A stretch of 64,000 nt of DNA from a virus, in IMG/VR virus record IMGVR_UViG_3300030061_002483, positions 1 through 64,000 of that record; one strand, 5' to 3'. Positions within the stretch are counted from its first letter, which is position 1; the number at the start of each line of letters is the position of its first letter. Below are positions 1-64,000 of this stretch, one piece after another. The notes under the pieces are model-generated. The model had not been told where the DNA came from. It made no database searches and saw only the letters and a program-made list of their open reading frames with translations. Both the position numbers and the translations under genes were made by a program.

Positions 1-3000
1 ATAGATGAGGATTTTCCAGAAATGACATTACTAGAGTTGGTTGAGATGGTTAAATCTATGGATAATGATTTAGGTAAGGTATATGGTAAAGTTAATTTAT
101 CTATGACTACCGATAAATTAGAATATGGACAAATATTAAAAAAATTTAAAGACGCAGTAGTTGGAGATGGTGAAGGGTCGTGGAAAAGTCAGTATTTAGA
201 CCAATCTAAAGGTCCAATAACTGTAACTAAAAATATACCAGACCCAGATGGTGGAACTGGTAAGACAGCAACCATAAGAGTTTACCCATTAAAAGGTATT
301 AGTAGTAGTGATGAAGATGGTACACCAGACCAAGCAGCTAGAAAAAAAGTTGTTGAAGAAGCACAAAACGCTTTAAACAGTGTAGTATTCAAGTATATGA
401 AACTACTAAACAATAACCCAACATTTAAAGAATTTGGTGGGAAATACCCAGTACAATCAAAATTTAATAATATGAATTTTGACCTTTTTGATAGTTCTTT
501 ATTAAATACACCTGGTGGTGTGTACGCGGATAGTACTAAAAAGATAGATGATTTTAGAACAAAAACAGGTTTAGACTTAAAACCTTGGATATTTTTAGAT
601 GGTAGTGAAGATACATTTTTACCTCTATGGAACCAACAGAAAAAACTTTTTGAGGAACAAGGAGAAAAAATGACTACAGAAATAAGTAAAGAACTTAATA
701 CTCGTGTGAACGCAGCATTAGGATTTAAACCAACCATAAGAAATGTTTTTGCTATATTACTAGCGGGAGCAGATACTTTCTTAAGACTATTAGATGACGT
801 ACACACTAAAGCAATGGATGTTAGTAGTAATAATATTAGGTTGGGTCTAGCGTCGGAGTCTAACGATGTAAAACAAACAGGTAAGAAAGATAGTGAAATT
901 GTTTATCCTTGGCCACAGTATTTTAAAATAGAAACTAAAGCGGACAAAAATAATTGCCCTAAAATAAAATCAATCCTAACATATCCAGGAGCAAAAGATG
1001 TTATTGAAACCACACAAGCAAAAAATAAAATTATATGGCCTGAAGTAGATTTTGTAGAAGAATACACTAAAACAGCAGCATATAAGTTTTCAATGTTCAA
1101 ATTTCCAACCTCTAATCTAGGAATTAATAAACAGTTTACACCTATAAGTGTAAAAGACTACCCTAAACCTGTAGTTGTAGCACCTTATGGTGATTTAGTA
1201 GTTGTTGATTTATTATTTGAAATCTTAGAAAGAGCTAAAAGATTATATATAACAGGTGGGTTATTTACCAGATATGATTTTATATCTAACCCAGGTATGC
1301 CTATACAAAACGCTTTATTTGAATTGGCTGAATACGACGCTAATAACCTCTATTTACAAATAAAAGGTTTTCCCCGTCTCCAAAGTTTATTTAAAGATTT
1401 TACAACCTCCCAGAGTCTAAAGGTAGCACTAATGGGTGCCGACCCAATTAATTGGGACCTCTACGAACAAGGAATACCGATTGGTACGCAAATTACAAAT
1501 GAATTGGTAAGTAAAACTATGTTTAGTGATTCCACTTTTGAAATACTTTTTGCTCCATTACCATACACTGTAGTACCACAATCTTTTACAGAAAATACTT
1601 CAGCACTTAAACTTACAAAAACATTTGGTTTATATGATTTAGCCCCTAGTTCTTATGGTCCGTGGGTTCGTGCAAATTATGCAAATGGGGACAATTTAGA
1701 AGAACAACCTTTTTATCAGATTTATGATACCTTACAATATGATGTCACCGAAAGTAATGTACTTAAAGATGAAATTACCGTACAGTATTATACAGATATT
1801 ATGTATTGTGCAATAGGAACACTTGAACGTGGTAAAATAGCACAAATGATTAATAGGAATATGAGTAATGCCACTATGTTAAGTAGTGAACCTACAGCAA
1901 CACAATTCTATGAAGAAATCACCACACTCAACCACAATTTGTCTCACTCTAATTATTTTTTAACTGAAGGGCCTATACATGCTACACCAACAGAAATAAC
2001 TGTACAGACACCAAACACATCACTAAATCCAAATACCTCTATATATACTAATCTAGATGACGCAAAAACTAGAGTAACATCAATGTTGAATACCCCATAT
2101 TTTGCTAATGCATTAGTTGAGGGGGTAACAAATGATAGAGCAGGAGTACAAAGTCCATACACAAACGCGGCATATTTATTTTTAAATTCTTTACCATTAC
2201 CTACATTTAGAGAAAAATCTCTACTAAAAAAAGACGGTAATTATGATTATGGGGACTACATATCACAAATGTTCAACCAAATGCCTGCAGTACATAACGT
2301 ACCAGAATCTTTGTTATTAAAATTAGGTTCTATATGGTGGAGATATAAACAAACTGTTAGGTCTGCAACCGGTACCCAAGACCCTTTAAGTAATGTTTTT
2401 AATGATTTAGGAAATATTGGTGGTATACCAGGTGCTACTGGACCAGGGTTTGTTTATGACGAAGTAAACGTAAACACTAACGGTGTGTACACCTATATAG
2501 ACCCACTAGGGGTTTCAGTTAACTACCAAACAGAACAAGTTGCTAATAATATAATGCAAGTTGGGGTTTATCCAGCATTAATAGATACCATACATTATAT
2601 TGTAACAGGGAAAAATAGTTATGCAAATGCGGGTGCTGGTACTGTACAATTAACTGATTTAATCGGTGGTCCAGGTGCTTCCATTTTAGATATCATTAGT
2701 AATAATGAGATAGCCTACCAAGATGCTAACGGAACTACAGTTAATTTTTATGATGTTTTCCTTTCATCTAGTAACATATTTGGTCCTGTAGGTATAGACT
2801 TTAATACTAGTGTTGCACCTGACGAATATTTTATTTTATACCCTAGTTCGGGTGGGTTATTAGATACTGATGCCAGTACGTACACTAATACACCCGCTTT
2901 CGCAAATAACTCCTTACACAATGGAGGGTGTAGAATTTTATGGGGAGCATCTAACTACGGATACTTCCAACATAACCCCGCTTTCCAAGCAGGAAGTAAT

Positions 3001-5622
3001 CAATACTTCAAAAAGATAAAAACAGACATCAATCATCAAACAGCTTGGGAATTTAATGAAGAAGGTATATACTCTACTATTGATGAATTAAGAGCAGTAT
3101 TCAATACATCACAATTAGATGCATTTGAACAAATGTTCTTGAATTTTAGTTCTTTAAATAATGGAACATCAACCACACTCAAAGAAATTATGGCTAAAAT
3201 TATGTATGTAGAAGATACTTGGATTTCTGAAGCAGACACTAAGTTAGGTATATCAAATAAATTTAGTAATAAATTGGCTCAAGGACAGATGCTTAAATTT
3301 TATGATGTGATGGAGTCATTCTTGTTTAAAAAACAGACATATGTACATAAATCAATAACTAATTTTGATGCAGTTGTGGATGGTTCAACATTATTACAAA
3401 AAATGAGAATATTAGCTGGACCCCCATACTCCGACCAAATAGATAATTTTGGTTTATATGGAACTAACCCTATAATACCACCTGGTGGAATGGGGCCATT
3501 TTTGGGTAACCCACAAGAATTACAAGATATCAAAATATTTGTGGGTGAATATTATTCCCAATTAGACCCACAATATTCATTACTCACAATGGAAGACGCT
3601 TCAAACCCAATATACAGCTTTTTTATTACCACAAGAGAGGTAGGACAAGATGGGATTGAATTTAATTCTAAAAATATAGAAAATTTTGCACCACTTATTA
3701 GATTATATGCTTCTTACGTAGTAAACTTCGGTTCTATAAGAGCTAGCGATTTTATAAATTTAATATTAAATTCTTTAGAAACTAACACTTTAAATCAAGC
3801 AGATTTATATACCGACCAATTAATAACTAAATTAAATTCATTAATAAAACAAGAAGAAAAAGTAGAAGAGGATGTTGAATTAAATATAAGTGATGAAAGG
3901 TCTGAAATACAAGCTGATTCTTTAAAATTAGAATTATATAAAAGCTTTAAAACGTTAAATGATAGATGGGTAGCAGGTACTGACCTACTAGCTGAAACAC
4001 TATTTGAAAGATTTTTATTTTATGATAGAGCCAATAGAGACATAGGGGATGACCTAATAATTAATATATGGGATATATTACAATTAGATTCTCCTTTTGG
4101 TGGTGGTAACTCTAAAATATTAACACAAAGTATTTCTAGTTTTGTTAGTCAAATAACTAATAATAATAAAATGAATCTATTAGCTTTACCAGCTTATATA
4201 AATTTTCATGGTATTGAAGGTGATAATGTACAACAACAAGGAAATGCAATGTTCGGGACATTCCAAACAGTAGACTATTTAAAATCTAAACCAGTATTTT
4301 TATGTCAATATGTGGGGGAACCATCTTCACAATTAGATGTCAGAACACCCGACAATGGGTTTAGTTCGGATGGATTTAATCTAAACCTACCAAGTCCTAA
4401 CCCACTAATTTCACCAGACTGTGGAGACCCTAACCTATCTAATAAAGTTATGGGATTCAATGTAGACTTCGGTATCCCAAACCAAAATATATTTGAATCG
4501 GTAACATTAGACCAAACTCAATATCAAGACACTTCTGAAAGTTTTAAAATTTTACAAGAAATGGCAGATTCCGGTGGTGGAGGTACAACATCTATGGCTT
4601 CTGTTTCATTATTTAATATATACGCAAATCGTTCATACACAGCAAAAATAACGTGTATGGGTAACGTAACAATACAACCAACACAATACTTCCAACTAAG
4701 GTATCTACCTATGTTTAATGGAGCCTATCAAATAATAAATGTGGAACATAACATAACACCAAATAACATAGAAACAACATTCGATGGAGTAAGACAACCA
4801 ATCCCAGAACTACCAGATATAGAAGACCTAGTACAAAAAATTAATGAAAAGTTATATCAACAAGCCGAAGAACATATAAAAGACCAAAATTTAACGGATT
4901 TATTTTTAGACCAACATAATTTTTCAGCTAGAGAACTTAATCTACTACCTAAAAATAATGGATTCTTAGATAAATTCTTTGATGCTGGAGATGATTGGGG
5001 TAATGTGGTTGATGCAAAGTTTAGTCAAGCACCTATTTTTGACCCAGAAATTGTACATAAAGGGATAGATATAGCTCCAAAAAGTGAATACATTAAAAAA
5101 TCCGAATCAGTACCAGGTATTGAAATTTTTCCAGTACTAAACGGAGTGGTAACCAAAGTAGTTAGCGGTTGTAAACCACTACAAAAAACAAATGAATGTG
5201 CAGACTATGGTAATTATATTGAAATAAAATCTAAAAATGTGGGTATTTATGTCGACAATAACGGAGTAGAATCCAGTGAAGGTGAATTTAGCCAATTAGT
5301 GGGACCAATATCAAATATAGAAATAAATAAATCTTTAGCCGAAATAGAAGTAGGGGATACCCAAGAATTACCAACAATATATTATTTAACTAGATACGCC
5401 TTTTTAAGAGAAAATATTCAGGTTAAACAAGGTGATAAAATAAGTATTACCGACATAGGAAATAGACCTATTGGGTATATGGGTAATTCTGGTCCATCCG
5501 AAGATACACATATACATTTAGAAATCAAAAGAGCGGTTAGTATTAAGGTTGGAGCCAACAATAGATTTGTAGAACATTATTTAGACCCACTTAATATATT
5601 ACCAGCTTATAAACCACAATAA
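1..5622 (+). CDS. Baseplate hub / tail-lysin protein with C-terminal M23 peptidase (5' end outside window)
   Basis: The reading frame is open from base 1, so the gene probably starts upstream; the first in-window ATG (base 22) gives 1866 residues, numbered here from it. Most of the protein is unrecognised structural sequence. Residues about 1535-1600 read like the last strand-rich part of phage hub / late-control-D proteins (a Gly-Asn-x-Thr-x-x-Pro stretch, then FNGAYQIINVEHNI and a closing Thr-x-Phe-x-Gly-x-Arg). The C-terminal 180 residues are an M23 metallopeptidase: HxxxD at H1679/D1683 and HxH at H1830/H1832, so the zinc ligands are present. M23 enzymes cut peptidoglycan cross-bridges; at the tip of a contractile tail this would open the wall during DNA injection, a role equivalent to the T4 gp5 lysozyme. 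The peptidase call is firm; the hub role is inferred from the hub-like domain and size. Confidence 0.75.
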   Translation: MDEDFPEMTLLELVEMVKSMDNDLGKVYGKVNLSMTTDKLEYGQILKKFKDAVVGDGEGSWKSQYLDQSKGPITVTKNIPDPDGGTGKTATIRVYPLKGISSSDEDGTPDQAARKKVVEEAQNALNSVVFKYMKLLNNNPTFKEFGGKYPVQSKFNNMNFDLFDSSLLNTPGGVYADSTKKIDDFRTKTGLDLKPWIFLDGSEDTFLPLWNQQKKLFEEQGEKMTTEISKELNTRVNAALGFKPTIRNVFAILLAGADTFLRLLDDVHTKAMDVSSNNIRLGLASESNDVKQTGKKDSEIVYPWPQYFKIETKADKNNCPKIKSILTYPGAKDVIETTQAKNKIIWPEVDFVEEYTKTAAYKFSMFKFPTSNLGINKQFTPISVKDYPKPVVVAPYGDLVVVDLLFEILERAKRLYITGGLFTRYDFISNPGMPIQNALFELAEYDANNLYLQIKGFPRLQSLFKDFTTSQSLKVALMGADPINWDLYEQGIPIGTQITNELVSKTMFSDSTFEILFAPLPYTVVPQSFTENTSALKLTKTFGLYDLAPSSYGPWVRANYANGDNLEEQPFYQIYDTLQYDVTESNVLKDEITVQYYTDIMYCAIGTLERGKIAQMINRNMSNATMLSSEPTATQFYEEITTLNHNLSHSNYFLTEGPIHATPTEITVQTPNTSLNPNTSIYTNLDDAKTRVTSMLNTPYFANALVEGVTNDRAGVQSPYTNAAYLFLNSLPLPTFREKSLLKKDGNYDYGDYISQMFNQMPAVHNVPESLLLKLGSIWWRYKQTVRSATGTQDPLSNVFNDLGNIGGIPGATGPGFVYDEVNVNTNGVYTYIDPLGVSVNYQTEQVANNIMQVGVYPALIDTIHYIVTGKNSYANAGAGTVQLTDLIGGPGASILDIISNNEIAYQDANGTTVNFYDVFLSSSNIFGPVGIDFNTSVAPDEYFILYPSSGGLLDTDASTYTNTPAFANNSLHNGGCRILWGASNYGYFQHNPAFQAGSNQYFKKIKTDINHQTAWEFNEEGIYSTIDELRAVFNTSQLDAFEQMFLNFSSLNNGTSTTLKEIMAKIMYVEDTWISEADTKLGISNKFSNKLAQGQMLKFYDVMESFLFKKQTYVHKSITNFDAVVDGSTLLQKMRILAGPPYSDQIDNFGLYGTNPIIPPGGMGPFLGNPQELQDIKIFVGEYYSQLDPQYSLLTMEDASNPIYSFFITTREVGQDGIEFNSKNIENFAPLIRLYASYVVNFGSIRASDFINLILNSLETNTLNQADLYTDQLITKLNSLIKQEEKVEEDVELNISDERSEIQADSLKLELYKSFKTLNDRWVAGTDLLAETLFERFLFYDRANRDIGDDLIINIWDILQLDSPFGGGNSKILTQSISSFVSQITNNNKMNLLALPAYINFHGIEGDNVQQQGNAMFGTFQTVDYLKSKPVFLCQYVGEPSSQLDVRTPDNGFSSDGFNLNLPSPNPLISPDCGDPNLSNKVMGFNVDFGIPNQNIFESVTLDQTQYQDTSESFKILQEMADSGGGGTTSMASVSLFNIYANRSYTAKITCMGNVTIQPTQYFQLRYLPMFNGAYQIINVEHNITPNNIETTFDGVRQPIPELPDIEDLVQKINEKLYQQAEEHIKDQNLTDLFLDQHNFSARELNLLPKNNGFLDKFFDAGDDWGNVVDAKFSQAPIFDPEIVHKGIDIAPKSEYIKKSESVPGIEIFPVLNGVVTKVVSGCKPLQKTNECADYGNYIEIKSKNVGIYVDNNGVESSEGEFSQLVGPISNIEINKSLAEIEVGDTQELPTIYYLTRYAFLRENIQVKQGDKISITDIGNRPIGYMGNSGPSEDTHIHLEIKRAVSIKVGANNRFVEHYLDPLNILPAYKPQ

Positions 5623-5664
5623 ATTGATAAATCACATAAAATTGACTATTCTTAAGTTTGGTAA

Positions 5665-5671
5665 TATTTAT
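5665..5671 (+). promoter_or_regulatory. TATTTAT motif, putative phage promoter
   Basis: TATTTAT followed by ATATATAAA, 27 nt before the ATG at 5699. It is one of a set of identical heptamers placed just upstream of genes in this window. Confidence 0.5.
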
Positions 5672-5698
5672 ATATATAAACAATAAAAATTCGTAGAT

Positions 5699-5938
5699 AT
5701 GATTAGTGAAAATTTAAAACAAAAATTAGGTAATTTTTTAGGTAAAAATACTAATAATATTGTAGAAAACGGCCAAACTGAGGACGGACAACAAGTTTGT
5801 GATTTAGATACTGGTATATGCTATACTATTAGAAGTAGAGATGGTTTAATAGAAAGAGTAGAAAATAGTATTAGAGTAAATAGAAAAGTTCAGGTAGAAT
5901 CACCTAATGGGGACGTAAAACAATTATTAAATGGGTAA
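5699..5938 (+). CDS. Hypothetical small protein, 79 aa
   Basis: A 79-residue protein that I do not recognise. It begins with a short amphipathic stretch (ISENLKQKLGNFLGK). Two cysteines stand in VCDLDTGICYTI, and the C-terminal half looks beta-rich and charged. There is no signal peptide or membrane segment. It follows a TATTTAT motif and overlaps the next gene by 8 bases, so the two are probably co-transcribed and translationally coupled. The position between a tail gene and the replication block gives no firm clue to function. Confidence 0.7.
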   Translation: MISENLKQKLGNFLGKNTNNIVENGQTEDGQQVCDLDTGICYTIRSRDGLIERVENSIRVNRKVQVESPNGDVKQLLNG

Positions 5939-6701
5939 ATTAGAAAAACAATTATTAGAGGAATTATCCAGATTTAATCAGATTAAACACAATAGTGAAA
6001 ATCTAGAAGAACAAATGGTTGGGGCTATTGCTAGTTTAGGTATGGGCAGTAAAGTAGATGAGTTATTGGAAAAAGCAAAAAAATTAGAGGAATTAGAAAC
6101 TTTAGGTGAACAAGAAGATGCCGAATTACCAGATGCTGGTGAAGAAGTTGCTGATGAAGACGCTGAAGCAGACGCCACTCCACCAGATTTAGAGGGTGGT
6201 GATGAAATAGGTGCTGACATAGAAGATATAGATGTAGACGTTACCGACGTGGGTGATGAACCAGCTATTGAACCGGTTGGTGGTGAAGAAGGGACTGAAG
6301 AGTTGGACGTAACAGATTTAGTAACTAAACAAGAAGAGGTTGGTGACGAATTAGCTGACCAAAAAGATATACTATCAAAAAATACTGAAAGTTTAGATGA
6401 TTTAATGGATAAATTGTCAGACTTAGAAACACAACTATCTTCTATGGAAGATGTCGCTAGTAAGATAAGTAGTTTAGAAGATAAACTTGAAGAATACAGA
6501 CCACGTACACCCGAAGAACAAATAGGTTTAAGAAAGCATGATAGTGGACCATTCAATAAAACACTAAGTGATTTTTTTACTGACAAAGAAGAAGTTTTTG
6601 ATAAAACTGGTAAAAAACAATATATTCTAACACCAGAAGATGTCGAAGACTATAGTGAACAAGATATTAAAAAAAGTTTTGATACAGAAGACGAAGATTA
6701 A
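5931..6701 (+). CDS. Highly acidic coiled-coil protein, 256 aa
   Basis: Unrecognised. Residues 1-60 form a predicted helical, leucine-spaced segment. Residues about 60-130 are very acidic (strings of Asp/Glu with Ala, Gly and Pro), and residues about 130-190 have heptad-like leucines (LDDLMDKLSDLETQLSSME) typical of a coiled coil. The tail carries a FFTDKEEVFDKTGKKQYIL stretch. The composition recalls phage scaffold/prohead-core or tail-chaperone-like proteins, but nothing specific supports such a role. It overlaps the preceding gene by 8 bases; a strong promoter for the next gene starts 12 bases after its stop codon. Confidence 0.7.
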   Translation: MGKLEKQLLEELSRFNQIKHNSENLEEQMVGAIASLGMGSKVDELLEKAKKLEELETLGEQEDAELPDAGEEVADEDAEADATPPDLEGGDEIGADIEDIDVDVTDVGDEPAIEPVGGEEGTEELDVTDLVTKQEEVGDELADQKDILSKNTESLDDLMDKLSDLETQLSSMEDVASKISSLEDKLEEYRPRTPEEQIGLRKHDSGPFNKTLSDFFTDKEEVFDKTGKKQYILTPEDVEDYSEQDIKKSFDTEDED

Positions 6702-6713
6702 GCCTTTCTTTGT

Positions 6714-6742
6714 TTGACATCCACCCATTATATTATTATACT
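6714..6742 (+). promoter_or_regulatory. Sigma70-type promoter TTGACA-N17-TATACT
   Basis: TTGACA at 6714-6719, a 17-base spacer and TATACT at 6737-6742. Both hexamers are consensus or near consensus at the ideal spacing. Transcription would start near 6749, giving a leader of about 34 nt before the ATG at 6783. No TATTTAT motif lies here, so this gene is probably expressed under different control (early or middle) from those with that motif. Confidence 0.65.
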
Positions 6743-6748
6743 TACATA

Positions 6749-6782
6749 GATATTAATTAATTAATTATTAAAAAAAAAATTT
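6749..6782 (+). promoter_or_regulatory. A/U-only leader of the ssDNA-binding protein gene (possible autoregulatory site)
   Basis: Between the predicted start site and the ATG the leader is made only of A and T apart from the G near 6749: tandem TTAA units (6752-6767), then ten A residues (6770-6779). T4 gp32 represses its own translation by binding cooperatively to an unstructured A/U-rich leader. By analogy this could serve the same purpose. This is inference from composition and position only. Confidence 0.35.
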
Positions 6783-7655
6783 ATGAGTAATAGTTTAGAT
6801 GCAGTTTTAGCTCAATATGAGAAAAACAAACAAAGTGGTGGTTCCACAAAACCACAGATGACATCAGAAGAAAGAATGAAACAATACCTTTCTATTATGT
6901 TACCAAAAGGAACAAAATCAGGAGAAAAAAGAATTAGAATAGTACCAACTACAGATGGTTCCTCACCATTTAAAGAAGTATTCTTCCATAATGTACAAGT
7001 ACAAGGGAGATGGCAAAAACTTTATGACCCAGGAAAAAATTCAGACGGAAAACCTTCCGGTGAAAGAAGTCCATTAAATGAGGTAGAGGAAGCTTTAAGA
7101 TTAGCTGGTGACGCACAATCAAAAGAATTAGCACGTTCTTATCGTTCACAAAAATTTTACATTGTAAAAGTTGTTGATAGAGATAATGAAGAAGACGGTG
7201 TAAAATTCTGGAGATTTAAACATAACTGGAAAGGAGACGGACCAATCGATAAGATAATTCCAATTTGGAGAAATAAAGGAGATGTTACCGATATTAATGA
7301 AGGTAGGGATTTAATTCTTATTTTACAGTCAGTACCATTACCTGGTGGTAGAGGAGAGTATACAACAGTATCTTCTGTCATGTACGAAGACCCAGGAAAA
7401 TTATCAGAAGATGAGACTAAAGTAAAAGAATGGACAACTGACGAAAGAACTTGGAAAGATGTTTATTCACAAAAACCAGTTGAATACTTAGAAGCAATTT
7501 CTAAAGGATTAGACCCAGTTTGGGATTCAGAACAAAAAAAGTATGTTTACGACGACCCAAACAGTGTTAGTAAAGCTACAACTACAAGTACATTAGGTTC
7601 TACCTCTACTGACCCACAAGCAAACGACCCACAAGACGAAGATTTACCATTTTAA
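6783..7655 (+). CDS. 32: gp32-like single-stranded DNA-binding protein
   Basis: 290 residues. It has the general layout of T4 gp32: a short basic/polar N-terminal arm, a core with the GEKRIRIVPT strand and conserved aromatic/basic residues (QKFYIVKVVDRD, VKFWRFKHNW), and an acidic tail. It would coat single-stranded DNA at the fork and organise UvsX, helicase and polymerase. Two oddities are visible. The protein has no cysteine at all, so the zinc site of T4 gp32 (three Cys, one His) is absent. It ends in DPQDEDLPF, very like the DDDIPF tip of bacterial SSB proteins that recruits partner proteins. It is followed directly by uvsX. The family call rests on motif and context resemblance, not an alignment score. 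Confidence 0.8.
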   Translation: MSNSLDAVLAQYEKNKQSGGSTKPQMTSEERMKQYLSIMLPKGTKSGEKRIRIVPTTDGSSPFKEVFFHNVQVQGRWQKLYDPGKNSDGKPSGERSPLNEVEEALRLAGDAQSKELARSYRSQKFYIVKVVDRDNEEDGVKFWRFKHNWKGDGPIDKIIPIWRNKGDVTDINEGRDLILILQSVPLPGGRGEYTTVSSVMYEDPGKLSEDETKVKEWTTDERTWKDVYSQKPVEYLEAISKGLDPVWDSEQKKYVYDDPNSVSKATTTSTLGSTSTDPQANDPQDEDLPF

Positions 7656-7664
7656 TTAGGGGAT

Positions 7665-8669
7665 ATGGCATTGAAAAAAAGAACATTCTCGGAGTTAAAA
7701 AACAAATTTTCAAAGAAAGCTAACTTTAAACCAGAAAGATTTTTTGATTTAGGGAAAGCTTTCCTTGATGCAACAGGGTTACCTGGACCAGCAATGGGCC
7801 ATTTACAAATGTTTCTTGGCCATTCTGACACAGGAAAAACTACCGCATTAATTAAAGCTGCGGTAGACGCACAGAAAAAAGGTATACTTCCAGTTTTAAT
7901 TATAACGGAACAAAAGTGGGGTTTTGAACATGCTAAACTTTTAGGTTTTGACTGTGAAGAGGTTGTGGATAAAACAACTGGTGAAGTGGATTGGGATGGA
8001 TTCTTCCTATTCAATAATGATTTTCAGTACATAGAAGAAATTACTGACTATATTAACACATTATTAGATGCACAAGATAAGGGTGAATTACAATATGATT
8101 TACTATTTTTATGGGATTCTGTTGGTTCAGTACCTTGTAAAATGACTTTTGAAGGTAAAGGTGGTAAAATGCATAACGCAGCAACTTTAGCAGATAAAAT
8201 AGGTATGGGTCTAAACCAAAGGATAGGTAAATCAAGAAGACAAGATTCAAAGTATACAAATACACTTGTAGTGGTAAATCAACCATGGGTAGAATTACCA
8301 GATAATCCGTTCGGACAACCTAAAATTAAAGCAAAAGGTGGGGAGTCTTTATGGTTAAACTCTACGTTAGTGTTTAGATTTGGTAATCAAAAAAATGGTG
8401 GAACAACAAATATTACGGCCGTAAAAGAAAAACGAAAAGTAAAATTTGCCACTAGAACTAAAATTACCATTATGAAAAACCATGTTAATGGTTTGGGTTA
8501 TGAGGATGGAAAAATACTTATAACACCTCATGGTTTTATAGCTGGTAGAGAAGCTAGTGAAGAAAAAAAATCAATAGAAAAGTATAAACAAGAAAACGCT
8601 ACCTTTTGGTCTGAGCAATTAGGGGTTGGTGGTGATTTCGATTTAAAAATAGAAAAAGAAAATGACTAA
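7665..8669 (+). CDS. uvsX: UvsX-type RecA-like recombinase
   Basis: 334 residues, close to the usual RecA/UvsX core length. Walker A is GHSDTGKTT (residues 52-60) and a Walker B-like strand is YDLLFLWDSVGS; VVNQPW with a following glycine-rich KAKGGESLW corresponds to the L2 region. It forms filaments on ssDNA and drives strand invasion for recombination-dependent replication and repair. It sits 9 bases downstream of the gp32-like gene, the protein UvsX must displace or work with, and its 3' end overlaps the FKBP gene by 8 bases. The ATG at 7665 is chosen because it immediately follows the upstream stop and supports the full N-terminal domain. Confidence 0.88.
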   Translation: MALKKRTFSELKNKFSKKANFKPERFFDLGKAFLDATGLPGPAMGHLQMFLGHSDTGKTTALIKAAVDAQKKGILPVLIITEQKWGFEHAKLLGFDCEEVVDKTTGEVDWDGFFLFNNDFQYIEEITDYINTLLDAQDKGELQYDLLFLWDSVGSVPCKMTFEGKGGKMHNAATLADKIGMGLNQRIGKSRRQDSKYTNTLVVVNQPWVELPDNPFGQPKIKAKGGESLWLNSTLVFRFGNQKNGGTTNITAVKEKRKVKFATRTKITIMKNHVNGLGYEDGKILITPHGFIAGREASEEKKSIEKYKQENATFWSEQLGVGGDFDLKIEKEND

Positions 8670-9096
8670 ATTAAAAACAGGAGACAAAGTAAAAGTGCAT
8701 TATGTTGGCACATTAAAAGACGGTACAGAATTCGATAGTTCAAGAACAAGAAATGAAGAACTAGAATTTTCTATCGATGATGGAAAACTACTAAAAGGAT
8801 TTAATGATACAGTTAAAGAGTTAAGTGTAGGTTCTAAATCTACCGTAGAACTACCAGCAAAAGAAGCGTATGGTGAGTATGTGGAAGAGGCGGTTATGGA
8901 AGTTAACAAAAAAGACTTTCCAGCAGACATGAAATTTGAACTTAATAGTTTTGTACAAGGACAAGACAATAATGGAAGACCAGTACAAGCACAGATAATT
9001 AAAATTAATGAAGAAACTGTTAAATTAGATTTGAATCACCCATTAGCTGGAGAAGATTTAAAATTTGAAATAGAATTAGTTGAAATAGTAAAGTAA
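8662..9096 (+). CDS. SlyD-like FKBP-type peptidyl-prolyl cis-trans isomerase
   Basis: 144 residues matching the FKBP fold with an insert-in-flap domain: GDKVKVHYVGTLKDGTEFDS at the N-terminus, the LLKGFNDTVKELSVGSK helix region, a flap insertion (about residues 70-120), and the closing NHPLAGEDLKFEIELVEI characteristic of SlyD/FkpA-type enzymes. It catalyses prolyl cis-trans isomerisation and SlyD relatives also act as chaperones. The His-rich metal-binding tail of E. coli SlyD is absent. It overlaps uvsX by 8 bases, which points to coupled expression with recombination genes. The client is unknown; the very large virion proteins or replication proteins are both possible. Confidence 0.85.
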   Translation: MTKLKTGDKVKVHYVGTLKDGTEFDSSRTRNEELEFSIDDGKLLKGFNDTVKELSVGSKSTVELPAKEAYGEYVEEAVMEVNKKDFPADMKFELNSFVQGQDNNGRPVQAQIIKINEETVKLDLNHPLAGEDLKFEIELVEIVK

Positions 9097-9125
9097 AAAA
9101 TTGTTTAACCTTTTAGACCTATACT

Positions 9126-10154
9126 TTGACAAGAACATTATTAGTTGACGGAAACTCCTTATTAAACACTGGTTTTCACGGAATAAAAAATCTGTATAAT
9201 GGTGACGACCATATTGGTGGTTTGTATCATTTTTTAAATACACTGAGAAAACATATTGACGGTTATTTAATAACTAAGATAGTAGTTTTTTGGGACGGTA
9301 AAGAAAACACCCACCCAAGAACAAAGTTTTATCCGGAATATAAATTAAATAGGAGGTTAAAAAAGAAATCTACAGATGAACTACAGTCTTATGCCCGACA
9401 AAAATTAAGGGTACAAGAATATCTTGAAGAATTATATGTTAGACAATCTACGTTTGATTTATGTGAAGCCGATGATTGTATAGGTTATTATATAGAAGAG
9501 TCTAAGAACGAAGAAATTATAATTTTAACTTCAGATAGAGACCTACTACAACTAATATCTGACCATGTATCAATACATATATTATCACTAAATAAAATAT
9601 TTAAGAATGGAGATAAAGTACCATTAAATGGTATTTATATACCACCATGTAACGTTAGGGTTGTTAAAACTATTTGTGGTGATTCTTCAGATAATATATA
9701 TGGTATAAAAATGGTTGGCGTTAAATCCCTAATAAAAATAATACCTGAAATCCTAGAAGAAAAAATAACCTTAGAAGATATTATAAATAAAATAAAGGTA
9801 AAAGATAAAATTACCAAAAAAGAAAGTAATATTTTAGAAGGCGTGACCCAAAAAGAACCAAAATTATTAACTAATGAGGTAAAAAATATCACCACATTAG
9901 AAATAAATTACAAAATAATAGGTTTGGGAAAACAATTCTTAACTCTAGAAGCAATAGAAGGAATAAAAGAATTGTCAAAAGAAGCGATAGACCCAGAAGG
10001 AAGACACTGGAAAAACGCTTTAGACTTGATGATGTCAGATGGAATTCTTAATATTTTACCTAAGAAAGATGATTCTTGGGTGGATTTTGTAAGACCATTT
10101 TTAAGATTAACTAGAATAGAAAAAGATTTTTATAAAAATAAAAAAGATGAATAA
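9126..10154 (+). CDS. rnh: 5'-3' exonuclease / RNase H (flap endonuclease family)
   Basis: 342 residues with the T4 RNase H / FEN arrangement of metal-binding acids: LLVDGNSLL (D8), VVFWDG (D57), CEADDCIGYY, TSDRDLLQL and the helix-hairpin-helix-proximal GDSSDNIYGIKMVG. The enzyme removes RNA primers and 5' flaps during lagging-strand maturation. The start is a TTG: an in-frame TAG lies at 9114-9116 and the catalytic D8 requires a start before it, so the TTG at 9126 is the only reasonable choice. The last 8 bases overlap the next gene. Rare start codons can keep expression low; whether that applies here is not known. Confidence 0.85.
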   Translation: MTRTLLVDGNSLLNTGFHGIKNLYNGDDHIGGLYHFLNTLRKHIDGYLITKIVVFWDGKENTHPRTKFYPEYKLNRRLKKKSTDELQSYARQKLRVQEYLEELYVRQSTFDLCEADDCIGYYIEESKNEEIIILTSDRDLLQLISDHVSIHILSLNKIFKNGDKVPLNGIYIPPCNVRVVKTICGDSSDNIYGIKMVGVKSLIKIIPEILEEKITLEDIINKIKVKDKITKKESNILEGVTQKEPKLLTNEVKNITTLEINYKIIGLGKQFLTLEAIEGIKELSKEAIDPEGRHWKNALDLMMSDGILNILPKKDDSWVDFVRPFLRLTRIEKDFYKNKKDE

Positions 10155-10605
10155 AATAAAACACAAAGGAGACAACACACAAAAATGTGAATTTGTACTA
10201 ACACTAGGAAAAAATATCGTATGTCAAAGATTTTTTTCTGTCAGAAACTTTAACCCAAAAGCTGCACAATCTTTAGATTTACATTATATGGTAAAAGATA
10301 TTATGGTAGATTTAACAGAAGATTTAAAGTGGAAAACTTTATTATTACTAGAAAGTAGTTTTAGAGAAAGTAATAATGAACTCTCTAGAGACTCAGAAGA
10401 GGAATATTTTACAATAACAATCAAAAAGGGTAATAAGATTATTTTGACAAGAAGTTTACAAGCTACAATGTTCCCACCCAAAGTTAGATATACAGTTGAC
10501 ATAAGACCTAGAATTACTACAATTCTAAGAGAATTAACAGATGTACTATCCAGTAAAAAAGTTGACAATTACTACCAAGATTATTGTCTAATTGTTAACG
10601 AATAA
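10147..10605 (+). CDS. Hypothetical protein, 152 aa, in replication operon
   Basis: Not recognised. It is soluble-looking, with a beta-rich middle (YFTITIKKGNKIILTRS) and a charged N-terminus; no signal or membrane segment. It lies between the RNase H gene (8-base overlap) and the replicative helicase gene, where T4-like phages often carry accessory replication proteins. I see no helicase-loader or anti-sigma motif, so no function is assigned. Confidence 0.7.
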   Translation: MNKIKHKGDNTQKCEFVLTLGKNIVCQRFFSVRNFNPKAAQSLDLHYMVKDIMVDLTEDLKWKTLLLLESSFRESNNELSRDSEEEYFTITIKKGNKIILTRSLQATMFPPKVRYTVDIRPRITTILRELTDVLSSKKVDNYYQDYCLIVNE

Positions 10606-10607
10606 TG

Positions 10608-10614
10608 TATTTAT
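10608..10614 (+). promoter_or_regulatory. TATTTAT motif, putative phage promoter
   Basis: TATTTAT followed by TACAAAAC, 18 nt before the helicase ATG at 10633 and 2 nt after the preceding stop codon. Confidence 0.5.
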
Positions 10615-10632
10615 TACAAAACAGATTTATAG

Positions 10633-12012
10633 ATGAGTGAAAATAAGAATTTTGGATACCTAGGATATAGTTTTCAGTTAAAATTACTTAATTTAACAAT
10701 TACTGATAATGCATTTTTTCAGTCAATAATAGACGCTATATTACCTAAATATTTTGATAATCAATATTTTAAATTAATTATGCAATTAATTAAAGAATAT
10801 TATGAAAAATATAACACCGCACCATCGTTTGACGCTTTAGACCAATTAACTAGAATTGAGATTTCTTCTGAAATGGCAAGAAAATATATATTTGATATGT
10901 TAAAAGAGATAAAAGACGCTGATTTTGCTGACCATTTATTTATTAAAGAAAAATCCATTAAATTTTGTAAACAACAAGAATTAAAAAAGGCCATTAAAAA
11001 AGTTGAAAATATAATGGAAAAAGGTGATTTTGAGAGTTACGATAAATGTGAGGAGTATATTAGAGATGCTATTAAAATAGGTGATGGTGATTTAGGTAGT
11101 TTTGAAATTTTTACAGAATTGGAAAAACTATTAGAAGATGATTATAGACATCCGATACCTACTGGTGTGGATGGGTTAGATAATATATTGAATGGTGGAC
11201 TAGCTAAAGGTGAAATAGGGGTTGTATTAGCACCTACTGGGGTAGGAAAAACAACTATGCTAACTAGATTTGCAAATACCGCATTCAACATGGGATATAA
11301 TGTTCTACAGATATTTTTTGAAGACAATCCAAAAATTATACAAAGAAAACATTTTACTTGTTGGACGGGAATACCAAATGACGAATTAAGTAACCACAAA
11401 GAAACTGTATTAGATAAAGCAGATGAAATGAAAAAAACTGGAGGTAAATTAATATTAAAAAAATTACCATCAGATGAAATGACAATGTTACAAATTAAAA
11501 ACCAAGTAAGAAAAATTATTTCTGAAGGTACGAAAATAGACATTGTTCTTATAGATTATATAGATTGTATATTACCAGACCGTTCATTTAATGATGAATG
11601 GAAGGGAGAAGGTTCTGTCATGAGAAAATTCGAAGGTATGTGTCACGAGTTAAATATTGCTGGTTGGACAGCAACACAAGGTAATAGGAGTTCAATATCA
11701 TCAGATGTTGTAACTACTGACCAAATGGGAGGCTCAATTAAAAAAGCACAAGTTGGACACGTAATAATATCTGTAGCTAAAACTTTACAACAAAAAGAAA
11801 TGGGATTAGCTACCATAGCAATCGTTAAATCCCGATTAGGAAAAGATGGTGTTATATTTGAAAATTGTAAATTTGATAATGGAACTTTAGAAATAGACAC
11901 CGAAACTACACAAACTTTCTTAGGTTTTGAGGAGGAAAAAACAAATAGAAATAGAGAGAAAATTGCTCGTGCTCTACAAAGACGACAACAAGTAATAAAC
12001 AAAAATAATTAA
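10633..12012 (+). CDS. 41: Replicative DNA helicase, DnaB/gp41 family
   Basis: 459 residues, the usual size for T4 gp41. Residues about 1-150 form the helical N-terminal domain. The RecA-like motor follows with Walker A APTGVGKT (200-207), a Walker B strand ending at IDYID (around D308), the QIFFEDNPKIIQRKH segment typical of gp41/DnaB phage helicases, and GSIKKAQVGH with the arginine-rich end. It unwinds DNA 5'-3' as a hexamer on the lagging strand and would work with the primase encoded at 50.3 kb. The C-terminal residues (NRNREKIARALQRRQQ) form a basic helix. It has its own upstream TATTTAT motif. Confidence 0.9.
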   Translation: MSENKNFGYLGYSFQLKLLNLTITDNAFFQSIIDAILPKYFDNQYFKLIMQLIKEYYEKYNTAPSFDALDQLTRIEISSEMARKYIFDMLKEIKDADFADHLFIKEKSIKFCKQQELKKAIKKVENIMEKGDFESYDKCEEYIRDAIKIGDGDLGSFEIFTELEKLLEDDYRHPIPTGVDGLDNILNGGLAKGEIGVVLAPTGVGKTTMLTRFANTAFNMGYNVLQIFFEDNPKIIQRKHFTCWTGIPNDELSNHKETVLDKADEMKKTGGKLILKKLPSDEMTMLQIKNQVRKIISEGTKIDIVLIDYIDCILPDRSFNDEWKGEGSVMRKFEGMCHELNIAGWTATQGNRSSISSDVVTTDQMGGSIKKAQVGHVIISVAKTLQQKEMGLATIAIVKSRLGKDGVIFENCKFDNGTLEIDTETTQTFLGFEEEKTNRNREKIARALQRRQQVINKNN

Positions 12013-12026
12013 TAAAAGAAAAAAAT

Positions 12027-13931
12027 ATGGAAGTATCAAATAAGATTCTGTCGGATATTACTGTCTACATGAAGTACGCAAAATATATACCGGAACTAAA
12101 TAGAAGAGAAACGTGGGAAGAATTAGTTACCCGAAATAAAAAAATGCATCAGAAAAAATACCCTAATTTAAAGGAAGAAATAGAGCAAAAATATAAGTTA
12201 GTGTATGATAAAAAAGTACTGCCATCAATGAGAAGTATGCAATTTGGTGGTAAACCAATTGAGATTAGTCCAAATAGAATCTATAATTGTGCTTACCTAC
12301 CTATTGACCATATAGATTCATTTCCAGAAACTATGTTTCTACTATTGGGAGGAACAGGTGTTGGATACTCAGTTCAAAAGCACCATGTAAAAAAATTACC
12401 AGTAATCCAAAAACCATATCCAAAAAGAAAAAAAAGATTTTTAATTGGTGATAGTATTGAAGGATGGGCAGACGCTATAAAAGTTTTAATGAAAACATAC
12501 ATGAATGGTGGTGGTAGTAGAGTAGAATTTGATTATTCAGATATAAGACCTAAAGGGGCAAGATTAATAACATCAGGTGGTAAAGCACCGGGACCTCAAC
12601 CACTAAAAGAATGTTTAGTTAAAATAGAAGGTCTATTAAATCAAAAAGAAAATGGAGAACAACTTACAACTATTGAAGTACATGATATTATATGTCATAT
12701 CGCAGACGCGGTACTTGCCGGTGGTATTCGTAGAGCAGCTCTTATTAGTTTATTTAGTGCTGATGACGACGCTATGATTTCTTGTAAAGCAGGAAATTGG
12801 TGGGAATTAAATCCACAAAGAGGTAGAGCAAATAATTCAGCTTGTTTAATGAGACATAAAATTACTAAAGAATTTTTTATGGACTTATGGAAACGTGTTG
12901 AATTATCAGGAGCAGGAGAACCAGGAATTTATCTAAATAACGATAAAGATTGGGGTACAAATCCTTGTTGTGAAATCGCATTAAGACCAAACCAATTCTG
13001 TAATCTTTGTGAGGTAAATGTTTCAAATATAGAATCACAAGAAGATTTAAATGAAAGAGTAAAAGCAGCAGCCTTCATTGGAACACTTCAAGCAGGTTAT
13101 ACAGCTTTCCACTATCTAAGAGAAATATGGCAAGAAACAACTGAAAAAGATGCTCTCATTGGTGTATCAATGACAGGTATTGGTTCAGGAAAAGTATTAA
13201 AATATGACATGAAAAAAGCTGCTAGTTTAGTTAAACGAGAAAATACCAGAGTATCTAAACTAATAGATGTTAACCCATCAGCAAGATGTACAACTGTTAA
13301 ACCAGCTGGTACCACATCATTAACATTAGGAACATCATCAGGTATTCATGCGTGGCATAATGATTATTATATTAGAAGAGTTAGGGTAGGTAAAAATGAA
13401 GCAATTTATACTTACTTAAATATTAATCATCCAGAGTTAGTAGAAGATGAATATTTTAGACCACATGACACAGCTGTAATTAGTATACCACAAAAGGCAC
13501 CTGTAGGGTCTATATTACGAACTGAATCTCCATTTGATTTACTAGAAAGAGTAAAAAAGGTAGCTACAGAATGGGTAAGGTCCGGACATAGAAATGGGTC
13601 TAATTCTCACAATGTATCCGCAACAATTTCATTAAAAGAAAACGAATGGGATAAAGCTGGGGAATGGATGTGGGATAATAGAAAAGCTTATAATGGGTTA
13701 TCGGTTCTACCATATAATGGAGGTACTTACACACAAGCACCATTTGAAGATATCACTGAAGAACAATATCACGAGATGATGAAATCTCTTAAAGAAGTTG
13801 ATTTAAGTAAAGTTGTTGAATTAGACGACAATACCAACCTAACTGGTGAACTTGCATGTGCTGGCGGTAGTTGTGAAGTGGATATCGATGTAAAAACTAT
13901 GAAAAAAGAAAAAGAATTGAATGAGGCATAA
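12027..13931 (+). CDS. nrdJ: Class II (B12-dependent) ribonucleoside-triphosphate reductase
   Basis: 634 residues, resembling monomeric RTPR of the Lactobacillus type (about 739 residues) and shorter than it. Cysteines fall where RTPR chemistry needs them: C88 in RIYNCAYLPI and C325 in FCNLCEVN as the substrate-reducing pair, C314 in NPCCEI as the thiyl-radical residue, and C611/C616 in a C-x4-C tail that would relay electrons. The GTTSLTLGTSSGIHAW loop is the conserved phosphate-binding region. The enzyme makes deoxynucleotides with adenosylcobalamin and needs no oxygen or small subunit; accordingly no nrdB is seen. Oddity: the Gly normally after the radical Cys (NPCGEI) is a second Cys (C315). 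A glutaredoxin-like protein at 59.3 kb could reduce the tail. Confidence 0.88.
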   Translation: MEVSNKILSDITVYMKYAKYIPELNRRETWEELVTRNKKMHQKKYPNLKEEIEQKYKLVYDKKVLPSMRSMQFGGKPIEISPNRIYNCAYLPIDHIDSFPETMFLLLGGTGVGYSVQKHHVKKLPVIQKPYPKRKKRFLIGDSIEGWADAIKVLMKTYMNGGGSRVEFDYSDIRPKGARLITSGGKAPGPQPLKECLVKIEGLLNQKENGEQLTTIEVHDIICHIADAVLAGGIRRAALISLFSADDDAMISCKAGNWWELNPQRGRANNSACLMRHKITKEFFMDLWKRVELSGAGEPGIYLNNDKDWGTNPCCEIALRPNQFCNLCEVNVSNIESQEDLNERVKAAAFIGTLQAGYTAFHYLREIWQETTEKDALIGVSMTGIGSGKVLKYDMKKAASLVKRENTRVSKLIDVNPSARCTTVKPAGTTSLTLGTSSGIHAWHNDYYIRRVRVGKNEAIYTYLNINHPELVEDEYFRPHDTAVISIPQKAPVGSILRTESPFDLLERVKKVATEWVRSGHRNGSNSHNVSATISLKENEWDKAGEWMWDNRKAYNGLSVLPYNGGTYTQAPFEDITEEQYHEMMKSLKEVDLSKVVELDDNTNLTGELACAGGSCEVDIDVKTMKKEKELNEA

Positions 13932-14106
13932 GGTATCTAAAGAGATACTATACCATTTTAATTGTGGTAAATGTAATAAATGGTGGTCAATAGCTGACTA
14001 CCATTTATTGTCTTTAAATAATACTAAAGATTTGACTTATGAACAAAAAATAGTATGTCCTCATTGTGAACATAAAGAAAAAGTAATAGATATAAAAAAT
14101 GAATAG
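13921..14106 (+). CDS. Small zinc-ribbon protein, 61 aa
   Basis: Two knuckles, CGKCNKWW and CPHCEHKEK, separated by about 30 residues make a CxxC...CxxC zinc ribbon. The rest is short and polar. Its ATG overlaps the end of the ribonucleotide reductase gene by 11 bases and its stop overlaps the next gene by 8, so the three are coupled. The function is not known; small zinc ribbons in phages often bind nucleic acids or transcription machinery, but no evidence chooses between these. Confidence 0.7.
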   Translation: MRHKVSKEILYHFNCGKCNKWWSIADYHLLSLNNTKDLTYEQKIVCPHCEHKEKVIDIKNE

Positions 14107-14308
14107 AAAAGATGATTGGATTTCGGAATTACATTATAAAGAATTTTTGAAACCAAAACTACAAGCAAATGATTTTTATTGGGAAAACGGAAGAATGGTT
14201 ATGACAGCAGAATACCATAAAAGAAGAGGGTTTTGTTGTGGTAATGGTTGTAAACACTGTCCTTATTCCCCACCACACACCAAATTAAATAAAGAATATG
14301 GAAAGTAA
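14099..14308 (+). CDS. DUF5522-like Cys-rich small protein, 69 aa
   Basis: Contains NDFYWENGRMVMTAEYHKRR followed by GFCCGNGCKHCPY, the pattern I associate with DUF5522, a family of small Cys-rich proteins common in Bacteroidota chromosomes. The four closely spaced cysteines and one histidine could hold zinc or an iron-sulfur cluster. The role of the family is unknown. It is the last gene of the ribonucleotide-reductase cluster and may have been acquired from a host. Confidence 0.7.
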   Translation: MNRKDDWISELHYKEFLKPKLQANDFYWENGRMVMTAEYHKRRGFCCGNGCKHCPYSPPHTKLNKEYGK

Positions 14309-14348
14309 TTTAATATAATACCCGTATACCATAAACTAAATTATCAAG

Positions 14349-14355
14349 TATTTAT
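14349..14355 (+). promoter_or_regulatory. TATTTAT motif, putative phage promoter for the baseplate operon
   Basis: AAGTATTTATTATAAAAAAC, 11 nt before the gp25 ATG at 14367. It is the first such motif of the structural block, which fits a late-promoter role. Confidence 0.55.
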
Positions 14356-14366
14356 TATAAAAAACT

Positions 14367-14816
14367 ATGCCCAATCAAAAATATGGTATAAAATTTCCTT
14401 TTACTCAAAGTAGTGAAGGCTTCTTTCTAGGGTTAAATTCTAATCCTGATGCTGAAGTTAGGTCAAATTTAATGCATTTAATATTAACCCAAAAAGGTTC
14501 TAGATATTTTTTACCAGATTTTGGCACTAATTTGATGAGGTTTTTATTCGAACCACTAGACTCAGGAACAATATCCTCGATAGATAAAGAAATAAGAAAA
14601 TCCGTAGCAAAATATATACCTAATCTGGTAATTAACAATATAGAAATCAAAAATATGGATGAGGTTAGAGAAGAGGATACACTTCTAATTGGAGAAGATA
14701 ATAGTTTTAGTTTTGCTGGTGAAAAAGAACAAGAATATACAGTAAGAATAAGAATAGATTATAGTATAGGTAGTTCGGTTTTCGAAACTAAAGATTTTGT
14801 TATAATAAATTTATAA
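14367..14816 (+). CDS. 25: Baseplate wedge protein, gp25-like
   Basis: 149 residues with the gp25 core: LMHLILTQKGSRYFLPDFGT, then NLMRFLFEPLDSGTISSI and a C-terminal beta segment (YTVRIRIDYSIGSSVFE). gp25 is the small conserved wedge protein that joins the baseplate to the first sheath ring; it is found in contractile tails and in type VI secretion (TssE). It is followed after one base by the gp6-like gene, the same order as in many contractile-tail systems. It marks the start of the long tail block. Confidence 0.88.
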   Translation: MPNQKYGIKFPFTQSSEGFFLGLNSNPDAEVRSNLMHLILTQKGSRYFLPDFGTNLMRFLFEPLDSGTISSIDKEIRKSVAKYIPNLVINNIEIKNMDEVREEDTLLIGEDNSFSFAGEKEQEYTVRIRIDYSIGSSVFETKDFVIINL

Positions 14817-14817
14817 T

Positions 14818-16659
14818 ATGGCAGATAAAAAAGTAGCATATACGGAAAGAGATTTTTTAGGTATAAGAAATGAATTATTAAGAATAACCAATACCTATTA
14901 CCCCGATTTAATACAAAATGCTAATGATTCGTCTATATACTCTATTTTTTTAGATTTAAACGCTGCCGTAGCAGACAATCTAAATTTCCAAATAGATAGG
15001 ACATTTCAAGAAACAGTACTACAATTTGCTCAAGAAAGAAGTTCTCTATATAACTTAGCAAAAACATATGGATTAAAAGTGCCAGGTAATAGACCATCAA
15101 TAACCGTAGTTGATATTTCTGTTGTAGTACCGGTCCTAGGAGATAAAGAAGATTTTAAATATTTGGGGTTATTAAGGAAAGGTTCACAATTTAAAGGTGG
15201 TGGTAACATATTTGAATTAGTTAATGATTGTGATTTTTCATCTATCTATAGTATTGATGGTGTAAGAAATAGATTTAAAACACCAAACTATGACTCAAAC
15301 GGAATTTTAAATAATTACACCATCACAAAAAGAGAAGTGGTTGTTAATGGAGTTACTAAAGTATTTAAAAAAGAAATTACAGATGTAGATAGTAAACCAT
15401 TTTATAAATTGTTTTTACCAGATAAAAATGTTATAGGGGTTACATCTGTTATACAAAAAGATGGCGTAGGGTATCAGTCTCTACCACCAAACAGTGAGTT
15501 CATGTCTAACTCTAGTAATAAGTGGTATGAAGTAGATGCTTTAGCTTTAGAGGATGTTTTCATAGAAGACCCATCATCTCCACCAGATAAAAGCGGTATA
15601 AAAGTAGGTAAGTATATACAAGCACCTCAAAGATTTGTCACTGAGTTTACCCCAGAAGGATTTTTCTTTTTAACATTTGGTGCTGGAAATCAAACGTCTC
15701 AAGACCTTTTAGATTCATTTACAAGTTTAGGTGTTAAGTTAGATATGTCTAATTTTATGAATAATACATCATTAGGTAATATGGTGAAAGGAAACAGTAC
15801 AATATTTGTACAATATAGAGTTGGTGGGGGTAGAGCTTCTAATGTTGGTGCGGGGGCGATTAATGGTATAGGTACTATAGATTTTGTTGTTGCTGGACCT
15901 AGTCAACAAATAAATCAAACAGTGGTTAACAGTTTAGCGGTAAGAAATGTTTCAGCAGCTATTGGTGGTGCCGACCCAATGAGTACAGAAGAAATTAGAA
16001 ATTATATTTCTTTTAATTTTGCTGCACAACAAAGAGCTGTTACAATTAACGATTATGTAAATAAACTTAGAACTATGCCCGCTACTTTTGGTGCAGCGGC
16101 AAAAGTAGGTGTCACAGAAATTGAAAATAAAGTTGAGGTTAATGTGTTGTCCTATACACCAGATGGTAAATTAACTTCTAGTGTTAGTAATACATTAAAA
16201 AATAATATAGCTAATTATCTTTCTAATTATAGGATGTTAAATGATTATATTATGGTAGGGGCAGCAAAAGTAATAGACTTGGGTTTTGATATCGATTTAA
16301 TTTTAGAACAATCCGTAAATCAGGGTTCTATTATAACTGAAGTCATAAATAAAGTAACGGATTATTTTGATACTAATAAGATAGAAATGGGACAAGACCT
16401 ATCTTTAGGTGATTTAAGGGGTCAAATAATGAATCAACCAGGAGTTGTAAATATAGTAGACCTTAGAGTACATAATAAAGTAGGTGGACAATATTCCCAA
16501 TCGGTAACAAATCAACCATTCACTAATGACTTAACCAACCAAATTGGTTTAATTAATGATACAGTTTACGCTCAACCAAATGAGATTTTACAGATAAGAT
16601 TTCCACAAAAAGACATCTCAATACGAGTCCAAAGGCCTGTTAAACCAGTATTCGCGTAA
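14818..16659 (+). CDS. 6: Baseplate wedge protein, gp6-like (J-type)
   Basis: 613 residues, close to T4 gp6 (660). The N-terminus (YTERDFLGIRNELLRITNTY, then DLNAAVADNLNFQID) and the later GGADPMSTEEIRNYI and INDYVNKL motifs are typical of baseplate J/gp6 proteins, which form the ring that locks the wedges together. The beta-rich middle (about residues 100-260) matches the domain inserted in the family. It follows gp25 by one base. Two promoter-like elements and an inverted repeat follow its stop codon. Confidence 0.88.
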   Translation: MADKKVAYTERDFLGIRNELLRITNTYYPDLIQNANDSSIYSIFLDLNAAVADNLNFQIDRTFQETVLQFAQERSSLYNLAKTYGLKVPGNRPSITVVDISVVVPVLGDKEDFKYLGLLRKGSQFKGGGNIFELVNDCDFSSIYSIDGVRNRFKTPNYDSNGILNNYTITKREVVVNGVTKVFKKEITDVDSKPFYKLFLPDKNVIGVTSVIQKDGVGYQSLPPNSEFMSNSSNKWYEVDALALEDVFIEDPSSPPDKSGIKVGKYIQAPQRFVTEFTPEGFFFLTFGAGNQTSQDLLDSFTSLGVKLDMSNFMNNTSLGNMVKGNSTIFVQYRVGGGRASNVGAGAINGIGTIDFVVAGPSQQINQTVVNSLAVRNVSAAIGGADPMSTEEIRNYISFNFAAQQRAVTINDYVNKLRTMPATFGAAAKVGVTEIENKVEVNVLSYTPDGKLTSSVSNTLKNNIANYLSNYRMLNDYIMVGAAKVIDLGFDIDLILEQSVNQGSIITEVINKVTDYFDTNKIEMGQDLSLGDLRGQIMNQPGVVNIVDLRVHNKVGGQYSQSVTNQPFTNDLTNQIGLINDTVYAQPNEILQIRFPQKDISIRVQRPVKPVFA

Positions 16660-16660
16660 C

Positions 16661-16723
16661 CTTTACTAAAAATTAGTAGTATCTATTATTAGTTTTACTA
16701 CAATAAATATTTATTTAGTAAAG
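16661..16723 (+). repeat. 10-bp perfect inverted repeat flanking a TATTTAT motif
   Basis: CTTTACTAAA at 16661-16670 is the exact reverse complement of TTTAGTAAAG at 16714-16723; the right arm begins on the last base of the TATTTAT motif. A nested TACTAA-AAA-TTAGTA hairpin occupies 16664-16678. It could be a weak terminator for gp6 transcripts, an operator, or an RNA switch in the leader of the next gene. Confidence 0.5.
16708..16714 (+). promoter_or_regulatory. TATTTAT motif, putative phage promoter
   Basis: AAATATTTATTTAGTAAAGC, 14 nt before the ATG at 16729. It lies inside the space enclosed by the 10-bp inverted repeat. Confidence 0.5.
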
Positions 16724-16728
16724 CACAT

Positions 16729-19700
16729 ATGCCAAAATCATTTAGAGTAAGGACAGAAATAGGTAAAGAAAAAAACTTAACATTTGAATTAAAACAAGAT
16801 TTTGATTTATTAGAAATATTAAGTTTGTCTTTAACACAACAAGATGTGTATAGTAGGATGTGCTCAGATTTTGGAGTTGTGGTCGGTAGAGTTATATCTA
16901 ATGGTGGTTTCGGTATACCAAACGCTAAAGTTTCTATATTCGTACCTTTGGACTCTGAAGATGAAACCAACCCAATCATAAAACAACTTTATCCTTATAC
17001 TCAACCATATGACAAAGATGAACAAGGTAAAAGATATAATTTATTAAGTTCGGAAGAAAATTTTGACTGTCACGTTCCAGTAGGAACTTTTCCAAAACTT
17101 AGAAATGTTTTGAGTAATCAAGATGTTAGGTATGTCTATGACAAATATTATAAATTTACGGTAAAAACTAATGAGTCTGGTGATTTTATGATATATGGTG
17201 TTCCTACCGGAGACCAAAATATTGTGATGGATGTTGACCTAAGTGACATAGGTTGTTTTTCTTTACTACCTGAAGACTTTAAACAGATGGGTTACTCATC
17301 AACAGACTTTGATGGCCCCAAGTTTAAAAGTGATTCTAGTATAGACAGTCTTCCCCAAATATTAAATCAAACAAAATCAATAGATGTCAGACCTTTTTGG
17401 GGCGATGAAGAATTATGTAATGCATCAATAACTAGAGTAGATTTTGATTTACAAGATAGTGGATTTAAATTAAAACCTATGTCTATTTTTATGGGTAGTA
17501 CAGCTACCGATACTGATAAAGACGCAGTTAACTTCTCTTGTAGACCCAGAAGAGCACAAGGAAATCTATGTAGTTTAGTTTCTCAACCAGGTCTGATAGA
17601 CGCAATCAGATATACACCATTTTTTAAGCAAGATTCTAACGCTTATACCTCAACCACATCACCAGGACTTGCTGCTGGAGGTACAGTACCGATATTAGAA
17701 AGATACTATTTAGAGGATGGTGGTAGAGTTATTGATAGTACAGGAGCTTTCTTAGTCCATTTACCGATGAATTTAGACCATGTAATTACTGACGAATTCG
17801 GTAATTTGGTTAAGTCACAAGACCCTGAAAAAGGTGTGCCTACGAGAGGTAGATATAGATTTAGAATTAGACCGGAACAGTCAGCAGGAACAGCAAGAAA
17901 TAGAAGAAGAGGGAGTTACCTAGTCCCAAACATTAGAGAGTATAATGATGATGTTGGGGATAGTTCAGATGGTAACTGGACAAGCATAGACCCAAAATCC
18001 TACGCCTTTTCCATAGAATATAGTGATTATCACCCACACGCACAAACTAATTTACTGCCTGGAGCATTAGATTATTTTTATGACATGACTTTTAATAGGG
18101 TTTATACGGTGTCACAATTTCATGACCATGTTAAACATAATGGTAGGAGACAATTTCTAGGTGTTAAAGAAATATTGCCAGAAGAAGAACAACAATGTTC
18201 TACAACAGCAGTTCACTTTCCAGTTAACAGTGCTGTTAGAAGGGCAAAATTTATTATCTATTTAAATAATTTATTAATAGATTTAATGGGTATTATTTTT
18301 ATGGCTGTGTCATTAATAGTAGGTATTCTATCTTTTATATTTGGAATAATACTATTACCCATACTTTTATTTTTATATGCTTTATGTGCCATTTTAATAT
18401 TAATTAATGATGTTATTAGTAGTTTACCTTGGGTAAGTGGACCTTTGGATGGTTTAATAGCAGGATTAGGTTGTGATTGTATTTGTGTTAGTGGTAGTGG
18501 CTGCTTTGCTTGCGGGCCAGGAAATGTTAACTGTGCTTATTTTGGTTTCCCACTAGGGTTTGTATTATTTACTCTTAGACAAACCAAATATCCCGAATGT
18601 GAAAAATGTACATGTCGTAATACCGCAAATAGTGAAATGCAAGCATTAGCAAATAACTTCCCATGTCCAGGTGCTCCCCCAACTTATGACTCATCAGATT
18701 GTGAAGGTGGATTCTTTAGTAGTTTAGCTCAATGGGGTGGTAATGATTGTTGTGGAGCACAGGACGAGGCAAGAGTATGTTGTCCAGATTGGTATGGTTT
18801 TGACTCTACAACTACTGTAGGTGGATTGGGTGATGTTGATGGACCAGCAGGTGGGGGATGTTATGTTAAAGTAATGTGCTTTAACCCAGCATGTATCCTC
18901 GCAAATCTAAGTATGACAACATTCTTCCAATGGGCAAGAAGACAAAAAATAGCAAGTGCTTTATGTAATGGTGTGATGAATTATTTCTGGGAAAACGCAT
19001 GGGTAAGTGGATTTTTATATCAATTCCAATTTAAAATGAAATTAAAATATAGTGTCGCAGATGATAGTTATAATGCAGATTCTAAATGGTGTAAAAAACT
19101 AGTTTACATACACCCATCAGAACATGTTGTATATTATAGGTCTACACCTTTTAAATGGGACTCAGCGACCAATACAGGATACTTTTTAGGTGATGAAGAT
19201 GGTGTGAGAGGTGGTAACTCTAGTTCAGATAAACATTCTGATGGTGACATGAGAAGACACATCCTTTTTCCGACCACAATAGTAGATATGGGTTCTAGAA
19301 ATCAATGTATACAACAAATATGTTTAGACCCAAACTTTGCTGAAGAATGTTCAGTTACCGACCAGATAGGACATACCAGTTTCCAAGACTTTACAGAACT
19401 AGTTTCAGACATATATAATTTAAAAGCTAATTATTCATTAGCTGCCTTAGGTAGTTTCTTTACAAGACCAGAAAACGAAATAGGTGGAGATGTCGCACAA
19501 GCTATTATGCAAAACTGTATGGTGGGTGTTGTTGGTTATGAAAGTAATATGAGTACTACCGGTTGTGTATGTCTTGATGATAATGGAAATTCCGGTATAA
19601 ATACAGGTACTACACTTGGTGAGTTAATGGAATACCCATACCCTGGTGATGGTAATAGTCCATTTAATGACCCCTATGTACAACATGGTGTTTATGGTGA

Positions 19701-20220
19701 TGGTGCTAGAAGATGGATTCAATGGGAACCTATGTTATTTACAGCAGCTACACAAACTATTATGTCCGGTGTTGATTTAATAGAATGTTTAACAGAAGAT
19801 TTAAGAGCCTCTTCACAACCAGTACCTTATTATATATGGAATTTAGACGGTGCACCTGGAACACCATTCGGTAGTGATTATAATGATTGGTCAGGAACTT
19901 ACGGAGACTATAGAAGAAAAACAGCTATTCCTATGAGTCCACTTGGGGCTATAAATTTAGGACCAGTATCTACGAATATATGGCCAGAACCTAACCCCCT
20001 AACTAGCGATTACTTCCAAGGTTCAAATGCAGGAACTATGGGTGTTAACAATAGTTTATTACAACCAGCTAATTACCCACCACTAACACCAACTAGTGCA
20101 CCAACAATAAACATGACACAACCATTATTTTATTATTTTGGTTTAAGACCTGGACAAACATCTTACAATACGTTTTTAAGGTTATATGTCGATGAAGAAT
20201 TAGCAGACGCGGTATTATAA
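16729..20220 (+). CDS. Large baseplate/tail protein with membrane-like segments and a Cys-rich domain
   Basis: 1163 residues; position after gp6 suggests a wedge or baseplate component (a gp7-like place), but I cannot assign a family. Residues about 40-190 contain a carboxypeptidase-regulatory-like beta domain (GRVISNGGFGIPNAKVSIFV; ESGDFMIYGVPTGDQNI). Residues 508-565 are an uninterrupted hydrophobic run (LMGIIFMAVSLIVGILSFIF and on to LPILLFLYALCAILILI) long enough for two or three membrane passes. It is followed by a Cys-rich region (about 575-720: CDCICVSGSGCFACG, CEKCTCRN, CCPDW). The remainder is structural with WxxP-rich loops. Hydrophobic segments of this length are very unusual in a baseplate protein. 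The gene overlaps the next by one base (TAATG). Confidence 0.75.
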   Translation: MPKSFRVRTEIGKEKNLTFELKQDFDLLEILSLSLTQQDVYSRMCSDFGVVVGRVISNGGFGIPNAKVSIFVPLDSEDETNPIIKQLYPYTQPYDKDEQGKRYNLLSSEENFDCHVPVGTFPKLRNVLSNQDVRYVYDKYYKFTVKTNESGDFMIYGVPTGDQNIVMDVDLSDIGCFSLLPEDFKQMGYSSTDFDGPKFKSDSSIDSLPQILNQTKSIDVRPFWGDEELCNASITRVDFDLQDSGFKLKPMSIFMGSTATDTDKDAVNFSCRPRRAQGNLCSLVSQPGLIDAIRYTPFFKQDSNAYTSTTSPGLAAGGTVPILERYYLEDGGRVIDSTGAFLVHLPMNLDHVITDEFGNLVKSQDPEKGVPTRGRYRFRIRPEQSAGTARNRRRGSYLVPNIREYNDDVGDSSDGNWTSIDPKSYAFSIEYSDYHPHAQTNLLPGALDYFYDMTFNRVYTVSQFHDHVKHNGRRQFLGVKEILPEEEQQCSTTAVHFPVNSAVRRAKFIIYLNNLLIDLMGIIFMAVSLIVGILSFIFGIILLPILLFLYALCAILILINDVISSLPWVSGPLDGLIAGLGCDCICVSGSGCFACGPGNVNCAYFGFPLGFVLFTLRQTKYPECEKCTCRNTANSEMQALANNFPCPGAPPTYDSSDCEGGFFSSLAQWGGNDCCGAQDEARVCCPDWYGFDSTTTVGGLGDVDGPAGGGCYVKVMCFNPACILANLSMTTFFQWARRQKIASALCNGVMNYFWENAWVSGFLYQFQFKMKLKYSVADDSYNADSKWCKKLVYIHPSEHVVYYRSTPFKWDSATNTGYFLGDEDGVRGGNSSSDKHSDGDMRRHILFPTTIVDMGSRNQCIQQICLDPNFAEECSVTDQIGHTSFQDFTELVSDIYNLKANYSLAALGSFFTRPENEIGGDVAQAIMQNCMVGVVGYESNMSTTGCVCLDDNGNSGINTGTTLGELMEYPYPGDGNSPFNDPYVQHGVYGDGARRWIQWEPMLFTAATQTIMSGVDLIECLTEDLRASSQPVPYYIWNLDGAPGTPFGSDYNDWSGTYGDYRRKTAIPMSPLGAINLGPVSTNIWPEPNPLTSDYFQGSNAGTMGVNNSLLQPANYPPLTPTSAPTINMTQPLFYYFGLRPGQTSYNTFLRLYVDEELADAVL

Positions 20221-22055
20221 TGAGTACAGATAAAAACATAAGAGCTCTTAGAGGTTCCGCGAGATTTGCGGGGTCAACAGATAAAGATGTTGGGTTACAA
20301 GCTTTTTTGGAGTCAGACAAAAGAAATTTAATAGAAGGGGATAGAAATTTAGTTTTAAATCTACAAGACCAGTTTAATTTTGAAAGACAGTATTCTACAA
20401 CATATAGATTATACGGTAAAATAGATATGTTGTATCATAATGTAATTAGTGGTGAAACGACTAATGCAAACACCATAAAGAATATGTATTTTATACCGGA
20501 TTTTAGGGGTTGTCCAGATTGTCTATTATATCCTGGACCATTTTGTGGGCCACCATGTAGTGGGTTACCACCAGCAGTTACTTTTGACATGATACCTAAT
20601 AGAAGGTATGGTCCGGGTGGTGGAGCTGGCATAGGACCATTTAATTTCGCTACTGCGTACCAAGATAATTGGGTACTATATACCTCTTATATTTATTCCC
20701 ATCAATCCGGACAAACAATGCAATTTCACATAGATTATACTGGTGGAACATCTGGTTTAGATTTTGTTGCAGGAGATGGAATCCCATTTACATTAGAAAC
20801 AGTAGTGATTGATGGTAAAGACACTTTAAGGTTTAGAACTAGAGCACGTCACGGTATACAACCAGGTGAATATATAGAGATACAGTCCACAGCAACAAGT
20901 TTCGGTGGAGCCAATTTAATTACCACCATCCCGTTAACCTATTCTTTAAATCTAGTGCCAACAACAAGATTTGAGACAATTTTTAAAATAGATTCCTTTG
21001 GTGATGGTACAACAAATTCAGAAGACTATGTTTTAAATGTGAATGTTAAAGGTATAGATAGCGGAAGTATACCTTCAAAATGTGTAGGTACCTTTAAAAG
21101 AATTATAAATATAGATAACATAGCCGAAACAAAATCACAATATTACGTACATCAACACAAATTAATAAGTAGGTCTAATGACTATACTTTAGATAGAACG
21201 GGATTCGAATTTGGTATTTACAATAGAAAGGGTAGAAATTTTAGTGATAAAAAAACACCTGACAGTATAGCAAAAACTGTTATTAAAGAAGAGTTTAAAT
21301 CTTATGTGTATTGTTTTACACGAGATTTTGACGCGGAAAAATATTTTGATAATTGGAATAGACCTGTATCAGAATTTTATCTTACCATGCTACCAACTAA
21401 TAGAAATGCTATGTGGGACTATGAAGGTGATTCTGGGTTCGCCGCGGATTCTCCAGCTACCTATGGATGGAATTGGAATTTCCAACCTAACGGATTCCTA
21501 GACCCTTTTATCGATATAGATACTTTACCACACAACAAAGTAAATTTATTTCAAAGTACCCCCACAAATGGGGTAGACCCACTACCAACGAGTGGAGCTA
21601 CATTTAGAGGTGCATTTGTAGAATGGAACCCTTATGAAATAAAAGAAAGAATAATTTCAGAGATAGGACATGCCTTAAAACTTAATCCAACGGTATTAGT
21701 GGAAGGGGTTACCACCCAGGTCCCACCTGAAAAACATTCAATATACAAATATAAACCACATCACAGAATACTAATAAGGCCCTTCTCTAACACTATAAAT
21801 TATAGTGATAGTTTAGAAAATTCACCACAATATGCTAGATATTTAGTTAGTGAAGAAACTTTTAGATGGAGAAATCAATTACCGGTTGAAATGTATGAGG
21901 ATAATGGTTACGGTGTAAGTTATCCTTATTTAAATGACGCACATTACCCACATCTTAGTGTTGAGTTTAAACACATACCAGTAGGACCGATTTTAAATAA
22001 AATAGAACCAATGTCAGCAATGACAATGTTAAATGAAATGATAGATGTCTGTTAA
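20220..22055 (+). CDS. Predicted baseplate/tail structural protein, 611 aa
   Basis: Unrecognised. It starts with the TAATG overlap of the upstream gene, so the two are coupled. The N-terminus is polar; a Cys/Pro/Gly cluster (FRGCPDCLLYPGPFCGPPCS, about residues 93-112) resembles the Cys-rich segments of neighbouring virion proteins; the remainder is beta-rich with aromatic residues. There is no signal peptide. The run of same-strand, end-to-end genes after gp25/gp6 makes a virion role likely, but the exact component is unknown. Confidence 0.7.
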   Translation: MSTDKNIRALRGSARFAGSTDKDVGLQAFLESDKRNLIEGDRNLVLNLQDQFNFERQYSTTYRLYGKIDMLYHNVISGETTNANTIKNMYFIPDFRGCPDCLLYPGPFCGPPCSGLPPAVTFDMIPNRRYGPGGGAGIGPFNFATAYQDNWVLYTSYIYSHQSGQTMQFHIDYTGGTSGLDFVAGDGIPFTLETVVIDGKDTLRFRTRARHGIQPGEYIEIQSTATSFGGANLITTIPLTYSLNLVPTTRFETIFKIDSFGDGTTNSEDYVLNVNVKGIDSGSIPSKCVGTFKRIINIDNIAETKSQYYVHQHKLISRSNDYTLDRTGFEFGIYNRKGRNFSDKKTPDSIAKTVIKEEFKSYVYCFTRDFDAEKYFDNWNRPVSEFYLTMLPTNRNAMWDYEGDSGFAADSPATYGWNWNFQPNGFLDPFIDIDTLPHNKVNLFQSTPTNGVDPLPTSGATFRGAFVEWNPYEIKERIISEIGHALKLNPTVLVEGVTTQVPPEKHSIYKYKPHHRILIRPFSNTINYSDSLENSPQYARYLVSEETFRWRNQLPVEMYEDNGYGVSYPYLNDAHYPHLSVEFKHIPVGPILNKIEPMSAMTMLNEMIDVC

Positions 22056-22929
22056 TAGAATACAAATAAAAGCTTCACTAGGGGAAAAACAAATTACTAT
22101 CCCAATAGGACAAACCTTTGATGAGGTAGGTCGTGAACAATTAATACGTGATTATGAAGTAGTAGAACAACAAGATAATGTAAATATTATACAAGATTAT
22201 GAAACTACTAGATATTCTTTTAGTGGTGGTTCATTTATTCATTATGAATTTAAGTTTTATTCTGGTGGAACTTATTTTGATAAATTTAAACCACTAGGGT
22301 ATAAAGACTACGAATTAGCTAAAAATAAAAAATCTTTTGTTAATAGTTTTTTTAAGTTTGATTATTGGGACTCACCATTAAGAAAAGAACAAAAATTAAT
22401 GTTTTCTATAGTTATTCCAGCTAACAATTGTGATAAAGATTACCCAGCAATGGTTAATATTGATGAAGACCCCTTAGAATACTTCTCACAACTAGCTTCT
22501 GGTGATTTAGCTCCTGGACAATTACCAGAATATGATATATACCACCCGTACATTACGGTAGGTCCCACTCAAGTTAGAAATGAGGGTTACTATATACAAT
22601 GGTTAAAGGAAAGAAATTTGTTAGAAATAGATACATTTTATATGTCGTGTAATTTTTTTAATGCGGGTACAGGACAATCAACACGAATGATAAATAAAAA
22701 TCCTTTAATTCCCTCAGGTAGTTGGGACCCAACAACCGACTTAGGAACTTATGATTATCCAGAATGGTTCTACTACCAAGTTAAATTAACCATAAGAGAA
22801 GGTACAGAAACACCAAAGTATTACTATAATGTATATAACTATAGTAATATGAATTTACAATACGGTATACAGGGTAGCTCAATAGGTACCCTAACCCCGA
22901 TAATTTTTTATGAATACATTGAACCATAA
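22045..22929 (+). CDS. Predicted baseplate/tail structural protein, 294 aa
   Basis: Unrecognised 294-residue protein, overlapping its upstream neighbour by 11 bases and the giant downstream gene by one base. Visible features are a beta-rich body with many Tyr and Asp residues (HYEFKFYSGGTYFDKFKPLG; YYNVYNYSNMNLQYGIQG) and few cysteines. The composition resembles tail-fibre or adaptor proteins. It may be an adaptor for the Cys-rich giant that follows. Confidence 0.7.
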   Translation: MSVNRIQIKASLGEKQITIPIGQTFDEVGREQLIRDYEVVEQQDNVNIIQDYETTRYSFSGGSFIHYEFKFYSGGTYFDKFKPLGYKDYELAKNKKSFVNSFFKFDYWDSPLRKEQKLMFSIVIPANNCDKDYPAMVNIDEDPLEYFSQLASGDLAPGQLPEYDIYHPYITVGPTQVRNEGYYIQWLKERNLLEIDTFYMSCNFFNAGTGQSTRMINKNPLIPSGSWDPTTDLGTYDYPEWFYYQVKLTIREGTETPKYYYNVYNYSNMNLQYGIQGSSIGTLTPIIFYEYIEP

Positions 22930-25900
22930 TGGAAGTAAATAAATATGTAATAAGAAGGTCCAACCCAGACGTGAGTTGGTCGATACCATGTTCAGGAGCT
23001 ACTAATATGTGGCCTATTAATTATAGTACTAATTGTTCCGGTTCTACAATGTATAGTTCTACAGCTTCACAAGTACTTAATGCGTTGAATGGAAATATGA
23101 ATAATTTCCCAATGGAGTTAAGTGATTGTAGCCCTACAAACCCTTGTGTAATATTATGGGACGTGAACCCACAACCTATTGGTACTGTAGGTAGATGTCA
23201 AGTCAATGACTTTGCATACATAGAATATAAAGGTTTTTGGTTAACTACACCAGGGCCAGTAACACAACAAGTAAGTTATTCAGAACTTATAGGGTATTAT
23301 GAAAGTAATAATTTTGATTTATCAACAAGTTTACAATCACAATCATCTTCTTACGCACAAATGAATAGAGCATGGTGTCTATGTGACAATCCACTAGGTG
23401 AATTCCTATATGATATTACATTTTCTTTACACCAAGATTTCAATGATATCGGTCATTATTCCCTATGGGATGGAAATATTGACCAAAAAGAAATATTCCA
23501 AAACTTTGTTGTTAGTGCAACTACAAATCCGGGGGGTATATACGACGGGTATTATATACAAGTTTGGAATACCACAGATTTTGGATTCTACAAAACATTC
23601 CAAGACTCAGCTTATGTTATAGATTGGGGTGACGGTACACAATCTACATTACAGTACCCTACTCTTATAGGAAACCATCAATACGCAGCAACAGCAGTAC
23701 CAACATATAAACAAATAAAAATAACATATAACGCTCCTTGGGGACCAGTTAGTACTACCAAAACTATAGTAGTACCTAATTTAGATTTATTGGGGATAGT
23801 ATCCCAACCCCCAGGACCATCACCTTTATTGGGTGGTATGCCACCTCAACAAGTAAATTTAACAGGACCTACTAATACAGGCGGTCTACCTGTAGGTTCA
23901 TCAACCGCGGGACATGCTGTATATGGTAATCCAGGTACGATGAGTTACATGCCTTTAGATTCAGCAGTAGACATTAATGAATTTAGTGGGTTATCACCAA
24001 TGCCATGTTTTACAGTGACTGGTATTACTGAAAGTATACTAGGTAGTTTCCAAACCTATTCAAATACCACTAATGCACCTGGATTATTAGAACCAGGTAT
24101 GAACATTAGTAATACACCAGGACAATATGTAGTACCTATAGGTGGTGATGTTATCGACCCCGTAAGTAATGAACCCACACCAGGGTTAATGGGAGAAATA
24201 ACAGCTGCGAACGGAGGTTATACAGCATACACAGTTTATGCACCTACTGTAGCTGGTAATATAACCCCTATAGAATACTACGATTTTGTTAACGGTATAA
24301 CAATTTTTGTGGCGGAAAGTTGTGGGTTACCAGGTAATACTTTTCTAGATAGTGCCGACTGTTTTCAATGTGAAATAGATGATTGTACTTATTGTGAAAC
24401 CAAAGACGAATACTTTAATAGGGAGAGTGGTGTATTGGGTGGACCAACAGCAATTTCTGTAGGGACTAATTACGCAAATTTAGTTCCACCACAACAATGG
24501 AACTCTTTTACAAATTATAATATTGGTGATATAGTTTTTGACCGAACTTATAATTTATGTTGTTGTTATATGGTAGTAAAAGATATTATACAATCTGGTG
24601 CTACTCCATCAGATTGGGCGGGTGTACCCCCAGCTATAACTGATGATGGTATGTGGTATCCAGGATTAGATATTAATGGTAATACTTTACCTGGTCATCA
24701 TATTTATGAACCATGTTGTAGACAACCAGATTGTGATTGTGGAACATGTCCACCAGGAACAGCAACACCATGTAATGACCCAACTAATCCTTGGAATTCT
24801 TATCCGTTAACATTACCTGTTGGACCAGCAGGACCGTGGGTAAATGGAAATGTTTATAATGTGGGGGAATTTACCGAAGGTCCAAATGGTGGTTGTTATA
24901 GAGCTTTATCTACGGGTGCTCACCCATCACCAGTTACTGGTGCAGGAGCATCCACCTATTGGGATTATGTAACCTGTGCAAGTTGGGCATGTCCGATAGA
25001 CCCAACCGCTACTGGATGTCAGATGTATACGGGGTTAACCCAAGGAATACCAGGAGCTTTTCCATTTTATAGTGATTGTGATACATTTTTTGCGGCAGGA
25101 GAATGTTTTGATACACAGTGGATTTGTGAAGACCAATATAATTGTAGTGGTTGTATAGAGATTAATTCTTCTCATAGTGGTTATACATTACCTATCGCAC
25201 CACCAGTATTTTCAGCACAGGCAGAGTGTGAAGCTTGGTGTGACCCACCACTATATTCTTGTGCAACCCCAACAACTAGTCCATGTTGTCTGTTTATGAG
25301 TTGTGATATACTACCAAACCTATATACCGCAGCTATGAATGATTATTTCACTGCTTTTGGAGGTGGAGCACCAATAACAATACCTAATCTAAATTCTTTA
25401 GATTTATATTTAGATTCTTCCATTTGTGAAAGTGCATGTTGTGAAACACTAGGATACCAATGGACTTGTACCTATGGATGCCAAGAATTTCCTGGTTTAA
25501 CACAAAGTTTAGCTGATTGTGTTGCTACATCCCCAGCTGGTACTTTTGGTTTATCAGCAGAGTGTGGGTATGATTGTGTAAATCCTTGTGTACCATATGT
25601 TCCGGGTGTTTCTAGTCCTTGTATGTCATGTACTGATTTAGGTATATTTAACACCCCTGGTTGTGCACCATTCCAAACTGACGCTCAATGTGCTCAAAGT
25701 TGTACGGCTGATACATCTTGTTACAGATGTGATTGTTATGATACACAACCATGTACTTTAGAATATCCATGTACAACACCTTCTGCCACGGTACCTGGTT
25801 GTACAGGACCTAATCCAGCACTTGGAACTTATGCAACTGCATCCGCATGTACAGCATCTTGTATTTGTGACGCAGGTTGGGATTGTTACATTATAAATAA

Positions 25901-28900
25901 CCCATATGACCCAAATTACGGTCAACCAGACGGTCAAGGATGTCGATATGTACAAGATTTAAACTTATTAGGTACCGGATTTACATTTTCATCTAATGGA
26001 CCATTTTCAGCATTAACAGATTGTTGTTTAGATACTGGTTGTTGTACTGTAAATTGTGATGAAATTGATGCACTATATTATGACCCTGCTATAAATGGCT
26101 ACACCCCAGCCAATTATATTGGGCCACCAAATCCTCCACCACCATTTGGTACTGGTACTTATCCGTGTTATTATGAAACCGTTTCAAACACTAGTATAGG
26201 TTGTTATTCAGGCCAATCTGGTGGACCATATAATGCTGGATTTAGTTTACCATTTTGTACTATGGCAGACTGTTTAAATTGGATAACTGCTGATGCTCCA
26301 TGTCCTCCAGCTGAAGACCCATTGGGTAACCCAACAGGTTTTACATGTTGTGAAGAAGAAATAGAAATTACTTGTGATTGTGCGTGTAGTGGTACTACAG
26401 CGGCACTAATGATATCCCCACTCCCTTTAAATCATACTGGTGCTTTTGTTGCGAGTGGAACGGAGGGGTATACTATAGGGGATACCGTTACGTATGTAGA
26501 TATAGATAGTCCGGTGTGTTGTTATGTTTGTAATTGTCCGGATAATGGTGGTGTTTTAGATTGTAATTCCTACACTCCAGATATGCCTTTACCTCCAGGA
26601 CAAATAAATTGTTGGGAATCTTGTGGGTCTACCGAAGGAAGTGCACCGTCAGGGTGTACACCTTGTTTAGGTTATTCCGCAACACAGGATACATATCTAT
26701 GTACAACTAATAATGGTTGTGTTGCTTCTGACGATATAATATTAAATCCAGGAGGTATGGGGGTACCATGTGTTATAAACCCACTGTTCACTCAAACACA
26801 ACAAAATTGTTACACATCTTCTACCTGTGATTACGAATGTCAAGCAGGTTGTTATTGTGATGACCAAGGAACCCCTAACCCATTAGATGATATAACTGGT
26901 TGTGTTATGTTACAAGATGTCTTGAACGGTTTAACCCCTTTCGCTTCAACCAATTACTTTGCATTATCTTTAGATAGTTGTAACACAGCAATAACTTTAG
27001 GTATGGATTGTTGTACGGGTGAAACTTTTTACTGTGACTATATAGATAATGGGTCAGTTATTAATTGTGATTCTACAGGTACATTAGGTACAGGATGTCA
27101 ATCTATATATGATGGACAACCAGGATATCCAGGACCTTACACATCTTTAACCGACTGTCAACAAGCCTGTACTTGGGAATGTGATAGTAACGGGTGGCAA
27201 CAATGTCAGTTCGTTTTAAATTCAACAGCACCAGTTACCTTCCCTAGTGCGAATGCTTGTTACGTGGCTAATACACAACCAACTAATTGTTATTGTCAAC
27301 CATCAGCAACCACATCTTGGTATTGTGATAATTCAGGTCAATCCGGTCTATTACCTGGCACAAGTAATTGTGTAACCAGTACCGTAGTTGCTGGGTATAC
27401 TACCGCTCAACAACAACAAGTTTACGGTCAAGGACAAATAACTTATTTTGCTGGTGGAACAGGGTTCTTAAACCAAACATTTTGTGAAGAATTTTGTAGA
27501 TATAAATGTTATGATACAAATGTAGGGTTAACCCCACCTAATACTCCTTGTGAATGTAGTTTAGATTGGGGTAATAACGGTGGAACAACAACTTCATTTT
27601 ATGATTGTACCGGGTCTACTTTTTCTAATCTAGGATATTATCCTTGTTGTCCGACAGGAACTACTATATTTTGTTGTGACCCAATATTAGGTTGTCTAGG
27701 ACCTTATACTCCTGGTAATCAACCAGCGGGTTGTCTAGGTACTTTTTCAAGTGATGCACAATGTAATACTGAATGTAATTTTGCTTGTGGAGATTGTTTT
27801 GGTACAGATAATTGTTTCTGTGAATTTTATTTTGGCCCACTAGTATGTACCGGTGAAACCATATATAATACTATGGCTGATTGTCAAGCTAATTATACTC
27901 TAGGACAATTTAGTTCTACCGGATGTTGTGATTGTTATGATTGTGCTATTAATGGGGGTATAACTTGGACATATACACCATCAGATAATGCTACTACATG
28001 GATGTCTAATAGTACGTCAGTACCATCACCTCAAAACGGTATTTTAGGTGACCCATGGTCTTCCGGCCAAGTGGGCGTACCTAATGGTGGGTATTTTGCT
28101 GGAGATACGGTTTTATACACTAATAGTGATGGTGTTACTTGTTGTTATGTTTTTGTTAATAAATGGAATACTTCATGGATTGATTTTACCATAGACCCAC
28201 ACACTTATTACACTTCTTACGTTAATGCAGTTGCTAATAATGACTTTTATTTAGCATATTACTCACAAGTATGGATTGCGTGTGACCCTAGTTGTGCACC
28301 ACCTAGTATAATCACTTGGGATTGTTTCCCAGGTACAGCAACTGATACTTGTCTAAATCTAACTAATTTCTTCCAAAATAGTGTAGGGAACCCAGTCCCT
28401 TATTTTGGTGACGCATTAGATGCTGTTCTAACAGGTTGGGGTAACCCCAACGTAACCAACTCAGGTTTTCAAGCAGCAGTATTCCAAATGGGTCAATATG
28501 TAACGGAACTAATGGCTCCATTTGCACCACAAACACCAGGACACTGTCAAGGTCCTAATGGAGGTTACTTACATAAAGTTACAGGTATAAATGTATCCGG
28601 TGTAGCTACAAACCCATCAGCTCCAGCGTATTTACCTACAGTCGCTGCGGGAACACCATTTAGTTCTTGGAAAGGATTGATAGACGCTTTAAATGCAGAC
28701 AACTGGATGTTAGGTAACGGTACATCACCAATTTGGAATGTTACAGACCCTCTGGTAGTATACAATGATTTTTGTATCTATAATGAAGGTGATTGTTTTG
28801 GTGCCAAATCAATAGCGTGTATTTGTGGTGGTAAACCATGTGACTGTCAACCAGTATATGGTCCAGGTGGTCAGTACGCAACATCAGCTTCGTGTTATAG

Positions 28901-30293
28901 TGCATGTTGTGAAACATCCTATAGATGTCATGGTACACTATGTCAATGTATAGATTGTGGTGGACCACAATGGCAAACCGGTTGTGCATATGCAAATTTA
29001 GGGCAGTGTCAAAATGACCCACTTACTTGTTGTAGTAGTGCTACTACTGAATGGAGTTGTTATAATAATGGAGTTACGTGTGAATGTATACAGGCTCCAG
29101 GACCATATTCGTCTTTAACTCACTGTCAAACAGCTAACAATTGTTGTAAACCACCAGACCCAACTGACTGTACCGATTGTCACGCTTTTTCAGCTTTAAA
29201 TGATTGTGGACAATACTTTGTACTAAAAGACATAAACCAATGGATGTTAACTGCATACGGTGGGTTGTATTCAGCATTAACAACACCTCTAGGTGTAAAT
29301 CTTCACTGTGACCCTAATTATTATTTATATGACCCAGCCACTCAATGTTGTTGGATATGTGTGATGGACAAAGACGGTACTCTAGCTGGAAATAGAAACT
29401 TCCTAGGAGAAGACCCAAACCAAAGTGCGTGTTGTACAATATGGAAGGGTCAGTTATGGGGTAGTAGTCTCGCGATGGGTAATGGTTGTTGGTGCCAAGC
29501 GGACCAAAAATTTTACGATTCGGGGTGGATACCTTGTGGTGGGTCAGGACAGAATTGTTTACCACCAAACTACGAAGAAACTTGGGATTGTGATATGCAA
29601 ACACAAACGTGTTATGACCCCTTAAATGGTTCAGGTCAATACCATGCTGGAAACGGAGGATACTTGGCTTGTGTTCAAAACTGTATATCTCATGGTAACT
29701 GTAAAGATTGTGAAAATGCATTATCACCATTTTTAGACGCACCAGGAACAATTACTATGATGGGACCATGGGACCCAGCACAATCTTATAGTCATAATGA
29801 TTGTGTTACTATACAACACCATTTTGGGCCGATGCCATTACATGATGACCCAGAATGTTGTTATTGTTGTGTTAGAAAATCAGGAGGACCAGACCCTCAA
29901 GACGACGATGATGTTTTACATGGGTTGACACATAATTTAGATAACTATTATCGTCTTTTAACTCAACAAAGTAACAAATCATTAAAAAGTGTGGATGCCT
30001 CTTTTGACGATGTTGTGTTATCGGACCCAGACGACCCTTTTAATTGTCCTATAGGGTTTGACCCAAGTCAAGGAGGTAGTATGAATGGTTCACAATGGTT
30101 ACCTTGTGGGATACAACCAAATGGTGACCCATGTGTGAAAAAGTGTAAAAAATGTTGCTGTAAAGGTAATCAACAAATACAATTAGCATCAACTACTAAT
30201 CCTTGTGTATGTCCACAAGGTTGGAATGACTGTAGCTGTAACATTATTATTGGACCTGGTGGCCCTGTAGGAATTGAACCAAGTGATGGATAA
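22929..30293 (+). CDS. Giant Cys-rich repeat protein, probable virion adhesin (2454 aa)
   Basis: By hand count about 200 cysteines in 2454 residues (about 8%). A PKD-like strand pair (YVIDWGDGTQST) lies near residue 230. From about residue 480 on, many imperfect units follow C-x-C-x(5-9)-G-x-Tyr-x-[ST]-x3-C-x3-C, for example CECIQAPGPYSSLTHCQTA. Interspersed are five stretches resembling family 5/12 carbohydrate-binding modules (Tyr-x-x-Gly-Asp-x-Val then a paired Cys-Tyr), near residues 519, 634, 1176, 1718 and 2283. The pattern suggests a chain of small disulfide-bonded domains, likely an extended fibre that binds surface glycans. No signal peptide is visible, so disulfides would have to form after lysis or under virion protection. 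Function is inferred from composition and location in the tail block. Confidence 0.75.
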   Translation: MEVNKYVIRRSNPDVSWSIPCSGATNMWPINYSTNCSGSTMYSSTASQVLNALNGNMNNFPMELSDCSPTNPCVILWDVNPQPIGTVGRCQVNDFAYIEYKGFWLTTPGPVTQQVSYSELIGYYESNNFDLSTSLQSQSSSYAQMNRAWCLCDNPLGEFLYDITFSLHQDFNDIGHYSLWDGNIDQKEIFQNFVVSATTNPGGIYDGYYIQVWNTTDFGFYKTFQDSAYVIDWGDGTQSTLQYPTLIGNHQYAATAVPTYKQIKITYNAPWGPVSTTKTIVVPNLDLLGIVSQPPGPSPLLGGMPPQQVNLTGPTNTGGLPVGSSTAGHAVYGNPGTMSYMPLDSAVDINEFSGLSPMPCFTVTGITESILGSFQTYSNTTNAPGLLEPGMNISNTPGQYVVPIGGDVIDPVSNEPTPGLMGEITAANGGYTAYTVYAPTVAGNITPIEYYDFVNGITIFVAESCGLPGNTFLDSADCFQCEIDDCTYCETKDEYFNRESGVLGGPTAISVGTNYANLVPPQQWNSFTNYNIGDIVFDRTYNLCCCYMVVKDIIQSGATPSDWAGVPPAITDDGMWYPGLDINGNTLPGHHIYEPCCRQPDCDCGTCPPGTATPCNDPTNPWNSYPLTLPVGPAGPWVNGNVYNVGEFTEGPNGGCYRALSTGAHPSPVTGAGASTYWDYVTCASWACPIDPTATGCQMYTGLTQGIPGAFPFYSDCDTFFAAGECFDTQWICEDQYNCSGCIEINSSHSGYTLPIAPPVFSAQAECEAWCDPPLYSCATPTTSPCCLFMSCDILPNLYTAAMNDYFTAFGGGAPITIPNLNSLDLYLDSSICESACCETLGYQWTCTYGCQEFPGLTQSLADCVATSPAGTFGLSAECGYDCVNPCVPYVPGVSSPCMSCTDLGIFNTPGCAPFQTDAQCAQSCTADTSCYRCDCYDTQPCTLEYPCTTPSATVPGCTGPNPALGTYATASACTASCICDAGWDCYIINNPYDPNYGQPDGQGCRYVQDLNLLGTGFTFSSNGPFSALTDCCLDTGCCTVNCDEIDALYYDPAINGYTPANYIGPPNPPPPFGTGTYPCYYETVSNTSIGCYSGQSGGPYNAGFSLPFCTMADCLNWITADAPCPPAEDPLGNPTGFTCCEEEIEITCDCACSGTTAALMISPLPLNHTGAFVASGTEGYTIGDTVTYVDIDSPVCCYVCNCPDNGGVLDCNSYTPDMPLPPGQINCWESCGSTEGSAPSGCTPCLGYSATQDTYLCTTNNGCVASDDIILNPGGMGVPCVINPLFTQTQQNCYTSSTCDYECQAGCYCDDQGTPNPLDDITGCVMLQDVLNGLTPFASTNYFALSLDSCNTAITLGMDCCTGETFYCDYIDNGSVINCDSTGTLGTGCQSIYDGQPGYPGPYTSLTDCQQACTWECDSNGWQQCQFVLNSTAPVTFPSANACYVANTQPTNCYCQPSATTSWYCDNSGQSGLLPGTSNCVTSTVVAGYTTAQQQQVYGQGQITYFAGGTGFLNQTFCEEFCRYKCYDTNVGLTPPNTPCECSLDWGNNGGTTTSFYDCTGSTFSNLGYYPCCPTGTTIFCCDPILGCLGPYTPGNQPAGCLGTFSSDAQCNTECNFACGDCFGTDNCFCEFYFGPLVCTGETIYNTMADCQANYTLGQFSSTGCCDCYDCAINGGITWTYTPSDNATTWMSNSTSVPSPQNGILGDPWSSGQVGVPNGGYFAGDTVLYTNSDGVTCCYVFVNKWNTSWIDFTIDPHTYYTSYVNAVANNDFYLAYYSQVWIACDPSCAPPSIITWDCFPGTATDTCLNLTNFFQNSVGNPVPYFGDALDAVLTGWGNPNVTNSGFQAAVFQMGQYVTELMAPFAPQTPGHCQGPNGGYLHKVTGINVSGVATNPSAPAYLPTVAAGTPFSSWKGLIDALNADNWMLGNGTSPIWNVTDPLVVYNDFCIYNEGDCFGAKSIACICGGKPCDCQPVYGPGGQYATSASCYSACCETSYRCHGTLCQCIDCGGPQWQTGCAYANLGQCQNDPLTCCSSATTEWSCYNNGVTCECIQAPGPYSSLTHCQTANNCCKPPDPTDCTDCHAFSALNDCGQYFVLKDINQWMLTAYGGLYSALTTPLGVNLHCDPNYYLYDPATQCCWICVMDKDGTLAGNRNFLGEDPNQSACCTIWKGQLWGSSLAMGNGCWCQADQKFYDSGWIPCGGSGQNCLPPNYEETWDCDMQTQTCYDPLNGSGQYHAGNGGYLACVQNCISHGNCKDCENALSPFLDAPGTITMMGPWDPAQSYSHNDCVTIQHHFGPMPLHDDPECCYCCVRKSGGPDPQDDDDVLHGLTHNLDNYYRLLTQQSNKSLKSVDASFDDVVLSDPDDPFNCPIGFDPSQGGSMNGSQWLPCGIQPNGDPCVKKCKKCCCKGNQQIQLASTTNPCVCPQGWNDCSCNIIIGPGGPVGIEPSDG

Positions 30294-30302
30294 TTAAAAC
30301 TC

Positions 30303-30351
30303 TTTTACTATTGGTGTAAAATAAAAAGTTATATGGATATTTATAGTAAAA
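30303..30351 (+). repeat. 9-bp perfect inverted repeat flanking a TATTTAT motif
   Basis: TTTTACTAT at 30303-30311 is the exact reverse complement of ATAGTAAAA at 30343-30351; the right arm begins within the TATTTAT motif. The TTTACTA/TAGTAAA core is the same as in the inverted repeat at 16661-16723. Confidence 0.5.
30338..30344 (+). promoter_or_regulatory. TATTTAT motif, putative phage promoter
   Basis: GGATATTTATAGTAAAATAA, 13 nt before the ATG at 30358. Confidence 0.5.
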
Positions 30352-30357
30352 TAAGAG

Positions 30358-30579
30358 ATGGGATTAGAAAAAGTTTATACTAGTGGGTGTATACCACCAT
30401 TAACCAAAGAAGAGGTTTTAATGAATGTATGTGAAAGACCAGAAACTAGGTCTAATATATTTATTGAAAGGGGTAAAGTTACAGTTTTTGAAACAACACA
30501 AAGATTAGGGCAAATACCTAACTTGGGGGAGTTAACATTACACGGATATGGGTTTTATAAAATTAATAAACAAGCTTAA
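30358..30579 (+). CDS. Hypothetical small protein in tail block, 73 aa
   Basis: 73 residues, unrecognised, with two cysteines and a beta-like C-terminal half (FIERGKVTVFETTQRLGQI). It is preceded by a TATTTAT motif and followed 3 bases later by the next structural gene. It is probably a small virion or assembly component, by context only. Confidence 0.65.
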   Translation: MGLEKVYTSGCIPPLTKEEVLMNVCERPETRSNIFIERGKVTVFETTQRLGQIPNLGELTLHGYGFYKINKQA

Positions 30580-30582
30580 AAT

Positions 30583-31509
30583 ATGGCATTAGGAGCATAC
30601 GGAATAAAAAGACCATCAGATGTACTACCTGATGATGTGGAAATTATAGTTCATGGGCAACCAACTAGAGACGCTACATCACAATTTACATTAACCACGA
30701 TTAATCCAGCAAGTAGTGTATTAACACCACATTATCATAATGCACAAACCAATGGTGCTGCTGGTGTGGAAATTTTAGGGGGTTTATATGATTTAAAATT
30801 ACCATCTTCTATCTTTGCTAATAAAGGTATATATACTGTCTACATAAGACCAGTAGAGATTAGAACACAAATATTAGACTGTGGTATACTATCATCACTA
30901 CCAAACGTAAAAGGTCTTGTGTTTGACTTAAATAGTGTACCTTCACAATTTAGAAGTAGGTTTAGACCTAATTCATTAGTTGGGTATAGAATAGAATATT
31001 TACAACAATCTGGTGAAAAAATACATAATTTTTTCAGAATAGTGACATCTAATTTTTATTGTGAGGCAGTGTCAGCAAAATTATCTAACCCATCCCAAAA
31101 ATCACCTAGATACATATATACAAATACAGAAACTAATTTAATTTTTTGTACTTTAACACCTACTAGTGCACCTTCTAATAACCCTAACGCTATACCATTT
31201 ATAGGTCAACCAGGACAAAATGTTATAGTTACAAATACCTTCTTTAACCCTATAGTACTAGATATTGAAATGGTAGACCATGATTTCGAAACCCTTGCAT
31301 TTGCACTATACGGTAATCAGACTAAATCAATTGATGATGGAATTTATACTCTATATGACTTCAATACCCCTAATCCTAATATTTACGCACAATATGACTT
31401 ATTTGAGGTTAGAGACAACTTCAATAATCAATTATTTGAAGTTAAAAGAAATAGAGGTAACAATATAGATTTTAGTAAAAATTTCACCACTATAACCAGT
31501 AATCTATAA
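30583..31509 (+). CDS. Predicted tail/fibre structural protein, 308 aa
   Basis: 308 residues, unrecognised. The N-terminus (GAYGIKRPSDVLPDDVEIIV) and the many hydrophobic-polar alternations suggest a beta-structured virion protein. The C-terminal part contains YDLFEVRDNFNNQLFEVKRN. There is no signal, membrane segment or Cys-rich repeat. It lies 6 bases before the next structural gene in the same transcription direction. Confidence 0.68.
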   Translation: MALGAYGIKRPSDVLPDDVEIIVHGQPTRDATSQFTLTTINPASSVLTPHYHNAQTNGAAGVEILGGLYDLKLPSSIFANKGIYTVYIRPVEIRTQILDCGILSSLPNVKGLVFDLNSVPSQFRSRFRPNSLVGYRIEYLQQSGEKIHNFFRIVTSNFYCEAVSAKLSNPSQKSPRYIYTNTETNLIFCTLTPTSAPSNNPNAIPFIGQPGQNVIVTNTFFNPIVLDIEMVDHDFETLAFALYGNQTKSIDDGIYTLYDFNTPNPNIYAQYDLFEVRDNFNNQLFEVKRNRGNNIDFSKNFTTITSNL

Positions 31510-31515
31510 TTTATT

Positions 31516-34500
31516 ATGGCTAGTAATAGATTTAGATATCCACCAGCACCAGGACACGGAGGTGATACGTTTAGTGATAATCTAGTAGGTAATCAATACA
31601 CAGACGGGTCATCTTTGATGACTTTGGGTACTTTTAGTGTAAGTGAAGAATATAGTAGAACTGTTGCGACACAAACAAAAATTGGTGGTTTTTCCAGTCC
31701 TATTACGTTAGATAGTTTAAGTGAAGCTGACCTAACACTAAATAAAAATTTAAATAGTAACGATTTAAGGGTTTATGTTAATAACGATGTTAATGACCTA
31801 TCTAGTTTTGTTCTTTATGGTTCCGCTAAAAAGAGATTAAATGTTGCGGTTGAAAATGTTATTAATAATTTTCCAGGAGCAATATATGTCGATGGAATAG
31901 ACATATACCAGAACAGCGGTAATACCACAGCATATAATATCCAATATAACCAAACTACAAAAGAAACAACATTTAGGGTTAATGTAAACTACCTATCCAA
32001 TCCATTTAATATTGAGTTTACAACTAATGGTAATTTATTAGATGGTCATTTATCACCAGAACAAGTTTTAAATAATTTAGAAGAATTTGGTAATACTGCT
32101 AATACCATGGTAAAAATAGCAGAAAATAAAGTTTCATCTTTACGAAATCTAACCAAAGAATTTAAAAAATACTCGTTAACTTTTTCAGGTGGTGTCGGAC
32201 AAGTAGAATATGATATTGTAAGTTTACAACCTCAAACCACCACTACTAACTATATAGAAATAACTGTAAAAGGAAAACCGTTTAGTATATTAAACACAAC
32301 GACTAATAAGTTTTATCTTAAACCAAACGCAACTGAAACTGAAATAGCTTTTAAAAATTTTGAAGGGGTAGAAGCTTTTCTGATGAATAGAGATGTAGCA
32401 CCTATATATACAGCGACTTTTAATCTAATAAAAGAAACTATTAATGGTAGTACTTACATACAAAAGGTAAAAAAGATGTGGCCTTTACAGGACGCAATAA
32501 ATATAGACACCACCACCCCAAACTATAATATTTATATAAATTCTTTAGCGGATTTAGGTGATGAATTAGACAAACAAAAAACTAATTTGGTTTCTAGATT
32601 TTTAACTACGCCAGCCCTCAAAGAATTTGATACCTCTGACCAAAAAGTAGAAAAAACGTTACAAGTTTATGGTAGAAGTTTTGATGATATTAAATTATTT
32701 GTTGATGGTATAGCTTATATGACTAATGTTAGTTATGATGGAATTAAAAATATACCTAATAAGTTAATAAAAAACTTTGCTCAAACCTTAGGGTGGTCAA
32801 CCCCTAATACACTATCTAATGATAAATTTATGGATAGTATTCTAGGTGTCTCAAAACCTATATATTCAGGTAGTAGTATAAGTAAGACCCCAGCAGAATT
32901 AGATATAGAACTATATAGACGTATATTAATGAATACGGCTTACCTATTTAAATCTAAAGGTAGTCGTAAATCAATAGAATTTTTACTTTCTTTATTAGGA
33001 GCACCTAAAGCTTTGGTGGAGTTTAATGAGTATGTGGTAATAGCTGACGCTAAACTTAATATGGAGAAGTTTGATAGGAATTGGGAACCAATTGAAGGTG
33101 GTAGTTATACTACAGGGAGTATTAAATATAGTGTAATTACGGGGCAATTCTATGTTAGTACCGCTACCACAACACACTCATTTACTAGAAGCGATTATCC
33201 TGTAAGTTCAATAGGGTACCCCCAAGTACCTAGAGAAAGTAATAACTACTTTTTCCAAAGAGGAGCTGGTTGGTTTGAAAGAACTAGTGAACATAAGTCA
33301 GAGTTAAAAGTTAAAACAGATTTCATAGAAGATTCTACTGGAGCGACCACAACACCAACATCAGTATTGACAGGTTGTAACCCAACCATAATAACAGAAT
33401 TTGCTCCTTTTACATGGGGTGGATTTTGGACAATGGGTAAATTTTCTAACGACTTTAAAGCACCGTATTTAGATAGATTTTGGAGATTCCCACATATGCA
33501 TTATGGTTTTGGTTTAAGAAGGATTATAGACGATAAAAAATCTTGGGTAAAGATAGGGGGTGGTAACTTACCTGAACTATTGTTTGATGATACACCCACA
33601 TATCGTACCCCACATTCGATAGCAACCGCACCAGTAGGATTCGACCCAAATATATTCCAAGAGAGAGTAGCTTCAGAAGATTGTTACCAACTAAGAGAGA
33701 GAAAAAAATTATTATTAGATAAATTTTTACAATTAACTGCGGCAGGAACCCACCCATTATGGAGAAAAATGTTAATTAGTAGGATTAAGTATATAGAAAA
33801 GATAGAAAAAAGAAGAGATTGTGCACCTGTAGACACTAGAAGTTTTAATTATAAAGATAGAACATCCCACTATCAGACTACTGATGAAAGATTAGTTATA
33901 AATGTTAAAAATGTAGACTTAAATTTAAATGTGGGTCAAGCTTTAGTTTATGATATTTGGGAACAATCTGTTAATTACGATTGTTTGTTTAGTGGTGGTA
34001 CACTACCATATCCATACCCATCTACTGGTGGTAGATGGGATTCTACGAATCCACAAATTAACGCTAAAACAATACCTTTTAAATCATTCTTACAACATTT
34101 TTGGAAATTTTTTATCGATACTAAAAATAGAATGACCATTAATGATGGTAAAACAGGTGGGTACCCAACCCTACAAAAAATGTATATTGATTATTTACAA
34201 AATAGTTGTGGTGAAAACAATAAATACACCTACAATAAAATGATTGGGTACGCACAATCAATGGGAGATTATTGGATAAGAATTGTGGAACAAATGGTTC
34301 CAGCAACAACATTATGGACTAGTGGTGTTAAGGTTGAAAATTCTGTATTCCATAGAGATAAATTTGTTTATAGGTGTTTTAGTTTATCGGGTACAGCAAC
34401 CCCTTCCGCTACTACAGCATCTATTAATACAGCTTTAAGTGGATTTAGTGCTACTCCCGCACCTCAGTATAGGAATGGTGTGTTTTCTTTCGCACCCCCA

Positions 34501-34965
34501 TCAAACCCAACAAATGGTACTACCTACTATAATAATATTCGTAGTGGTGCAACAGCAAACCCACTATCAACTTACGCCAATTCATATAATATAAATAATC
34601 AAGGTAAAAAGTTTGGTAGTGAGTTAATTAGTATAGAAACAAATAAGTTAGCCAACGGGTACCAAACCAATCAGGATAAATTTACGGCACCTCCAACCTT
34701 TACAAAACAAGGAAGTACCGATAACCTTTTATGTGTGTACGGTTTTAAAGATTTTGGTAATGAAGGACTAGAATGGGTCTTAAATTACAACTTGGGAACA
34801 AATAACCCACAACCAACATTGACCAACACTAACACTAATACTTCTTCACCACAAACAAGTGCTGTAGGTGGAGGTGGCGGTGGTGCTACAACCACCACTA
34901 CAGGTGGTGGTGGTGGAATGTCTTCTGGTGGTGGAAGCGTCGGAGGTGGCGGAGGTGGGTATTAA
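31516..34965 (+). CDS. Large tail protein with poly-Gly C-terminus, 1149 aa
   Basis: 1149 residues, unrecognised. Residues about 1-330 are beta-rich with repeated polar strands. Residues about 450-520 have a helical segment (AELDIELYRRILMNTAYLFK then SRKSIEFLLSLLGAPKALVE). The middle and C-terminal parts are aromatic-rich with few cysteines. The last 50 residues are a low-complexity Gly/Thr/Ser tail (repeated GGGGG blocks), often found at flexible ends of fibre or adhesin proteins. The gene ends 10 bases before the next. A baseplate or long-fibre role is likely from context. Confidence 0.7.
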   Translation: MASNRFRYPPAPGHGGDTFSDNLVGNQYTDGSSLMTLGTFSVSEEYSRTVATQTKIGGFSSPITLDSLSEADLTLNKNLNSNDLRVYVNNDVNDLSSFVLYGSAKKRLNVAVENVINNFPGAIYVDGIDIYQNSGNTTAYNIQYNQTTKETTFRVNVNYLSNPFNIEFTTNGNLLDGHLSPEQVLNNLEEFGNTANTMVKIAENKVSSLRNLTKEFKKYSLTFSGGVGQVEYDIVSLQPQTTTTNYIEITVKGKPFSILNTTTNKFYLKPNATETEIAFKNFEGVEAFLMNRDVAPIYTATFNLIKETINGSTYIQKVKKMWPLQDAINIDTTTPNYNIYINSLADLGDELDKQKTNLVSRFLTTPALKEFDTSDQKVEKTLQVYGRSFDDIKLFVDGIAYMTNVSYDGIKNIPNKLIKNFAQTLGWSTPNTLSNDKFMDSILGVSKPIYSGSSISKTPAELDIELYRRILMNTAYLFKSKGSRKSIEFLLSLLGAPKALVEFNEYVVIADAKLNMEKFDRNWEPIEGGSYTTGSIKYSVITGQFYVSTATTTHSFTRSDYPVSSIGYPQVPRESNNYFFQRGAGWFERTSEHKSELKVKTDFIEDSTGATTTPTSVLTGCNPTIITEFAPFTWGGFWTMGKFSNDFKAPYLDRFWRFPHMHYGFGLRRIIDDKKSWVKIGGGNLPELLFDDTPTYRTPHSIATAPVGFDPNIFQERVASEDCYQLRERKKLLLDKFLQLTAAGTHPLWRKMLISRIKYIEKIEKRRDCAPVDTRSFNYKDRTSHYQTTDERLVINVKNVDLNLNVGQALVYDIWEQSVNYDCLFSGGTLPYPYPSTGGRWDSTNPQINAKTIPFKSFLQHFWKFFIDTKNRMTINDGKTGGYPTLQKMYIDYLQNSCGENNKYTYNKMIGYAQSMGDYWIRIVEQMVPATTLWTSGVKVENSVFHRDKFVYRCFSLSGTATPSATTASINTALSGFSATPAPQYRNGVFSFAPPSNPTNGTTYYNNIRSGATANPLSTYANSYNINNQGKKFGSELISIETNKLANGYQTNQDKFTAPPTFTKQGSTDNLLCVYGFKDFGNEGLEWVLNYNLGTNNPQPTLTNTNTNTSSPQTSAVGGGGGGATTTTTGGGGGMSSGGGSVGGGGGGY

Positions 34966-34975
34966 AATATAGATT

Positions 34976-37900
34976 ATGGCAGATAAAATATATAGAAGTA
35001 AAATAGATTTAAGAGTTTTAACAGATACGTTAGAATTTGTATTTTATGTTTCCGGTGATTACCCAGGAAGTGGTAAACAAACAGCTAAAGTTAATAAAAA
35101 AAAGTGGGCAACTTTTAAATACAATACCCAATATCCTGTAGAAGCTATTTATAGAATTACAGATACAAATGAAAGATTATTTCTCAGATTTGAATCCAAA
35201 AGATTAAATGTAGTTAGAGATTTAGAGATATTACCACCATCACATACAGATATCATATTAGAAGTTTTTAAGACCAATAAAGGAGTTTTTGGTTTTGAAA
35301 CAGTTAAAGGTAGTGGGTGGGGAGCTTTTTTATCACACCCTAATTACTACAACACACAAATATCTCCTACAGAAGATATAGGGGAAGGAGCTTTAAAATA
35401 TTTTAAAACAACAGATAGAACAAATAGAGTTGGTAAGGTACATGCGTTACAAATGGTACTTAATGATATGAATTACCCTAGTAATGGTTTTGAAAACCTA
35501 TCATTTGATATGGATATACTAAGTGAAAACTGTGGACAATACGCAAAGTCTTTAGGATTCAAAATAAATTTAGAAAATACAAGTTTATTAGAGGGCGATG
35601 TAATTGATATAATACCTGTACAACAAGTAACTAGTAGACCTACGGATATAAGTTTAACAACTACATATTTGACACTTACTCAAAAAGACCTGGTGTCTAG
35701 AGAAGTTATATATGATTATAAAAAACAATTAACACCACAAGGAGCGGTTCCAGAGGTTATAGAACTAACCAATTCTCAAGTATATACCGTAGAAAACCCA
35801 CTCAACCTAACAACCAATTTGTCTGAGTTAAACCTACCTACTAAAAACATAGTAGAGATACCTTATAATATTTCTAGAGAAGTAGAGGATGGGAAAATTA
35901 AGGCGTCTAAAGAAATTATAAAGGACGGTAAAAAATTCTTCCCACTTAATTGGGCAAATGAGTTAAGAGATAACGATATATTTTCTTCATCTAGAAAATG
36001 TTTAGACCTTTCTTTCGCAAATAAAGAACAACAGATTTCATTTATAGATAAATTAAAACAACAACAGATAGGGAGTATAGAAACCTTCCCGTTTGTGAGT
36101 GATTCTGGAGAATTACACCACTCTAATAGAAATTATGTTAAGTTAAGTCAATGGATTAATAGAAGTAAATTAGATACATTTAATGATATAGATTTTTCTT
36201 ACACAACTGATGGTTTAATTGATAGTGTTACAATATGTCCTAAGAAAAGATGTATGGTAAATAAAGCGGGTGGGAGAGAAAATACACTAAAATCTAATGA
36301 AGCTCCAAGACCAACCCAATATCCAAATGGTAGTATAATACCTAATAACCTACCCCAATCTTACGGTAAACCTCAAGTAAAGGGTCAAAACTGTAAAAAT
36401 TGTATATTCGCGAATGACGGTTATTGTAATAAATGGAGTGCTGTGGTACGTAACAATTACTGGTGTCAATCCTGGGGTGGTGGAGGTACTAATTCAGGTA
36501 ATTATGCTCCGATAAGTGCAAATAGTAATTCAGATTTTTGTTTTACAACATATAGTGAGTCAGGTAGTACTACAGTATACTCCTCTTTCACAACCAACGC
36601 TAGAAGTAAATACAAATCAAATCGTACGTATGATTTACATATAAGTGGTGAAACTTTTTCTGGGAATACTATCATACCTATTAGTGATATAGAGTCTCAA
36701 AAAAATGTAAAATTAATGGGTGATGACACGGAATTATATCGTGCATATGCCTTTAGTAATGTATATAGTAAAAATGGTGGGTATCTAAGAATTAACAATA
36801 ATGATTCTAGTGATTATATGACTTATACGGTGTCAGCTACTGGTATATATAGGTTAACTTATAAAGCTTATCTAGATATAGAATATAAGGATACAAAATG
36901 GTGTGACTACCTCGAAAGAAGCTACCCCACTAGTTTTGTAGGTAACTACCCAGCAACCGACTATCAAATTAAAAGATTAATTAATAAATCAATTATCCAA
37001 GAAGGGAAAGGAGAGAGAGAAAGAGTAATGCAGGATACTGGTTTTAAATTTAATCCAGGATATAGGTATAAGTCAGATGTACCATCTAGAGAAGATAAAA
37101 TAGATATACCTAATAATACTGGGATAGAAAAATTTACATTTGAAGCCTCTATAAGTAAAAAAGCAGCAACCGGTGGTACACCTACTAATTTAGCTTCATT
37201 TAGTGTATTAAGGTGTTCTTTAGATGGGTCAGCAAATCGTTATTTAACTTTAGAAGTAAATGAAAACGATAAAACTATTAGTGGTAGTAATGTATGTATT
37301 TCGGCTAATACTTCAGCCTCTACGATATTCACTAAAAGATTACCTGTTATCGTGGACACAGGGTTTATAAATTTAAGTAGTGGTGAAACAGTAACCTTAA
37401 AATACGATTCACAATGGATAACAAGTTCCAAAGGAGGTTATTATGGACAAACTGGAACAGCAAACCTTATTTTAAGGTTAGGCCATAAAAAAGATGATGA
37501 GGGTAATATAATTGAAAAACCATATTATAGAGTAATAAAGTCTTCTGACACACAAGTAGGTAAAAAATTATTTTTTGACACATCTAAAAAATCTAAACCA
37601 TTTAAAATGGTTATAGGGAATTATAGTAGAGAAATTTCTTTAGATGGTTCTTTATATATATCGGATACTTCTTGTGGTAATATAAGTACACCGATTATCA
37701 ACTCTACAACATTTCCACAACAAAAATTTCTAGATACCACAGCTCCAGAAAATAAATTAGTGTGGGACGTAACATCCAATAAAAAACCAGTAAATCAATG
37801 GCAAAGTCTGGTAGAAGGTAATCAAGTTAAAGACTACACTGTAAGTAAAAATAAAGGTAGTATGGTAGAAATGGGAAAAGACGGACTATTTTACTTTTAT

Positions 37901-39142
37901 CTACCAACTTATAATGATTCTATAACCCCTACATGTAATTTTAATTTCCCACAAATATCACAATCATATATTATAGTTAATACTTTTAAGAATTATTTTG
38001 GTAATTTATTGAAGCATTTTATAGTAGTTACACCTGGTTGTGAATTTCATAAACCATGTTCTGGTTCTAAAGTTATTTCAGCTTACGATATAATTCACAA
38101 TACCAGACCTGAAGATTGGAGAGTACAAAATGTAGACAAAAAATTAATGATTAACGGTAGAGAAATTACGGTGGTAAGTAGTAAATCACACTACAATCCA
38201 GCCCCACTAACTTTACCTAAACAACGTACATGTAAATATTACTGTAGTTGTGGACAATCAGTCGCAGAACAATTAGGTATAAATCCAATATATGGGATAA
38301 GTAACATATTTACTGATTTAGAGGCTGAAAATTGTAATGACTGTTTAAAAGAAGCCAATATTTACTGTAAAAACTTAAATTCTGTATGTGAACCAGTTTT
38401 AGTTGGTGGATGTAGTCCAACCAATGCATTATTAAGTCAGTTAAATGAAATTAATTCAGACCAAGAAATAAAAGTTAATTATAGTAAAGGTCGTATAAGA
38501 ACTAATAAACCAAGTGTGGTGGTTGAGGGTGAAGGTAGAGGAAGAGGAAGAGTAAGATGTATAGAAGAAGGTGGTGATTTAGCAGGTTGTTGTCCGTGTT
38601 ACGCACAAGACACTTTTTCTTTCGGTAGTCCAAGAGGTGGTACAGACCTATCTGATTCATTAGATAGTGGAAGTCCTAGTAATATTATTGGTTGGGCTAT
38701 AGAATGTTGTAGGGGTTATTATGATGATGACCCATCTAGGGGGTCAGATTTTGGGAGTGGTAAACCAAATGATGACGGTGACGATAGAGGTCGTGGAGTT
38801 GATAGTGACGACGGTACTACAGAAATAAAGTATTATAGTTGTAATGGGGGCGTGTGTATAGTAGACTCCAATGGTATATACTCTAGTTTAGAATCTTGTC
38901 AAAGAGCTTGTACAAAAGTAAAACCACCATCCGATGTTGATGAAGTGATTGATGAAGTTGTAGATAAGGATGTTGATGAAGTTATAGAAGAGCAATCAGA
39001 AGCGGTATACGATGAGTATAAAGAAATTTCTTCAATAGAAGAACTAGATTCAGATAAAGGTTTATGTCCAGATGCATATGAGTGGTGTGATGCGTTAGGG
39101 ACATGTATACCAAATAATGAACCGTGTGGTAAATATAAGTAA
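34976..39142 (+). CDS. Large tail protein with tetra-Cys motif and C-terminal Cys-rich repeats, 1388 aa
   Basis: 1388 residues. The first 100 residues form a beta domain. A four-cysteine cluster C473, C476, C484, C497 (NCKNCIFANDGYCNKWS ... YWCQSW) could hold zinc or an iron-sulfur centre. The C-terminal 250 residues are Cys- and Asp-rich: CCPCYAQ, then YSCNGGVCIVDSNGIYSS with the following CQRAC, which is the same disulfide-type unit as in the 2454-residue protein. After an acidic, Val-rich spacer (DEVIDEVVDKDVDEVIEE) a second small Cys unit (CPDAYEWCDALGTCIPNNEP) closes the protein. It is likely a tail fibre or adhesin; no family is recognised overall. Confidence 0.72.
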   Translation: MADKIYRSKIDLRVLTDTLEFVFYVSGDYPGSGKQTAKVNKKKWATFKYNTQYPVEAIYRITDTNERLFLRFESKRLNVVRDLEILPPSHTDIILEVFKTNKGVFGFETVKGSGWGAFLSHPNYYNTQISPTEDIGEGALKYFKTTDRTNRVGKVHALQMVLNDMNYPSNGFENLSFDMDILSENCGQYAKSLGFKINLENTSLLEGDVIDIIPVQQVTSRPTDISLTTTYLTLTQKDLVSREVIYDYKKQLTPQGAVPEVIELTNSQVYTVENPLNLTTNLSELNLPTKNIVEIPYNISREVEDGKIKASKEIIKDGKKFFPLNWANELRDNDIFSSSRKCLDLSFANKEQQISFIDKLKQQQIGSIETFPFVSDSGELHHSNRNYVKLSQWINRSKLDTFNDIDFSYTTDGLIDSVTICPKKRCMVNKAGGRENTLKSNEAPRPTQYPNGSIIPNNLPQSYGKPQVKGQNCKNCIFANDGYCNKWSAVVRNNYWCQSWGGGGTNSGNYAPISANSNSDFCFTTYSESGSTTVYSSFTTNARSKYKSNRTYDLHISGETFSGNTIIPISDIESQKNVKLMGDDTELYRAYAFSNVYSKNGGYLRINNNDSSDYMTYTVSATGIYRLTYKAYLDIEYKDTKWCDYLERSYPTSFVGNYPATDYQIKRLINKSIIQEGKGERERVMQDTGFKFNPGYRYKSDVPSREDKIDIPNNTGIEKFTFEASISKKAATGGTPTNLASFSVLRCSLDGSANRYLTLEVNENDKTISGSNVCISANTSASTIFTKRLPVIVDTGFINLSSGETVTLKYDSQWITSSKGGYYGQTGTANLILRLGHKKDDEGNIIEKPYYRVIKSSDTQVGKKLFFDTSKKSKPFKMVIGNYSREISLDGSLYISDTSCGNISTPIINSTTFPQQKFLDTTAPENKLVWDVTSNKKPVNQWQSLVEGNQVKDYTVSKNKGSMVEMGKDGLFYFYLPTYNDSITPTCNFNFPQISQSYIIVNTFKNYFGNLLKHFIVVTPGCEFHKPCSGSKVISAYDIIHNTRPEDWRVQNVDKKLMINGREITVVSSKSHYNPAPLTLPKQRTCKYYCSCGQSVAEQLGINPIYGISNIFTDLEAENCNDCLKEANIYCKNLNSVCEPVLVGGCSPTNALLSQLNEINSDQEIKVNYSKGRIRTNKPSVVVEGEGRGRGRVRCIEEGGDLAGCCPCYAQDTFSFGSPRGGTDLSDSLDSGSPSNIIGWAIECCRGYYDDDPSRGSDFGSGKPNDDGDDRGRGVDSDDGTTEIKYYSCNGGVCIVDSNGIYSSLESCQRACTKVKPPSDVDEVIDEVVDKDVDEVIEEQSEAVYDEYKEISSIEELDSDKGLCPDAYEWCDALGTCIPNNEPCGKYK

Positions 39143-39147
39143 AAAAT

Positions 39148-42100
39148 ATGGTAGATTATAGTATAGGAAATATAAAACTCATTGGATACAATATCACACA
39201 CACCTTAACTGGTTCTTGTGACGGTAGTGTAACCAACGCTTATATATCAGGAGGTACTTCTCCTTATAGTATATATTGGTCTGGAACTAGTAGTTTTAGT
39301 GCTGAAACATTTGATGTTAGGGGTTTGTGTGAAGGGGTATATAGTGCTAAGATAACCGGGCTCAGCGGTAACACAGGTGTTACATACGTAACAATAAGTG
39401 GTTTCACAACACCATCAATAGATGCTAACCTAAGTAATAATGATTGTGTATTGGACCCAAATAAATTAGGTGCCATAACAGTAGTAAGTTCCACCACTTC
39501 TACAGCAAGTTACAAATACGAATTAAAAAAAGAAGGTAAGTTAATTGATAGACATTTTGGTAACACAGCGGATACCTCATATACATTTGATAAGGTAGAA
39601 AATGGGTTATACACTTTAAGTGTTATTGAAGATAGACCTATACAAACGGAAAAAAGACCAAACAAAACAGGTTGTACATTAGCAGATTATACAGATGGTG
39701 GAAAATATAGTGGTTTATCACTTTCTAGTTTGTATGCGAAATGGACAGATTATGTACCTTACGCACCTAAAACAATAAGATTTGCTAATGGTCTAGGTCC
39801 AAACAGTAGTGGGGTGATTAGGAGTTATAATAGTGGATTGGGAGGTAACGGTCAAATGTATAGTAATAATCCTTATGTGTGGTTTTACACGGGAGCTACA
39901 GCTAATAGAAAAACTGATAGTGGTAAAGATTGGTATTTGGGTACTAGTGCTATAACAATGGATGAAGGTGATAATCTTGGTTTTGGTGGTTTAGATAAAG
40001 CGGATGGTAATGTAGGAAGATTTTATTTTAATTCTACATTAGGAAAATATGTGTTATTCTGGAAAAGTATGGGGTGGTCAACTACACCTAGTTTAGCTTA
40101 TGGTTGGGTTACCGTTGACCCTAGAAGAGACTATGGGGGTAACGGTCCTATGGCAGTTAGGTCAGTTACAGGGAGTTCATTCGGTATTACAAACGTAGAT
40201 TTAGTAGCTACAGACTATACCGTCAATAGTAGTGGAAATGTCGCGGCAGCAACTAACGTAATAGCAAATGCATCCGGAAATGATAAATTTAAAATGCAAG
40301 CTAACAATGGAATACCTGTTGGGTTATTAAGTACTTGCTCCTACAATAACTACACATGGCAACTATCGGTTAATTCTACAGATAATGATGATGATTATAT
40401 AGCGGTGGTTTTAGCAGCTTTTAGAGATGACGAAGGTAAATATGGACCATCGGGAGTTACTCACACTATAGATTTGGTATTAAATGCTAGGTCAGGTAGT
40501 ACAGCAGTGTTCCAAAACTGGAATAAAGGTGCGTACGGGTTTAATAAAACCACACCACCACTATTTGATGACTGTAATGGTGGGTGTATCACAGCACAAA
40601 CAACTAACACATTTAATGTTAATAGGGGTAATACTATTATGATGAATACTGGTTCCGCTACACCCTATACCAAAAACTTAAATTGGGACGATAATGGGTC
40701 CACACGTATAAAGATAAAAAGGTGGGGGGAACTAGGTGAACACTTCAAAATCTTCTTCACCGATACCATGTACGAGAACACCACACCAGCTGGAGTAACT
40801 AAAGGTGTGGGTGATGCTAATCCATATAATTCTGACTACGATATAGAATTTAATTTATTTGATAAAATTTCTTGGACAGGAAACACTAATTATTTAAATA
40901 ACCCACAACAAGCACCTTCTTGGGCATCTCAATACTCCCTATGTAAATTTTTAGGGTCTAAAAAAATAGGTGTATGGGCATCATCACAAGAAGACACCAA
41001 TTGGTACCACTTCCAGTTTACAGGTAGTTCATATAGAAATGAAGTCATAGCACCACTTTGTGGTTCAGTAGATGGGCCTACAACCACAGTTACTATTACC
41101 GCAACTACAGGAACAACATTAAATTTAACTGAAAGTAATACATGTAATGCATATTTTGGGTGTGATAAAGGTGTCCCAAAAGTAAAACCTAGAGTAGTAG
41201 CAAAATTACAAAATATGCCATCACCTTCTTTAACGGTAAACGGTCTTTCCAGACCAAAAACCACATTAAAAGAAACACAAGGAGGTGTCCCAAAACTTAA
41301 AATTTATAATGTTAATGATAGTGAAGGTACAACACTAAAATTCTATTTTGCTGGTAAAACAGGGGACATGGCTTTTGATAATACGTACCCAACATTTAGA
41401 ATATATCCTTATATATACCAAACAGAACAAGTTGCTACAATACCAGAATATGAAGCCATATTTGATACACTACCAAGTTATGTAGACCCATTCACTAAAT
41501 CTATAGTATTAAGTGCGGAAACTTATATTCCTTTTTCAGGTTTAGTTACTGGAAGTTCCTGGGAATACATAGTTAAACCAAGTTATTTATATAAAGATAA
41601 AATAGGTGTAGATACGGTTACAAATGTAAATCCAATAAGAAGTAGTATATACGATGTCTTAGGAAAAGAAACAATTAATGATGTTTGGGTTGATTCAGCA
41701 AAATACCCACCAGATAATACAGTCAATAATAATAAAGATTATTATATGGTTGTGGTAAGTAATCCAGAAATGCCTTACATCCAAAAAAGAGATATTCAAA
41801 TTCCAGTTGAAGAATACGGTTTAAAAATAGAAAGTTCAACTATTTTTAATATGCCAGAGGTAACAGCAACAACTTATAGTTCTTACACATATGAATACAC
41901 ATTAGAAAATAACCGTGTTGGTGGTCCAGTAGTTGTAGTAAATGGCGTGACTTTAACTGAGGGGGGTAGCGGTAGTACTTTAAGTGGACCACAAGGAGAT
42001 TTTAGATTTATTAATGGTCAAACTATTAAATTCTACACCGATACCGTACAAAATGGTGATGTGTTACAAGTAATTTATGACGCGGGTATGGGTTCTTATA

Positions 42101-42747
42101 TACAATCTTTAACAGTACCAGCGACTGTACCTAGTACTAGTGCTAATACAAGTATCTATCAGGAAAATGGTTATTACTATATTAAACTAGATAAACAAGC
42201 AGCAGGTGCAGTAATGGTATCATTAAATGGGGATATGTTATATAATGACAAAGATTACTATAAAGTTAGTGAAAATAGAATATTTTTAACCGGTTCTGGG
42301 TCTACAAAATACAATAGTGGTGATGTAATAAACCTATTTTATAGGACTATATATCAAGTTATTGGATGGTCAGCAACTAAAAACCCTATAGTACCAGTAT
42401 ATTACACTAAAAAACACCCATTAGAAGAAGAAGTTATAGTTACTTTAATGGACGTTAATGGTAACATCGTAAATACACAAAAAAGGGATATAGAAGCAAC
42501 TAGATTAGGGTCGATACAGTTAGAATTTACATTAAGTACACCTACATTTGGAACTTTCTCTTACACAGTAAGTGTAAAGAGAAAATACCCCCTAATTAAT
42601 GGGGAAACAATAAAAACGGAGACTAATTCAGAAAGGATATCATTTGAGATAACCAGAGACGTATTCTATTCTCCAAGCAAATTAACAACTAGAATGCAGA
42701 GAGAACCAGGAAATTCTTCGGTTATGGGTAATGGGGCTGGTTATTAA
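39148..42747 (+). CDS. Tail-fibre protein with N-terminal SprB-like Ig domains, 1199 aa
   Basis: 1199 residues. The N-terminal 75 residues follow the SprB-repeat pattern: SCDGSVTNAYISGGTSPYSI-Y-W, then LCEGVYSAKITGLSGNTGVT and a closing VTISG strand. A second related unit (about residues 90-165, NDCVLDPNKLGAITVV ... ENGLYTLSVIED) follows. SprB repeats are Ig-like modules of Bacteroidota gliding adhesins. Later parts are long beta-rich regions, and residues about 905-1065 contain two similar modules built on hydrophobic-turn strands (VVVVNGVTLTEGGSG; VMVSLNGDMLYNDKDYYKV). These carry the VxxNGxxLxxGxDY pattern often seen in phage fibre domains. It probably contributes to host attachment. Confidence 0.72.
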   Translation: MVDYSIGNIKLIGYNITHTLTGSCDGSVTNAYISGGTSPYSIYWSGTSSFSAETFDVRGLCEGVYSAKITGLSGNTGVTYVTISGFTTPSIDANLSNNDCVLDPNKLGAITVVSSTTSTASYKYELKKEGKLIDRHFGNTADTSYTFDKVENGLYTLSVIEDRPIQTEKRPNKTGCTLADYTDGGKYSGLSLSSLYAKWTDYVPYAPKTIRFANGLGPNSSGVIRSYNSGLGGNGQMYSNNPYVWFYTGATANRKTDSGKDWYLGTSAITMDEGDNLGFGGLDKADGNVGRFYFNSTLGKYVLFWKSMGWSTTPSLAYGWVTVDPRRDYGGNGPMAVRSVTGSSFGITNVDLVATDYTVNSSGNVAAATNVIANASGNDKFKMQANNGIPVGLLSTCSYNNYTWQLSVNSTDNDDDYIAVVLAAFRDDEGKYGPSGVTHTIDLVLNARSGSTAVFQNWNKGAYGFNKTTPPLFDDCNGGCITAQTTNTFNVNRGNTIMMNTGSATPYTKNLNWDDNGSTRIKIKRWGELGEHFKIFFTDTMYENTTPAGVTKGVGDANPYNSDYDIEFNLFDKISWTGNTNYLNNPQQAPSWASQYSLCKFLGSKKIGVWASSQEDTNWYHFQFTGSSYRNEVIAPLCGSVDGPTTTVTITATTGTTLNLTESNTCNAYFGCDKGVPKVKPRVVAKLQNMPSPSLTVNGLSRPKTTLKETQGGVPKLKIYNVNDSEGTTLKFYFAGKTGDMAFDNTYPTFRIYPYIYQTEQVATIPEYEAIFDTLPSYVDPFTKSIVLSAETYIPFSGLVTGSSWEYIVKPSYLYKDKIGVDTVTNVNPIRSSIYDVLGKETINDVWVDSAKYPPDNTVNNNKDYYMVVVSNPEMPYIQKRDIQIPVEEYGLKIESSTIFNMPEVTATTYSSYTYEYTLENNRVGGPVVVVNGVTLTEGGSGSTLSGPQGDFRFINGQTIKFYTDTVQNGDVLQVIYDAGMGSYIQSLTVPATVPSTSANTSIYQENGYYYIKLDKQAAGAVMVSLNGDMLYNDKDYYKVSENRIFLTGSGSTKYNSGDVINLFYRTIYQVIGWSATKNPIVPVYYTKKHPLEEEVIVTLMDVNGNIVNTQKRDIEATRLGSIQLEFTLSTPTFGTFSYTVSVKRKYPLINGETIKTETNSERISFEITRDVFYSPSKLTTRMQREPGNSSVMGNGAGY

Positions 42748-42770
42748 TTTAAATAAATGAAAATAAAAGG

Positions 42771-42777
42771 TATTTAT
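42771..42777 (+). promoter_or_regulatory. TATTTAT motif, putative phage promoter for the fibre cluster
   Basis: AAGGTATTTATCATAAAACA, 17 nt before the ATG at 42795, the first of three paralogous fibre genes. Confidence 0.55.
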
Positions 42778-42794
42778 CATAAAACAGAAATATT

Positions 42795-45281
42795 ATGGGT
42801 TATATAATTAAAAACAGTACACAAGGAGCGATAGTCGCTCGATTAACAGACGCAGGTAGAAAAAAATTATCGGAAGGAAAACTAAACATATCACTATTTC
42901 AACTAGGAGATAGTGAAATGTGTTACGATTGCTATAGGACATTACCTGGAAATCCAACATCACCTAGTACCACTGATGGCATTAAAATTTTGCAAGCAGA
43001 ACATAACGCACAGAACTTATTGGGTCTCCCAGAAAAAAATAAAGGACATGTTAAATATCCTTTTTTAGAAGATGATTCGTCAAGTAGTAATAATTTTGGA
43101 CCAACAATACCACAACATACTTATGAAGAAGTATTTAATACAGCTACCCCTAGAGGATTCTTTAGTGGTACAACTAATAGTGATGGGTCTTATACCTCAT
43201 TTACCGCTAGAACCAGTCAATTATATAATTTAAACCCAAACTGGTTATTTTGTGGTAGTGCAATGACAGGGAGTTCTATTATACAACTTATTAGTGCAAG
43301 TACAGCATGTCATGATATAGTACCGAACTATACACCAGTAAATGGGGACCTACTATCAGTAACTTATCAGTTTTCAGGGACAAATTGTTCCGAATTAAAC
43401 TATTTAGGTGCAGCTCAAACTTTGTGGTACCAAGTTATTTCTGGTAATGCAAATAGTGGACAAACTAATGGTAAGGTATTTTTAACTTTAGATAGACAAC
43501 TACCTAACTTTACAGGAGCAAGTTATTCAGCTTTATCAGCGACGTGTGCACATGTAAGAGTTTATCCACCATATTCCGCCAATCCAATGACAACTACAAG
43601 TATCTATAGTTCAGCAAGTACAATTTCATATTGGTGTAACGATACTTTATCTTTTAATAGTTGTTGTGATATTTCGACAAGTGATGTCAAAATATGGAAT
43701 ATGAATATAAATTGGACCCATCAAGTCGCGGGTGTATCCAGTCCTTCTAGTGGTATTTACGAAGGCGTAGATTACTACGGTTCAAGTGGATACTGTGGTT
43801 CTAAAGAATATTTTGGTTATGAGAGTAGTAATGGACAAACATTTAGTGATTTACAAGTAGATAGTTATCACGATACAATTGTTAATGGTACATGGTATAT
43901 AGATTCCTTTGGAAATACAAGAGTAGTTGAACCAGAAGAACAAAAATGTATAGGAATTTGTCATTACACTAATAATACTACAACCGATTTTTATGGTGAA
44001 AAATTTGCTTTAAAATACCAAGGAAGTTTACCACTAGGTTCAACAATAGGGGAGGCAAAAAACTTTAAAGTTCATTTACCTTGGTTAATGTGGCATAAAA
44101 AGAGTAATAATGGTTCGGGTAATGGTACTGGAAAAGGGGATGAAACTATAATGGGTCAAACATTTTATGTAGACCCACCTAATTTCCCTAACGCATTTCC
44201 AGCACAACCAGAAATTATGTACGCTTTACCTAATGGTGCAAACATGAATGACGATGGATTAAGATATTATCATTTATATGATGATAACCCAGGTAACTCA
44301 AATTCTAATACACTACCTAATAGAGTTGGTAAAGTTTTTCCAGATTATAAATTGTTTATTATAGACGACCAAGAACTATTGGCAGCGATGTCTTATAAGT
44401 CTAATAGGAGTTTTACTCTTCCATCACCTAAAACAGCTAAAATACCGGCAGGAACTGCTTGTGTTTCTTCAGCTTGTACAGCAGGTGTAGTATCAGGTGT
44501 GGGTGATAGAATATATTTTTCTTATCTATTTGTTAATAACAGTGGAATACCAACAGGACTACACTGTAATAACTACGTTTGGGAAGAGTACGATGGGGTA
44601 GAACCTTTATTTGATGTAGCAATAACATTTGGGGCTGAATTTCCATATTTAAGACCACAAGGTGTTACAGGACCTGGAGTACCAGCAAATAATGGAACAG
44701 GTTGGGAAGCTGATAGATTATACCTATTAGTACAAGTAGTAACAAATGGGTCAACAGTAAACATGCAACCAGACCCAAGTAACTGGCAATGGAAAGATGT
44801 GACCAATCTAATACCTAATCATACTGTAGGAGATAAGATAGTAGCTACAAATTTAGTAGACCATACATTCTATATTAATGGTAATGACACAACTAATTCT
44901 ACTACTTGTCCAGCTTATACAGCTATGACAGCATACACACTTAATGATTTCATCAACGTACCAGTTGCATCTACAGGAGCAAATGATTTACAATTTGGTG
45001 ACGAATATTTCTTATATGGTACAGTAGAGACAGATATTATGGCAACCATATATGAAATGAAACATTTAATAAAATTAGACAGTGGACAATATGACGTATC
45101 TACAAATCCAACTTGGGTAGATTATAACACAACAAATAGTACGACAACAACACCTAAATTAACAGAAATAGGATTGTTTGATAACGAGAATGGGTTTCCA
45201 GATTTAATGGCTATTGCAAAGTTCCAATCACCGGTACCAAGAACAGGAACTCAGCAATTTACAATAGCTATTGATTTTTAA
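42795..45281 (+). CDS. Tail-fibre protein 1 of a paralogous set, 828 aa
   Basis: 828 residues. The N-terminal AIVARLTDAGRKKLSEGKLN with the following FQLGDSE matches the N-termini of the next two genes (LTDxGRxxL...FxxxD), most likely a shared attachment domain for the tail. The body is Cys- and Gly-containing beta sequence. The C-terminus (TEIGLFDNENGFPDLMAIAK) resembles the EIGLFD...LxAVA pattern in tail-collar fibre proteins such as P2 gpH, and a related one ends the gene at 48.5-49.7 kb. The gene ends with TAATG overlapping the next start. Confidence 0.72.
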   Translation: MGYIIKNSTQGAIVARLTDAGRKKLSEGKLNISLFQLGDSEMCYDCYRTLPGNPTSPSTTDGIKILQAEHNAQNLLGLPEKNKGHVKYPFLEDDSSSSNNFGPTIPQHTYEEVFNTATPRGFFSGTTNSDGSYTSFTARTSQLYNLNPNWLFCGSAMTGSSIIQLISASTACHDIVPNYTPVNGDLLSVTYQFSGTNCSELNYLGAAQTLWYQVISGNANSGQTNGKVFLTLDRQLPNFTGASYSALSATCAHVRVYPPYSANPMTTTSIYSSASTISYWCNDTLSFNSCCDISTSDVKIWNMNINWTHQVAGVSSPSSGIYEGVDYYGSSGYCGSKEYFGYESSNGQTFSDLQVDSYHDTIVNGTWYIDSFGNTRVVEPEEQKCIGICHYTNNTTTDFYGEKFALKYQGSLPLGSTIGEAKNFKVHLPWLMWHKKSNNGSGNGTGKGDETIMGQTFYVDPPNFPNAFPAQPEIMYALPNGANMNDDGLRYYHLYDDNPGNSNSNTLPNRVGKVFPDYKLFIIDDQELLAAMSYKSNRSFTLPSPKTAKIPAGTACVSSACTAGVVSGVGDRIYFSYLFVNNSGIPTGLHCNNYVWEEYDGVEPLFDVAITFGAEFPYLRPQGVTGPGVPANNGTGWEADRLYLLVQVVTNGSTVNMQPDPSNWQWKDVTNLIPNHTVGDKIVATNLVDHTFYINGNDTTNSTTCPAYTAMTAYTLNDFINVPVASTGANDLQFGDEYFLYGTVETDIMATIYEMKHLIKLDSGQYDVSTNPTWVDYNTTNSTTTTPKLTEIGLFDNENGFPDLMAIAKFQSPVPRTGTQQFTIAIDF

Positions 45282-46057
45282 TGGGATATTTAGGCATAAA
45301 CAATAACGAATTATCTGGTAACACCTTTAGAATTTATCTTTCTGACTACGGTAGAAATTTACTTGCTAGAGGTAGGGGTATTTATCACCACATAGAAAAA
45401 TTTGGTTTATCGGATTTAGATATTGATTATAGAAAATTTTCACCAACAGGTAACTGTCATAGTCAACTAGGACTAAGTGCACTAACAGGTAGTTGTTTCT
45501 ACGACTTACCAGATTTAAGAGGTGTGACTACAAGTATCTCTGCTGATTGTGGGACTAATCCAGCTGTAATGGTGGGACCCAGAACAACTTATATAAGTGG
45601 CAATTACACACAATACCAAACAACCCTAGGTTCTAATCCTATAAATTCATCTCTATGGGCAAAGTGTACCAGTAATGAGGACACAAAAATAGAATCACCA
45701 CCTGGAGGTATGAAAAGTTCTTGTTGGTCGCAGGCAAATTCTGTAAGTGAATTTTTCCCAACTTATTGTACTACATGTGCGGACTTTAACCATGATGGTA
45801 TGGTGGATTTACAAGACCTTAAGATGTTTATAAATTTAATAGGTAGTAAAATAGGTAATCAGTCAGAATTAATAGGTGATTTTAATGGTGATGGTGTGGT
45901 TGATGATAAAGATTTACAAAGTTTTTTAAAGTGTATGAGATACTCTACAGGAGAAGATATATTAAACTATTGTGAAGATAAAGAAGTTTTTTGTGGATTA
46001 TGTTTACACTTAGGTAGTAATTCACCTTGTAACGGAGATTGTATAACATGTATTTAG
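45281..46057 (+). CDS. Short tail protein 2 of the paralogous set, with a type I dockerin-like pair
   Basis: 258 residues. Residues 12-52 repeat the fibre N-terminal module (TFRIYLSDYGRNLLARG then FGLSDLDIDY). The C-terminal region carries two Ca-binding loops typical of type I dockerin: D168-x-N170-x-D172-G then D179, and D200-x-N202-x-D204-G then D211, with helices (LKMFINLIGSKIG; LQSFLKCMRYSTG) after each. Dockerins bind cohesin domains with high affinity. Several Cys residues follow. Presence of a complete dockerin pair in a virion-type protein is unusual. No cohesin is recognised in the window. It could bind a phage or host partner, or the loops may only stabilise the fold. Confidence 0.78.
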   Translation: MGYLGINNNELSGNTFRIYLSDYGRNLLARGRGIYHHIEKFGLSDLDIDYRKFSPTGNCHSQLGLSALTGSCFYDLPDLRGVTTSISADCGTNPAVMVGPRTTYISGNYTQYQTTLGSNPINSSLWAKCTSNEDTKIESPPGGMKSSCWSQANSVSEFFPTYCTTCADFNHDGMVDLQDLKMFINLIGSKIGNQSELIGDFNGDGVVDDKDLQSFLKCMRYSTGEDILNYCEDKEVFCGLCLHLGSNSPCNGDCITCI

Positions 46058-46105
46058 TATAAAAATAGTTTACAAGATAATTATATAATAATAGGATAAA
46101 AGAAT

Positions 46106-48031
46106 ATGGCATATATTTCAAGTGCAACAACAGCGACATTACAACTTACGTTAACGGATTATGGGCGTGAACGCCTTATAGTTGGTAGTAAGGGTATAGA
46201 AGTAACATTCGACAGATTTGGTATTTCTGATGGTGATATCGATTATAGGAATACTCAAGCACATGCTGATACCACTAGTACAGCTAATAATTCAGCACAA
46301 TTAGGATTTATCCCAGATGTTACTGGTAATAGAAGTAATTTTAGAAAAGCAGTTAATAATGGGTATAAACAAAAGAATTTCGTATATCAAACACCACAGA
46401 ATACGAATTTAAATAGACGACAATCTTCACAAAAATTTGTTACTGTTGGTGTTAAGGGAACAAATAACGCGGTAGACTACTATAAAGATAATGTAGAAAT
46501 AGCTTGTTATTTACACGATTATTATGTACTTAATAAATTATTAGCCGCAAGATATGTTGCCGACCATAAAGACACCATATCTTTCTCACCATCAACAATC
46601 GAAAGTTCATGTACCACATATTTCCAAGAAACATTGGGGATTAAAAATGATGACCAATATATACAATTCTTAAATGATTTATCTAATTATGGTGTGGGTC
46701 AATACTTAGATTTTTGGGATAGTATAAAAGTTTATGATGGAAATAGTTTTGAAACTGAAAATATAAAATTAGTACCCGAAAAAGATTTTTCTTATTTTAA
46801 TGCGGTAGCATTAGCAGGTGGTGGTAGTGTGGGTAGTAGAACCGGTAGATTAGAAAATACTGGTATCGACTTTAGTCAAACTATACTAAAAGGTCTTAAA
46901 GTACCATCTCCATTCTCTCTAATGTTTTCACCAGGCCTAGCAACTAACAATGTTTACATACCAGGAACTGGACCTGCGGGTATAGGTTTTGAGGCTTTCG
47001 ATGTGGGTTACTTAAATGTTGGTGGTGAAGCACCTTGGAATAATTCAGCGGAACCGTACCCAACATTTACTATGACAAATGCGATAAACGGTTGGAGTAC
47101 TAACAGAGAAATAACAAATAATGAAGAAACCGGGGAAAGAATCTCTAATATGTTTATAGGTTTTGTTACTTCTGTAGATATGGAAACAGCTGTTCCTATG
47201 TCACCTGAAGGGTTTTTAAATCCAGGATACAGCAATTTCAATACAACAATACCAACTACAAGATTAGTTTTAAATGTTAATAATAATAATTCTAGTACAG
47301 CTTATTACCCACTTAAACTTAAAAGATTAACAAAACAAAAAGGTAATTTAGTAAATGTAAACAATCAAAATGCTAAAGGTATGAATATAACTTTAGCACA
47401 CCCTAGTGATACTTTTGGTCTTTTAATAGGTTCACTACAATATGCTGCTAATTGGAACGACTCTCAGTTAGGTTTAAAATCAGGAGCACCATATTTCACA
47501 CTACAACCATCTAAAGATAACGGTGTGTATGTAAATGCGGATAGAGTAGCAACCAAACAAGACCCTTACTATACATTAGGTACACAAATGATGAAGATGG
47601 CAGATAATATATTTGTTAGTTTAGCTTCACAAAGTAATAGATATTGGAGAACGGATACTTATTCCGGTGGTTACAAATCTGGTTTGAGTGGTACAGGGAT
47701 ATCCTCATATAATATCTCCATACCAATAACATGGAATGTACACTCTTTAAATTCACCTACAGCTACACCATGTAAGGTTACGGTGAGATTTATATTTAAT
47801 AAGGATGCCGTAAGACATTCAATCCCTTATGAAAATGTGTCATCACAAAACTATTATAGACTTTTTGATAGTGGATTATTCTTATTTTATGGTGAAGATG
47901 GCCAATCACAAGCATCTAATTCTAGAGACCCTAGAGGTCATAACTACTTAAGTGGTAGTGCTACATATTCATGGCAAACAAGCGGTGGAAAAGCATTATT
48001 TAGAAAAGTAACAAGAGGAACAAAAATATAA
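46106..48031 (+). CDS. Tail-fibre protein 3 of the paralogous set, 641 aa
   Basis: 641 residues. The N-terminus (ATLQLTLTDYGRERLIVGSK then FGISDGDIDYR) is the clearest copy of the attachment module shared with the two preceding genes. The body is Asn/Thr/Ser/Gly-rich beta sequence without cysteine clusters. It lies 48 bases after the dockerin gene; that gap holds no TATTTAT motif. It is followed after 4 bases by the 142-residue gene. Likely a fibre or a fibre-head protein. Confidence 0.72.
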   Translation: MAYISSATTATLQLTLTDYGRERLIVGSKGIEVTFDRFGISDGDIDYRNTQAHADTTSTANNSAQLGFIPDVTGNRSNFRKAVNNGYKQKNFVYQTPQNTNLNRRQSSQKFVTVGVKGTNNAVDYYKDNVEIACYLHDYYVLNKLLAARYVADHKDTISFSPSTIESSCTTYFQETLGIKNDDQYIQFLNDLSNYGVGQYLDFWDSIKVYDGNSFETENIKLVPEKDFSYFNAVALAGGGSVGSRTGRLENTGIDFSQTILKGLKVPSPFSLMFSPGLATNNVYIPGTGPAGIGFEAFDVGYLNVGGEAPWNNSAEPYPTFTMTNAINGWSTNREITNNEETGERISNMFIGFVTSVDMETAVPMSPEGFLNPGYSNFNTTIPTTRLVLNVNNNNSSTAYYPLKLKRLTKQKGNLVNVNNQNAKGMNITLAHPSDTFGLLIGSLQYAANWNDSQLGLKSGAPYFTLQPSKDNGVYVNADRVATKQDPYYTLGTQMMKMADNIFVSLASQSNRYWRTDTYSGGYKSGLSGTGISSYNISIPITWNVHSLNSPTATPCKVTVRFIFNKDAVRHSIPYENVSSQNYYRLFDSGLFLFYGEDGQSQASNSRDPRGHNYLSGSATYSWQTSGGKALFRKVTRGTKI

Positions 48032-48035
48032 TATT

Positions 48036-48464
48036 ATGGATATCAACTCAATTAGATGGTTTAGAAATAACGTGAATTACACAGAAAATAGTACAAAGGT
48101 TGGAAGAAATGGCATACCTTATGAGGACATGACAAAATCAGGTGCAAGATATAGATTTGTTGATTTTATGAAAGCAGCAGATGGATTAAGATACTATGGT
48201 ACACCAGGTGAGTATTCAGCAATGTTTGAACCATCAAAATATATTTCAGTATCTAGTTCACCTTCATTAGGTAAGGTAATGTACGTTAATTACCCAGCTA
48301 ATCCTACATTAACAGAAAGAAAAGTATTTCCTGGGAGTGAATCCAACGGAGGTGGGGAAAGTTTTGCTGCACCACAACATATGATAAAACTTTACTTTGC
48401 GGGTAGAACATCATTAAGATTAAATACAGATGTTGGTTCCGCAGGATATAAAACATGGTCTTAA
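48036..48464 (+). CDS. Hypothetical tail-cluster protein, 142 aa
   Basis: 142 residues, unrecognised. It is basic and aromatic at the N-terminus (SIRWFRNNVNYTENS), with a Gly/Ser-rich middle (GSESNGGGESF). There is no signal peptide. Its place between fibre genes suggests a fibre connector or small virion protein. Confidence 0.62.
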   Translation: MDINSIRWFRNNVNYTENSTKVGRNGIPYEDMTKSGARYRFVDFMKAADGLRYYGTPGEYSAMFEPSKYISVSSSPSLGKVMYVNYPANPTLTERKVFPGSESNGGGESFAAPQHMIKLYFAGRTSLRLNTDVGSAGYKTWS

Positions 48465-48476
48465 TAATTAAAAAAA

Positions 48477-49652
48477 ATGGGAAAACTTAAAAAAATAGAT
48501 AGTAATCATAAAAATTTAAAATCAGTTTTGGTACCTTATGGTTCTGATGGGTGGAGTACAGTAAGTGGTTCAACCCTAAGATTTACCTCAGCACAAAGAG
48601 TTGCTAATAATGGTAGAGCATTTTCTAATTTATATTCATCTTTTGGGATGCCAGCTATATCCGGAGATGTAACATCTTACTTATCTACATGGGCAAATAC
48701 TGGGTTTAGTGGATTAGCACAAAATAATGTGGTAGTATGTGATATATCTGGGAGTACATATGGAGAATTAATAGATGGTAGGACTATAAAAATAACTATA
48801 CCTACAATATCTGGAGGTGTATATACTTTATTTAGTTCTTATTATGAACCAGAACCATTTGCTTCTGATAATTCATTACAGGGTGAATATTTCGGTTCTC
48901 CAAAAATTGCTGGTAACGCCACCGGTAGACCAGGTGTAGGCTCTACAAATATAGCTTTCCTATTTAACGATTTTATTAAAAAACCGACACTAGCTTCTTC
49001 TAACACTAGTATAAGTAGTTGGTCTGATGGATGGCAATCTAGTATAACACCAGTAGGTTATGATGGGGGTGGGACAGACAACTTTAGGTTTGTAGATGTT
49101 GTAACATCCTCAAACACACCAAAAGCTTATGCTGTAACACAAGATACACCAGTAGGAATTGCATACCTAGACAAAGGATTTTTGGTAATCACGGACCAAA
49201 CTTTAGTAAATAATATACGTTTAACAGCGGGTACCACTAATGGAGCGACAGTTGCACACGACGTGTGGTCTGCAGCTACTGCATGTACACAAGTTTATTT
49301 TACGGCAAGTACTTCGGCTACCTGTGAATTCTATACTTTTGAGAAACAATTTGAATTAACCCTTACTTTACAGGCAGACTCCAATGAGTTCTATGTTACC
49401 GAAAACCAAACAGCAGCTAGTTCTAGTGCACCTTTTTATGGAGCAGGTGGAGACGACACTGGAATGCAATTTGTAAGTAATTTTGGCGAAACATATAAGA
49501 TATGGGATTTAAGTGATACTTCATCAGCATTTATCACTGAAATAGGGTTGTATGACCAATCTGGTATGTTAGTAGCTGTAGCAAAACCAGATAGACCTAT
49601 AGAAAAACCAAAAGAAACTCCAGTAACTTTACTTTGTAAGTTAAGGTATTAA
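48477..49652 (+). CDS. Tail-fibre-type protein with collar-like C-terminus, 391 aa
   Basis: 391 residues. The C-terminal segment (ITEIGLYDQSGMLVAVAKPD followed by a basic/hydrophobic strand) has the EIGLYD...LxAVA pattern seen at the end of the 828-residue fibre protein and in P2-type tail-fibre/collar proteins. The N-terminal 300 residues are Ser/Thr/Gly-rich beta sequence. It is the last gene of the structural block before DNA-metabolism genes resume. Confidence 0.7.
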   Translation: MGKLKKIDSNHKNLKSVLVPYGSDGWSTVSGSTLRFTSAQRVANNGRAFSNLYSSFGMPAISGDVTSYLSTWANTGFSGLAQNNVVVCDISGSTYGELIDGRTIKITIPTISGGVYTLFSSYYEPEPFASDNSLQGEYFGSPKIAGNATGRPGVGSTNIAFLFNDFIKKPTLASSNTSISSWSDGWQSSITPVGYDGGGTDNFRFVDVVTSSNTPKAYAVTQDTPVGIAYLDKGFLVITDQTLVNNIRLTAGTTNGATVAHDVWSAATACTQVYFTASTSATCEFYTFEKQFELTLTLQADSNEFYVTENQTAASSSAPFYGAGGDDTGMQFVSNFGETYKIWDLSDTSSAFITEIGLYDQSGMLVAVAKPDRPIEKPKETPVTLLCKLRY

Positions 49653-49661
49653 ATTTAGTTC

Positions 49662-50258
49662 ATGGAAAAAATAGGAAAGAGCCCAAAAGTACTTGGGTTA
49701 GACATATCTACAAAAACAATTGGTTGGGCATTATTCGATATACAAAAGAAAAATTTATTAGAACTTACACATTTTTCACCTAAAACAAAAGAAAAATTAG
49801 AAAGTAAGATAGAAGAAATGTTGGTGAAAACTAATCAGTTTCAAGAAAAATTAAAAGATTACCGTGAAGTAGGAATTACTAAAGTAATCATCGAGGAACC
49901 ACTTTTAAATTCTAATAATATTAGAACAGTATCCACACTGATGAGGTACAACTCTTTTATCACCAGAATAATTTATGAAACTTTAGGTATTGTACCAGAA
50001 TATATATCAACGTACAATTCTAGAAAATACGCATTTCCAGAATTATTTACCGAAAATAAAAAAGGTAGAAAAGTATTATTTGGTAATTACGATGTAGGTT
50101 GTGATAAAAAATATATTATTTGGCAAAAAGTTTCCGATGTAGAACCACATTTAACTTGGACTTATACACGTAATAACACATTAAAAAAAGAAAATTTTGA
50201 TATGTGTGACGCCTATACTTGTGTTTTAGGTTACATGAAAGAAAAATCAATTTGGTAA
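49662..50258 (+). CDS. RuvC-like Holliday-junction resolvase
   Basis: 198 residues with an RNase H-fold resolvase pattern: VLGLDISTKTIGWALFD (catalytic D14), KVIIEEPLL (catalytic Glu) and the C-terminal FDMCDAYTCVLGY with two Asp. RuvC-type enzymes cut four-way junctions symmetrically; in a phage they resolve recombination intermediates and branched replicative DNA before packaging, the role of T4 endonuclease VII (an unrelated fold). The protein is slightly longer than RuvC (about 170). It is the first of a DNA-metabolism run. Confidence 0.78.
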   Translation: MEKIGKSPKVLGLDISTKTIGWALFDIQKKNLLELTHFSPKTKEKLESKIEEMLVKTNQFQEKLKDYREVGITKVIIEEPLLNSNNIRTVSTLMRYNSFITRIIYETLGIVPEYISTYNSRKYAFPELFTENKKGRKVLFGNYDVGCDKKYIIWQKVSDVEPHLTWTYTRNNTLKKENFDMCDAYTCVLGYMKEKSIW

Positions 50259-50299
50259 ACATATTGATTAACCTATAAAAATCCCATATATTTTAACAT

Positions 50300-51214
50300 A
50301 TGGAAGACTCACCACTATTATTAGAATTATTACAGGACGTTTTAGGGGAAATAAACTCACATTATCCTAATAAGGGACAAATATCCTTTGATTGTCCCGT
50401 ATGTTCCTACGATATTAAAGGTTTAGACAAGGGTGACGGTAAAGGAAATTTTGAAGTAAATTACCATCAAGGAGTCTATAAATGTTGGGCATGTAGTGAA
50501 ACATACGGCACACACGGTTCTTTAAATAAACTATTTTTAAAATGGGGTAATAGAAGAGCAAAATCTACATGGAAATTAATAGGTGGTGATTTTATAAAAA
50601 AAGTAGATAGAAAATATGAAGAAGTTAGATTACCTAAAGACTATATATCATTTACTAAAGCAAATAAATTAACAATACCATATAAAGAAGCTTATAATTA
50701 TCTAAGAAAAAGAAACATAGATGATAAATTAATCTCTAAATATTCTTTAGGATACACAACGGAAGGTAAATATAGAGGTAGGATTATAATACCTTCATTT
50801 GATGAAAGTGGAGAAATTAATTATTTTGTTTCTAGGTCCTATGTGGGACATAAAAATAAGTATAAAAATCCCGAAGCTGAAAAGGATAAAATAATATTTA
50901 ATGAACATTTAATAAATTGGGATAGTGATGTTTATTTAGTAGAGGGTGTGTTCGACATGTTCTTCATCCAAAACTCAATCCCTATATTAGGTAAGAGTGT
51001 TAGTGATAAATTATGGACAACATTATATGATAAATGCACTAAAAATATTATAATATGTTTAGATGGTGATGCTTGGAACGACGCACAAATGTTGTATAGA
51101 AAATTAGAAGGTGGTAGACTCACAGGTAAAGTAAGACTACTTAAATTACCACCAGATAAAGATGTTGGTGATTTAGGTGGGGTTGACGGATTAAAAGAAA
51201 TAACACTATTATAA
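50300..51214 (+). CDS. 61: DNA primase, gp61/DnaG type
   Basis: 304 residues, near the length of T4 gp61. The N-terminal zinc finger is C32PVC35 and C62WAC65. The TOPRIM centre is VYLVEGVFDMFF (E215) and ICLDGDAWNDA (D255, D257). The enzyme makes RNA primers for lagging-strand synthesis and works on the hexameric helicase encoded at 10.6 kb. It is immediately followed by a PD-(D/E)XK nuclease gene. Confidence 0.88.
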   Translation: MEDSPLLLELLQDVLGEINSHYPNKGQISFDCPVCSYDIKGLDKGDGKGNFEVNYHQGVYKCWACSETYGTHGSLNKLFLKWGNRRAKSTWKLIGGDFIKKVDRKYEEVRLPKDYISFTKANKLTIPYKEAYNYLRKRNIDDKLISKYSLGYTTEGKYRGRIIIPSFDESGEINYFVSRSYVGHKNKYKNPEAEKDKIIFNEHLINWDSDVYLVEGVFDMFFIQNSIPILGKSVSDKLWTTLYDKCTKNIIICLDGDAWNDAQMLYRKLEGGRLTGKVRLLKLPPDKDVGDLGGVDGLKEITLL

Positions 51215-51215
51215 A

Positions 51216-51983
51216 ATGAAAATAACTAGAGAACTATCAAAGTTTAATAACATAAAATTTCACGATAAAGAACATGTATACTATTTAGATGGTGTAAAAA
51301 CTAAGTCAGTAACATCCGTAATTGGAAAGTACAAACATCCATTTGATAAGGATTACTGGTCACAAAAAAAAGCAGATGAAAGAGGTATCACTAAAGAAGA
51401 AATACTAAAAGAATGGAAATATAAAGCAGATTTTTCTTGTGAAAAAGGTTCTGCTTTTCACGAATACGCGGAAAACTATTTAACAAATAAATTATTTCCT
51501 TTTCCAGAACATCGTATTACTGAAGCATTAGGTAGTACAGAAAATATGTTAGAGTGTAAGGGTGCGGTGTTAAAATTAATGGAAATGTTTAATGACTTTT
51601 ACGATAAATCTTTTGGTAAATTAATCCCAGTACGTGCAGAGATTGTGGTGGGGGATAAAGAATGGGGTGTGACTGGTATGATTGACCAACTATTCTATAA
51701 TGAAAAATCTAAAAAATTAGAAATTTGGGACTGGAAAACAAATAAAGCTATAAAAAAAGATAATAAGTGGCAACAGTTTAAAAAACCATTAAATCATTTA
51801 GATGTCTGTGAACTAAATACATATTCATTACAATTATCCTTCTATAAATTAATAGTTGAAAGAAATACAGAATTAGAATTAGGAGATTCTTACATAGTAT
51901 GGTTTAACGAAAAAAACGACACCTATAAAATTATGAAATGTTATGATTTTAGAGATGAAATTTTAAAAATAATGTCAGTGTGA
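51216..51983 (+). CDS. PD-(D/E)XK-family nuclease
   Basis: 255 residues with the RecB/Cas4-type nuclease core: SAFHEYAENYL (helix with conserved His), GVTGMIDQLFY (D157) and KLEIWDWKTNKAI (D172-x-K174). The remainder is helical with basic residues. Such enzymes are DNA exonucleases or endonucleases; in this position, between primase and gp47, it may process replication or recombination intermediates. No Cys cluster for a Cas4-type iron-sulfur centre is visible. The precise substrate is unknown. Confidence 0.8.
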   Translation: MKITRELSKFNNIKFHDKEHVYYLDGVKTKSVTSVIGKYKHPFDKDYWSQKKADERGITKEEILKEWKYKADFSCEKGSAFHEYAENYLTNKLFPFPEHRITEALGSTENMLECKGAVLKLMEMFNDFYDKSFGKLIPVRAEIVVGDKEWGVTGMIDQLFYNEKSKKLEIWDWKTNKAIKKDNKWQQFKKPLNHLDVCELNTYSLQLSFYKLIVERNTELELGDSYIVWFNEKNDTYKIMKCYDFRDEILKIMSV

Positions 51984-52012
51984 TTAATAAAAATAGAAAA
52001 AATATTTAACAA

Positions 52013-52834
52013 ATGAGTTTTAACAACAAAAAAGTTAATATAAAAGATATCTGGTTTTTTTATGATGATGAACAACCAGATATACAATTCACCAAACCTT
52101 GGACTAAAGAATTTTGGCTTAAGAAAGAAAAAAATATAACTTTAAGGTTACAAGAAAAATATAAAACCGAATTATTATCTAGTTATGATTGGGATGAATT
52201 AAAAAATAAAATAAAAAAAGAAGGTTATAAACCACTACAATACACTTATATAAAAATTTGTAAAACTAACCCTGAAGTATACCCAAAACCCTACAGGGCA
52301 TTAGATGGTAATCACCGTTTAAAAGTTATGAAAGAATTGTATGATGAAGGTTTTAAAATAGATGGTGTAGATAATGATGGTACAATTAACGTACTAGAAA
52401 AAGAAAGTAAACTATGGAACCAATTATTAAACATACCGATAAGATTTGCTTTAGTATTTTGGGTACCTGTTATATTTTATTTAAAATCAACACTTTTGGC
52501 TTTTCTTGGTATAATACTATTAAATTTAATAATACCAGATTATAAGACTAAGTTTAAAAACACCAAACACCCTATAAAAAGATTGGGTTGGTTATATAAT
52601 ATATCTACAACAAGTTATGAATGGGTTATAAGTTTGATAACCAATTTACAGTTTCTTTCTTTAGTTGTAATTCTCGGTTTTTATTGTTATTATATCCTAA
52701 CTAACCATCTAATAGCTTTTCTATGTATGGTTGGTGGCCAAGTTATAGTAGAAACTTTATTAAGAACCACAAGTAATCCAGAAATAACATACAGAGAAGT
52801 ATTTAACAAAATAGAAAAATGGTTGAAAAGATAA
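52013..52834 (+). CDS. ParB-like-motif protein fused to a multi-pass membrane domain, 273 aa
   Basis: Residues about 1-120 look soluble and carry a ParB/sulfiredoxin-type signature (YRALDGNHRLKVMKELYDEG), where the GNHR loop binds nucleotide in ParB-like proteins. From about residue 140 there are at least three hydrophobic segments (RFALVFWVPVIFYL, LLAFLGIILLNLII, FLSLVVILGFYCYYIL) with a further one near residue 240. A ParB-like domain joined to a membrane domain is unusual. It overlaps the gp47 gene by 16 bases, so the two are probably co-expressed. The function is not known; membrane tethering of DNA or an envelope-linked enzyme are possibilities only. Confidence 0.65.
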   Translation: MSFNNKKVNIKDIWFFYDDEQPDIQFTKPWTKEFWLKKEKNITLRLQEKYKTELLSSYDWDELKNKIKKEGYKPLQYTYIKICKTNPEVYPKPYRALDGNHRLKVMKELYDEGFKIDGVDNDGTINVLEKESKLWNQLLNIPIRFALVFWVPVIFYLKSTLLAFLGIILLNLIIPDYKTKFKNTKHPIKRLGWLYNISTTSYEWVISLITNLQFLSLVVILGFYCYYILTNHLIAFLCMVGGQVIVETLLRTTSNPEITYREVFNKIEKWLKR

Positions 52835-53601
52835 TACATTATTCCGACTTACATTTGAAACTTTATAAACAACATTCTAGAGATAGAAAAGTACTAGAAC
52901 TTGCTTTGGAAAAATGGAAAAAGGCTCAACCAGATAGGATAGTTTTTACTGGGGACTTGGTTCACTCTAAAAATCAAATGACACCAGAATTAATTGATTT
53001 AATGTCATGGTGGATGACTGAAACAGCAAAAATATGTAAATGTGTTTATATTATAGGCAATCATGATTTTTTAGAAAATAATTTGGATAGAATGGATGCT
53101 ATATCTCCAGTTATACAGAGTTTAAATAACCCTAATATCACCTACTATAAAGATAGGGGTTGTTATGAAGATGAAAATATTCTATGGTGTGTTTACTCTT
53201 TAACCAGTCATAATACAAGCCCTAATATACCAGAAGTAACCGACCAATATAAAATAGGTTTATTTCACGGACCTATAGAAGGAGCCTCAAATGATTTTGG
53301 TTTTGTCTTTACTGATGGGTATAGTATTGATAGATTTGATGGGTGTGATGTAGTTTTTGCTGGAGATATCCATAAAAGACAAACATTTAAAATACCAAGA
53401 AATAAAAAAGCTTATATGATAGGGTCTACTATAATACAAAATTTTGGAGAATCGGTAAAAAACCACGGGTATGGAACGTACATAGTTAGTAAAGAAAAAT
53501 ATAGATTTACAGAACTAGAAAATAATCAACCATATCTTAATTTTAGGATTAGAGATATAGAAGATATAGAAAATGAAAAAGAAATTTTAACAAATGGGTG
53601 A
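52819..53601 (+). CDS. 47: Recombination nuclease subunit gp47 (SbcD/Mre11-like phosphoesterase)
   Basis: 260 residues with the metallophosphatase motifs in order: SDLHLK (D10, H12), FTGDLVH (D46), IIGNHDF (N81, H82), LFHGPI and FAGDIHKRQ. It is shorter than T4 gp47 (339), so the C-terminal capping region is reduced. gp47 pairs with gp46 to resect DNA ends for recombination and to degrade host DNA; the partner is encoded at 56.4-58.7 kb. It overlaps its upstream neighbour by 16 bases and its downstream neighbour by 8. Confidence 0.88.
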   Translation: MVEKIIHYSDLHLKLYKQHSRDRKVLELALEKWKKAQPDRIVFTGDLVHSKNQMTPELIDLMSWWMTETAKICKCVYIIGNHDFLENNLDRMDAISPVIQSLNNPNITYYKDRGCYEDENILWCVYSLTSHNTSPNIPEVTDQYKIGLFHGPIEGASNDFGFVFTDGYSIDRFDGCDVVFAGDIHKRQTFKIPRNKKAYMIGSTIIQNFGESVKNHGYGTYIVSKEKYRFTELENNQPYLNFRIRDIEDIENEKEILTNG

Positions 53602-53788
53602 AAAAGAATTAAAAAAATTAGTAAACCAACAAAGTAATGAAATTAATGAACTAAACGTTGTTATAGACACTCTACAAACAGCTTTACGAACAACGAGTAA
53701 TTACCTAAAAGACCATCCAGATTACGATAGTATTTTTACTACAAGTGCAAAGTGGTCCTTGAATTATAAACGAGGTGAAAAAATATGA
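53594..53788 (+). CDS. Hypothetical small helical protein, 64 aa
   Basis: 64 residues, unrecognised. The first 40 residues are a leucine-spaced helix (ELKKLVNQQSNEINELNVVI) of coiled-coil type. It overlaps the gp47 gene by 8 bases and the next gene by 4 (ATGA type), so translation is coupled. Confidence 0.6.
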   Translation: MGEKELKKLVNQQSNEINELNVVIDTLQTALRTTSNYLKDHPDYDSIFTTSAKWSLNYKRGEKI

Positions 53789-54243
53789 AAAGTATAAAAG
53801 AATTTTTAGGTAATACTATAAAAAAAGAGTTTGAAGATTATTGCAAACTTAATGAAATTGAAGATGTAGAACATTTTATAAAAAAATGTACTAAAGACGG
53901 TTTAACCTTAGACAAATATGGTGTAGCACCATTTCTACCTAAATCACAAATACAAGAAGTTCCTGTTGAAAAGGAAATAATAAAAGAAGTGATTAAAGAG
54001 ATACCGGTAGAAAAAGAAGTTATAATAGAAAAAATTGTAACAAAAGAAGTAAAAGATACCCAACTTATAGAAGAATTAGAAAAATTAAAAAAAGAGTTGG
54101 TGGAAAAAAATAATACAATAAACGAACAAAAAGAAGAATTAAAAAAACAAGAAGACGTGTTAGAACATTTCAAACAAGTAACAGTAAATAGAAGAACTAA
54201 GTATATGAAAACATCTAACCTAACAGACCCTTATTTAGATTAA
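53785..54243 (+). CDS. Coiled-coil protein with Val-Glu-Lys-rich repeats, 152 aa
   Basis: Residues about 1-55 look globular and charged. Residues about 55-90 are imperfect repeats of V-E-K-E with I-K-E-V (for example IPVEKEVIIEKIVTKEV), then a lysine/glutamate coiled coil to the end. No enzymatic motif is visible. The repeat makes an extended charged rod and may be a spacer or an oligomerising segment. It starts inside the stop codon of the preceding gene (4-base overlap) and a membrane protein gene follows 6 bases later. Confidence 0.65.
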   Translation: MKSIKEFLGNTIKKEFEDYCKLNEIEDVEHFIKKCTKDGLTLDKYGVAPFLPKSQIQEVPVEKEIIKEVIKEIPVEKEVIIEKIVTKEVKDTQLIEELEKLKKELVEKNNTINEQKEELKKQEDVLEHFKQVTVNRRTKYMKTSNLTDPYLD

Positions 54244-54249
54244 AAAATT

Positions 54250-54564
54250 ATGGAAACACTTATATGGATTTTAGCAGCTTACGGAATGTCCCAGATACTA
54301 GTATTTGGTAGTATATTCGACACCACAAGAGAATGGATAACTAAAAAATCAACATTTTTTGGAGACTTATTGTCATGTATGATGTGTACATCGACTTGGG
54401 TGGGATTTTTCTTTTCCCTCGCATTTTATTCTCCGACATTATCAATGATTACAATACCTTATAGTAATATATTTTTTGATGGTATGTTAGCGAGTGGTGG
54501 TGTTTGGGCTATTAATGCAATTATTGAATGGTTTGAAGAGAATAAACCACCTAAAGAAGATTAA
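54250..54564 (+). CDS. Small membrane protein with CxxC motif (DUF1360-like)
   Basis: 104 residues with two clear hydrophobic segments (IWILAAYGMSQILVFGSIF near the N-terminus and WVGFFFSLAFYS after the Cys motif) and a likely third (about residues 77-92). Between them is DLLSCMMCTSTWVGF, the LxSCxxCxxxW pattern of DUF1360 proteins found in many phages. The function of the family is unknown. Its end overlaps the end of the convergent minus-strand peptidase gene by 4 bases. Confidence 0.65.
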   Translation: METLIWILAAYGMSQILVFGSIFDTTREWITKKSTFFGDLLSCMMCTSTWVGFFFSLAFYSPTLSMITIPYSNIFFDGMLASGGVWAINAIIEWFEENKPPKED

Positions 54565-55340
54565 CATCGAGCTTTTGGGTTACAAAATTTACCTAATTTG
54601 TTAACTTTTCCACCAGCTGGAATACTTAAACCATTAGGTAAGTAATTTATTGGGTTTACCCTTTTACCACTTTTATCAAAAATGATATAGTGTAAATGAG
54701 CTCCCATAGAATTACCCGCACCCGGGTCTCCTCGTTCACCACCAGAAACACCAATAGGAAATCCTTTAGGTACCTGTATACCATATAGATTTTTATTAAC
54801 TACCTTCAAGTGACAGTAACCCACAGCATGACCACTATTACATTCTATTTTTATATATCCACCACAATCACCAGCATCATCCACAGCTCTAGTAACAGTT
54901 CCAGCACAAGCAGCTATTAAAGGTTGTGAGTCACCCTCTCCTTTTGTTTTTAAATCCACACCTGAATGACATCTATTCCATCTATGACCATAACAACTAT
55001 TAATATAAGGGTCTACTAACGGTACAGGATATATATCTGGGGGTGAAGAATTCATTAACATATTTATTGGGATATATTGTAATATTTCCTCTATTTGTTC
55101 TTTAGTTAAAGACCTTAAAAATAGAACATCTTTTTCGGTTGGGTTCTGTAATTTTTCCTGTAACCTACCCACCAAACCACCCAACTTCTCAAAAGCTTCA
55201 GCCGTACCCTCAGGACCACCAAAAAGTTTTTCTAGACCACTAGCCATAAATCTATCCAACCAACCTTTCCAGTCTTGTTCTACCAGTAAGTTACTCTCTA
55301 CTAATTTTAGATATTGCCTTTCTTTTATAAGAATCTTCAT
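54561..55340 (-). CDS. M23 metallopeptidase, the only minus-strand gene (possible endolysin)
   Basis: 259 residues. The zinc ligands are clear: H125 and D129 (HSGVD) and H215/H217 (HLHY), with H177 (YCHL) as a probable further active-site residue. The fold core (GVDLKTKGEGDS; GYIKIECNSGHAVGYCHL) is a standard M23/LytM peptidoglycan peptidase. The N-terminus (MKILIKERQYLKLVES) resembles the short conserved leader of many marine phage proteins and is not a signal peptide. Several cysteines (C116, C124, C145, C159) could make disulfides. It could be a lysis enzyme or a virion peptidase. Being alone on the minus strand with its own TATTTAT motif indicates independent expression. Confidence 0.85.
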   Translation of the reverse strand: MKILIKERQYLKLVESNLLVEQDWKGWLDRFMASGLEKLFGGPEGTAEAFEKLGGLVGRLQEKLQNPTEKDVLFLRSLTKEQIEEILQYIPINMLMNSSPPDIYPVPLVDPYINSCYGHRWNRCHSGVDLKTKGEGDSQPLIAACAGTVTRAVDDAGDCGGYIKIECNSGHAVGYCHLKVVNKNLYGIQVPKGFPIGVSGGERGDPGAGNSMGAHLHYIIFDKSGKRVNPINYLPNGLSIPAGGKVNKLGKFCNPKARC

Positions 55341-55357
55341 TATATTGATTTATAATA

Positions 55358-55364
55358 ATAAATA
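55358..55364 (-). promoter_or_regulatory. TATTTAT motif on the minus strand, upstream of the M23 gene
   Basis: Read on the minus strand: GTATATTTATTATTATAAAT, 17 nt before the ATG of the minus-strand peptidase. The motif thus follows the orientation of the gene, which supports a directional promoter function. Confidence 0.55.
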
Positions 55365-55379
55365 TACGATATTGTATAT

Positions 55380-56375
55380 ATGTCAATCAGTATCTCTTGC
55401 ATAATAGTAAATAACCTTAATGATTCTTTTGTAAAAAAAAGACTAATACCTAGTATCCTAACTAACACAGATTCTGATGTAGATTTAGAGATTATTGTGG
55501 TAGACAATAGTCCCGAACAAAATTTTAAATATAAAAATATTAAAGTGGTTAAATCAGAACCTTTTCACCTACCTAAAGCATTTAATATAGGTGTTAAAAA
55601 TAGCACTAAAAAATATTTAGCTTTTTTTCATGATGATTGTGAAATATTAGAAAAAAATTGGGTAAATAAATTAGTTAGTAATTTAACTAATGAAATAATT
55701 GCTGTAGGACCAGAATTACACACAGATGTTATACCATATAATAAAATAACTTGTACAGAATACTTAAAGGAGGTTCCTCTGGTTATTAAGAAAAAAAACT
55801 TTTTAGATTTAGGTGGTTATAGTGAAGAATATTATTTTGGGTATGAAGATATTATATTAAGTGATAGCATTATAAAGTTGGGTAAGAAAATAAAAAAAAT
55901 AGATATAGACTACAACCATTTTAATGGTATGAGTACAGTACTAATAAACACTAAATATAACCCAGAAATTAGTGATGAAAAATACAAAAATATAAAAGAA
56001 AAATTTACCACCATTACTAGTTTAAAAAGTTTTAGGAAGTATGAAATAAAAATATTAAATTCGTTTAAAGTAAACATAAATACATTAATGATACCATTAT
56101 GGGGTAAAATAATACTATGGTTTTTGTCTATATTTACTGGTAAAATTAACATAGGTAGGGGTTTAACCCACACTTTAGGTTATATGAAAGCATATAAGTA
56201 TTGGGATGCTAAATACAATGAAATTCCCACAGAAATCATAACTGAATTACAACCAAAAACTAAAAATGATATGGAAACTTTTTTAGAGGACGTAAGAACA
56301 CACCAAAACGGGAAACTATATAATAAATTGGATAAATATAAAAATAAAATATTTGTGGAATATTTTAAAAAATAA
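55380..56375 (+). CDS. Family 2 (GT-A) glycosyltransferase, 331 aa
   Basis: The N-terminal 220 residues have GT-A features: ISCIIVNNLND strand, LEIIVVDNSPE, the DxD-like FFHDDCEILE that would hold the metal and nucleotide-sugar, and GGYSEEYYFGYEDIILS with the ED pair. The C-terminal 110 residues include a short hydrophobic stretch (IPLWGKIILWFLSIF) that might touch a membrane. Phage enzymes of this kind modify DNA bases, virion proteins or host surface glycans; nothing here selects one. It diverges from the peptidase gene and is not followed by other sugar genes. Confidence 0.78.
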   Translation: MSISISCIIVNNLNDSFVKKRLIPSILTNTDSDVDLEIIVVDNSPEQNFKYKNIKVVKSEPFHLPKAFNIGVKNSTKKYLAFFHDDCEILEKNWVNKLVSNLTNEIIAVGPELHTDVIPYNKITCTEYLKEVPLVIKKKNFLDLGGYSEEYYFGYEDIILSDSIIKLGKKIKKIDIDYNHFNGMSTVLINTKYNPEISDEKYKNIKEKFTTITSLKSFRKYEIKILNSFKVNINTLMIPLWGKIILWFLSIFTGKINIGRGLTHTLGYMKAYKYWDAKYNEIPTEIITELQPKTKNDMETFLEDVRTHQNGKLYNKLDKYKNKIFVEYFKK

Positions 56376-56390
56376 ACCTATATTTTTATT

Positions 56391-58721
56391 ATGATTGCTA
56401 AAGATAAACTAGATAACCCTTTTATAAAAGTAACCTGGGAGGATATACCAGAAAACTTTACCCAAGAAAGAATAAAAAGAGCGAGAACCTACTTTCAAAG
56501 AAAATACAATTCTAAGAATGTTACGGTATTGACTAAAGCGATAGATAGAAAAGATGGTGACGAATTAGATTTAGATATCGAACAAAATGTCCTAGACCCA
56601 CTATACCAAAGAAATTTAATGTCACAATTTGTAATGGCAAATGATATGGGTGTGGAATTAGATTTATTAAAAAGACTAGATGATAAAGTAAATGCAAAAA
56701 TTGCGGATGAGGCAGAATCAGATATAAAGTATAAGAGAGTCTACATTAAAAAGATAAAATTTTCTAATTTTTTATCTTTTGGTGAGAATAATATATTGGA
56801 CGTAAAAGAATTAGGTGGAATAACGGTAATAGATTCTAACCCACCTAATTTTGGGGGTAAATCGGTATTAGCTGTTGACTTAATATTATTTTTGTTTTTT
56901 AACACCACAACTAAGACTAGTAAGGCAATAGATATTTTTAACAGATTTAGTAAAAAAAATGAAGTTTTTGTACAGGGAGAAGTTGAAATTGATGGTAATG
57001 AATATATTATAGTTAGAAAAATAAAAAGAAAAAAAACTAAAAAGGGTGGTTGGTCAGTTAGTACTAGTCTAGAATTTTTAGAAAGAAAAAAAGACGGTTC
57101 ATTACAAAATTTTACAGGTGAACAAAGAAGAGAAACAGAAAAGTTTATAAAAGAGTCGATAGGGACAATGAACGATTTTCTACTGACAGTTTTATCCACA
57201 GCATCCAATTTAGAATCACTAATAGAATCCAAACCAACCGAAAGAGGTAACATACTGAGTAGATTTATAGGTTTAGAAATTTTAAAAGATAAAGAATCTA
57301 TGTGTAAAAAAATGTATTCTGAATGGTCTAAAAAGTTAATATCAAACGTATACAACGTAGAAGAATTAAAAGAGGAAATAAAAAATAATAATACACAAAA
57401 AGAAAATTTAACACAAATTAATGTAACCCATAATAGTAATTTAGAACTGTATAATACCGAATTAAAAAGCAAAAACAACTTAAGAGACACCTTGATAAGT
57501 CAAAAAATTACAGATATAGATACTGAAATTCAGAATGTAAATCCACGACTAGTAGAAGAAAAAGTATTAGATGAAGAGAAAATTTTAGAGTCTTTAAAAT
57601 TAAAGGTGAAAGCTTATGGTGATAAACAAATTCCGGAAGATATAGATTTAGAGTATTTTGGTAAAAAAACTAAAAATAGAGATGAAATACAATTAGAAAA
57701 AGTACAAAATATCACAAATTTAAAAAATCTAAATAAAACATTACAAAATTTAGTAGAGTCAGAAGTATGTCCTACTTGTAAACAAAATTTAAAAGATGTG
57801 GACCACACCGAAGAAATAAAAGAATTAAAAAATGAAATAAATACACTATCTAAACTCATAGAAGTAAATAAACAAAAATTAGAAAATCTAAATAAAGAAC
57901 TTGAAGTACTAAACACCAAAAAAATAATTTTCGATGAGTACGAAAAAGAAATGTTAAAAAAAGAACGACTGGTACTAGAGGTTGGGCAAAAAGAGTTAGA
58001 AGTAGAAAAATTAAAAAATAAGTTAATAAAGTGGAAACAGAATAAAGAAAGACTGGAAAATAATAGTAGAATAGAAAAAGAAATTTTAACTTTAGACTCC
58101 AATATAGACGTTTTAAAAAATAAAAAAGAAACCACATTTAAGGAAATAGAATATAATACCAACCAAATACTCAATTGTGAAAGTGTGGTAAAAGATTGTA
58201 CCACTAAAATAGGTAAAATTAAAAAAGAAAATGAGGTAGATAAAGTTTTTCGAGCTTATCTAACTATTTTTGGGAAAAATGGCATAATAAAAACTATTGT
58301 AAAAAGTGTGGTACCAAAGTTAAACAATGAATTAATGAGATTATTAACCGATGTTACGAAGTTTATGGTAGAGATTAGAGTTAGTGATAAAAATGAAGTA
58401 GAGTTTTGGATGGTAGATAATGATTCTAGGGTTGAAAAACTACTAGTTACTGGAAGTGGGTTTGAAAAAACATTAGCTTCACTAGCTATTAGAACTGTAC
58501 TAACTAAAGTATCCTGCCTACCCAGACCTAATGTGACAGTATTTGATGAAGTTTTAGGGAAAGTTAGTAATGATAATTTAGATGAGGTTGGTGTATTTTT
58601 TAGTAGACTTAAAGATTATTTTGAAAATGTATTTTTAATAACCCATAATCCTTTAGTTAGAGAATGGGCGGATAATAATTTAACAATAGAAAAAGAAAAT
58701 AACATTTCTAAGGTAAAATAA
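56391..58721 (+). CDS. 46: Recombination nuclease subunit gp46 (SbcC/Rad50-like ATPase)
   Basis: 776 residues. An N-terminal extension of about 115 residues precedes the usual SbcC start (IKKIKFSNFLSFGENNILDV). The P-loop is PPNFGGKS instead of GxxGxGKS, so the first Gly is Pro. Long coiled-coil arms surround the zinc hook C460-P-T-C463. The signature is TGSGFEKTLASLAIR (in place of LSGGE) and the Walker B is TVFDEVLGKV (D719, E720). With gp47 it resects DNA ends and supports recombination-dependent replication. It is larger than T4 gp46 (560), mainly from the extension and longer arms. Confidence 0.9.
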   Translation: MIAKDKLDNPFIKVTWEDIPENFTQERIKRARTYFQRKYNSKNVTVLTKAIDRKDGDELDLDIEQNVLDPLYQRNLMSQFVMANDMGVELDLLKRLDDKVNAKIADEAESDIKYKRVYIKKIKFSNFLSFGENNILDVKELGGITVIDSNPPNFGGKSVLAVDLILFLFFNTTTKTSKAIDIFNRFSKKNEVFVQGEVEIDGNEYIIVRKIKRKKTKKGGWSVSTSLEFLERKKDGSLQNFTGEQRRETEKFIKESIGTMNDFLLTVLSTASNLESLIESKPTERGNILSRFIGLEILKDKESMCKKMYSEWSKKLISNVYNVEELKEEIKNNNTQKENLTQINVTHNSNLELYNTELKSKNNLRDTLISQKITDIDTEIQNVNPRLVEEKVLDEEKILESLKLKVKAYGDKQIPEDIDLEYFGKKTKNRDEIQLEKVQNITNLKNLNKTLQNLVESEVCPTCKQNLKDVDHTEEIKELKNEINTLSKLIEVNKQKLENLNKELEVLNTKKIIFDEYEKEMLKKERLVLEVGQKELEVEKLKNKLIKWKQNKERLENNSRIEKEILTLDSNIDVLKNKKETTFKEIEYNTNQILNCESVVKDCTTKIGKIKKENEVDKVFRAYLTIFGKNGIIKTIVKSVVPKLNNELMRLLTDVTKFMVEIRVSDKNEVEFWMVDNDSRVEKLLVTGSGFEKTLASLAIRTVLTKVSCLPRPNVTVFDEVLGKVSNDNLDEVGVFFSRLKDYFENVFLITHNPLVREWADNNLTIEKENNISKVK

Positions 58722-58722
58722 A

Positions 58723-58729
58723 TATTTAT
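58723..58729 (+). promoter_or_regulatory. TATTTAT motif
   Basis: AAATATTTATATAATATG, only 5 nt before the ATG at 58735. If it is a promoter the annotated start may be too early; ATG codon 12 (58768) would leave a more usual leader. Confidence 0.4.
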
Positions 58730-58734
58730 ATAAT

Positions 58735-59310
58735 ATGAGGAAACAAACAAGAAAATATTTGTTATATATGTTTGGTAATTGGAAAACCCAACAAATCAAT
58801 AAAGATATGGTCAATAACATTAAAGATGTCATGGAGACCATAATATATGGTGATGAATTTAGTTTTGTTACCGGTGATAATGTTATAATAATGTGTCTTA
58901 AATCACAGATGAGTTTTGAGGAGATAGAAGATATTCTACATGAATTTTTAAATGAAAACATTAGTGCTTTTTTCATAATGCCTAAACCTAGAAAATTAGG
59001 TTATAGGTTAGAAAAAAATTTAGAGTCACATTTATTTAACCCTAAAGAAATAAAACATAAAAAACTAAAGAAAAAAATAAGTCCTGAATTAAGTGAGGCG
59101 TTAACAGCACAACTAAAATCATTAGTAGATAGTAGACTCAAATTAATTAGGAATGTTTTAGAAAATCCACACCAAGTAAAACCAACCCAAAAAATGATTG
59201 TTCAAAGCTTTACTTTAGATTCATTATTAGATAAAATAAATGATACAGGGATAGAAAGTTTAACTGAATCCGAGTTAGAATTTTTGAATAAATATAATGA
59301 AAAAGATTAA
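58735..59310 (+). CDS. Hypothetical protein, 191 aa
   Basis: Unrecognised. The N-terminal half is mixed alpha/beta (NIKDVMETIIYGDEFSFVTG; FLNENISAFFIMPKPRKLGY), the middle is lysine-rich (IKHKKLKKKISPE), and the C-terminus is a helix with an acidic end (DSLLDKINDTGIESLTESEL). The start is uncertain: ATG 58735 as given, or ATG 58768, because a TATTTAT motif lies only 5 nt upstream of the first. It follows gp46 and overlaps the glutaredoxin-like gene if that starts at 59297. Confidence 0.6.
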   Translation: MRKQTRKYLLYMFGNWKTQQINKDMVNNIKDVMETIIYGDEFSFVTGDNVIIMCLKSQMSFEEIEDILHEFLNENISAFFIMPKPRKLGYRLEKNLESHLFNPKEIKHKKLKKKISPELSEALTAQLKSLVDSRLKLIRNVLENPHQVKPTQKMIVQSFTLDSLLDKINDTGIESLTESELEFLNKYNEKD

Positions 59311-59653
59311 AATGAATTTAGACACCACAAAATATAAATTAGCAATATGGACAGAAAATGAGTGCGAAGGATGTCAAGAACTAAAGGTTAAATTAAAAGA
59401 ATTAAAAATTCCATTTGAAAATAGATGTATAACAGTACCTAAAAATAAATTAGGTAATCCAGATAGGTTATCTCCTGAAGCACAAAATAGATGGGATTTT
59501 ATGGATACTGATAGAGATAATCCAGGTATTATAAAATACACACCAGTCATAATAGTAGAAGATGTGGATGGAAACTCAGAGTACCTAAGTGCTGGTGGAG
59601 CATTTGAAACTACTGATGAAGCAGTAGAACTACTCAAAAAATACTGTAAATAA
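59297..59653 (+). CDS. Glutaredoxin/thioredoxin-like protein, 118 aa
   Basis: YKLAIWTENECEGCQELKVK puts a CxxC redox pair (CEGC) after the first strand, followed by a helix, and YTPVIIVEDV provides the cis-Pro after a second strand, as in thioredoxin-fold proteins. An insertion of about 25 residues (NPDRLSPEAQNRWDFMDTDR) precedes the cis-Pro. Likely role: reducing the class II ribonucleotide reductase at 12.0-13.9 kb, or another disulfide. Two starts are possible: 59297 (14-base overlap) or ATG 59312 directly after the upstream stop. Confidence 0.75.
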   Translation: MKKIKMNLDTTKYKLAIWTENECEGCQELKVKLKELKIPFENRCITVPKNKLGNPDRLSPEAQNRWDFMDTDRDNPGIIKYTPVIIVEDVDGNSEYLSAGGAFETTDEAVELLKKYCK

Positions 59654-59665
59654 AACACAAAAACA

Positions 59666-59697
59666 TTTGGTCTAGTCAAAATTATTTATTAATTTTG
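59666..59697 (+). promoter_or_regulatory. Bacteroidota-type promoter TTTG-N20-TAATTTTG before the sigma gene
   Basis: TTTG at 59666-59669, a 20-base spacer and TAATTTTG at 59690-59697, an exact match to the Bacteroidota -33 TTTG / -7 TAnnTTTG consensus. Transcription would begin near 59703, leaving a leader of about 75 nt with a small CTGAC-AAAAA-GTCAG hairpin (59714-59728). TATTTAT at 59683-59689 lies inside the spacer. It suggests that the phage sigma gene is read by host polymerase with host sigma. Confidence 0.6.
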
Positions 59698-59780
59698 TAT
59701 ACAACAACAATATCTGACAAAAAGTCAGGTTTACCTTAATGGTACACTTATTGTAGTATTAATTAATAAATAAATAAAAT

Positions 59781-60581
59781 ATGGCGAAAAATACATTCAT
59801 AAATCAAAGTGAAATATCACACTACTTAAAAGATGTTAGAAAAAGGAAAGTTTTAACAGCAGCTAGAGAAAAAGAATTAGCAAAATTAATACAAAATCCA
59901 GAAACTACACCTAGTGTAGTAGCAGAAGTACACAAAGAATTACTAGAAGGTAACCTAAGATTTGTTATTAGTGTAGCAAAAGACTACCAAGGACAAGGGG
60001 TTGATTTACCAGATTTGATAAATGAAGGTAATTATGGTCTTTTAAAAGCAATTAATAATTTTGATTGGGATAAAGGATTTAGATTTATATCATACGCGGT
60101 CTGGTGGGTTAGACAATCAATTCTACAATGTCTTAATGAAAATGCAAGAACTATAAGACTCCCAGTTAATATAATCCAAGAACTACAGAGAGAGAAAAAG
60201 AAAATAGGTCAAGAAATAGATAAATTTAATAGTAAATTAGCTCTTTTACCCACAACAATCAATTATGATAAACCAATAAATGAAGAAGGCGATACATTAA
60301 TAGACTTAATTATCAATCCAGATGCGGATAGCCCAGAAGATGCTTTTAAAGATGAAGTTAACCTAAAAGATGAATTATACAAATTAATGAATGTTTTGGA
60401 TAATAGGGAGAGAGACATAGTTGTTGATTATTATGGATTAAATGGTAATACACCAATGACACTCCAAGAAATAGGTGATGAATTAAGTTTAACCAAAGAA
60501 AGAGTGAGGCAAATTAAAGAAAAAGCTTTAAGAAAATTAAGAAATGATAGTTACAATCTGTTAGACTATCTAAGTGAATGA
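59781..60581 (+). CDS. Phage-encoded sigma70-family factor
   Basis: 266 residues. Region 2 is well preserved and near identical in style to Bacteroidota RpoD: NLRFVISVAKDYQGQG, LPDLINEGNYGLLKA, then FRFISYAVWWVRQSILQ with the DNA-melting aromatics. Region 4 is LDNRERDIVVDYYGLNG then LQEIGDELSLTKERVRQIKE, a complete helix-turn-helix. Between them, region 3 is shortened: the helix-turn-helix of region 3.1 is missing, replaced by a basic helix (QELQREKKKIGQEIDKFNSK). No region 1.1 is present. The protein should direct host core polymerase to phage promoters, perhaps the TATTTAT elements. T4 gp55 has the same late role but little sequence in common. Confidence 0.9.
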   Translation: MAKNTFINQSEISHYLKDVRKRKVLTAAREKELAKLIQNPETTPSVVAEVHKELLEGNLRFVISVAKDYQGQGVDLPDLINEGNYGLLKAINNFDWDKGFRFISYAVWWVRQSILQCLNENARTIRLPVNIIQELQREKKKIGQEIDKFNSKLALLPTTINYDKPINEEGDTLIDLIINPDADSPEDAFKDEVNLKDELYKLMNVLDNRERDIVVDYYGLNGNTPMTLQEIGDELSLTKERVRQIKEKALRKLRNDSYNLLDYLSE

Positions 60582-60588
60582 TATTTAT
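60582..60588 (+). promoter_or_regulatory. TATTTAT motif, putative phage promoter
   Basis: GATATTTATCTATAAAAGTA, 14 nt before the GTG at 60603 and immediately after the sigma stop codon. Confidence 0.5.
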
Positions 60589-60602
60589 CTATAAAAGTAA
60601 TT

Positions 60603-61922
60603 GTGAAAAAAAGATTATTTCCATTGATAATAACATTAGCAGCGTTAGCGGTATCCGGTAGTGCAGCATTCTATTCTGTATTTGGACTGAGTAAATTGTT
60701 TGCAGGAGCAAGCACACAAGTAATCATAATGGCAGGTAGTTTAGAATTTGCAAAGTTAGTCGTTGCTTCTTTATTATATCAATATTGGGATACTATAAAT
60801 AAAGCACTTAGAACTTACTTATCAATCGCATGTTTTATTTTGATAATTATTACGAGTGGTGGTATTTATGGTTTCCTATCTGGAGCATACCAATCCACAG
60901 CAACTCAATCAGAGTTATTAGATAAATCATTAGCTATACTAAATCAAAAACAAATTAGGTTTGAAGAAACTAAAGAAGACCTAACACTAGAAAAAACCCA
61001 ATTAAATAAATCAATATCGGAGTTAAGAGTTTCACTCTCAAATCCAAGTTCGGTATCATATTATGATAAAGAAGCTGAACAAGTAATTACAACCACATCT
61101 AGTTCTACAAGAAGAGCATTACAAGCAGAATTAAAAAGTACAATTGAGGATAGAGATGCAGTCAATATAAAACTAGAAGCTATATTAGACTCAATAAATA
61201 AAACAGATATAGCATTATTAGATAAAGAAATAGATAATGAAGCTGAAAGAGAATTAGGTCCCCTCAAATACCTTGCTGAAACTACTGGAAAACCTATGGG
61301 TCAAGTAGTTAATTGGTTTCTATTATTAATTATATTTGTATTTGACCCATTAGCAATAGCATTAGTAGTAGCAGCTAACATGGCTTTCGCACAAATAAAA
61401 AAGAGAGAACCTGAAGTAAAAATGTCTGTACCAGATGGGTTAGAATTTAATACACCATATACTATGGAAGAAGTGTCAGCAGCATTTGCTAGACAAGACG
61501 CTAAAAGAAAAAAAATAGAAAAAGAAGATTATTTTAGTGATTTAGAAGATTATATTAAGGAAGATTTAGATATAGATGAAGAAAGAATGAATATCATAGG
61601 ACAAAACGGAAATGACGGTCTACACTATGAAGAACCAAAAGAAAAAAATATCATCACCTCAACAGAAAATTTAACAGAACAACAAATACAAGACTTAAGT
61701 AGGGAGATAGGTAAAAAAGAAAAACCAATAAAAGAAGAACCAATAAAACCAACTACAGAAGAACTTGAAAAATTAGCAGAAGCTCTTAATATTAGTTATA
61801 ATGAAGATGATGTGCCGTTAGATAGGTTAACAGACACAACACAAACATTAATACATAAGAATATAGAAAAAACACAAAGTGATGGTGAAGAAGAAAGAAA
61901 TCTCAAGTATAAAGGTAGATAA
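60603..61922 (+). CDS. Membrane protein with long coiled coil, 439 aa
   Basis: GTG start. Three hydrophobic segments in the first 95 residues (LIITLAALAVSGSAAFYSVF; VIIMAGSLEFAKLVVASLLY; LSIACFILIIITSGGIYGFL), a coiled coil (about residues 105-200), a fourth segment near residue 240 (VVNWFLLLIIFVFDPLAIAL), then an acidic, lysine-rich soluble C-terminus (residues about 270-439). No family is recognised. The topology suggests an inner-membrane protein with a large coiled coil in one compartment; similar proteins of unknown role occur in large T4-like phages. Confidence 0.7.
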   Translation: MKKRLFPLIITLAALAVSGSAAFYSVFGLSKLFAGASTQVIIMAGSLEFAKLVVASLLYQYWDTINKALRTYLSIACFILIIITSGGIYGFLSGAYQSTATQSELLDKSLAILNQKQIRFEETKEDLTLEKTQLNKSISELRVSLSNPSSVSYYDKEAEQVITTTSSSTRRALQAELKSTIEDRDAVNIKLEAILDSINKTDIALLDKEIDNEAERELGPLKYLAETTGKPMGQVVNWFLLLIIFVFDPLAIALVVAANMAFAQIKKREPEVKMSVPDGLEFNTPYTMEEVSAAFARQDAKRKKIEKEDYFSDLEDYIKEDLDIDEERMNIIGQNGNDGLHYEEPKEKNIITSTENLTEQQIQDLSREIGKKEKPIKEEPIKPTTEELEKLAEALNISYNEDDVPLDRLTDTTQTLIHKNIEKTQSDGEEERNLKYKGR

Positions 61923-62445
61923 ACCAAAACAAATACTTTTGTGTAATACTAATAGAGAATACAAGTACTACACGAAAGGAATCAAGTACAGACTTAATGG
62001 CAAGTACCAAAGAATACCAAATTTTGTAGTTAAAAAAGATGGTAAAACAGAGTTTTTGAATAAAGAAGATGTCACCAGTTTTTTTCTGGAAGGTTACCAC
62101 AAAAAAGATAGTATAATTGTAATAGCTTTAGAAAATAGGGGTTGGTTACGTAGAAGAAGTACTGACGGTAAGTACGTTGATTGGTTAGGTGATATTTATA
62201 ATAATAAAGCTCATGAAAAAAAATGGAGAGGTGAACTATTTTGGGACGGATACACTACTGAACAAATGAAGGAAGTAGCTAAACTTATTGACCTAATATG
62301 TGAAGTTAAAAAAACAGAAAAAAACTTTATAGGTCATAATGTTTTAGTAGATGGTGTACAGGATTTTAAAGGAGTAGTTTCTCGAAGTAATTATAATGAA
62401 TATTGGACTGATTTAGGTCCATCTTTTAATTTTGAAATATTATGA
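61882..62445 (+). CDS. N-acetylmuramoyl-L-alanine amidase-like protein, possible endolysin
   Basis: The ATG at 61882 (187 aa) overlaps the upstream gene by 41 bases; a GTG one codon earlier is the alternative. Several parts resemble the amidase_2/PGRP fold: a QILLCNTN strand where the family has a zinc histidine (IxxHHT), IPNFVVKKDGKTEFLN, IIVIALENRGWL (as IGIELVNxGW), and the ending FIGHNVLV ... YWTDLGPSFNFE, equivalent to VxGHxxxx...DPGPxFxW. The first expected zinc ligand is thus Cys or Asn instead of His. If active it would cut the amide between muramic acid and the stem peptide. Its neighbours, small membrane-anchored proteins, suit a lysis role. The assignment is moderate. Confidence 0.5.
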   Translation: MVKKKEISSIKVDKPKQILLCNTNREYKYYTKGIKYRLNGKYQRIPNFVVKKDGKTEFLNKEDVTSFFLEGYHKKDSIIVIALENRGWLRRRSTDGKYVDWLGDIYNNKAHEKKWRGELFWDGYTTEQMKEVAKLIDLICEVKKTEKNFIGHNVLVDGVQDFKGVVSRSNYNEYWTDLGPSFNFEIL

Positions 62446-62975
62446 AAAAAACAACTAGAATAAAAGATTATACCGATTACGGAAATCAACAATACGATGA
62501 GATGAAGTCTCTTTTAAGTAAGTCTAAACAACTTTTTGAACAAACAGATGGTCAGACCATTCTGGATAGAGAAAAAGAGAAGACAGAAGAGTATGAGGTT
62601 TCTAGTGGTAAAATTGTAGTACATGGATACACAACTAATGATGTTACTTTAACCGATGAAGAAAAAAACAGCTATCAAGAAACTATGGATGATTTTGTAG
62701 AACAAGTTTCTGATTTAGTAGATTATAATTCCTTAAACATATATGAAAATAATGTGGAGTGGAGTGGACAATTAGTAAAATTTGATGTGGAGTTCTTTTA
62801 TACAGTAGGTGAAAGAAATGGGGTGTACATAAATGGTGAGATGATTAAAGTCGATAGTGAGTTCCTTGAAATGCTAAATAATTTAAAAGATTATTATCAA
62901 ATATTTTCAGCAAAATGGGCATCAGTATTGGCCGATAGAAAGTCAACTAAAAAAATAGAAGCAGAAAATCAGTAA
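62442..62975 (+). CDS. Hypothetical soluble protein, 177 aa
   Basis: 177 residues, unrecognised, with a helical N-terminus (EMKSLLSKSKQLFEQTDGQT), an acidic middle (TLTDEEKNSYQETMDDFVEQ) and a beta segment (VEWSGQLVKFDVEFFYTVGE). There is no signal or membrane segment. It overlaps the amidase-like gene by 4 bases (ATGA type). Confidence 0.62.
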   Translation: MKKTTRIKDYTDYGNQQYDEMKSLLSKSKQLFEQTDGQTILDREKEKTEEYEVSSGKIVVHGYTTNDVTLTDEEKNSYQETMDDFVEQVSDLVDYNSLNIYENNVEWSGQLVKFDVEFFYTVGERNGVYINGEMIKVDSEFLEMLNNLKDYYQIFSAKWASVLADRKSTKKIEAENQ

Positions 62976-62976
62976 T

Positions 62977-63294
62977 ATGGAATTTTTAAAAAAATCATGG
63001 AAATGGGTAGTTGGGGTTATAGGGTTCTTTATAGGTTTTGTTTGGTTTATGAACGCTAATAGTAGTAAAAAAGTTAAAAAGATTAAAAAGAAGATTAAAT
63101 CTAATGAAAAGAAAACAAAAGAAGTCGATAAGAAAATAGAAAATGTAAAAAAGAAAAAGAAAGTCACCAAGAAAAAAATTGAGGAGACAGACAAAGAATT
63201 AAAAAAACTTAAAACCAAAAAACCTAAAGTAAAAAAGAAAACAGGAAAACAATCAGCAAAAGCATTAAAAGACAGACTTAAAAAAAGTAATTAA
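62977..63294 (+). CDS. Single-pass membrane protein with very basic coiled tail, 105 aa
   Basis: One hydrophobic segment at residues about 10-27 (WVVGVIGFFIGFVWFM), then a tail of nearly alternating Lys/Glu residues with a high Lys fraction (KKVKKIKKKIKSNEKKTKE and more). The positive-inside rule places the tail in the cytoplasm. It may be a holin-like or spanin-like lysis component, or a DNA-binding membrane anchor; sequence alone does not decide. Confidence 0.6.
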   Translation: MEFLKKSWKWVVGVIGFFIGFVWFMNANSSKKVKKIKKKIKSNEKKTKEVDKKIENVKKKKKVTKKKIEETDKELKKLKTKKPKVKKKTGKQSAKALKDRLKKSN

Positions 63295-63296
63295 CA

Positions 63297-63671
63297 ATGA
63301 AAAAATTAGTATTAATATTATTATTGCTTACTCCAGTATGGGCCTTTACTCAAACACATACTTTTACTGAAAAAGAAGTGGTTGAAATGGACTCATTATT
63401 CCAAGTGTACGAACAAACTGATAGTTTACAAAAACTAGAGATTAAGTTACTTAGGAACCAAATAATAAACTATAGAACATTACATACCCAAGACAGTCTA
63501 CATATTGCTTTTATGAATGAGAAGACAGACTTACTAAATCAAAGAATAGAACTATATATAGATTTAACAAAAGAATTAAGGCCAAAATGGTACAATAAAC
63601 CTGCAGTTCACTTCTTTTTAGGTGCAGCGACAATTGTTACGGCTTCTTGGGTCGTATCTAACGTTAAGTAG
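63297..63671 (+). CDS. Secreted/membrane coiled-coil protein with signal peptide and C-terminal TM, 124 aa
   Basis: A clear signal peptide (KKLVLILLLLTPVWAF, cleavage after WAF or nearby), then a leucine-spaced coiled coil (LQKLEIKLLRNQIINY), and a C-terminal hydrophobic segment (HFFLGAATIVTASWVV). A periplasmic coiled coil between two membrane-linked ends is the architecture of spanin-type proteins, but there is no lipobox cysteine, so this is a weak functional hint. It follows the single-pass basic protein by 2 bases. Confidence 0.6.
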   Translation: MKKLVLILLLLTPVWAFTQTHTFTEKEVVEMDSLFQVYEQTDSLQKLEIKLLRNQIINYRTLHTQDSLHIAFMNEKTDLLNQRIELYIDLTKELRPKWYNKPAVHFFLGAATIVTASWVVSNVK

Positions 63672-63678
63672 TATTTAT
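63672..63678 (+). promoter_or_regulatory. TATTTAT motif
   Basis: AGTATTTATAGTATATG, starting right after the upstream stop codon and 5 nt before the ATG at 63684. Confidence 0.4.
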
Positions 63679-63683
63679 AGTAT

Positions 63684-63926
63684 ATGGCATTAACTAATAC
63701 TGATAAAAAAGAAATTGAAGTAATAGCTCGAAGAGAGATTAAAAATTTCATGTCTAAACCCCAGTTTAAAAACGAGGTTCAAAAACTTGTTGCGGATGAG
63801 ATTAAAAAAGGGAGAAACACTAGAAGTGAAATTGTAGATATAGTTAGTAAAGTTATGTTAGAACTATATAAAACATTCTGGTTTAGACGTAGTATGTGGC
63901 AATCAGAAATAAAAAGAGTTAGGTAA
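63684..63926 (+). CDS. Hypothetical small basic protein, 80 aa
   Basis: 80 residues, helical and charged (KKEIEVIARREIKNFMSKPQ; LVADEIKKGRNTRSEIVDIV) ending in an Arg/Trp-rich segment (FWFRRSMWQSEIKRVR). No family recognised. The tail could touch a membrane or nucleic acid. Confidence 0.6.
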   Translation: MALTNTDKKEIEVIARREIKNFMSKPQFKNEVQKLVADEIKKGRNTRSEIVDIVSKVMLELYKTFWFRRSMWQSEIKRVR

Positions 63927-63928
63927 TA

Positions 63929-64000
63929 TGGGTATAGAAGCTTTAAAAAAAAATTTAAAAAAAGCCATTAATAAAAGTGGGGGTAATGTTATGAAGGTTA
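63929..64000 (+). CDS. Partial CDS running off the window end
   Basis: ATG at 63929, 2 bases after the upstream stop, opens a frame to the window edge; the 24 visible residues begin MGIEALKKNLKKAINKSGG. Too short for any assignment. Its tight spacing suggests the operon continues. Confidence 0.5.

Follow-up and report, generated by a model that had tools for sequence, protein, structure and literature searches.

The window, a 64,000-nucleotide stretch of the viral record IMGVR_UViG_3300030061_002483 (positions 1 to 64,000), encodes at 22929-30293 (+) a giant cysteine-rich protein of 2454 residues. The open reading frame checks out as given in a preliminary description of this DNA, which had put its cysteines at about 200; we count 199, or 8.1% of the chain, and most neighbouring proteins in the window have 0-3%. 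Since 199 is an odd number, at least one cysteine must be free or engaged in an intermolecular bond. On inspection, the N-terminus (MEVNKYVIRRSNPDVSW) does not have the look of a signal peptide and neither do those of the relatives, in agreement with the earlier reading. Close pairs of relatives give dN/dS values of 0.05-0.49, indicating that the protein is under purifying selection.

The gene sits inside the tail and baseplate gene run of a tailed phage, and from this position we infer that its product is located in the virion. A gp25-like baseplate gene (14367-14816, +; family assigned by inspection) adjoins a gp6-like baseplate wedge gene (14818-16659, +; PHROG baseplate wedge, E 5e-20), as in Flavobacterium phage immuto, and the wedge has relatives both in immuto (27% identity) and in Microcystis phage Mel-JY01. 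Three genes for proteins of 1163, 611 and 294 residues (16729-22929, +) always lie between gp6 and the giant in the gene order of the relatives. The first of these, the baseplate-linked 1163-residue protein, contains a long hydrophobic stretch (window ~18250-18440) that is unusual in a virion protein and may enter a membrane.

Scans of viral contigs for relatives of the giant returned 3 and then 16 loci, mostly 34-44% identical with a few near-identical contigs among them, and a wider set was gathered with the 1163-residue upstream neighbour as query (166 loci, 80 kept). The giant’s slot was readable in 51 loci from about 41 distinct contigs, which include close relatives, and it held a cysteine-rich gene in 51 of 51. 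The order is fixed: gp25-like, gp6-like, 1163-, 611- and 294-residue proteins, then the cysteine-rich gene. All 44 slot genes of at least 1000 residues have a cysteine content of at least 5.9%, and those with less are fragments that run off the end of a contig or locus. In a distant clade (L176, L178, L183, L184 and L189) the slot is filled by two shorter cysteine-rich genes of ~1020-1080 residues. The first matches the giant’s N-terminal region and carries the repeat unit described below, while the second has a different cysteine repeat, of the GC-D-x2-A-x-N-Y type, and a shared C-terminal tail, GCLPRLTKEEF...FIERGKVSVFERPQR.

Because few genes have Shine-Dalgarno-like leaders, which by inspection are absent from most, and because the sigma factor is closest to those of Neomarinimicrobiota and Flavobacteriaceae, the host likely belongs to the FCB group. 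The virus family is widespread though uncultured, and probably marine. The ribonucleotide reductase of the window (12027-13931) is 68% identical to that of Mel-JY01 and 62% identical to those of Vibrio and Oceanospirillum phages, a far closer relationship than that of the baseplate wedge gene. The product of window 45281-46057, a 258-residue tail-region protein with 5.4% cysteine, includes a dockerin type I domain that scores above the Pfam cut-off (PF00404, E 1.1e-6), which is unusual among phage structural genes. Genes that look by eye like phage-encoded DnaK, DnaJ and an FKBP-type isomerase (L022 2792-4654 and L028 ~8706-9689, both in the 155-kb relative; window 8662-9096) may be relevant to the folding of large proline- and cysteine-rich proteins. 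The 155-kb relative also has a long minus-strand cluster (L023-L024, ~27-50 kb) of what appear by eye to be sugar-nucleotide and glycosyltransferase genes, and window 62977-63294 encodes a 105-residue protein with 37% lysine and one N-terminal transmembrane-like stretch.

The preliminary description had proposed that a unit C-x-C-x(5-9)-G-x-Y-x-[ST]-x3-C-x3-C recurs along most of the giant chain. That exact pattern matches only once, although a broader unit, [YW]-x-C-x(n)-C-x-C-x(n)-G-x-[YF]-x-[ST]-x3-C-x(n)-C-C, of ~37-55 residues, is a genuine repeat, and both strings quoted as examples are present, at residues 1971 and 2051. The looser ending G-x-Y-x-[ST]-x3-C-x3-C occurs 4 times in the giant, against 0.08 in shuffled sequence. 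An iterated HMM seeded with seven hand-picked copies finds 10 stretches in the chain, about six of them at i-E < 0.05: residues 1003-1042 (25935-26054, +; i-E 4e-4), 1367-1421 (27027-27191, +; 2.5e-7), 1622-1670 (27792-27938, +; 4e-3), 1955-1997 (28791-28919, +; 0.03), 1996-2038 (28914-29042, +; 2e-5), which with eight cysteines has one extra pair, and 2040-2076 (29046-29156, +; 9e-11), the canonical six-cysteine form. By the same HMM, relatives carry up to 17-20 copies. Much of the giant chain is cysteine-rich with spacings other than those of the unit, including a second repeat, W-x5-7-Y-x2-GD-x-V ... CC[YF]. The occurrence of one unit in the neighbouring 1388-residue protein, also noted early on, was confirmed; this four-cysteine unit, at residues 1285-1315 (38828-38920, +; i-E 1e-7), is found in the orthologues of L004, L012, L014 and L019 too.

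AlphaFold modelled three tandem units as a hairpin-plus-helix unit with moderate confidence (mean pLDDT 67), and the best PDB match of the unit model in a Foldseek search was at E 0.57, with none at E <= 0.001, leaving the disulfide knot first suggested for the repeat unsupported. The Kunitz domain has six cysteines, paired 5-55, 14-38 and 30-51. Our unit is like that of BPTI in having a hairpin then a helix and, toward its end, [FY]-x-S-x3-C-x3-C, but it is without the first two Kunitz cysteines, and a relationship was rejected (hhalign probability 0.6%; no PDB match to the unit profile). Sub-threshold Pfam matches to LDLRAD1_C and GST_C_3 were taken as chance.

Neither the protein nor the profiles of its family and of its unit had a significant match in Pfam, PHROGs or PDB sequences, and among cultured phages we found no relative of the giant, its units or its split form. 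The unit model matched all 9 viral records examined from the giant’s family and nothing in 15 named bacterial genomes or in 395, 199 and 399 sampled genomes (~990 Bacteroidota and Neomarinimicrobiota), and on these grounds a bacterial origin of the unit was rejected. Searching genome contigs for the full family likewise gave no match. The N-terminal region does match A0A6J5L9U6, a PKD domain-containing protein of an uncultured Caudovirales phage, in a structure search (E 1e-12, 24% identity). UniProt probably already contains a partial relative in this entry, which in the library has only 364 residues compared to the giant’s 2454.

The cysteine-poor N-terminal part (approximately residues 1-500; 22929-24428, +) is the most conserved of the chain, with 52% mean pairwise identity, and we propose that it is the end attached to the baseplate. 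Its AF2 model is weak (pLDDT 46), with confidence only at ~residues 40-150, and because the model is poor the fold search is usable for the PKD-like part only. There, a PKD/Ig-like domain (~residues 190-285; 23496-23783, +) has the SorCS2 PKD domain as its best Foldseek match in the PDB (E 2e-3); the Pfam PKD match in the L176 relative, at E 1.2e-3, is below cut-off.

The second repeat, present in four copies of varying completeness, has the W-x5-Y-x2-GD-x-V...Y core of CBM5/12 (PF02839) but differs from it in an added C-C pair and in single copies that fall under the Pfam cut-off. The first CBM5/12-like module (W524..GDIV..CCCY; 24498-24638, +) was seen with profile A7 against the PDB and is sub-threshold for Pfam in relatives. 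The other copies lie at 26448-26573 (+; Y1181..GDTV..CCY), 28062-28208 (+; Y1722..GDTV..CCY) and 29760-29876 (+; W2281..NDCV..CCYCC), and a possible degenerate module (W638..GEF..CY.A; 24840-24968, +) was picked out by eye only. The seven best PDB matches of profile A7 are chitin or related deacetylases, aligned over W..Y..GD.V..Y at E 6e-4 to 0.04, and the chitin deacetylases among them bear CBM5/12. In Pfam, CBM_5_12 is the top match, sub-threshold, for three copies out of the four from relatives that were scanned singly; the best score in relatives is 19.6 bits against a cut-off of 26.2 bits, and window segments gave no PF02839 match. The likeness suggests that these modules may bind sugar. 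The variable C-terminal third (residues 1800-2454; 28326-30293, +) is the least conserved part, at 30% identity. It has 654 residues here and 834-1145 in relatives, while the rest of the chain is constant in length, and module number differs among relatives in this region, which is likely a host-specific tip.

How the cysteines have evolved gives good support to the view that they would form disulfides rather than metal sites, because they are conserved, are gained and lost in pairs, and are even in number per unit. Two 40%-identical relatives have identical cysteines at 163 of 193 aligned cysteines. Among 19 diverse members cysteine is 91% conserved and is invariant at 105 of 134 positions (residues 80-1795); tryptophan is conserved at 60%, glycine at 44% and other residues at 21-42%. 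Variable cysteines share their lineage pattern with a near neighbour, with 13 near-identical partners compared to 5.2 +/- 2.6 after shuffling (P ~0.002), and the same test is not significant for Gly, Pro, Trp, Tyr, Asp, Asn, Thr, Ser or Phe. The test was run on gap-free columns; counting gaps as losses also flags Gly and Pro. The clearest co-varying pairs, 236/238, 901/912, 931/948, 940/947 and 1203/1228, predict specific bonds, with the caveats that the co-varying sets include some groups of four and some single columns, and that pairs can be mimicked by shifts in the alignment. An even number of cysteines is found in 94 of 105 distinct units (four in 16, six in 74 and eight in 4), and short forms in a 34-unit alignment are without one cysteine of C-x-C and one of C-C together.

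The cysteines might instead serve mainly to join neighbouring virion proteins covalently into a network rather than to staple the chain internally, an arrangement with a precedent in phage Milano (PMC10811340, PMC10491603). The odd total of cysteines fits such a network, as does enrichment in three other tail-region proteins (1163 residues, 3.0%; 1388 residues, 2.7%; 258 residues, 5.4%). However, local pairing and even numbers per unit imply mostly intra-chain bonds, and cysteine is nearly absent from the gp6-like (0.2%) and gp25-like (0%) proteins; we consider a mainly cross-linking role unlikely.

Some phage tail tips carry metal ions, and a protein without a signal peptide is made in a reducing compartment, both of which would suit a string of units stabilized, in the cytoplasm, by zinc or iron-sulfur clusters bound to their cysteines. 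Cysteines at metal sites are expected to change in fours and to occur as C-x2-C pairs. We hold metal binding to be quite improbable because the giant’s cysteines change in pairs, not fours, and its C-x2-C pairs are only at chance level (18 against 18.2); in addition, histidine is rare and poorly conserved, and the units form a four-, six- and eight-cysteine series. Nor do we expect the giant to be a non-virion factor, released or intracellular, such as an oxidant or metal sink or a secreted binding protein, which its fixed place in the baseplate/tail gene run of ~41 contigs makes very doubtful, as do features typical of tail adhesins, namely its size, its PKD-like and CBM-like modules and the variability of its C-terminus.

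We favour a model, which we judge to be reasonably probable, where the giant serves a T4-like phage as an adhesin that is attached to the baseplate, is stapled by disulfides and binds sugars. The cysteine-poor N-terminal region with its PKD-like domain would anchor it at the baseplate, and the rest would be a long chain of small units with two or three disulfides each, between which the CBM5/12-like modules would be set. These modules and the variable C-terminus may bind envelope or particle sugars, the C-terminal third, which gains and loses units, being the likely host-specific tip. Having no export signal, the giant would be reduced when made in the cytoplasm and would oxidize during or after lysis in oxygenated water, becoming a compact arm that resists proteases and shear. 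No phage-encoded thiol oxidase was noticed by eye in the 155-kb relative, and the model raises the question of how a protein with ~100 potential disulfides folds in a reducing cytoplasm without export. Of the interpretation offered at the outset, a conserved, modular, disulfide-rich protein among baseplate genes is supported and the knot is not.

In a broader context, it is tempting to speculate that the main attachment arm of a Bacteroidota/Marinimicrobiota phage family, probably marine, is built from an undescribed class of small disulfide-stapled repeat that is put together in reduced form in the cytoplasm and oxidized on release, such that seawater oxygen matures the adhesin; we offer this only tentatively. 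To our knowledge, no other phage adhesin would be as dense in disulfides as the giant. None of the libraries searched has an entry for the repeat family, which could give a new small disulfide scaffold.

Among phages with a comparable locus, the T4-like flavophage immuto has a related baseplate wedge (27% identity) and a similar gp25-gp6 order but its tail region, unlike that of the giant’s family, encodes no cysteine-rich giant, and the unit is matched nowhere in its whole record. The preliminary description recognized no parallel among described phages; there is indeed no close relative, yet the Milano group is a precedent for disulfide reinforcement. In Agrobacterium phage Milano, which has a contractile tail, a disulfide network stabilizes the virion (PMC10811340, PMC10491603), and its relatives 7-7-1 and OLIVR4 are disulfide-reinforced myophages too (PMC10811340, PMC10491603; PMC12796354 for 7-7-1). 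With disulfides of this type, virions stand up better to sonication and heat (PMC10811340, PMC10491603, PMC12796354). Milano’s structural proteins contain 2.1-2.4% cysteine, spread over ordinary tail and capsid proteins (PMC10811340, PMC10491603), and many bonds join one subunit to another among its conventional sheath, baseplate and capsid proteins. The two systems are alike in combining a contractile-tailed phage with unusually cysteine-rich structural proteins, but module, scale and architecture differ: here a single giant protein, at 8.1% cysteine, carries its cysteines in small repeated units, where the bonds are probably mostly intra-chain.
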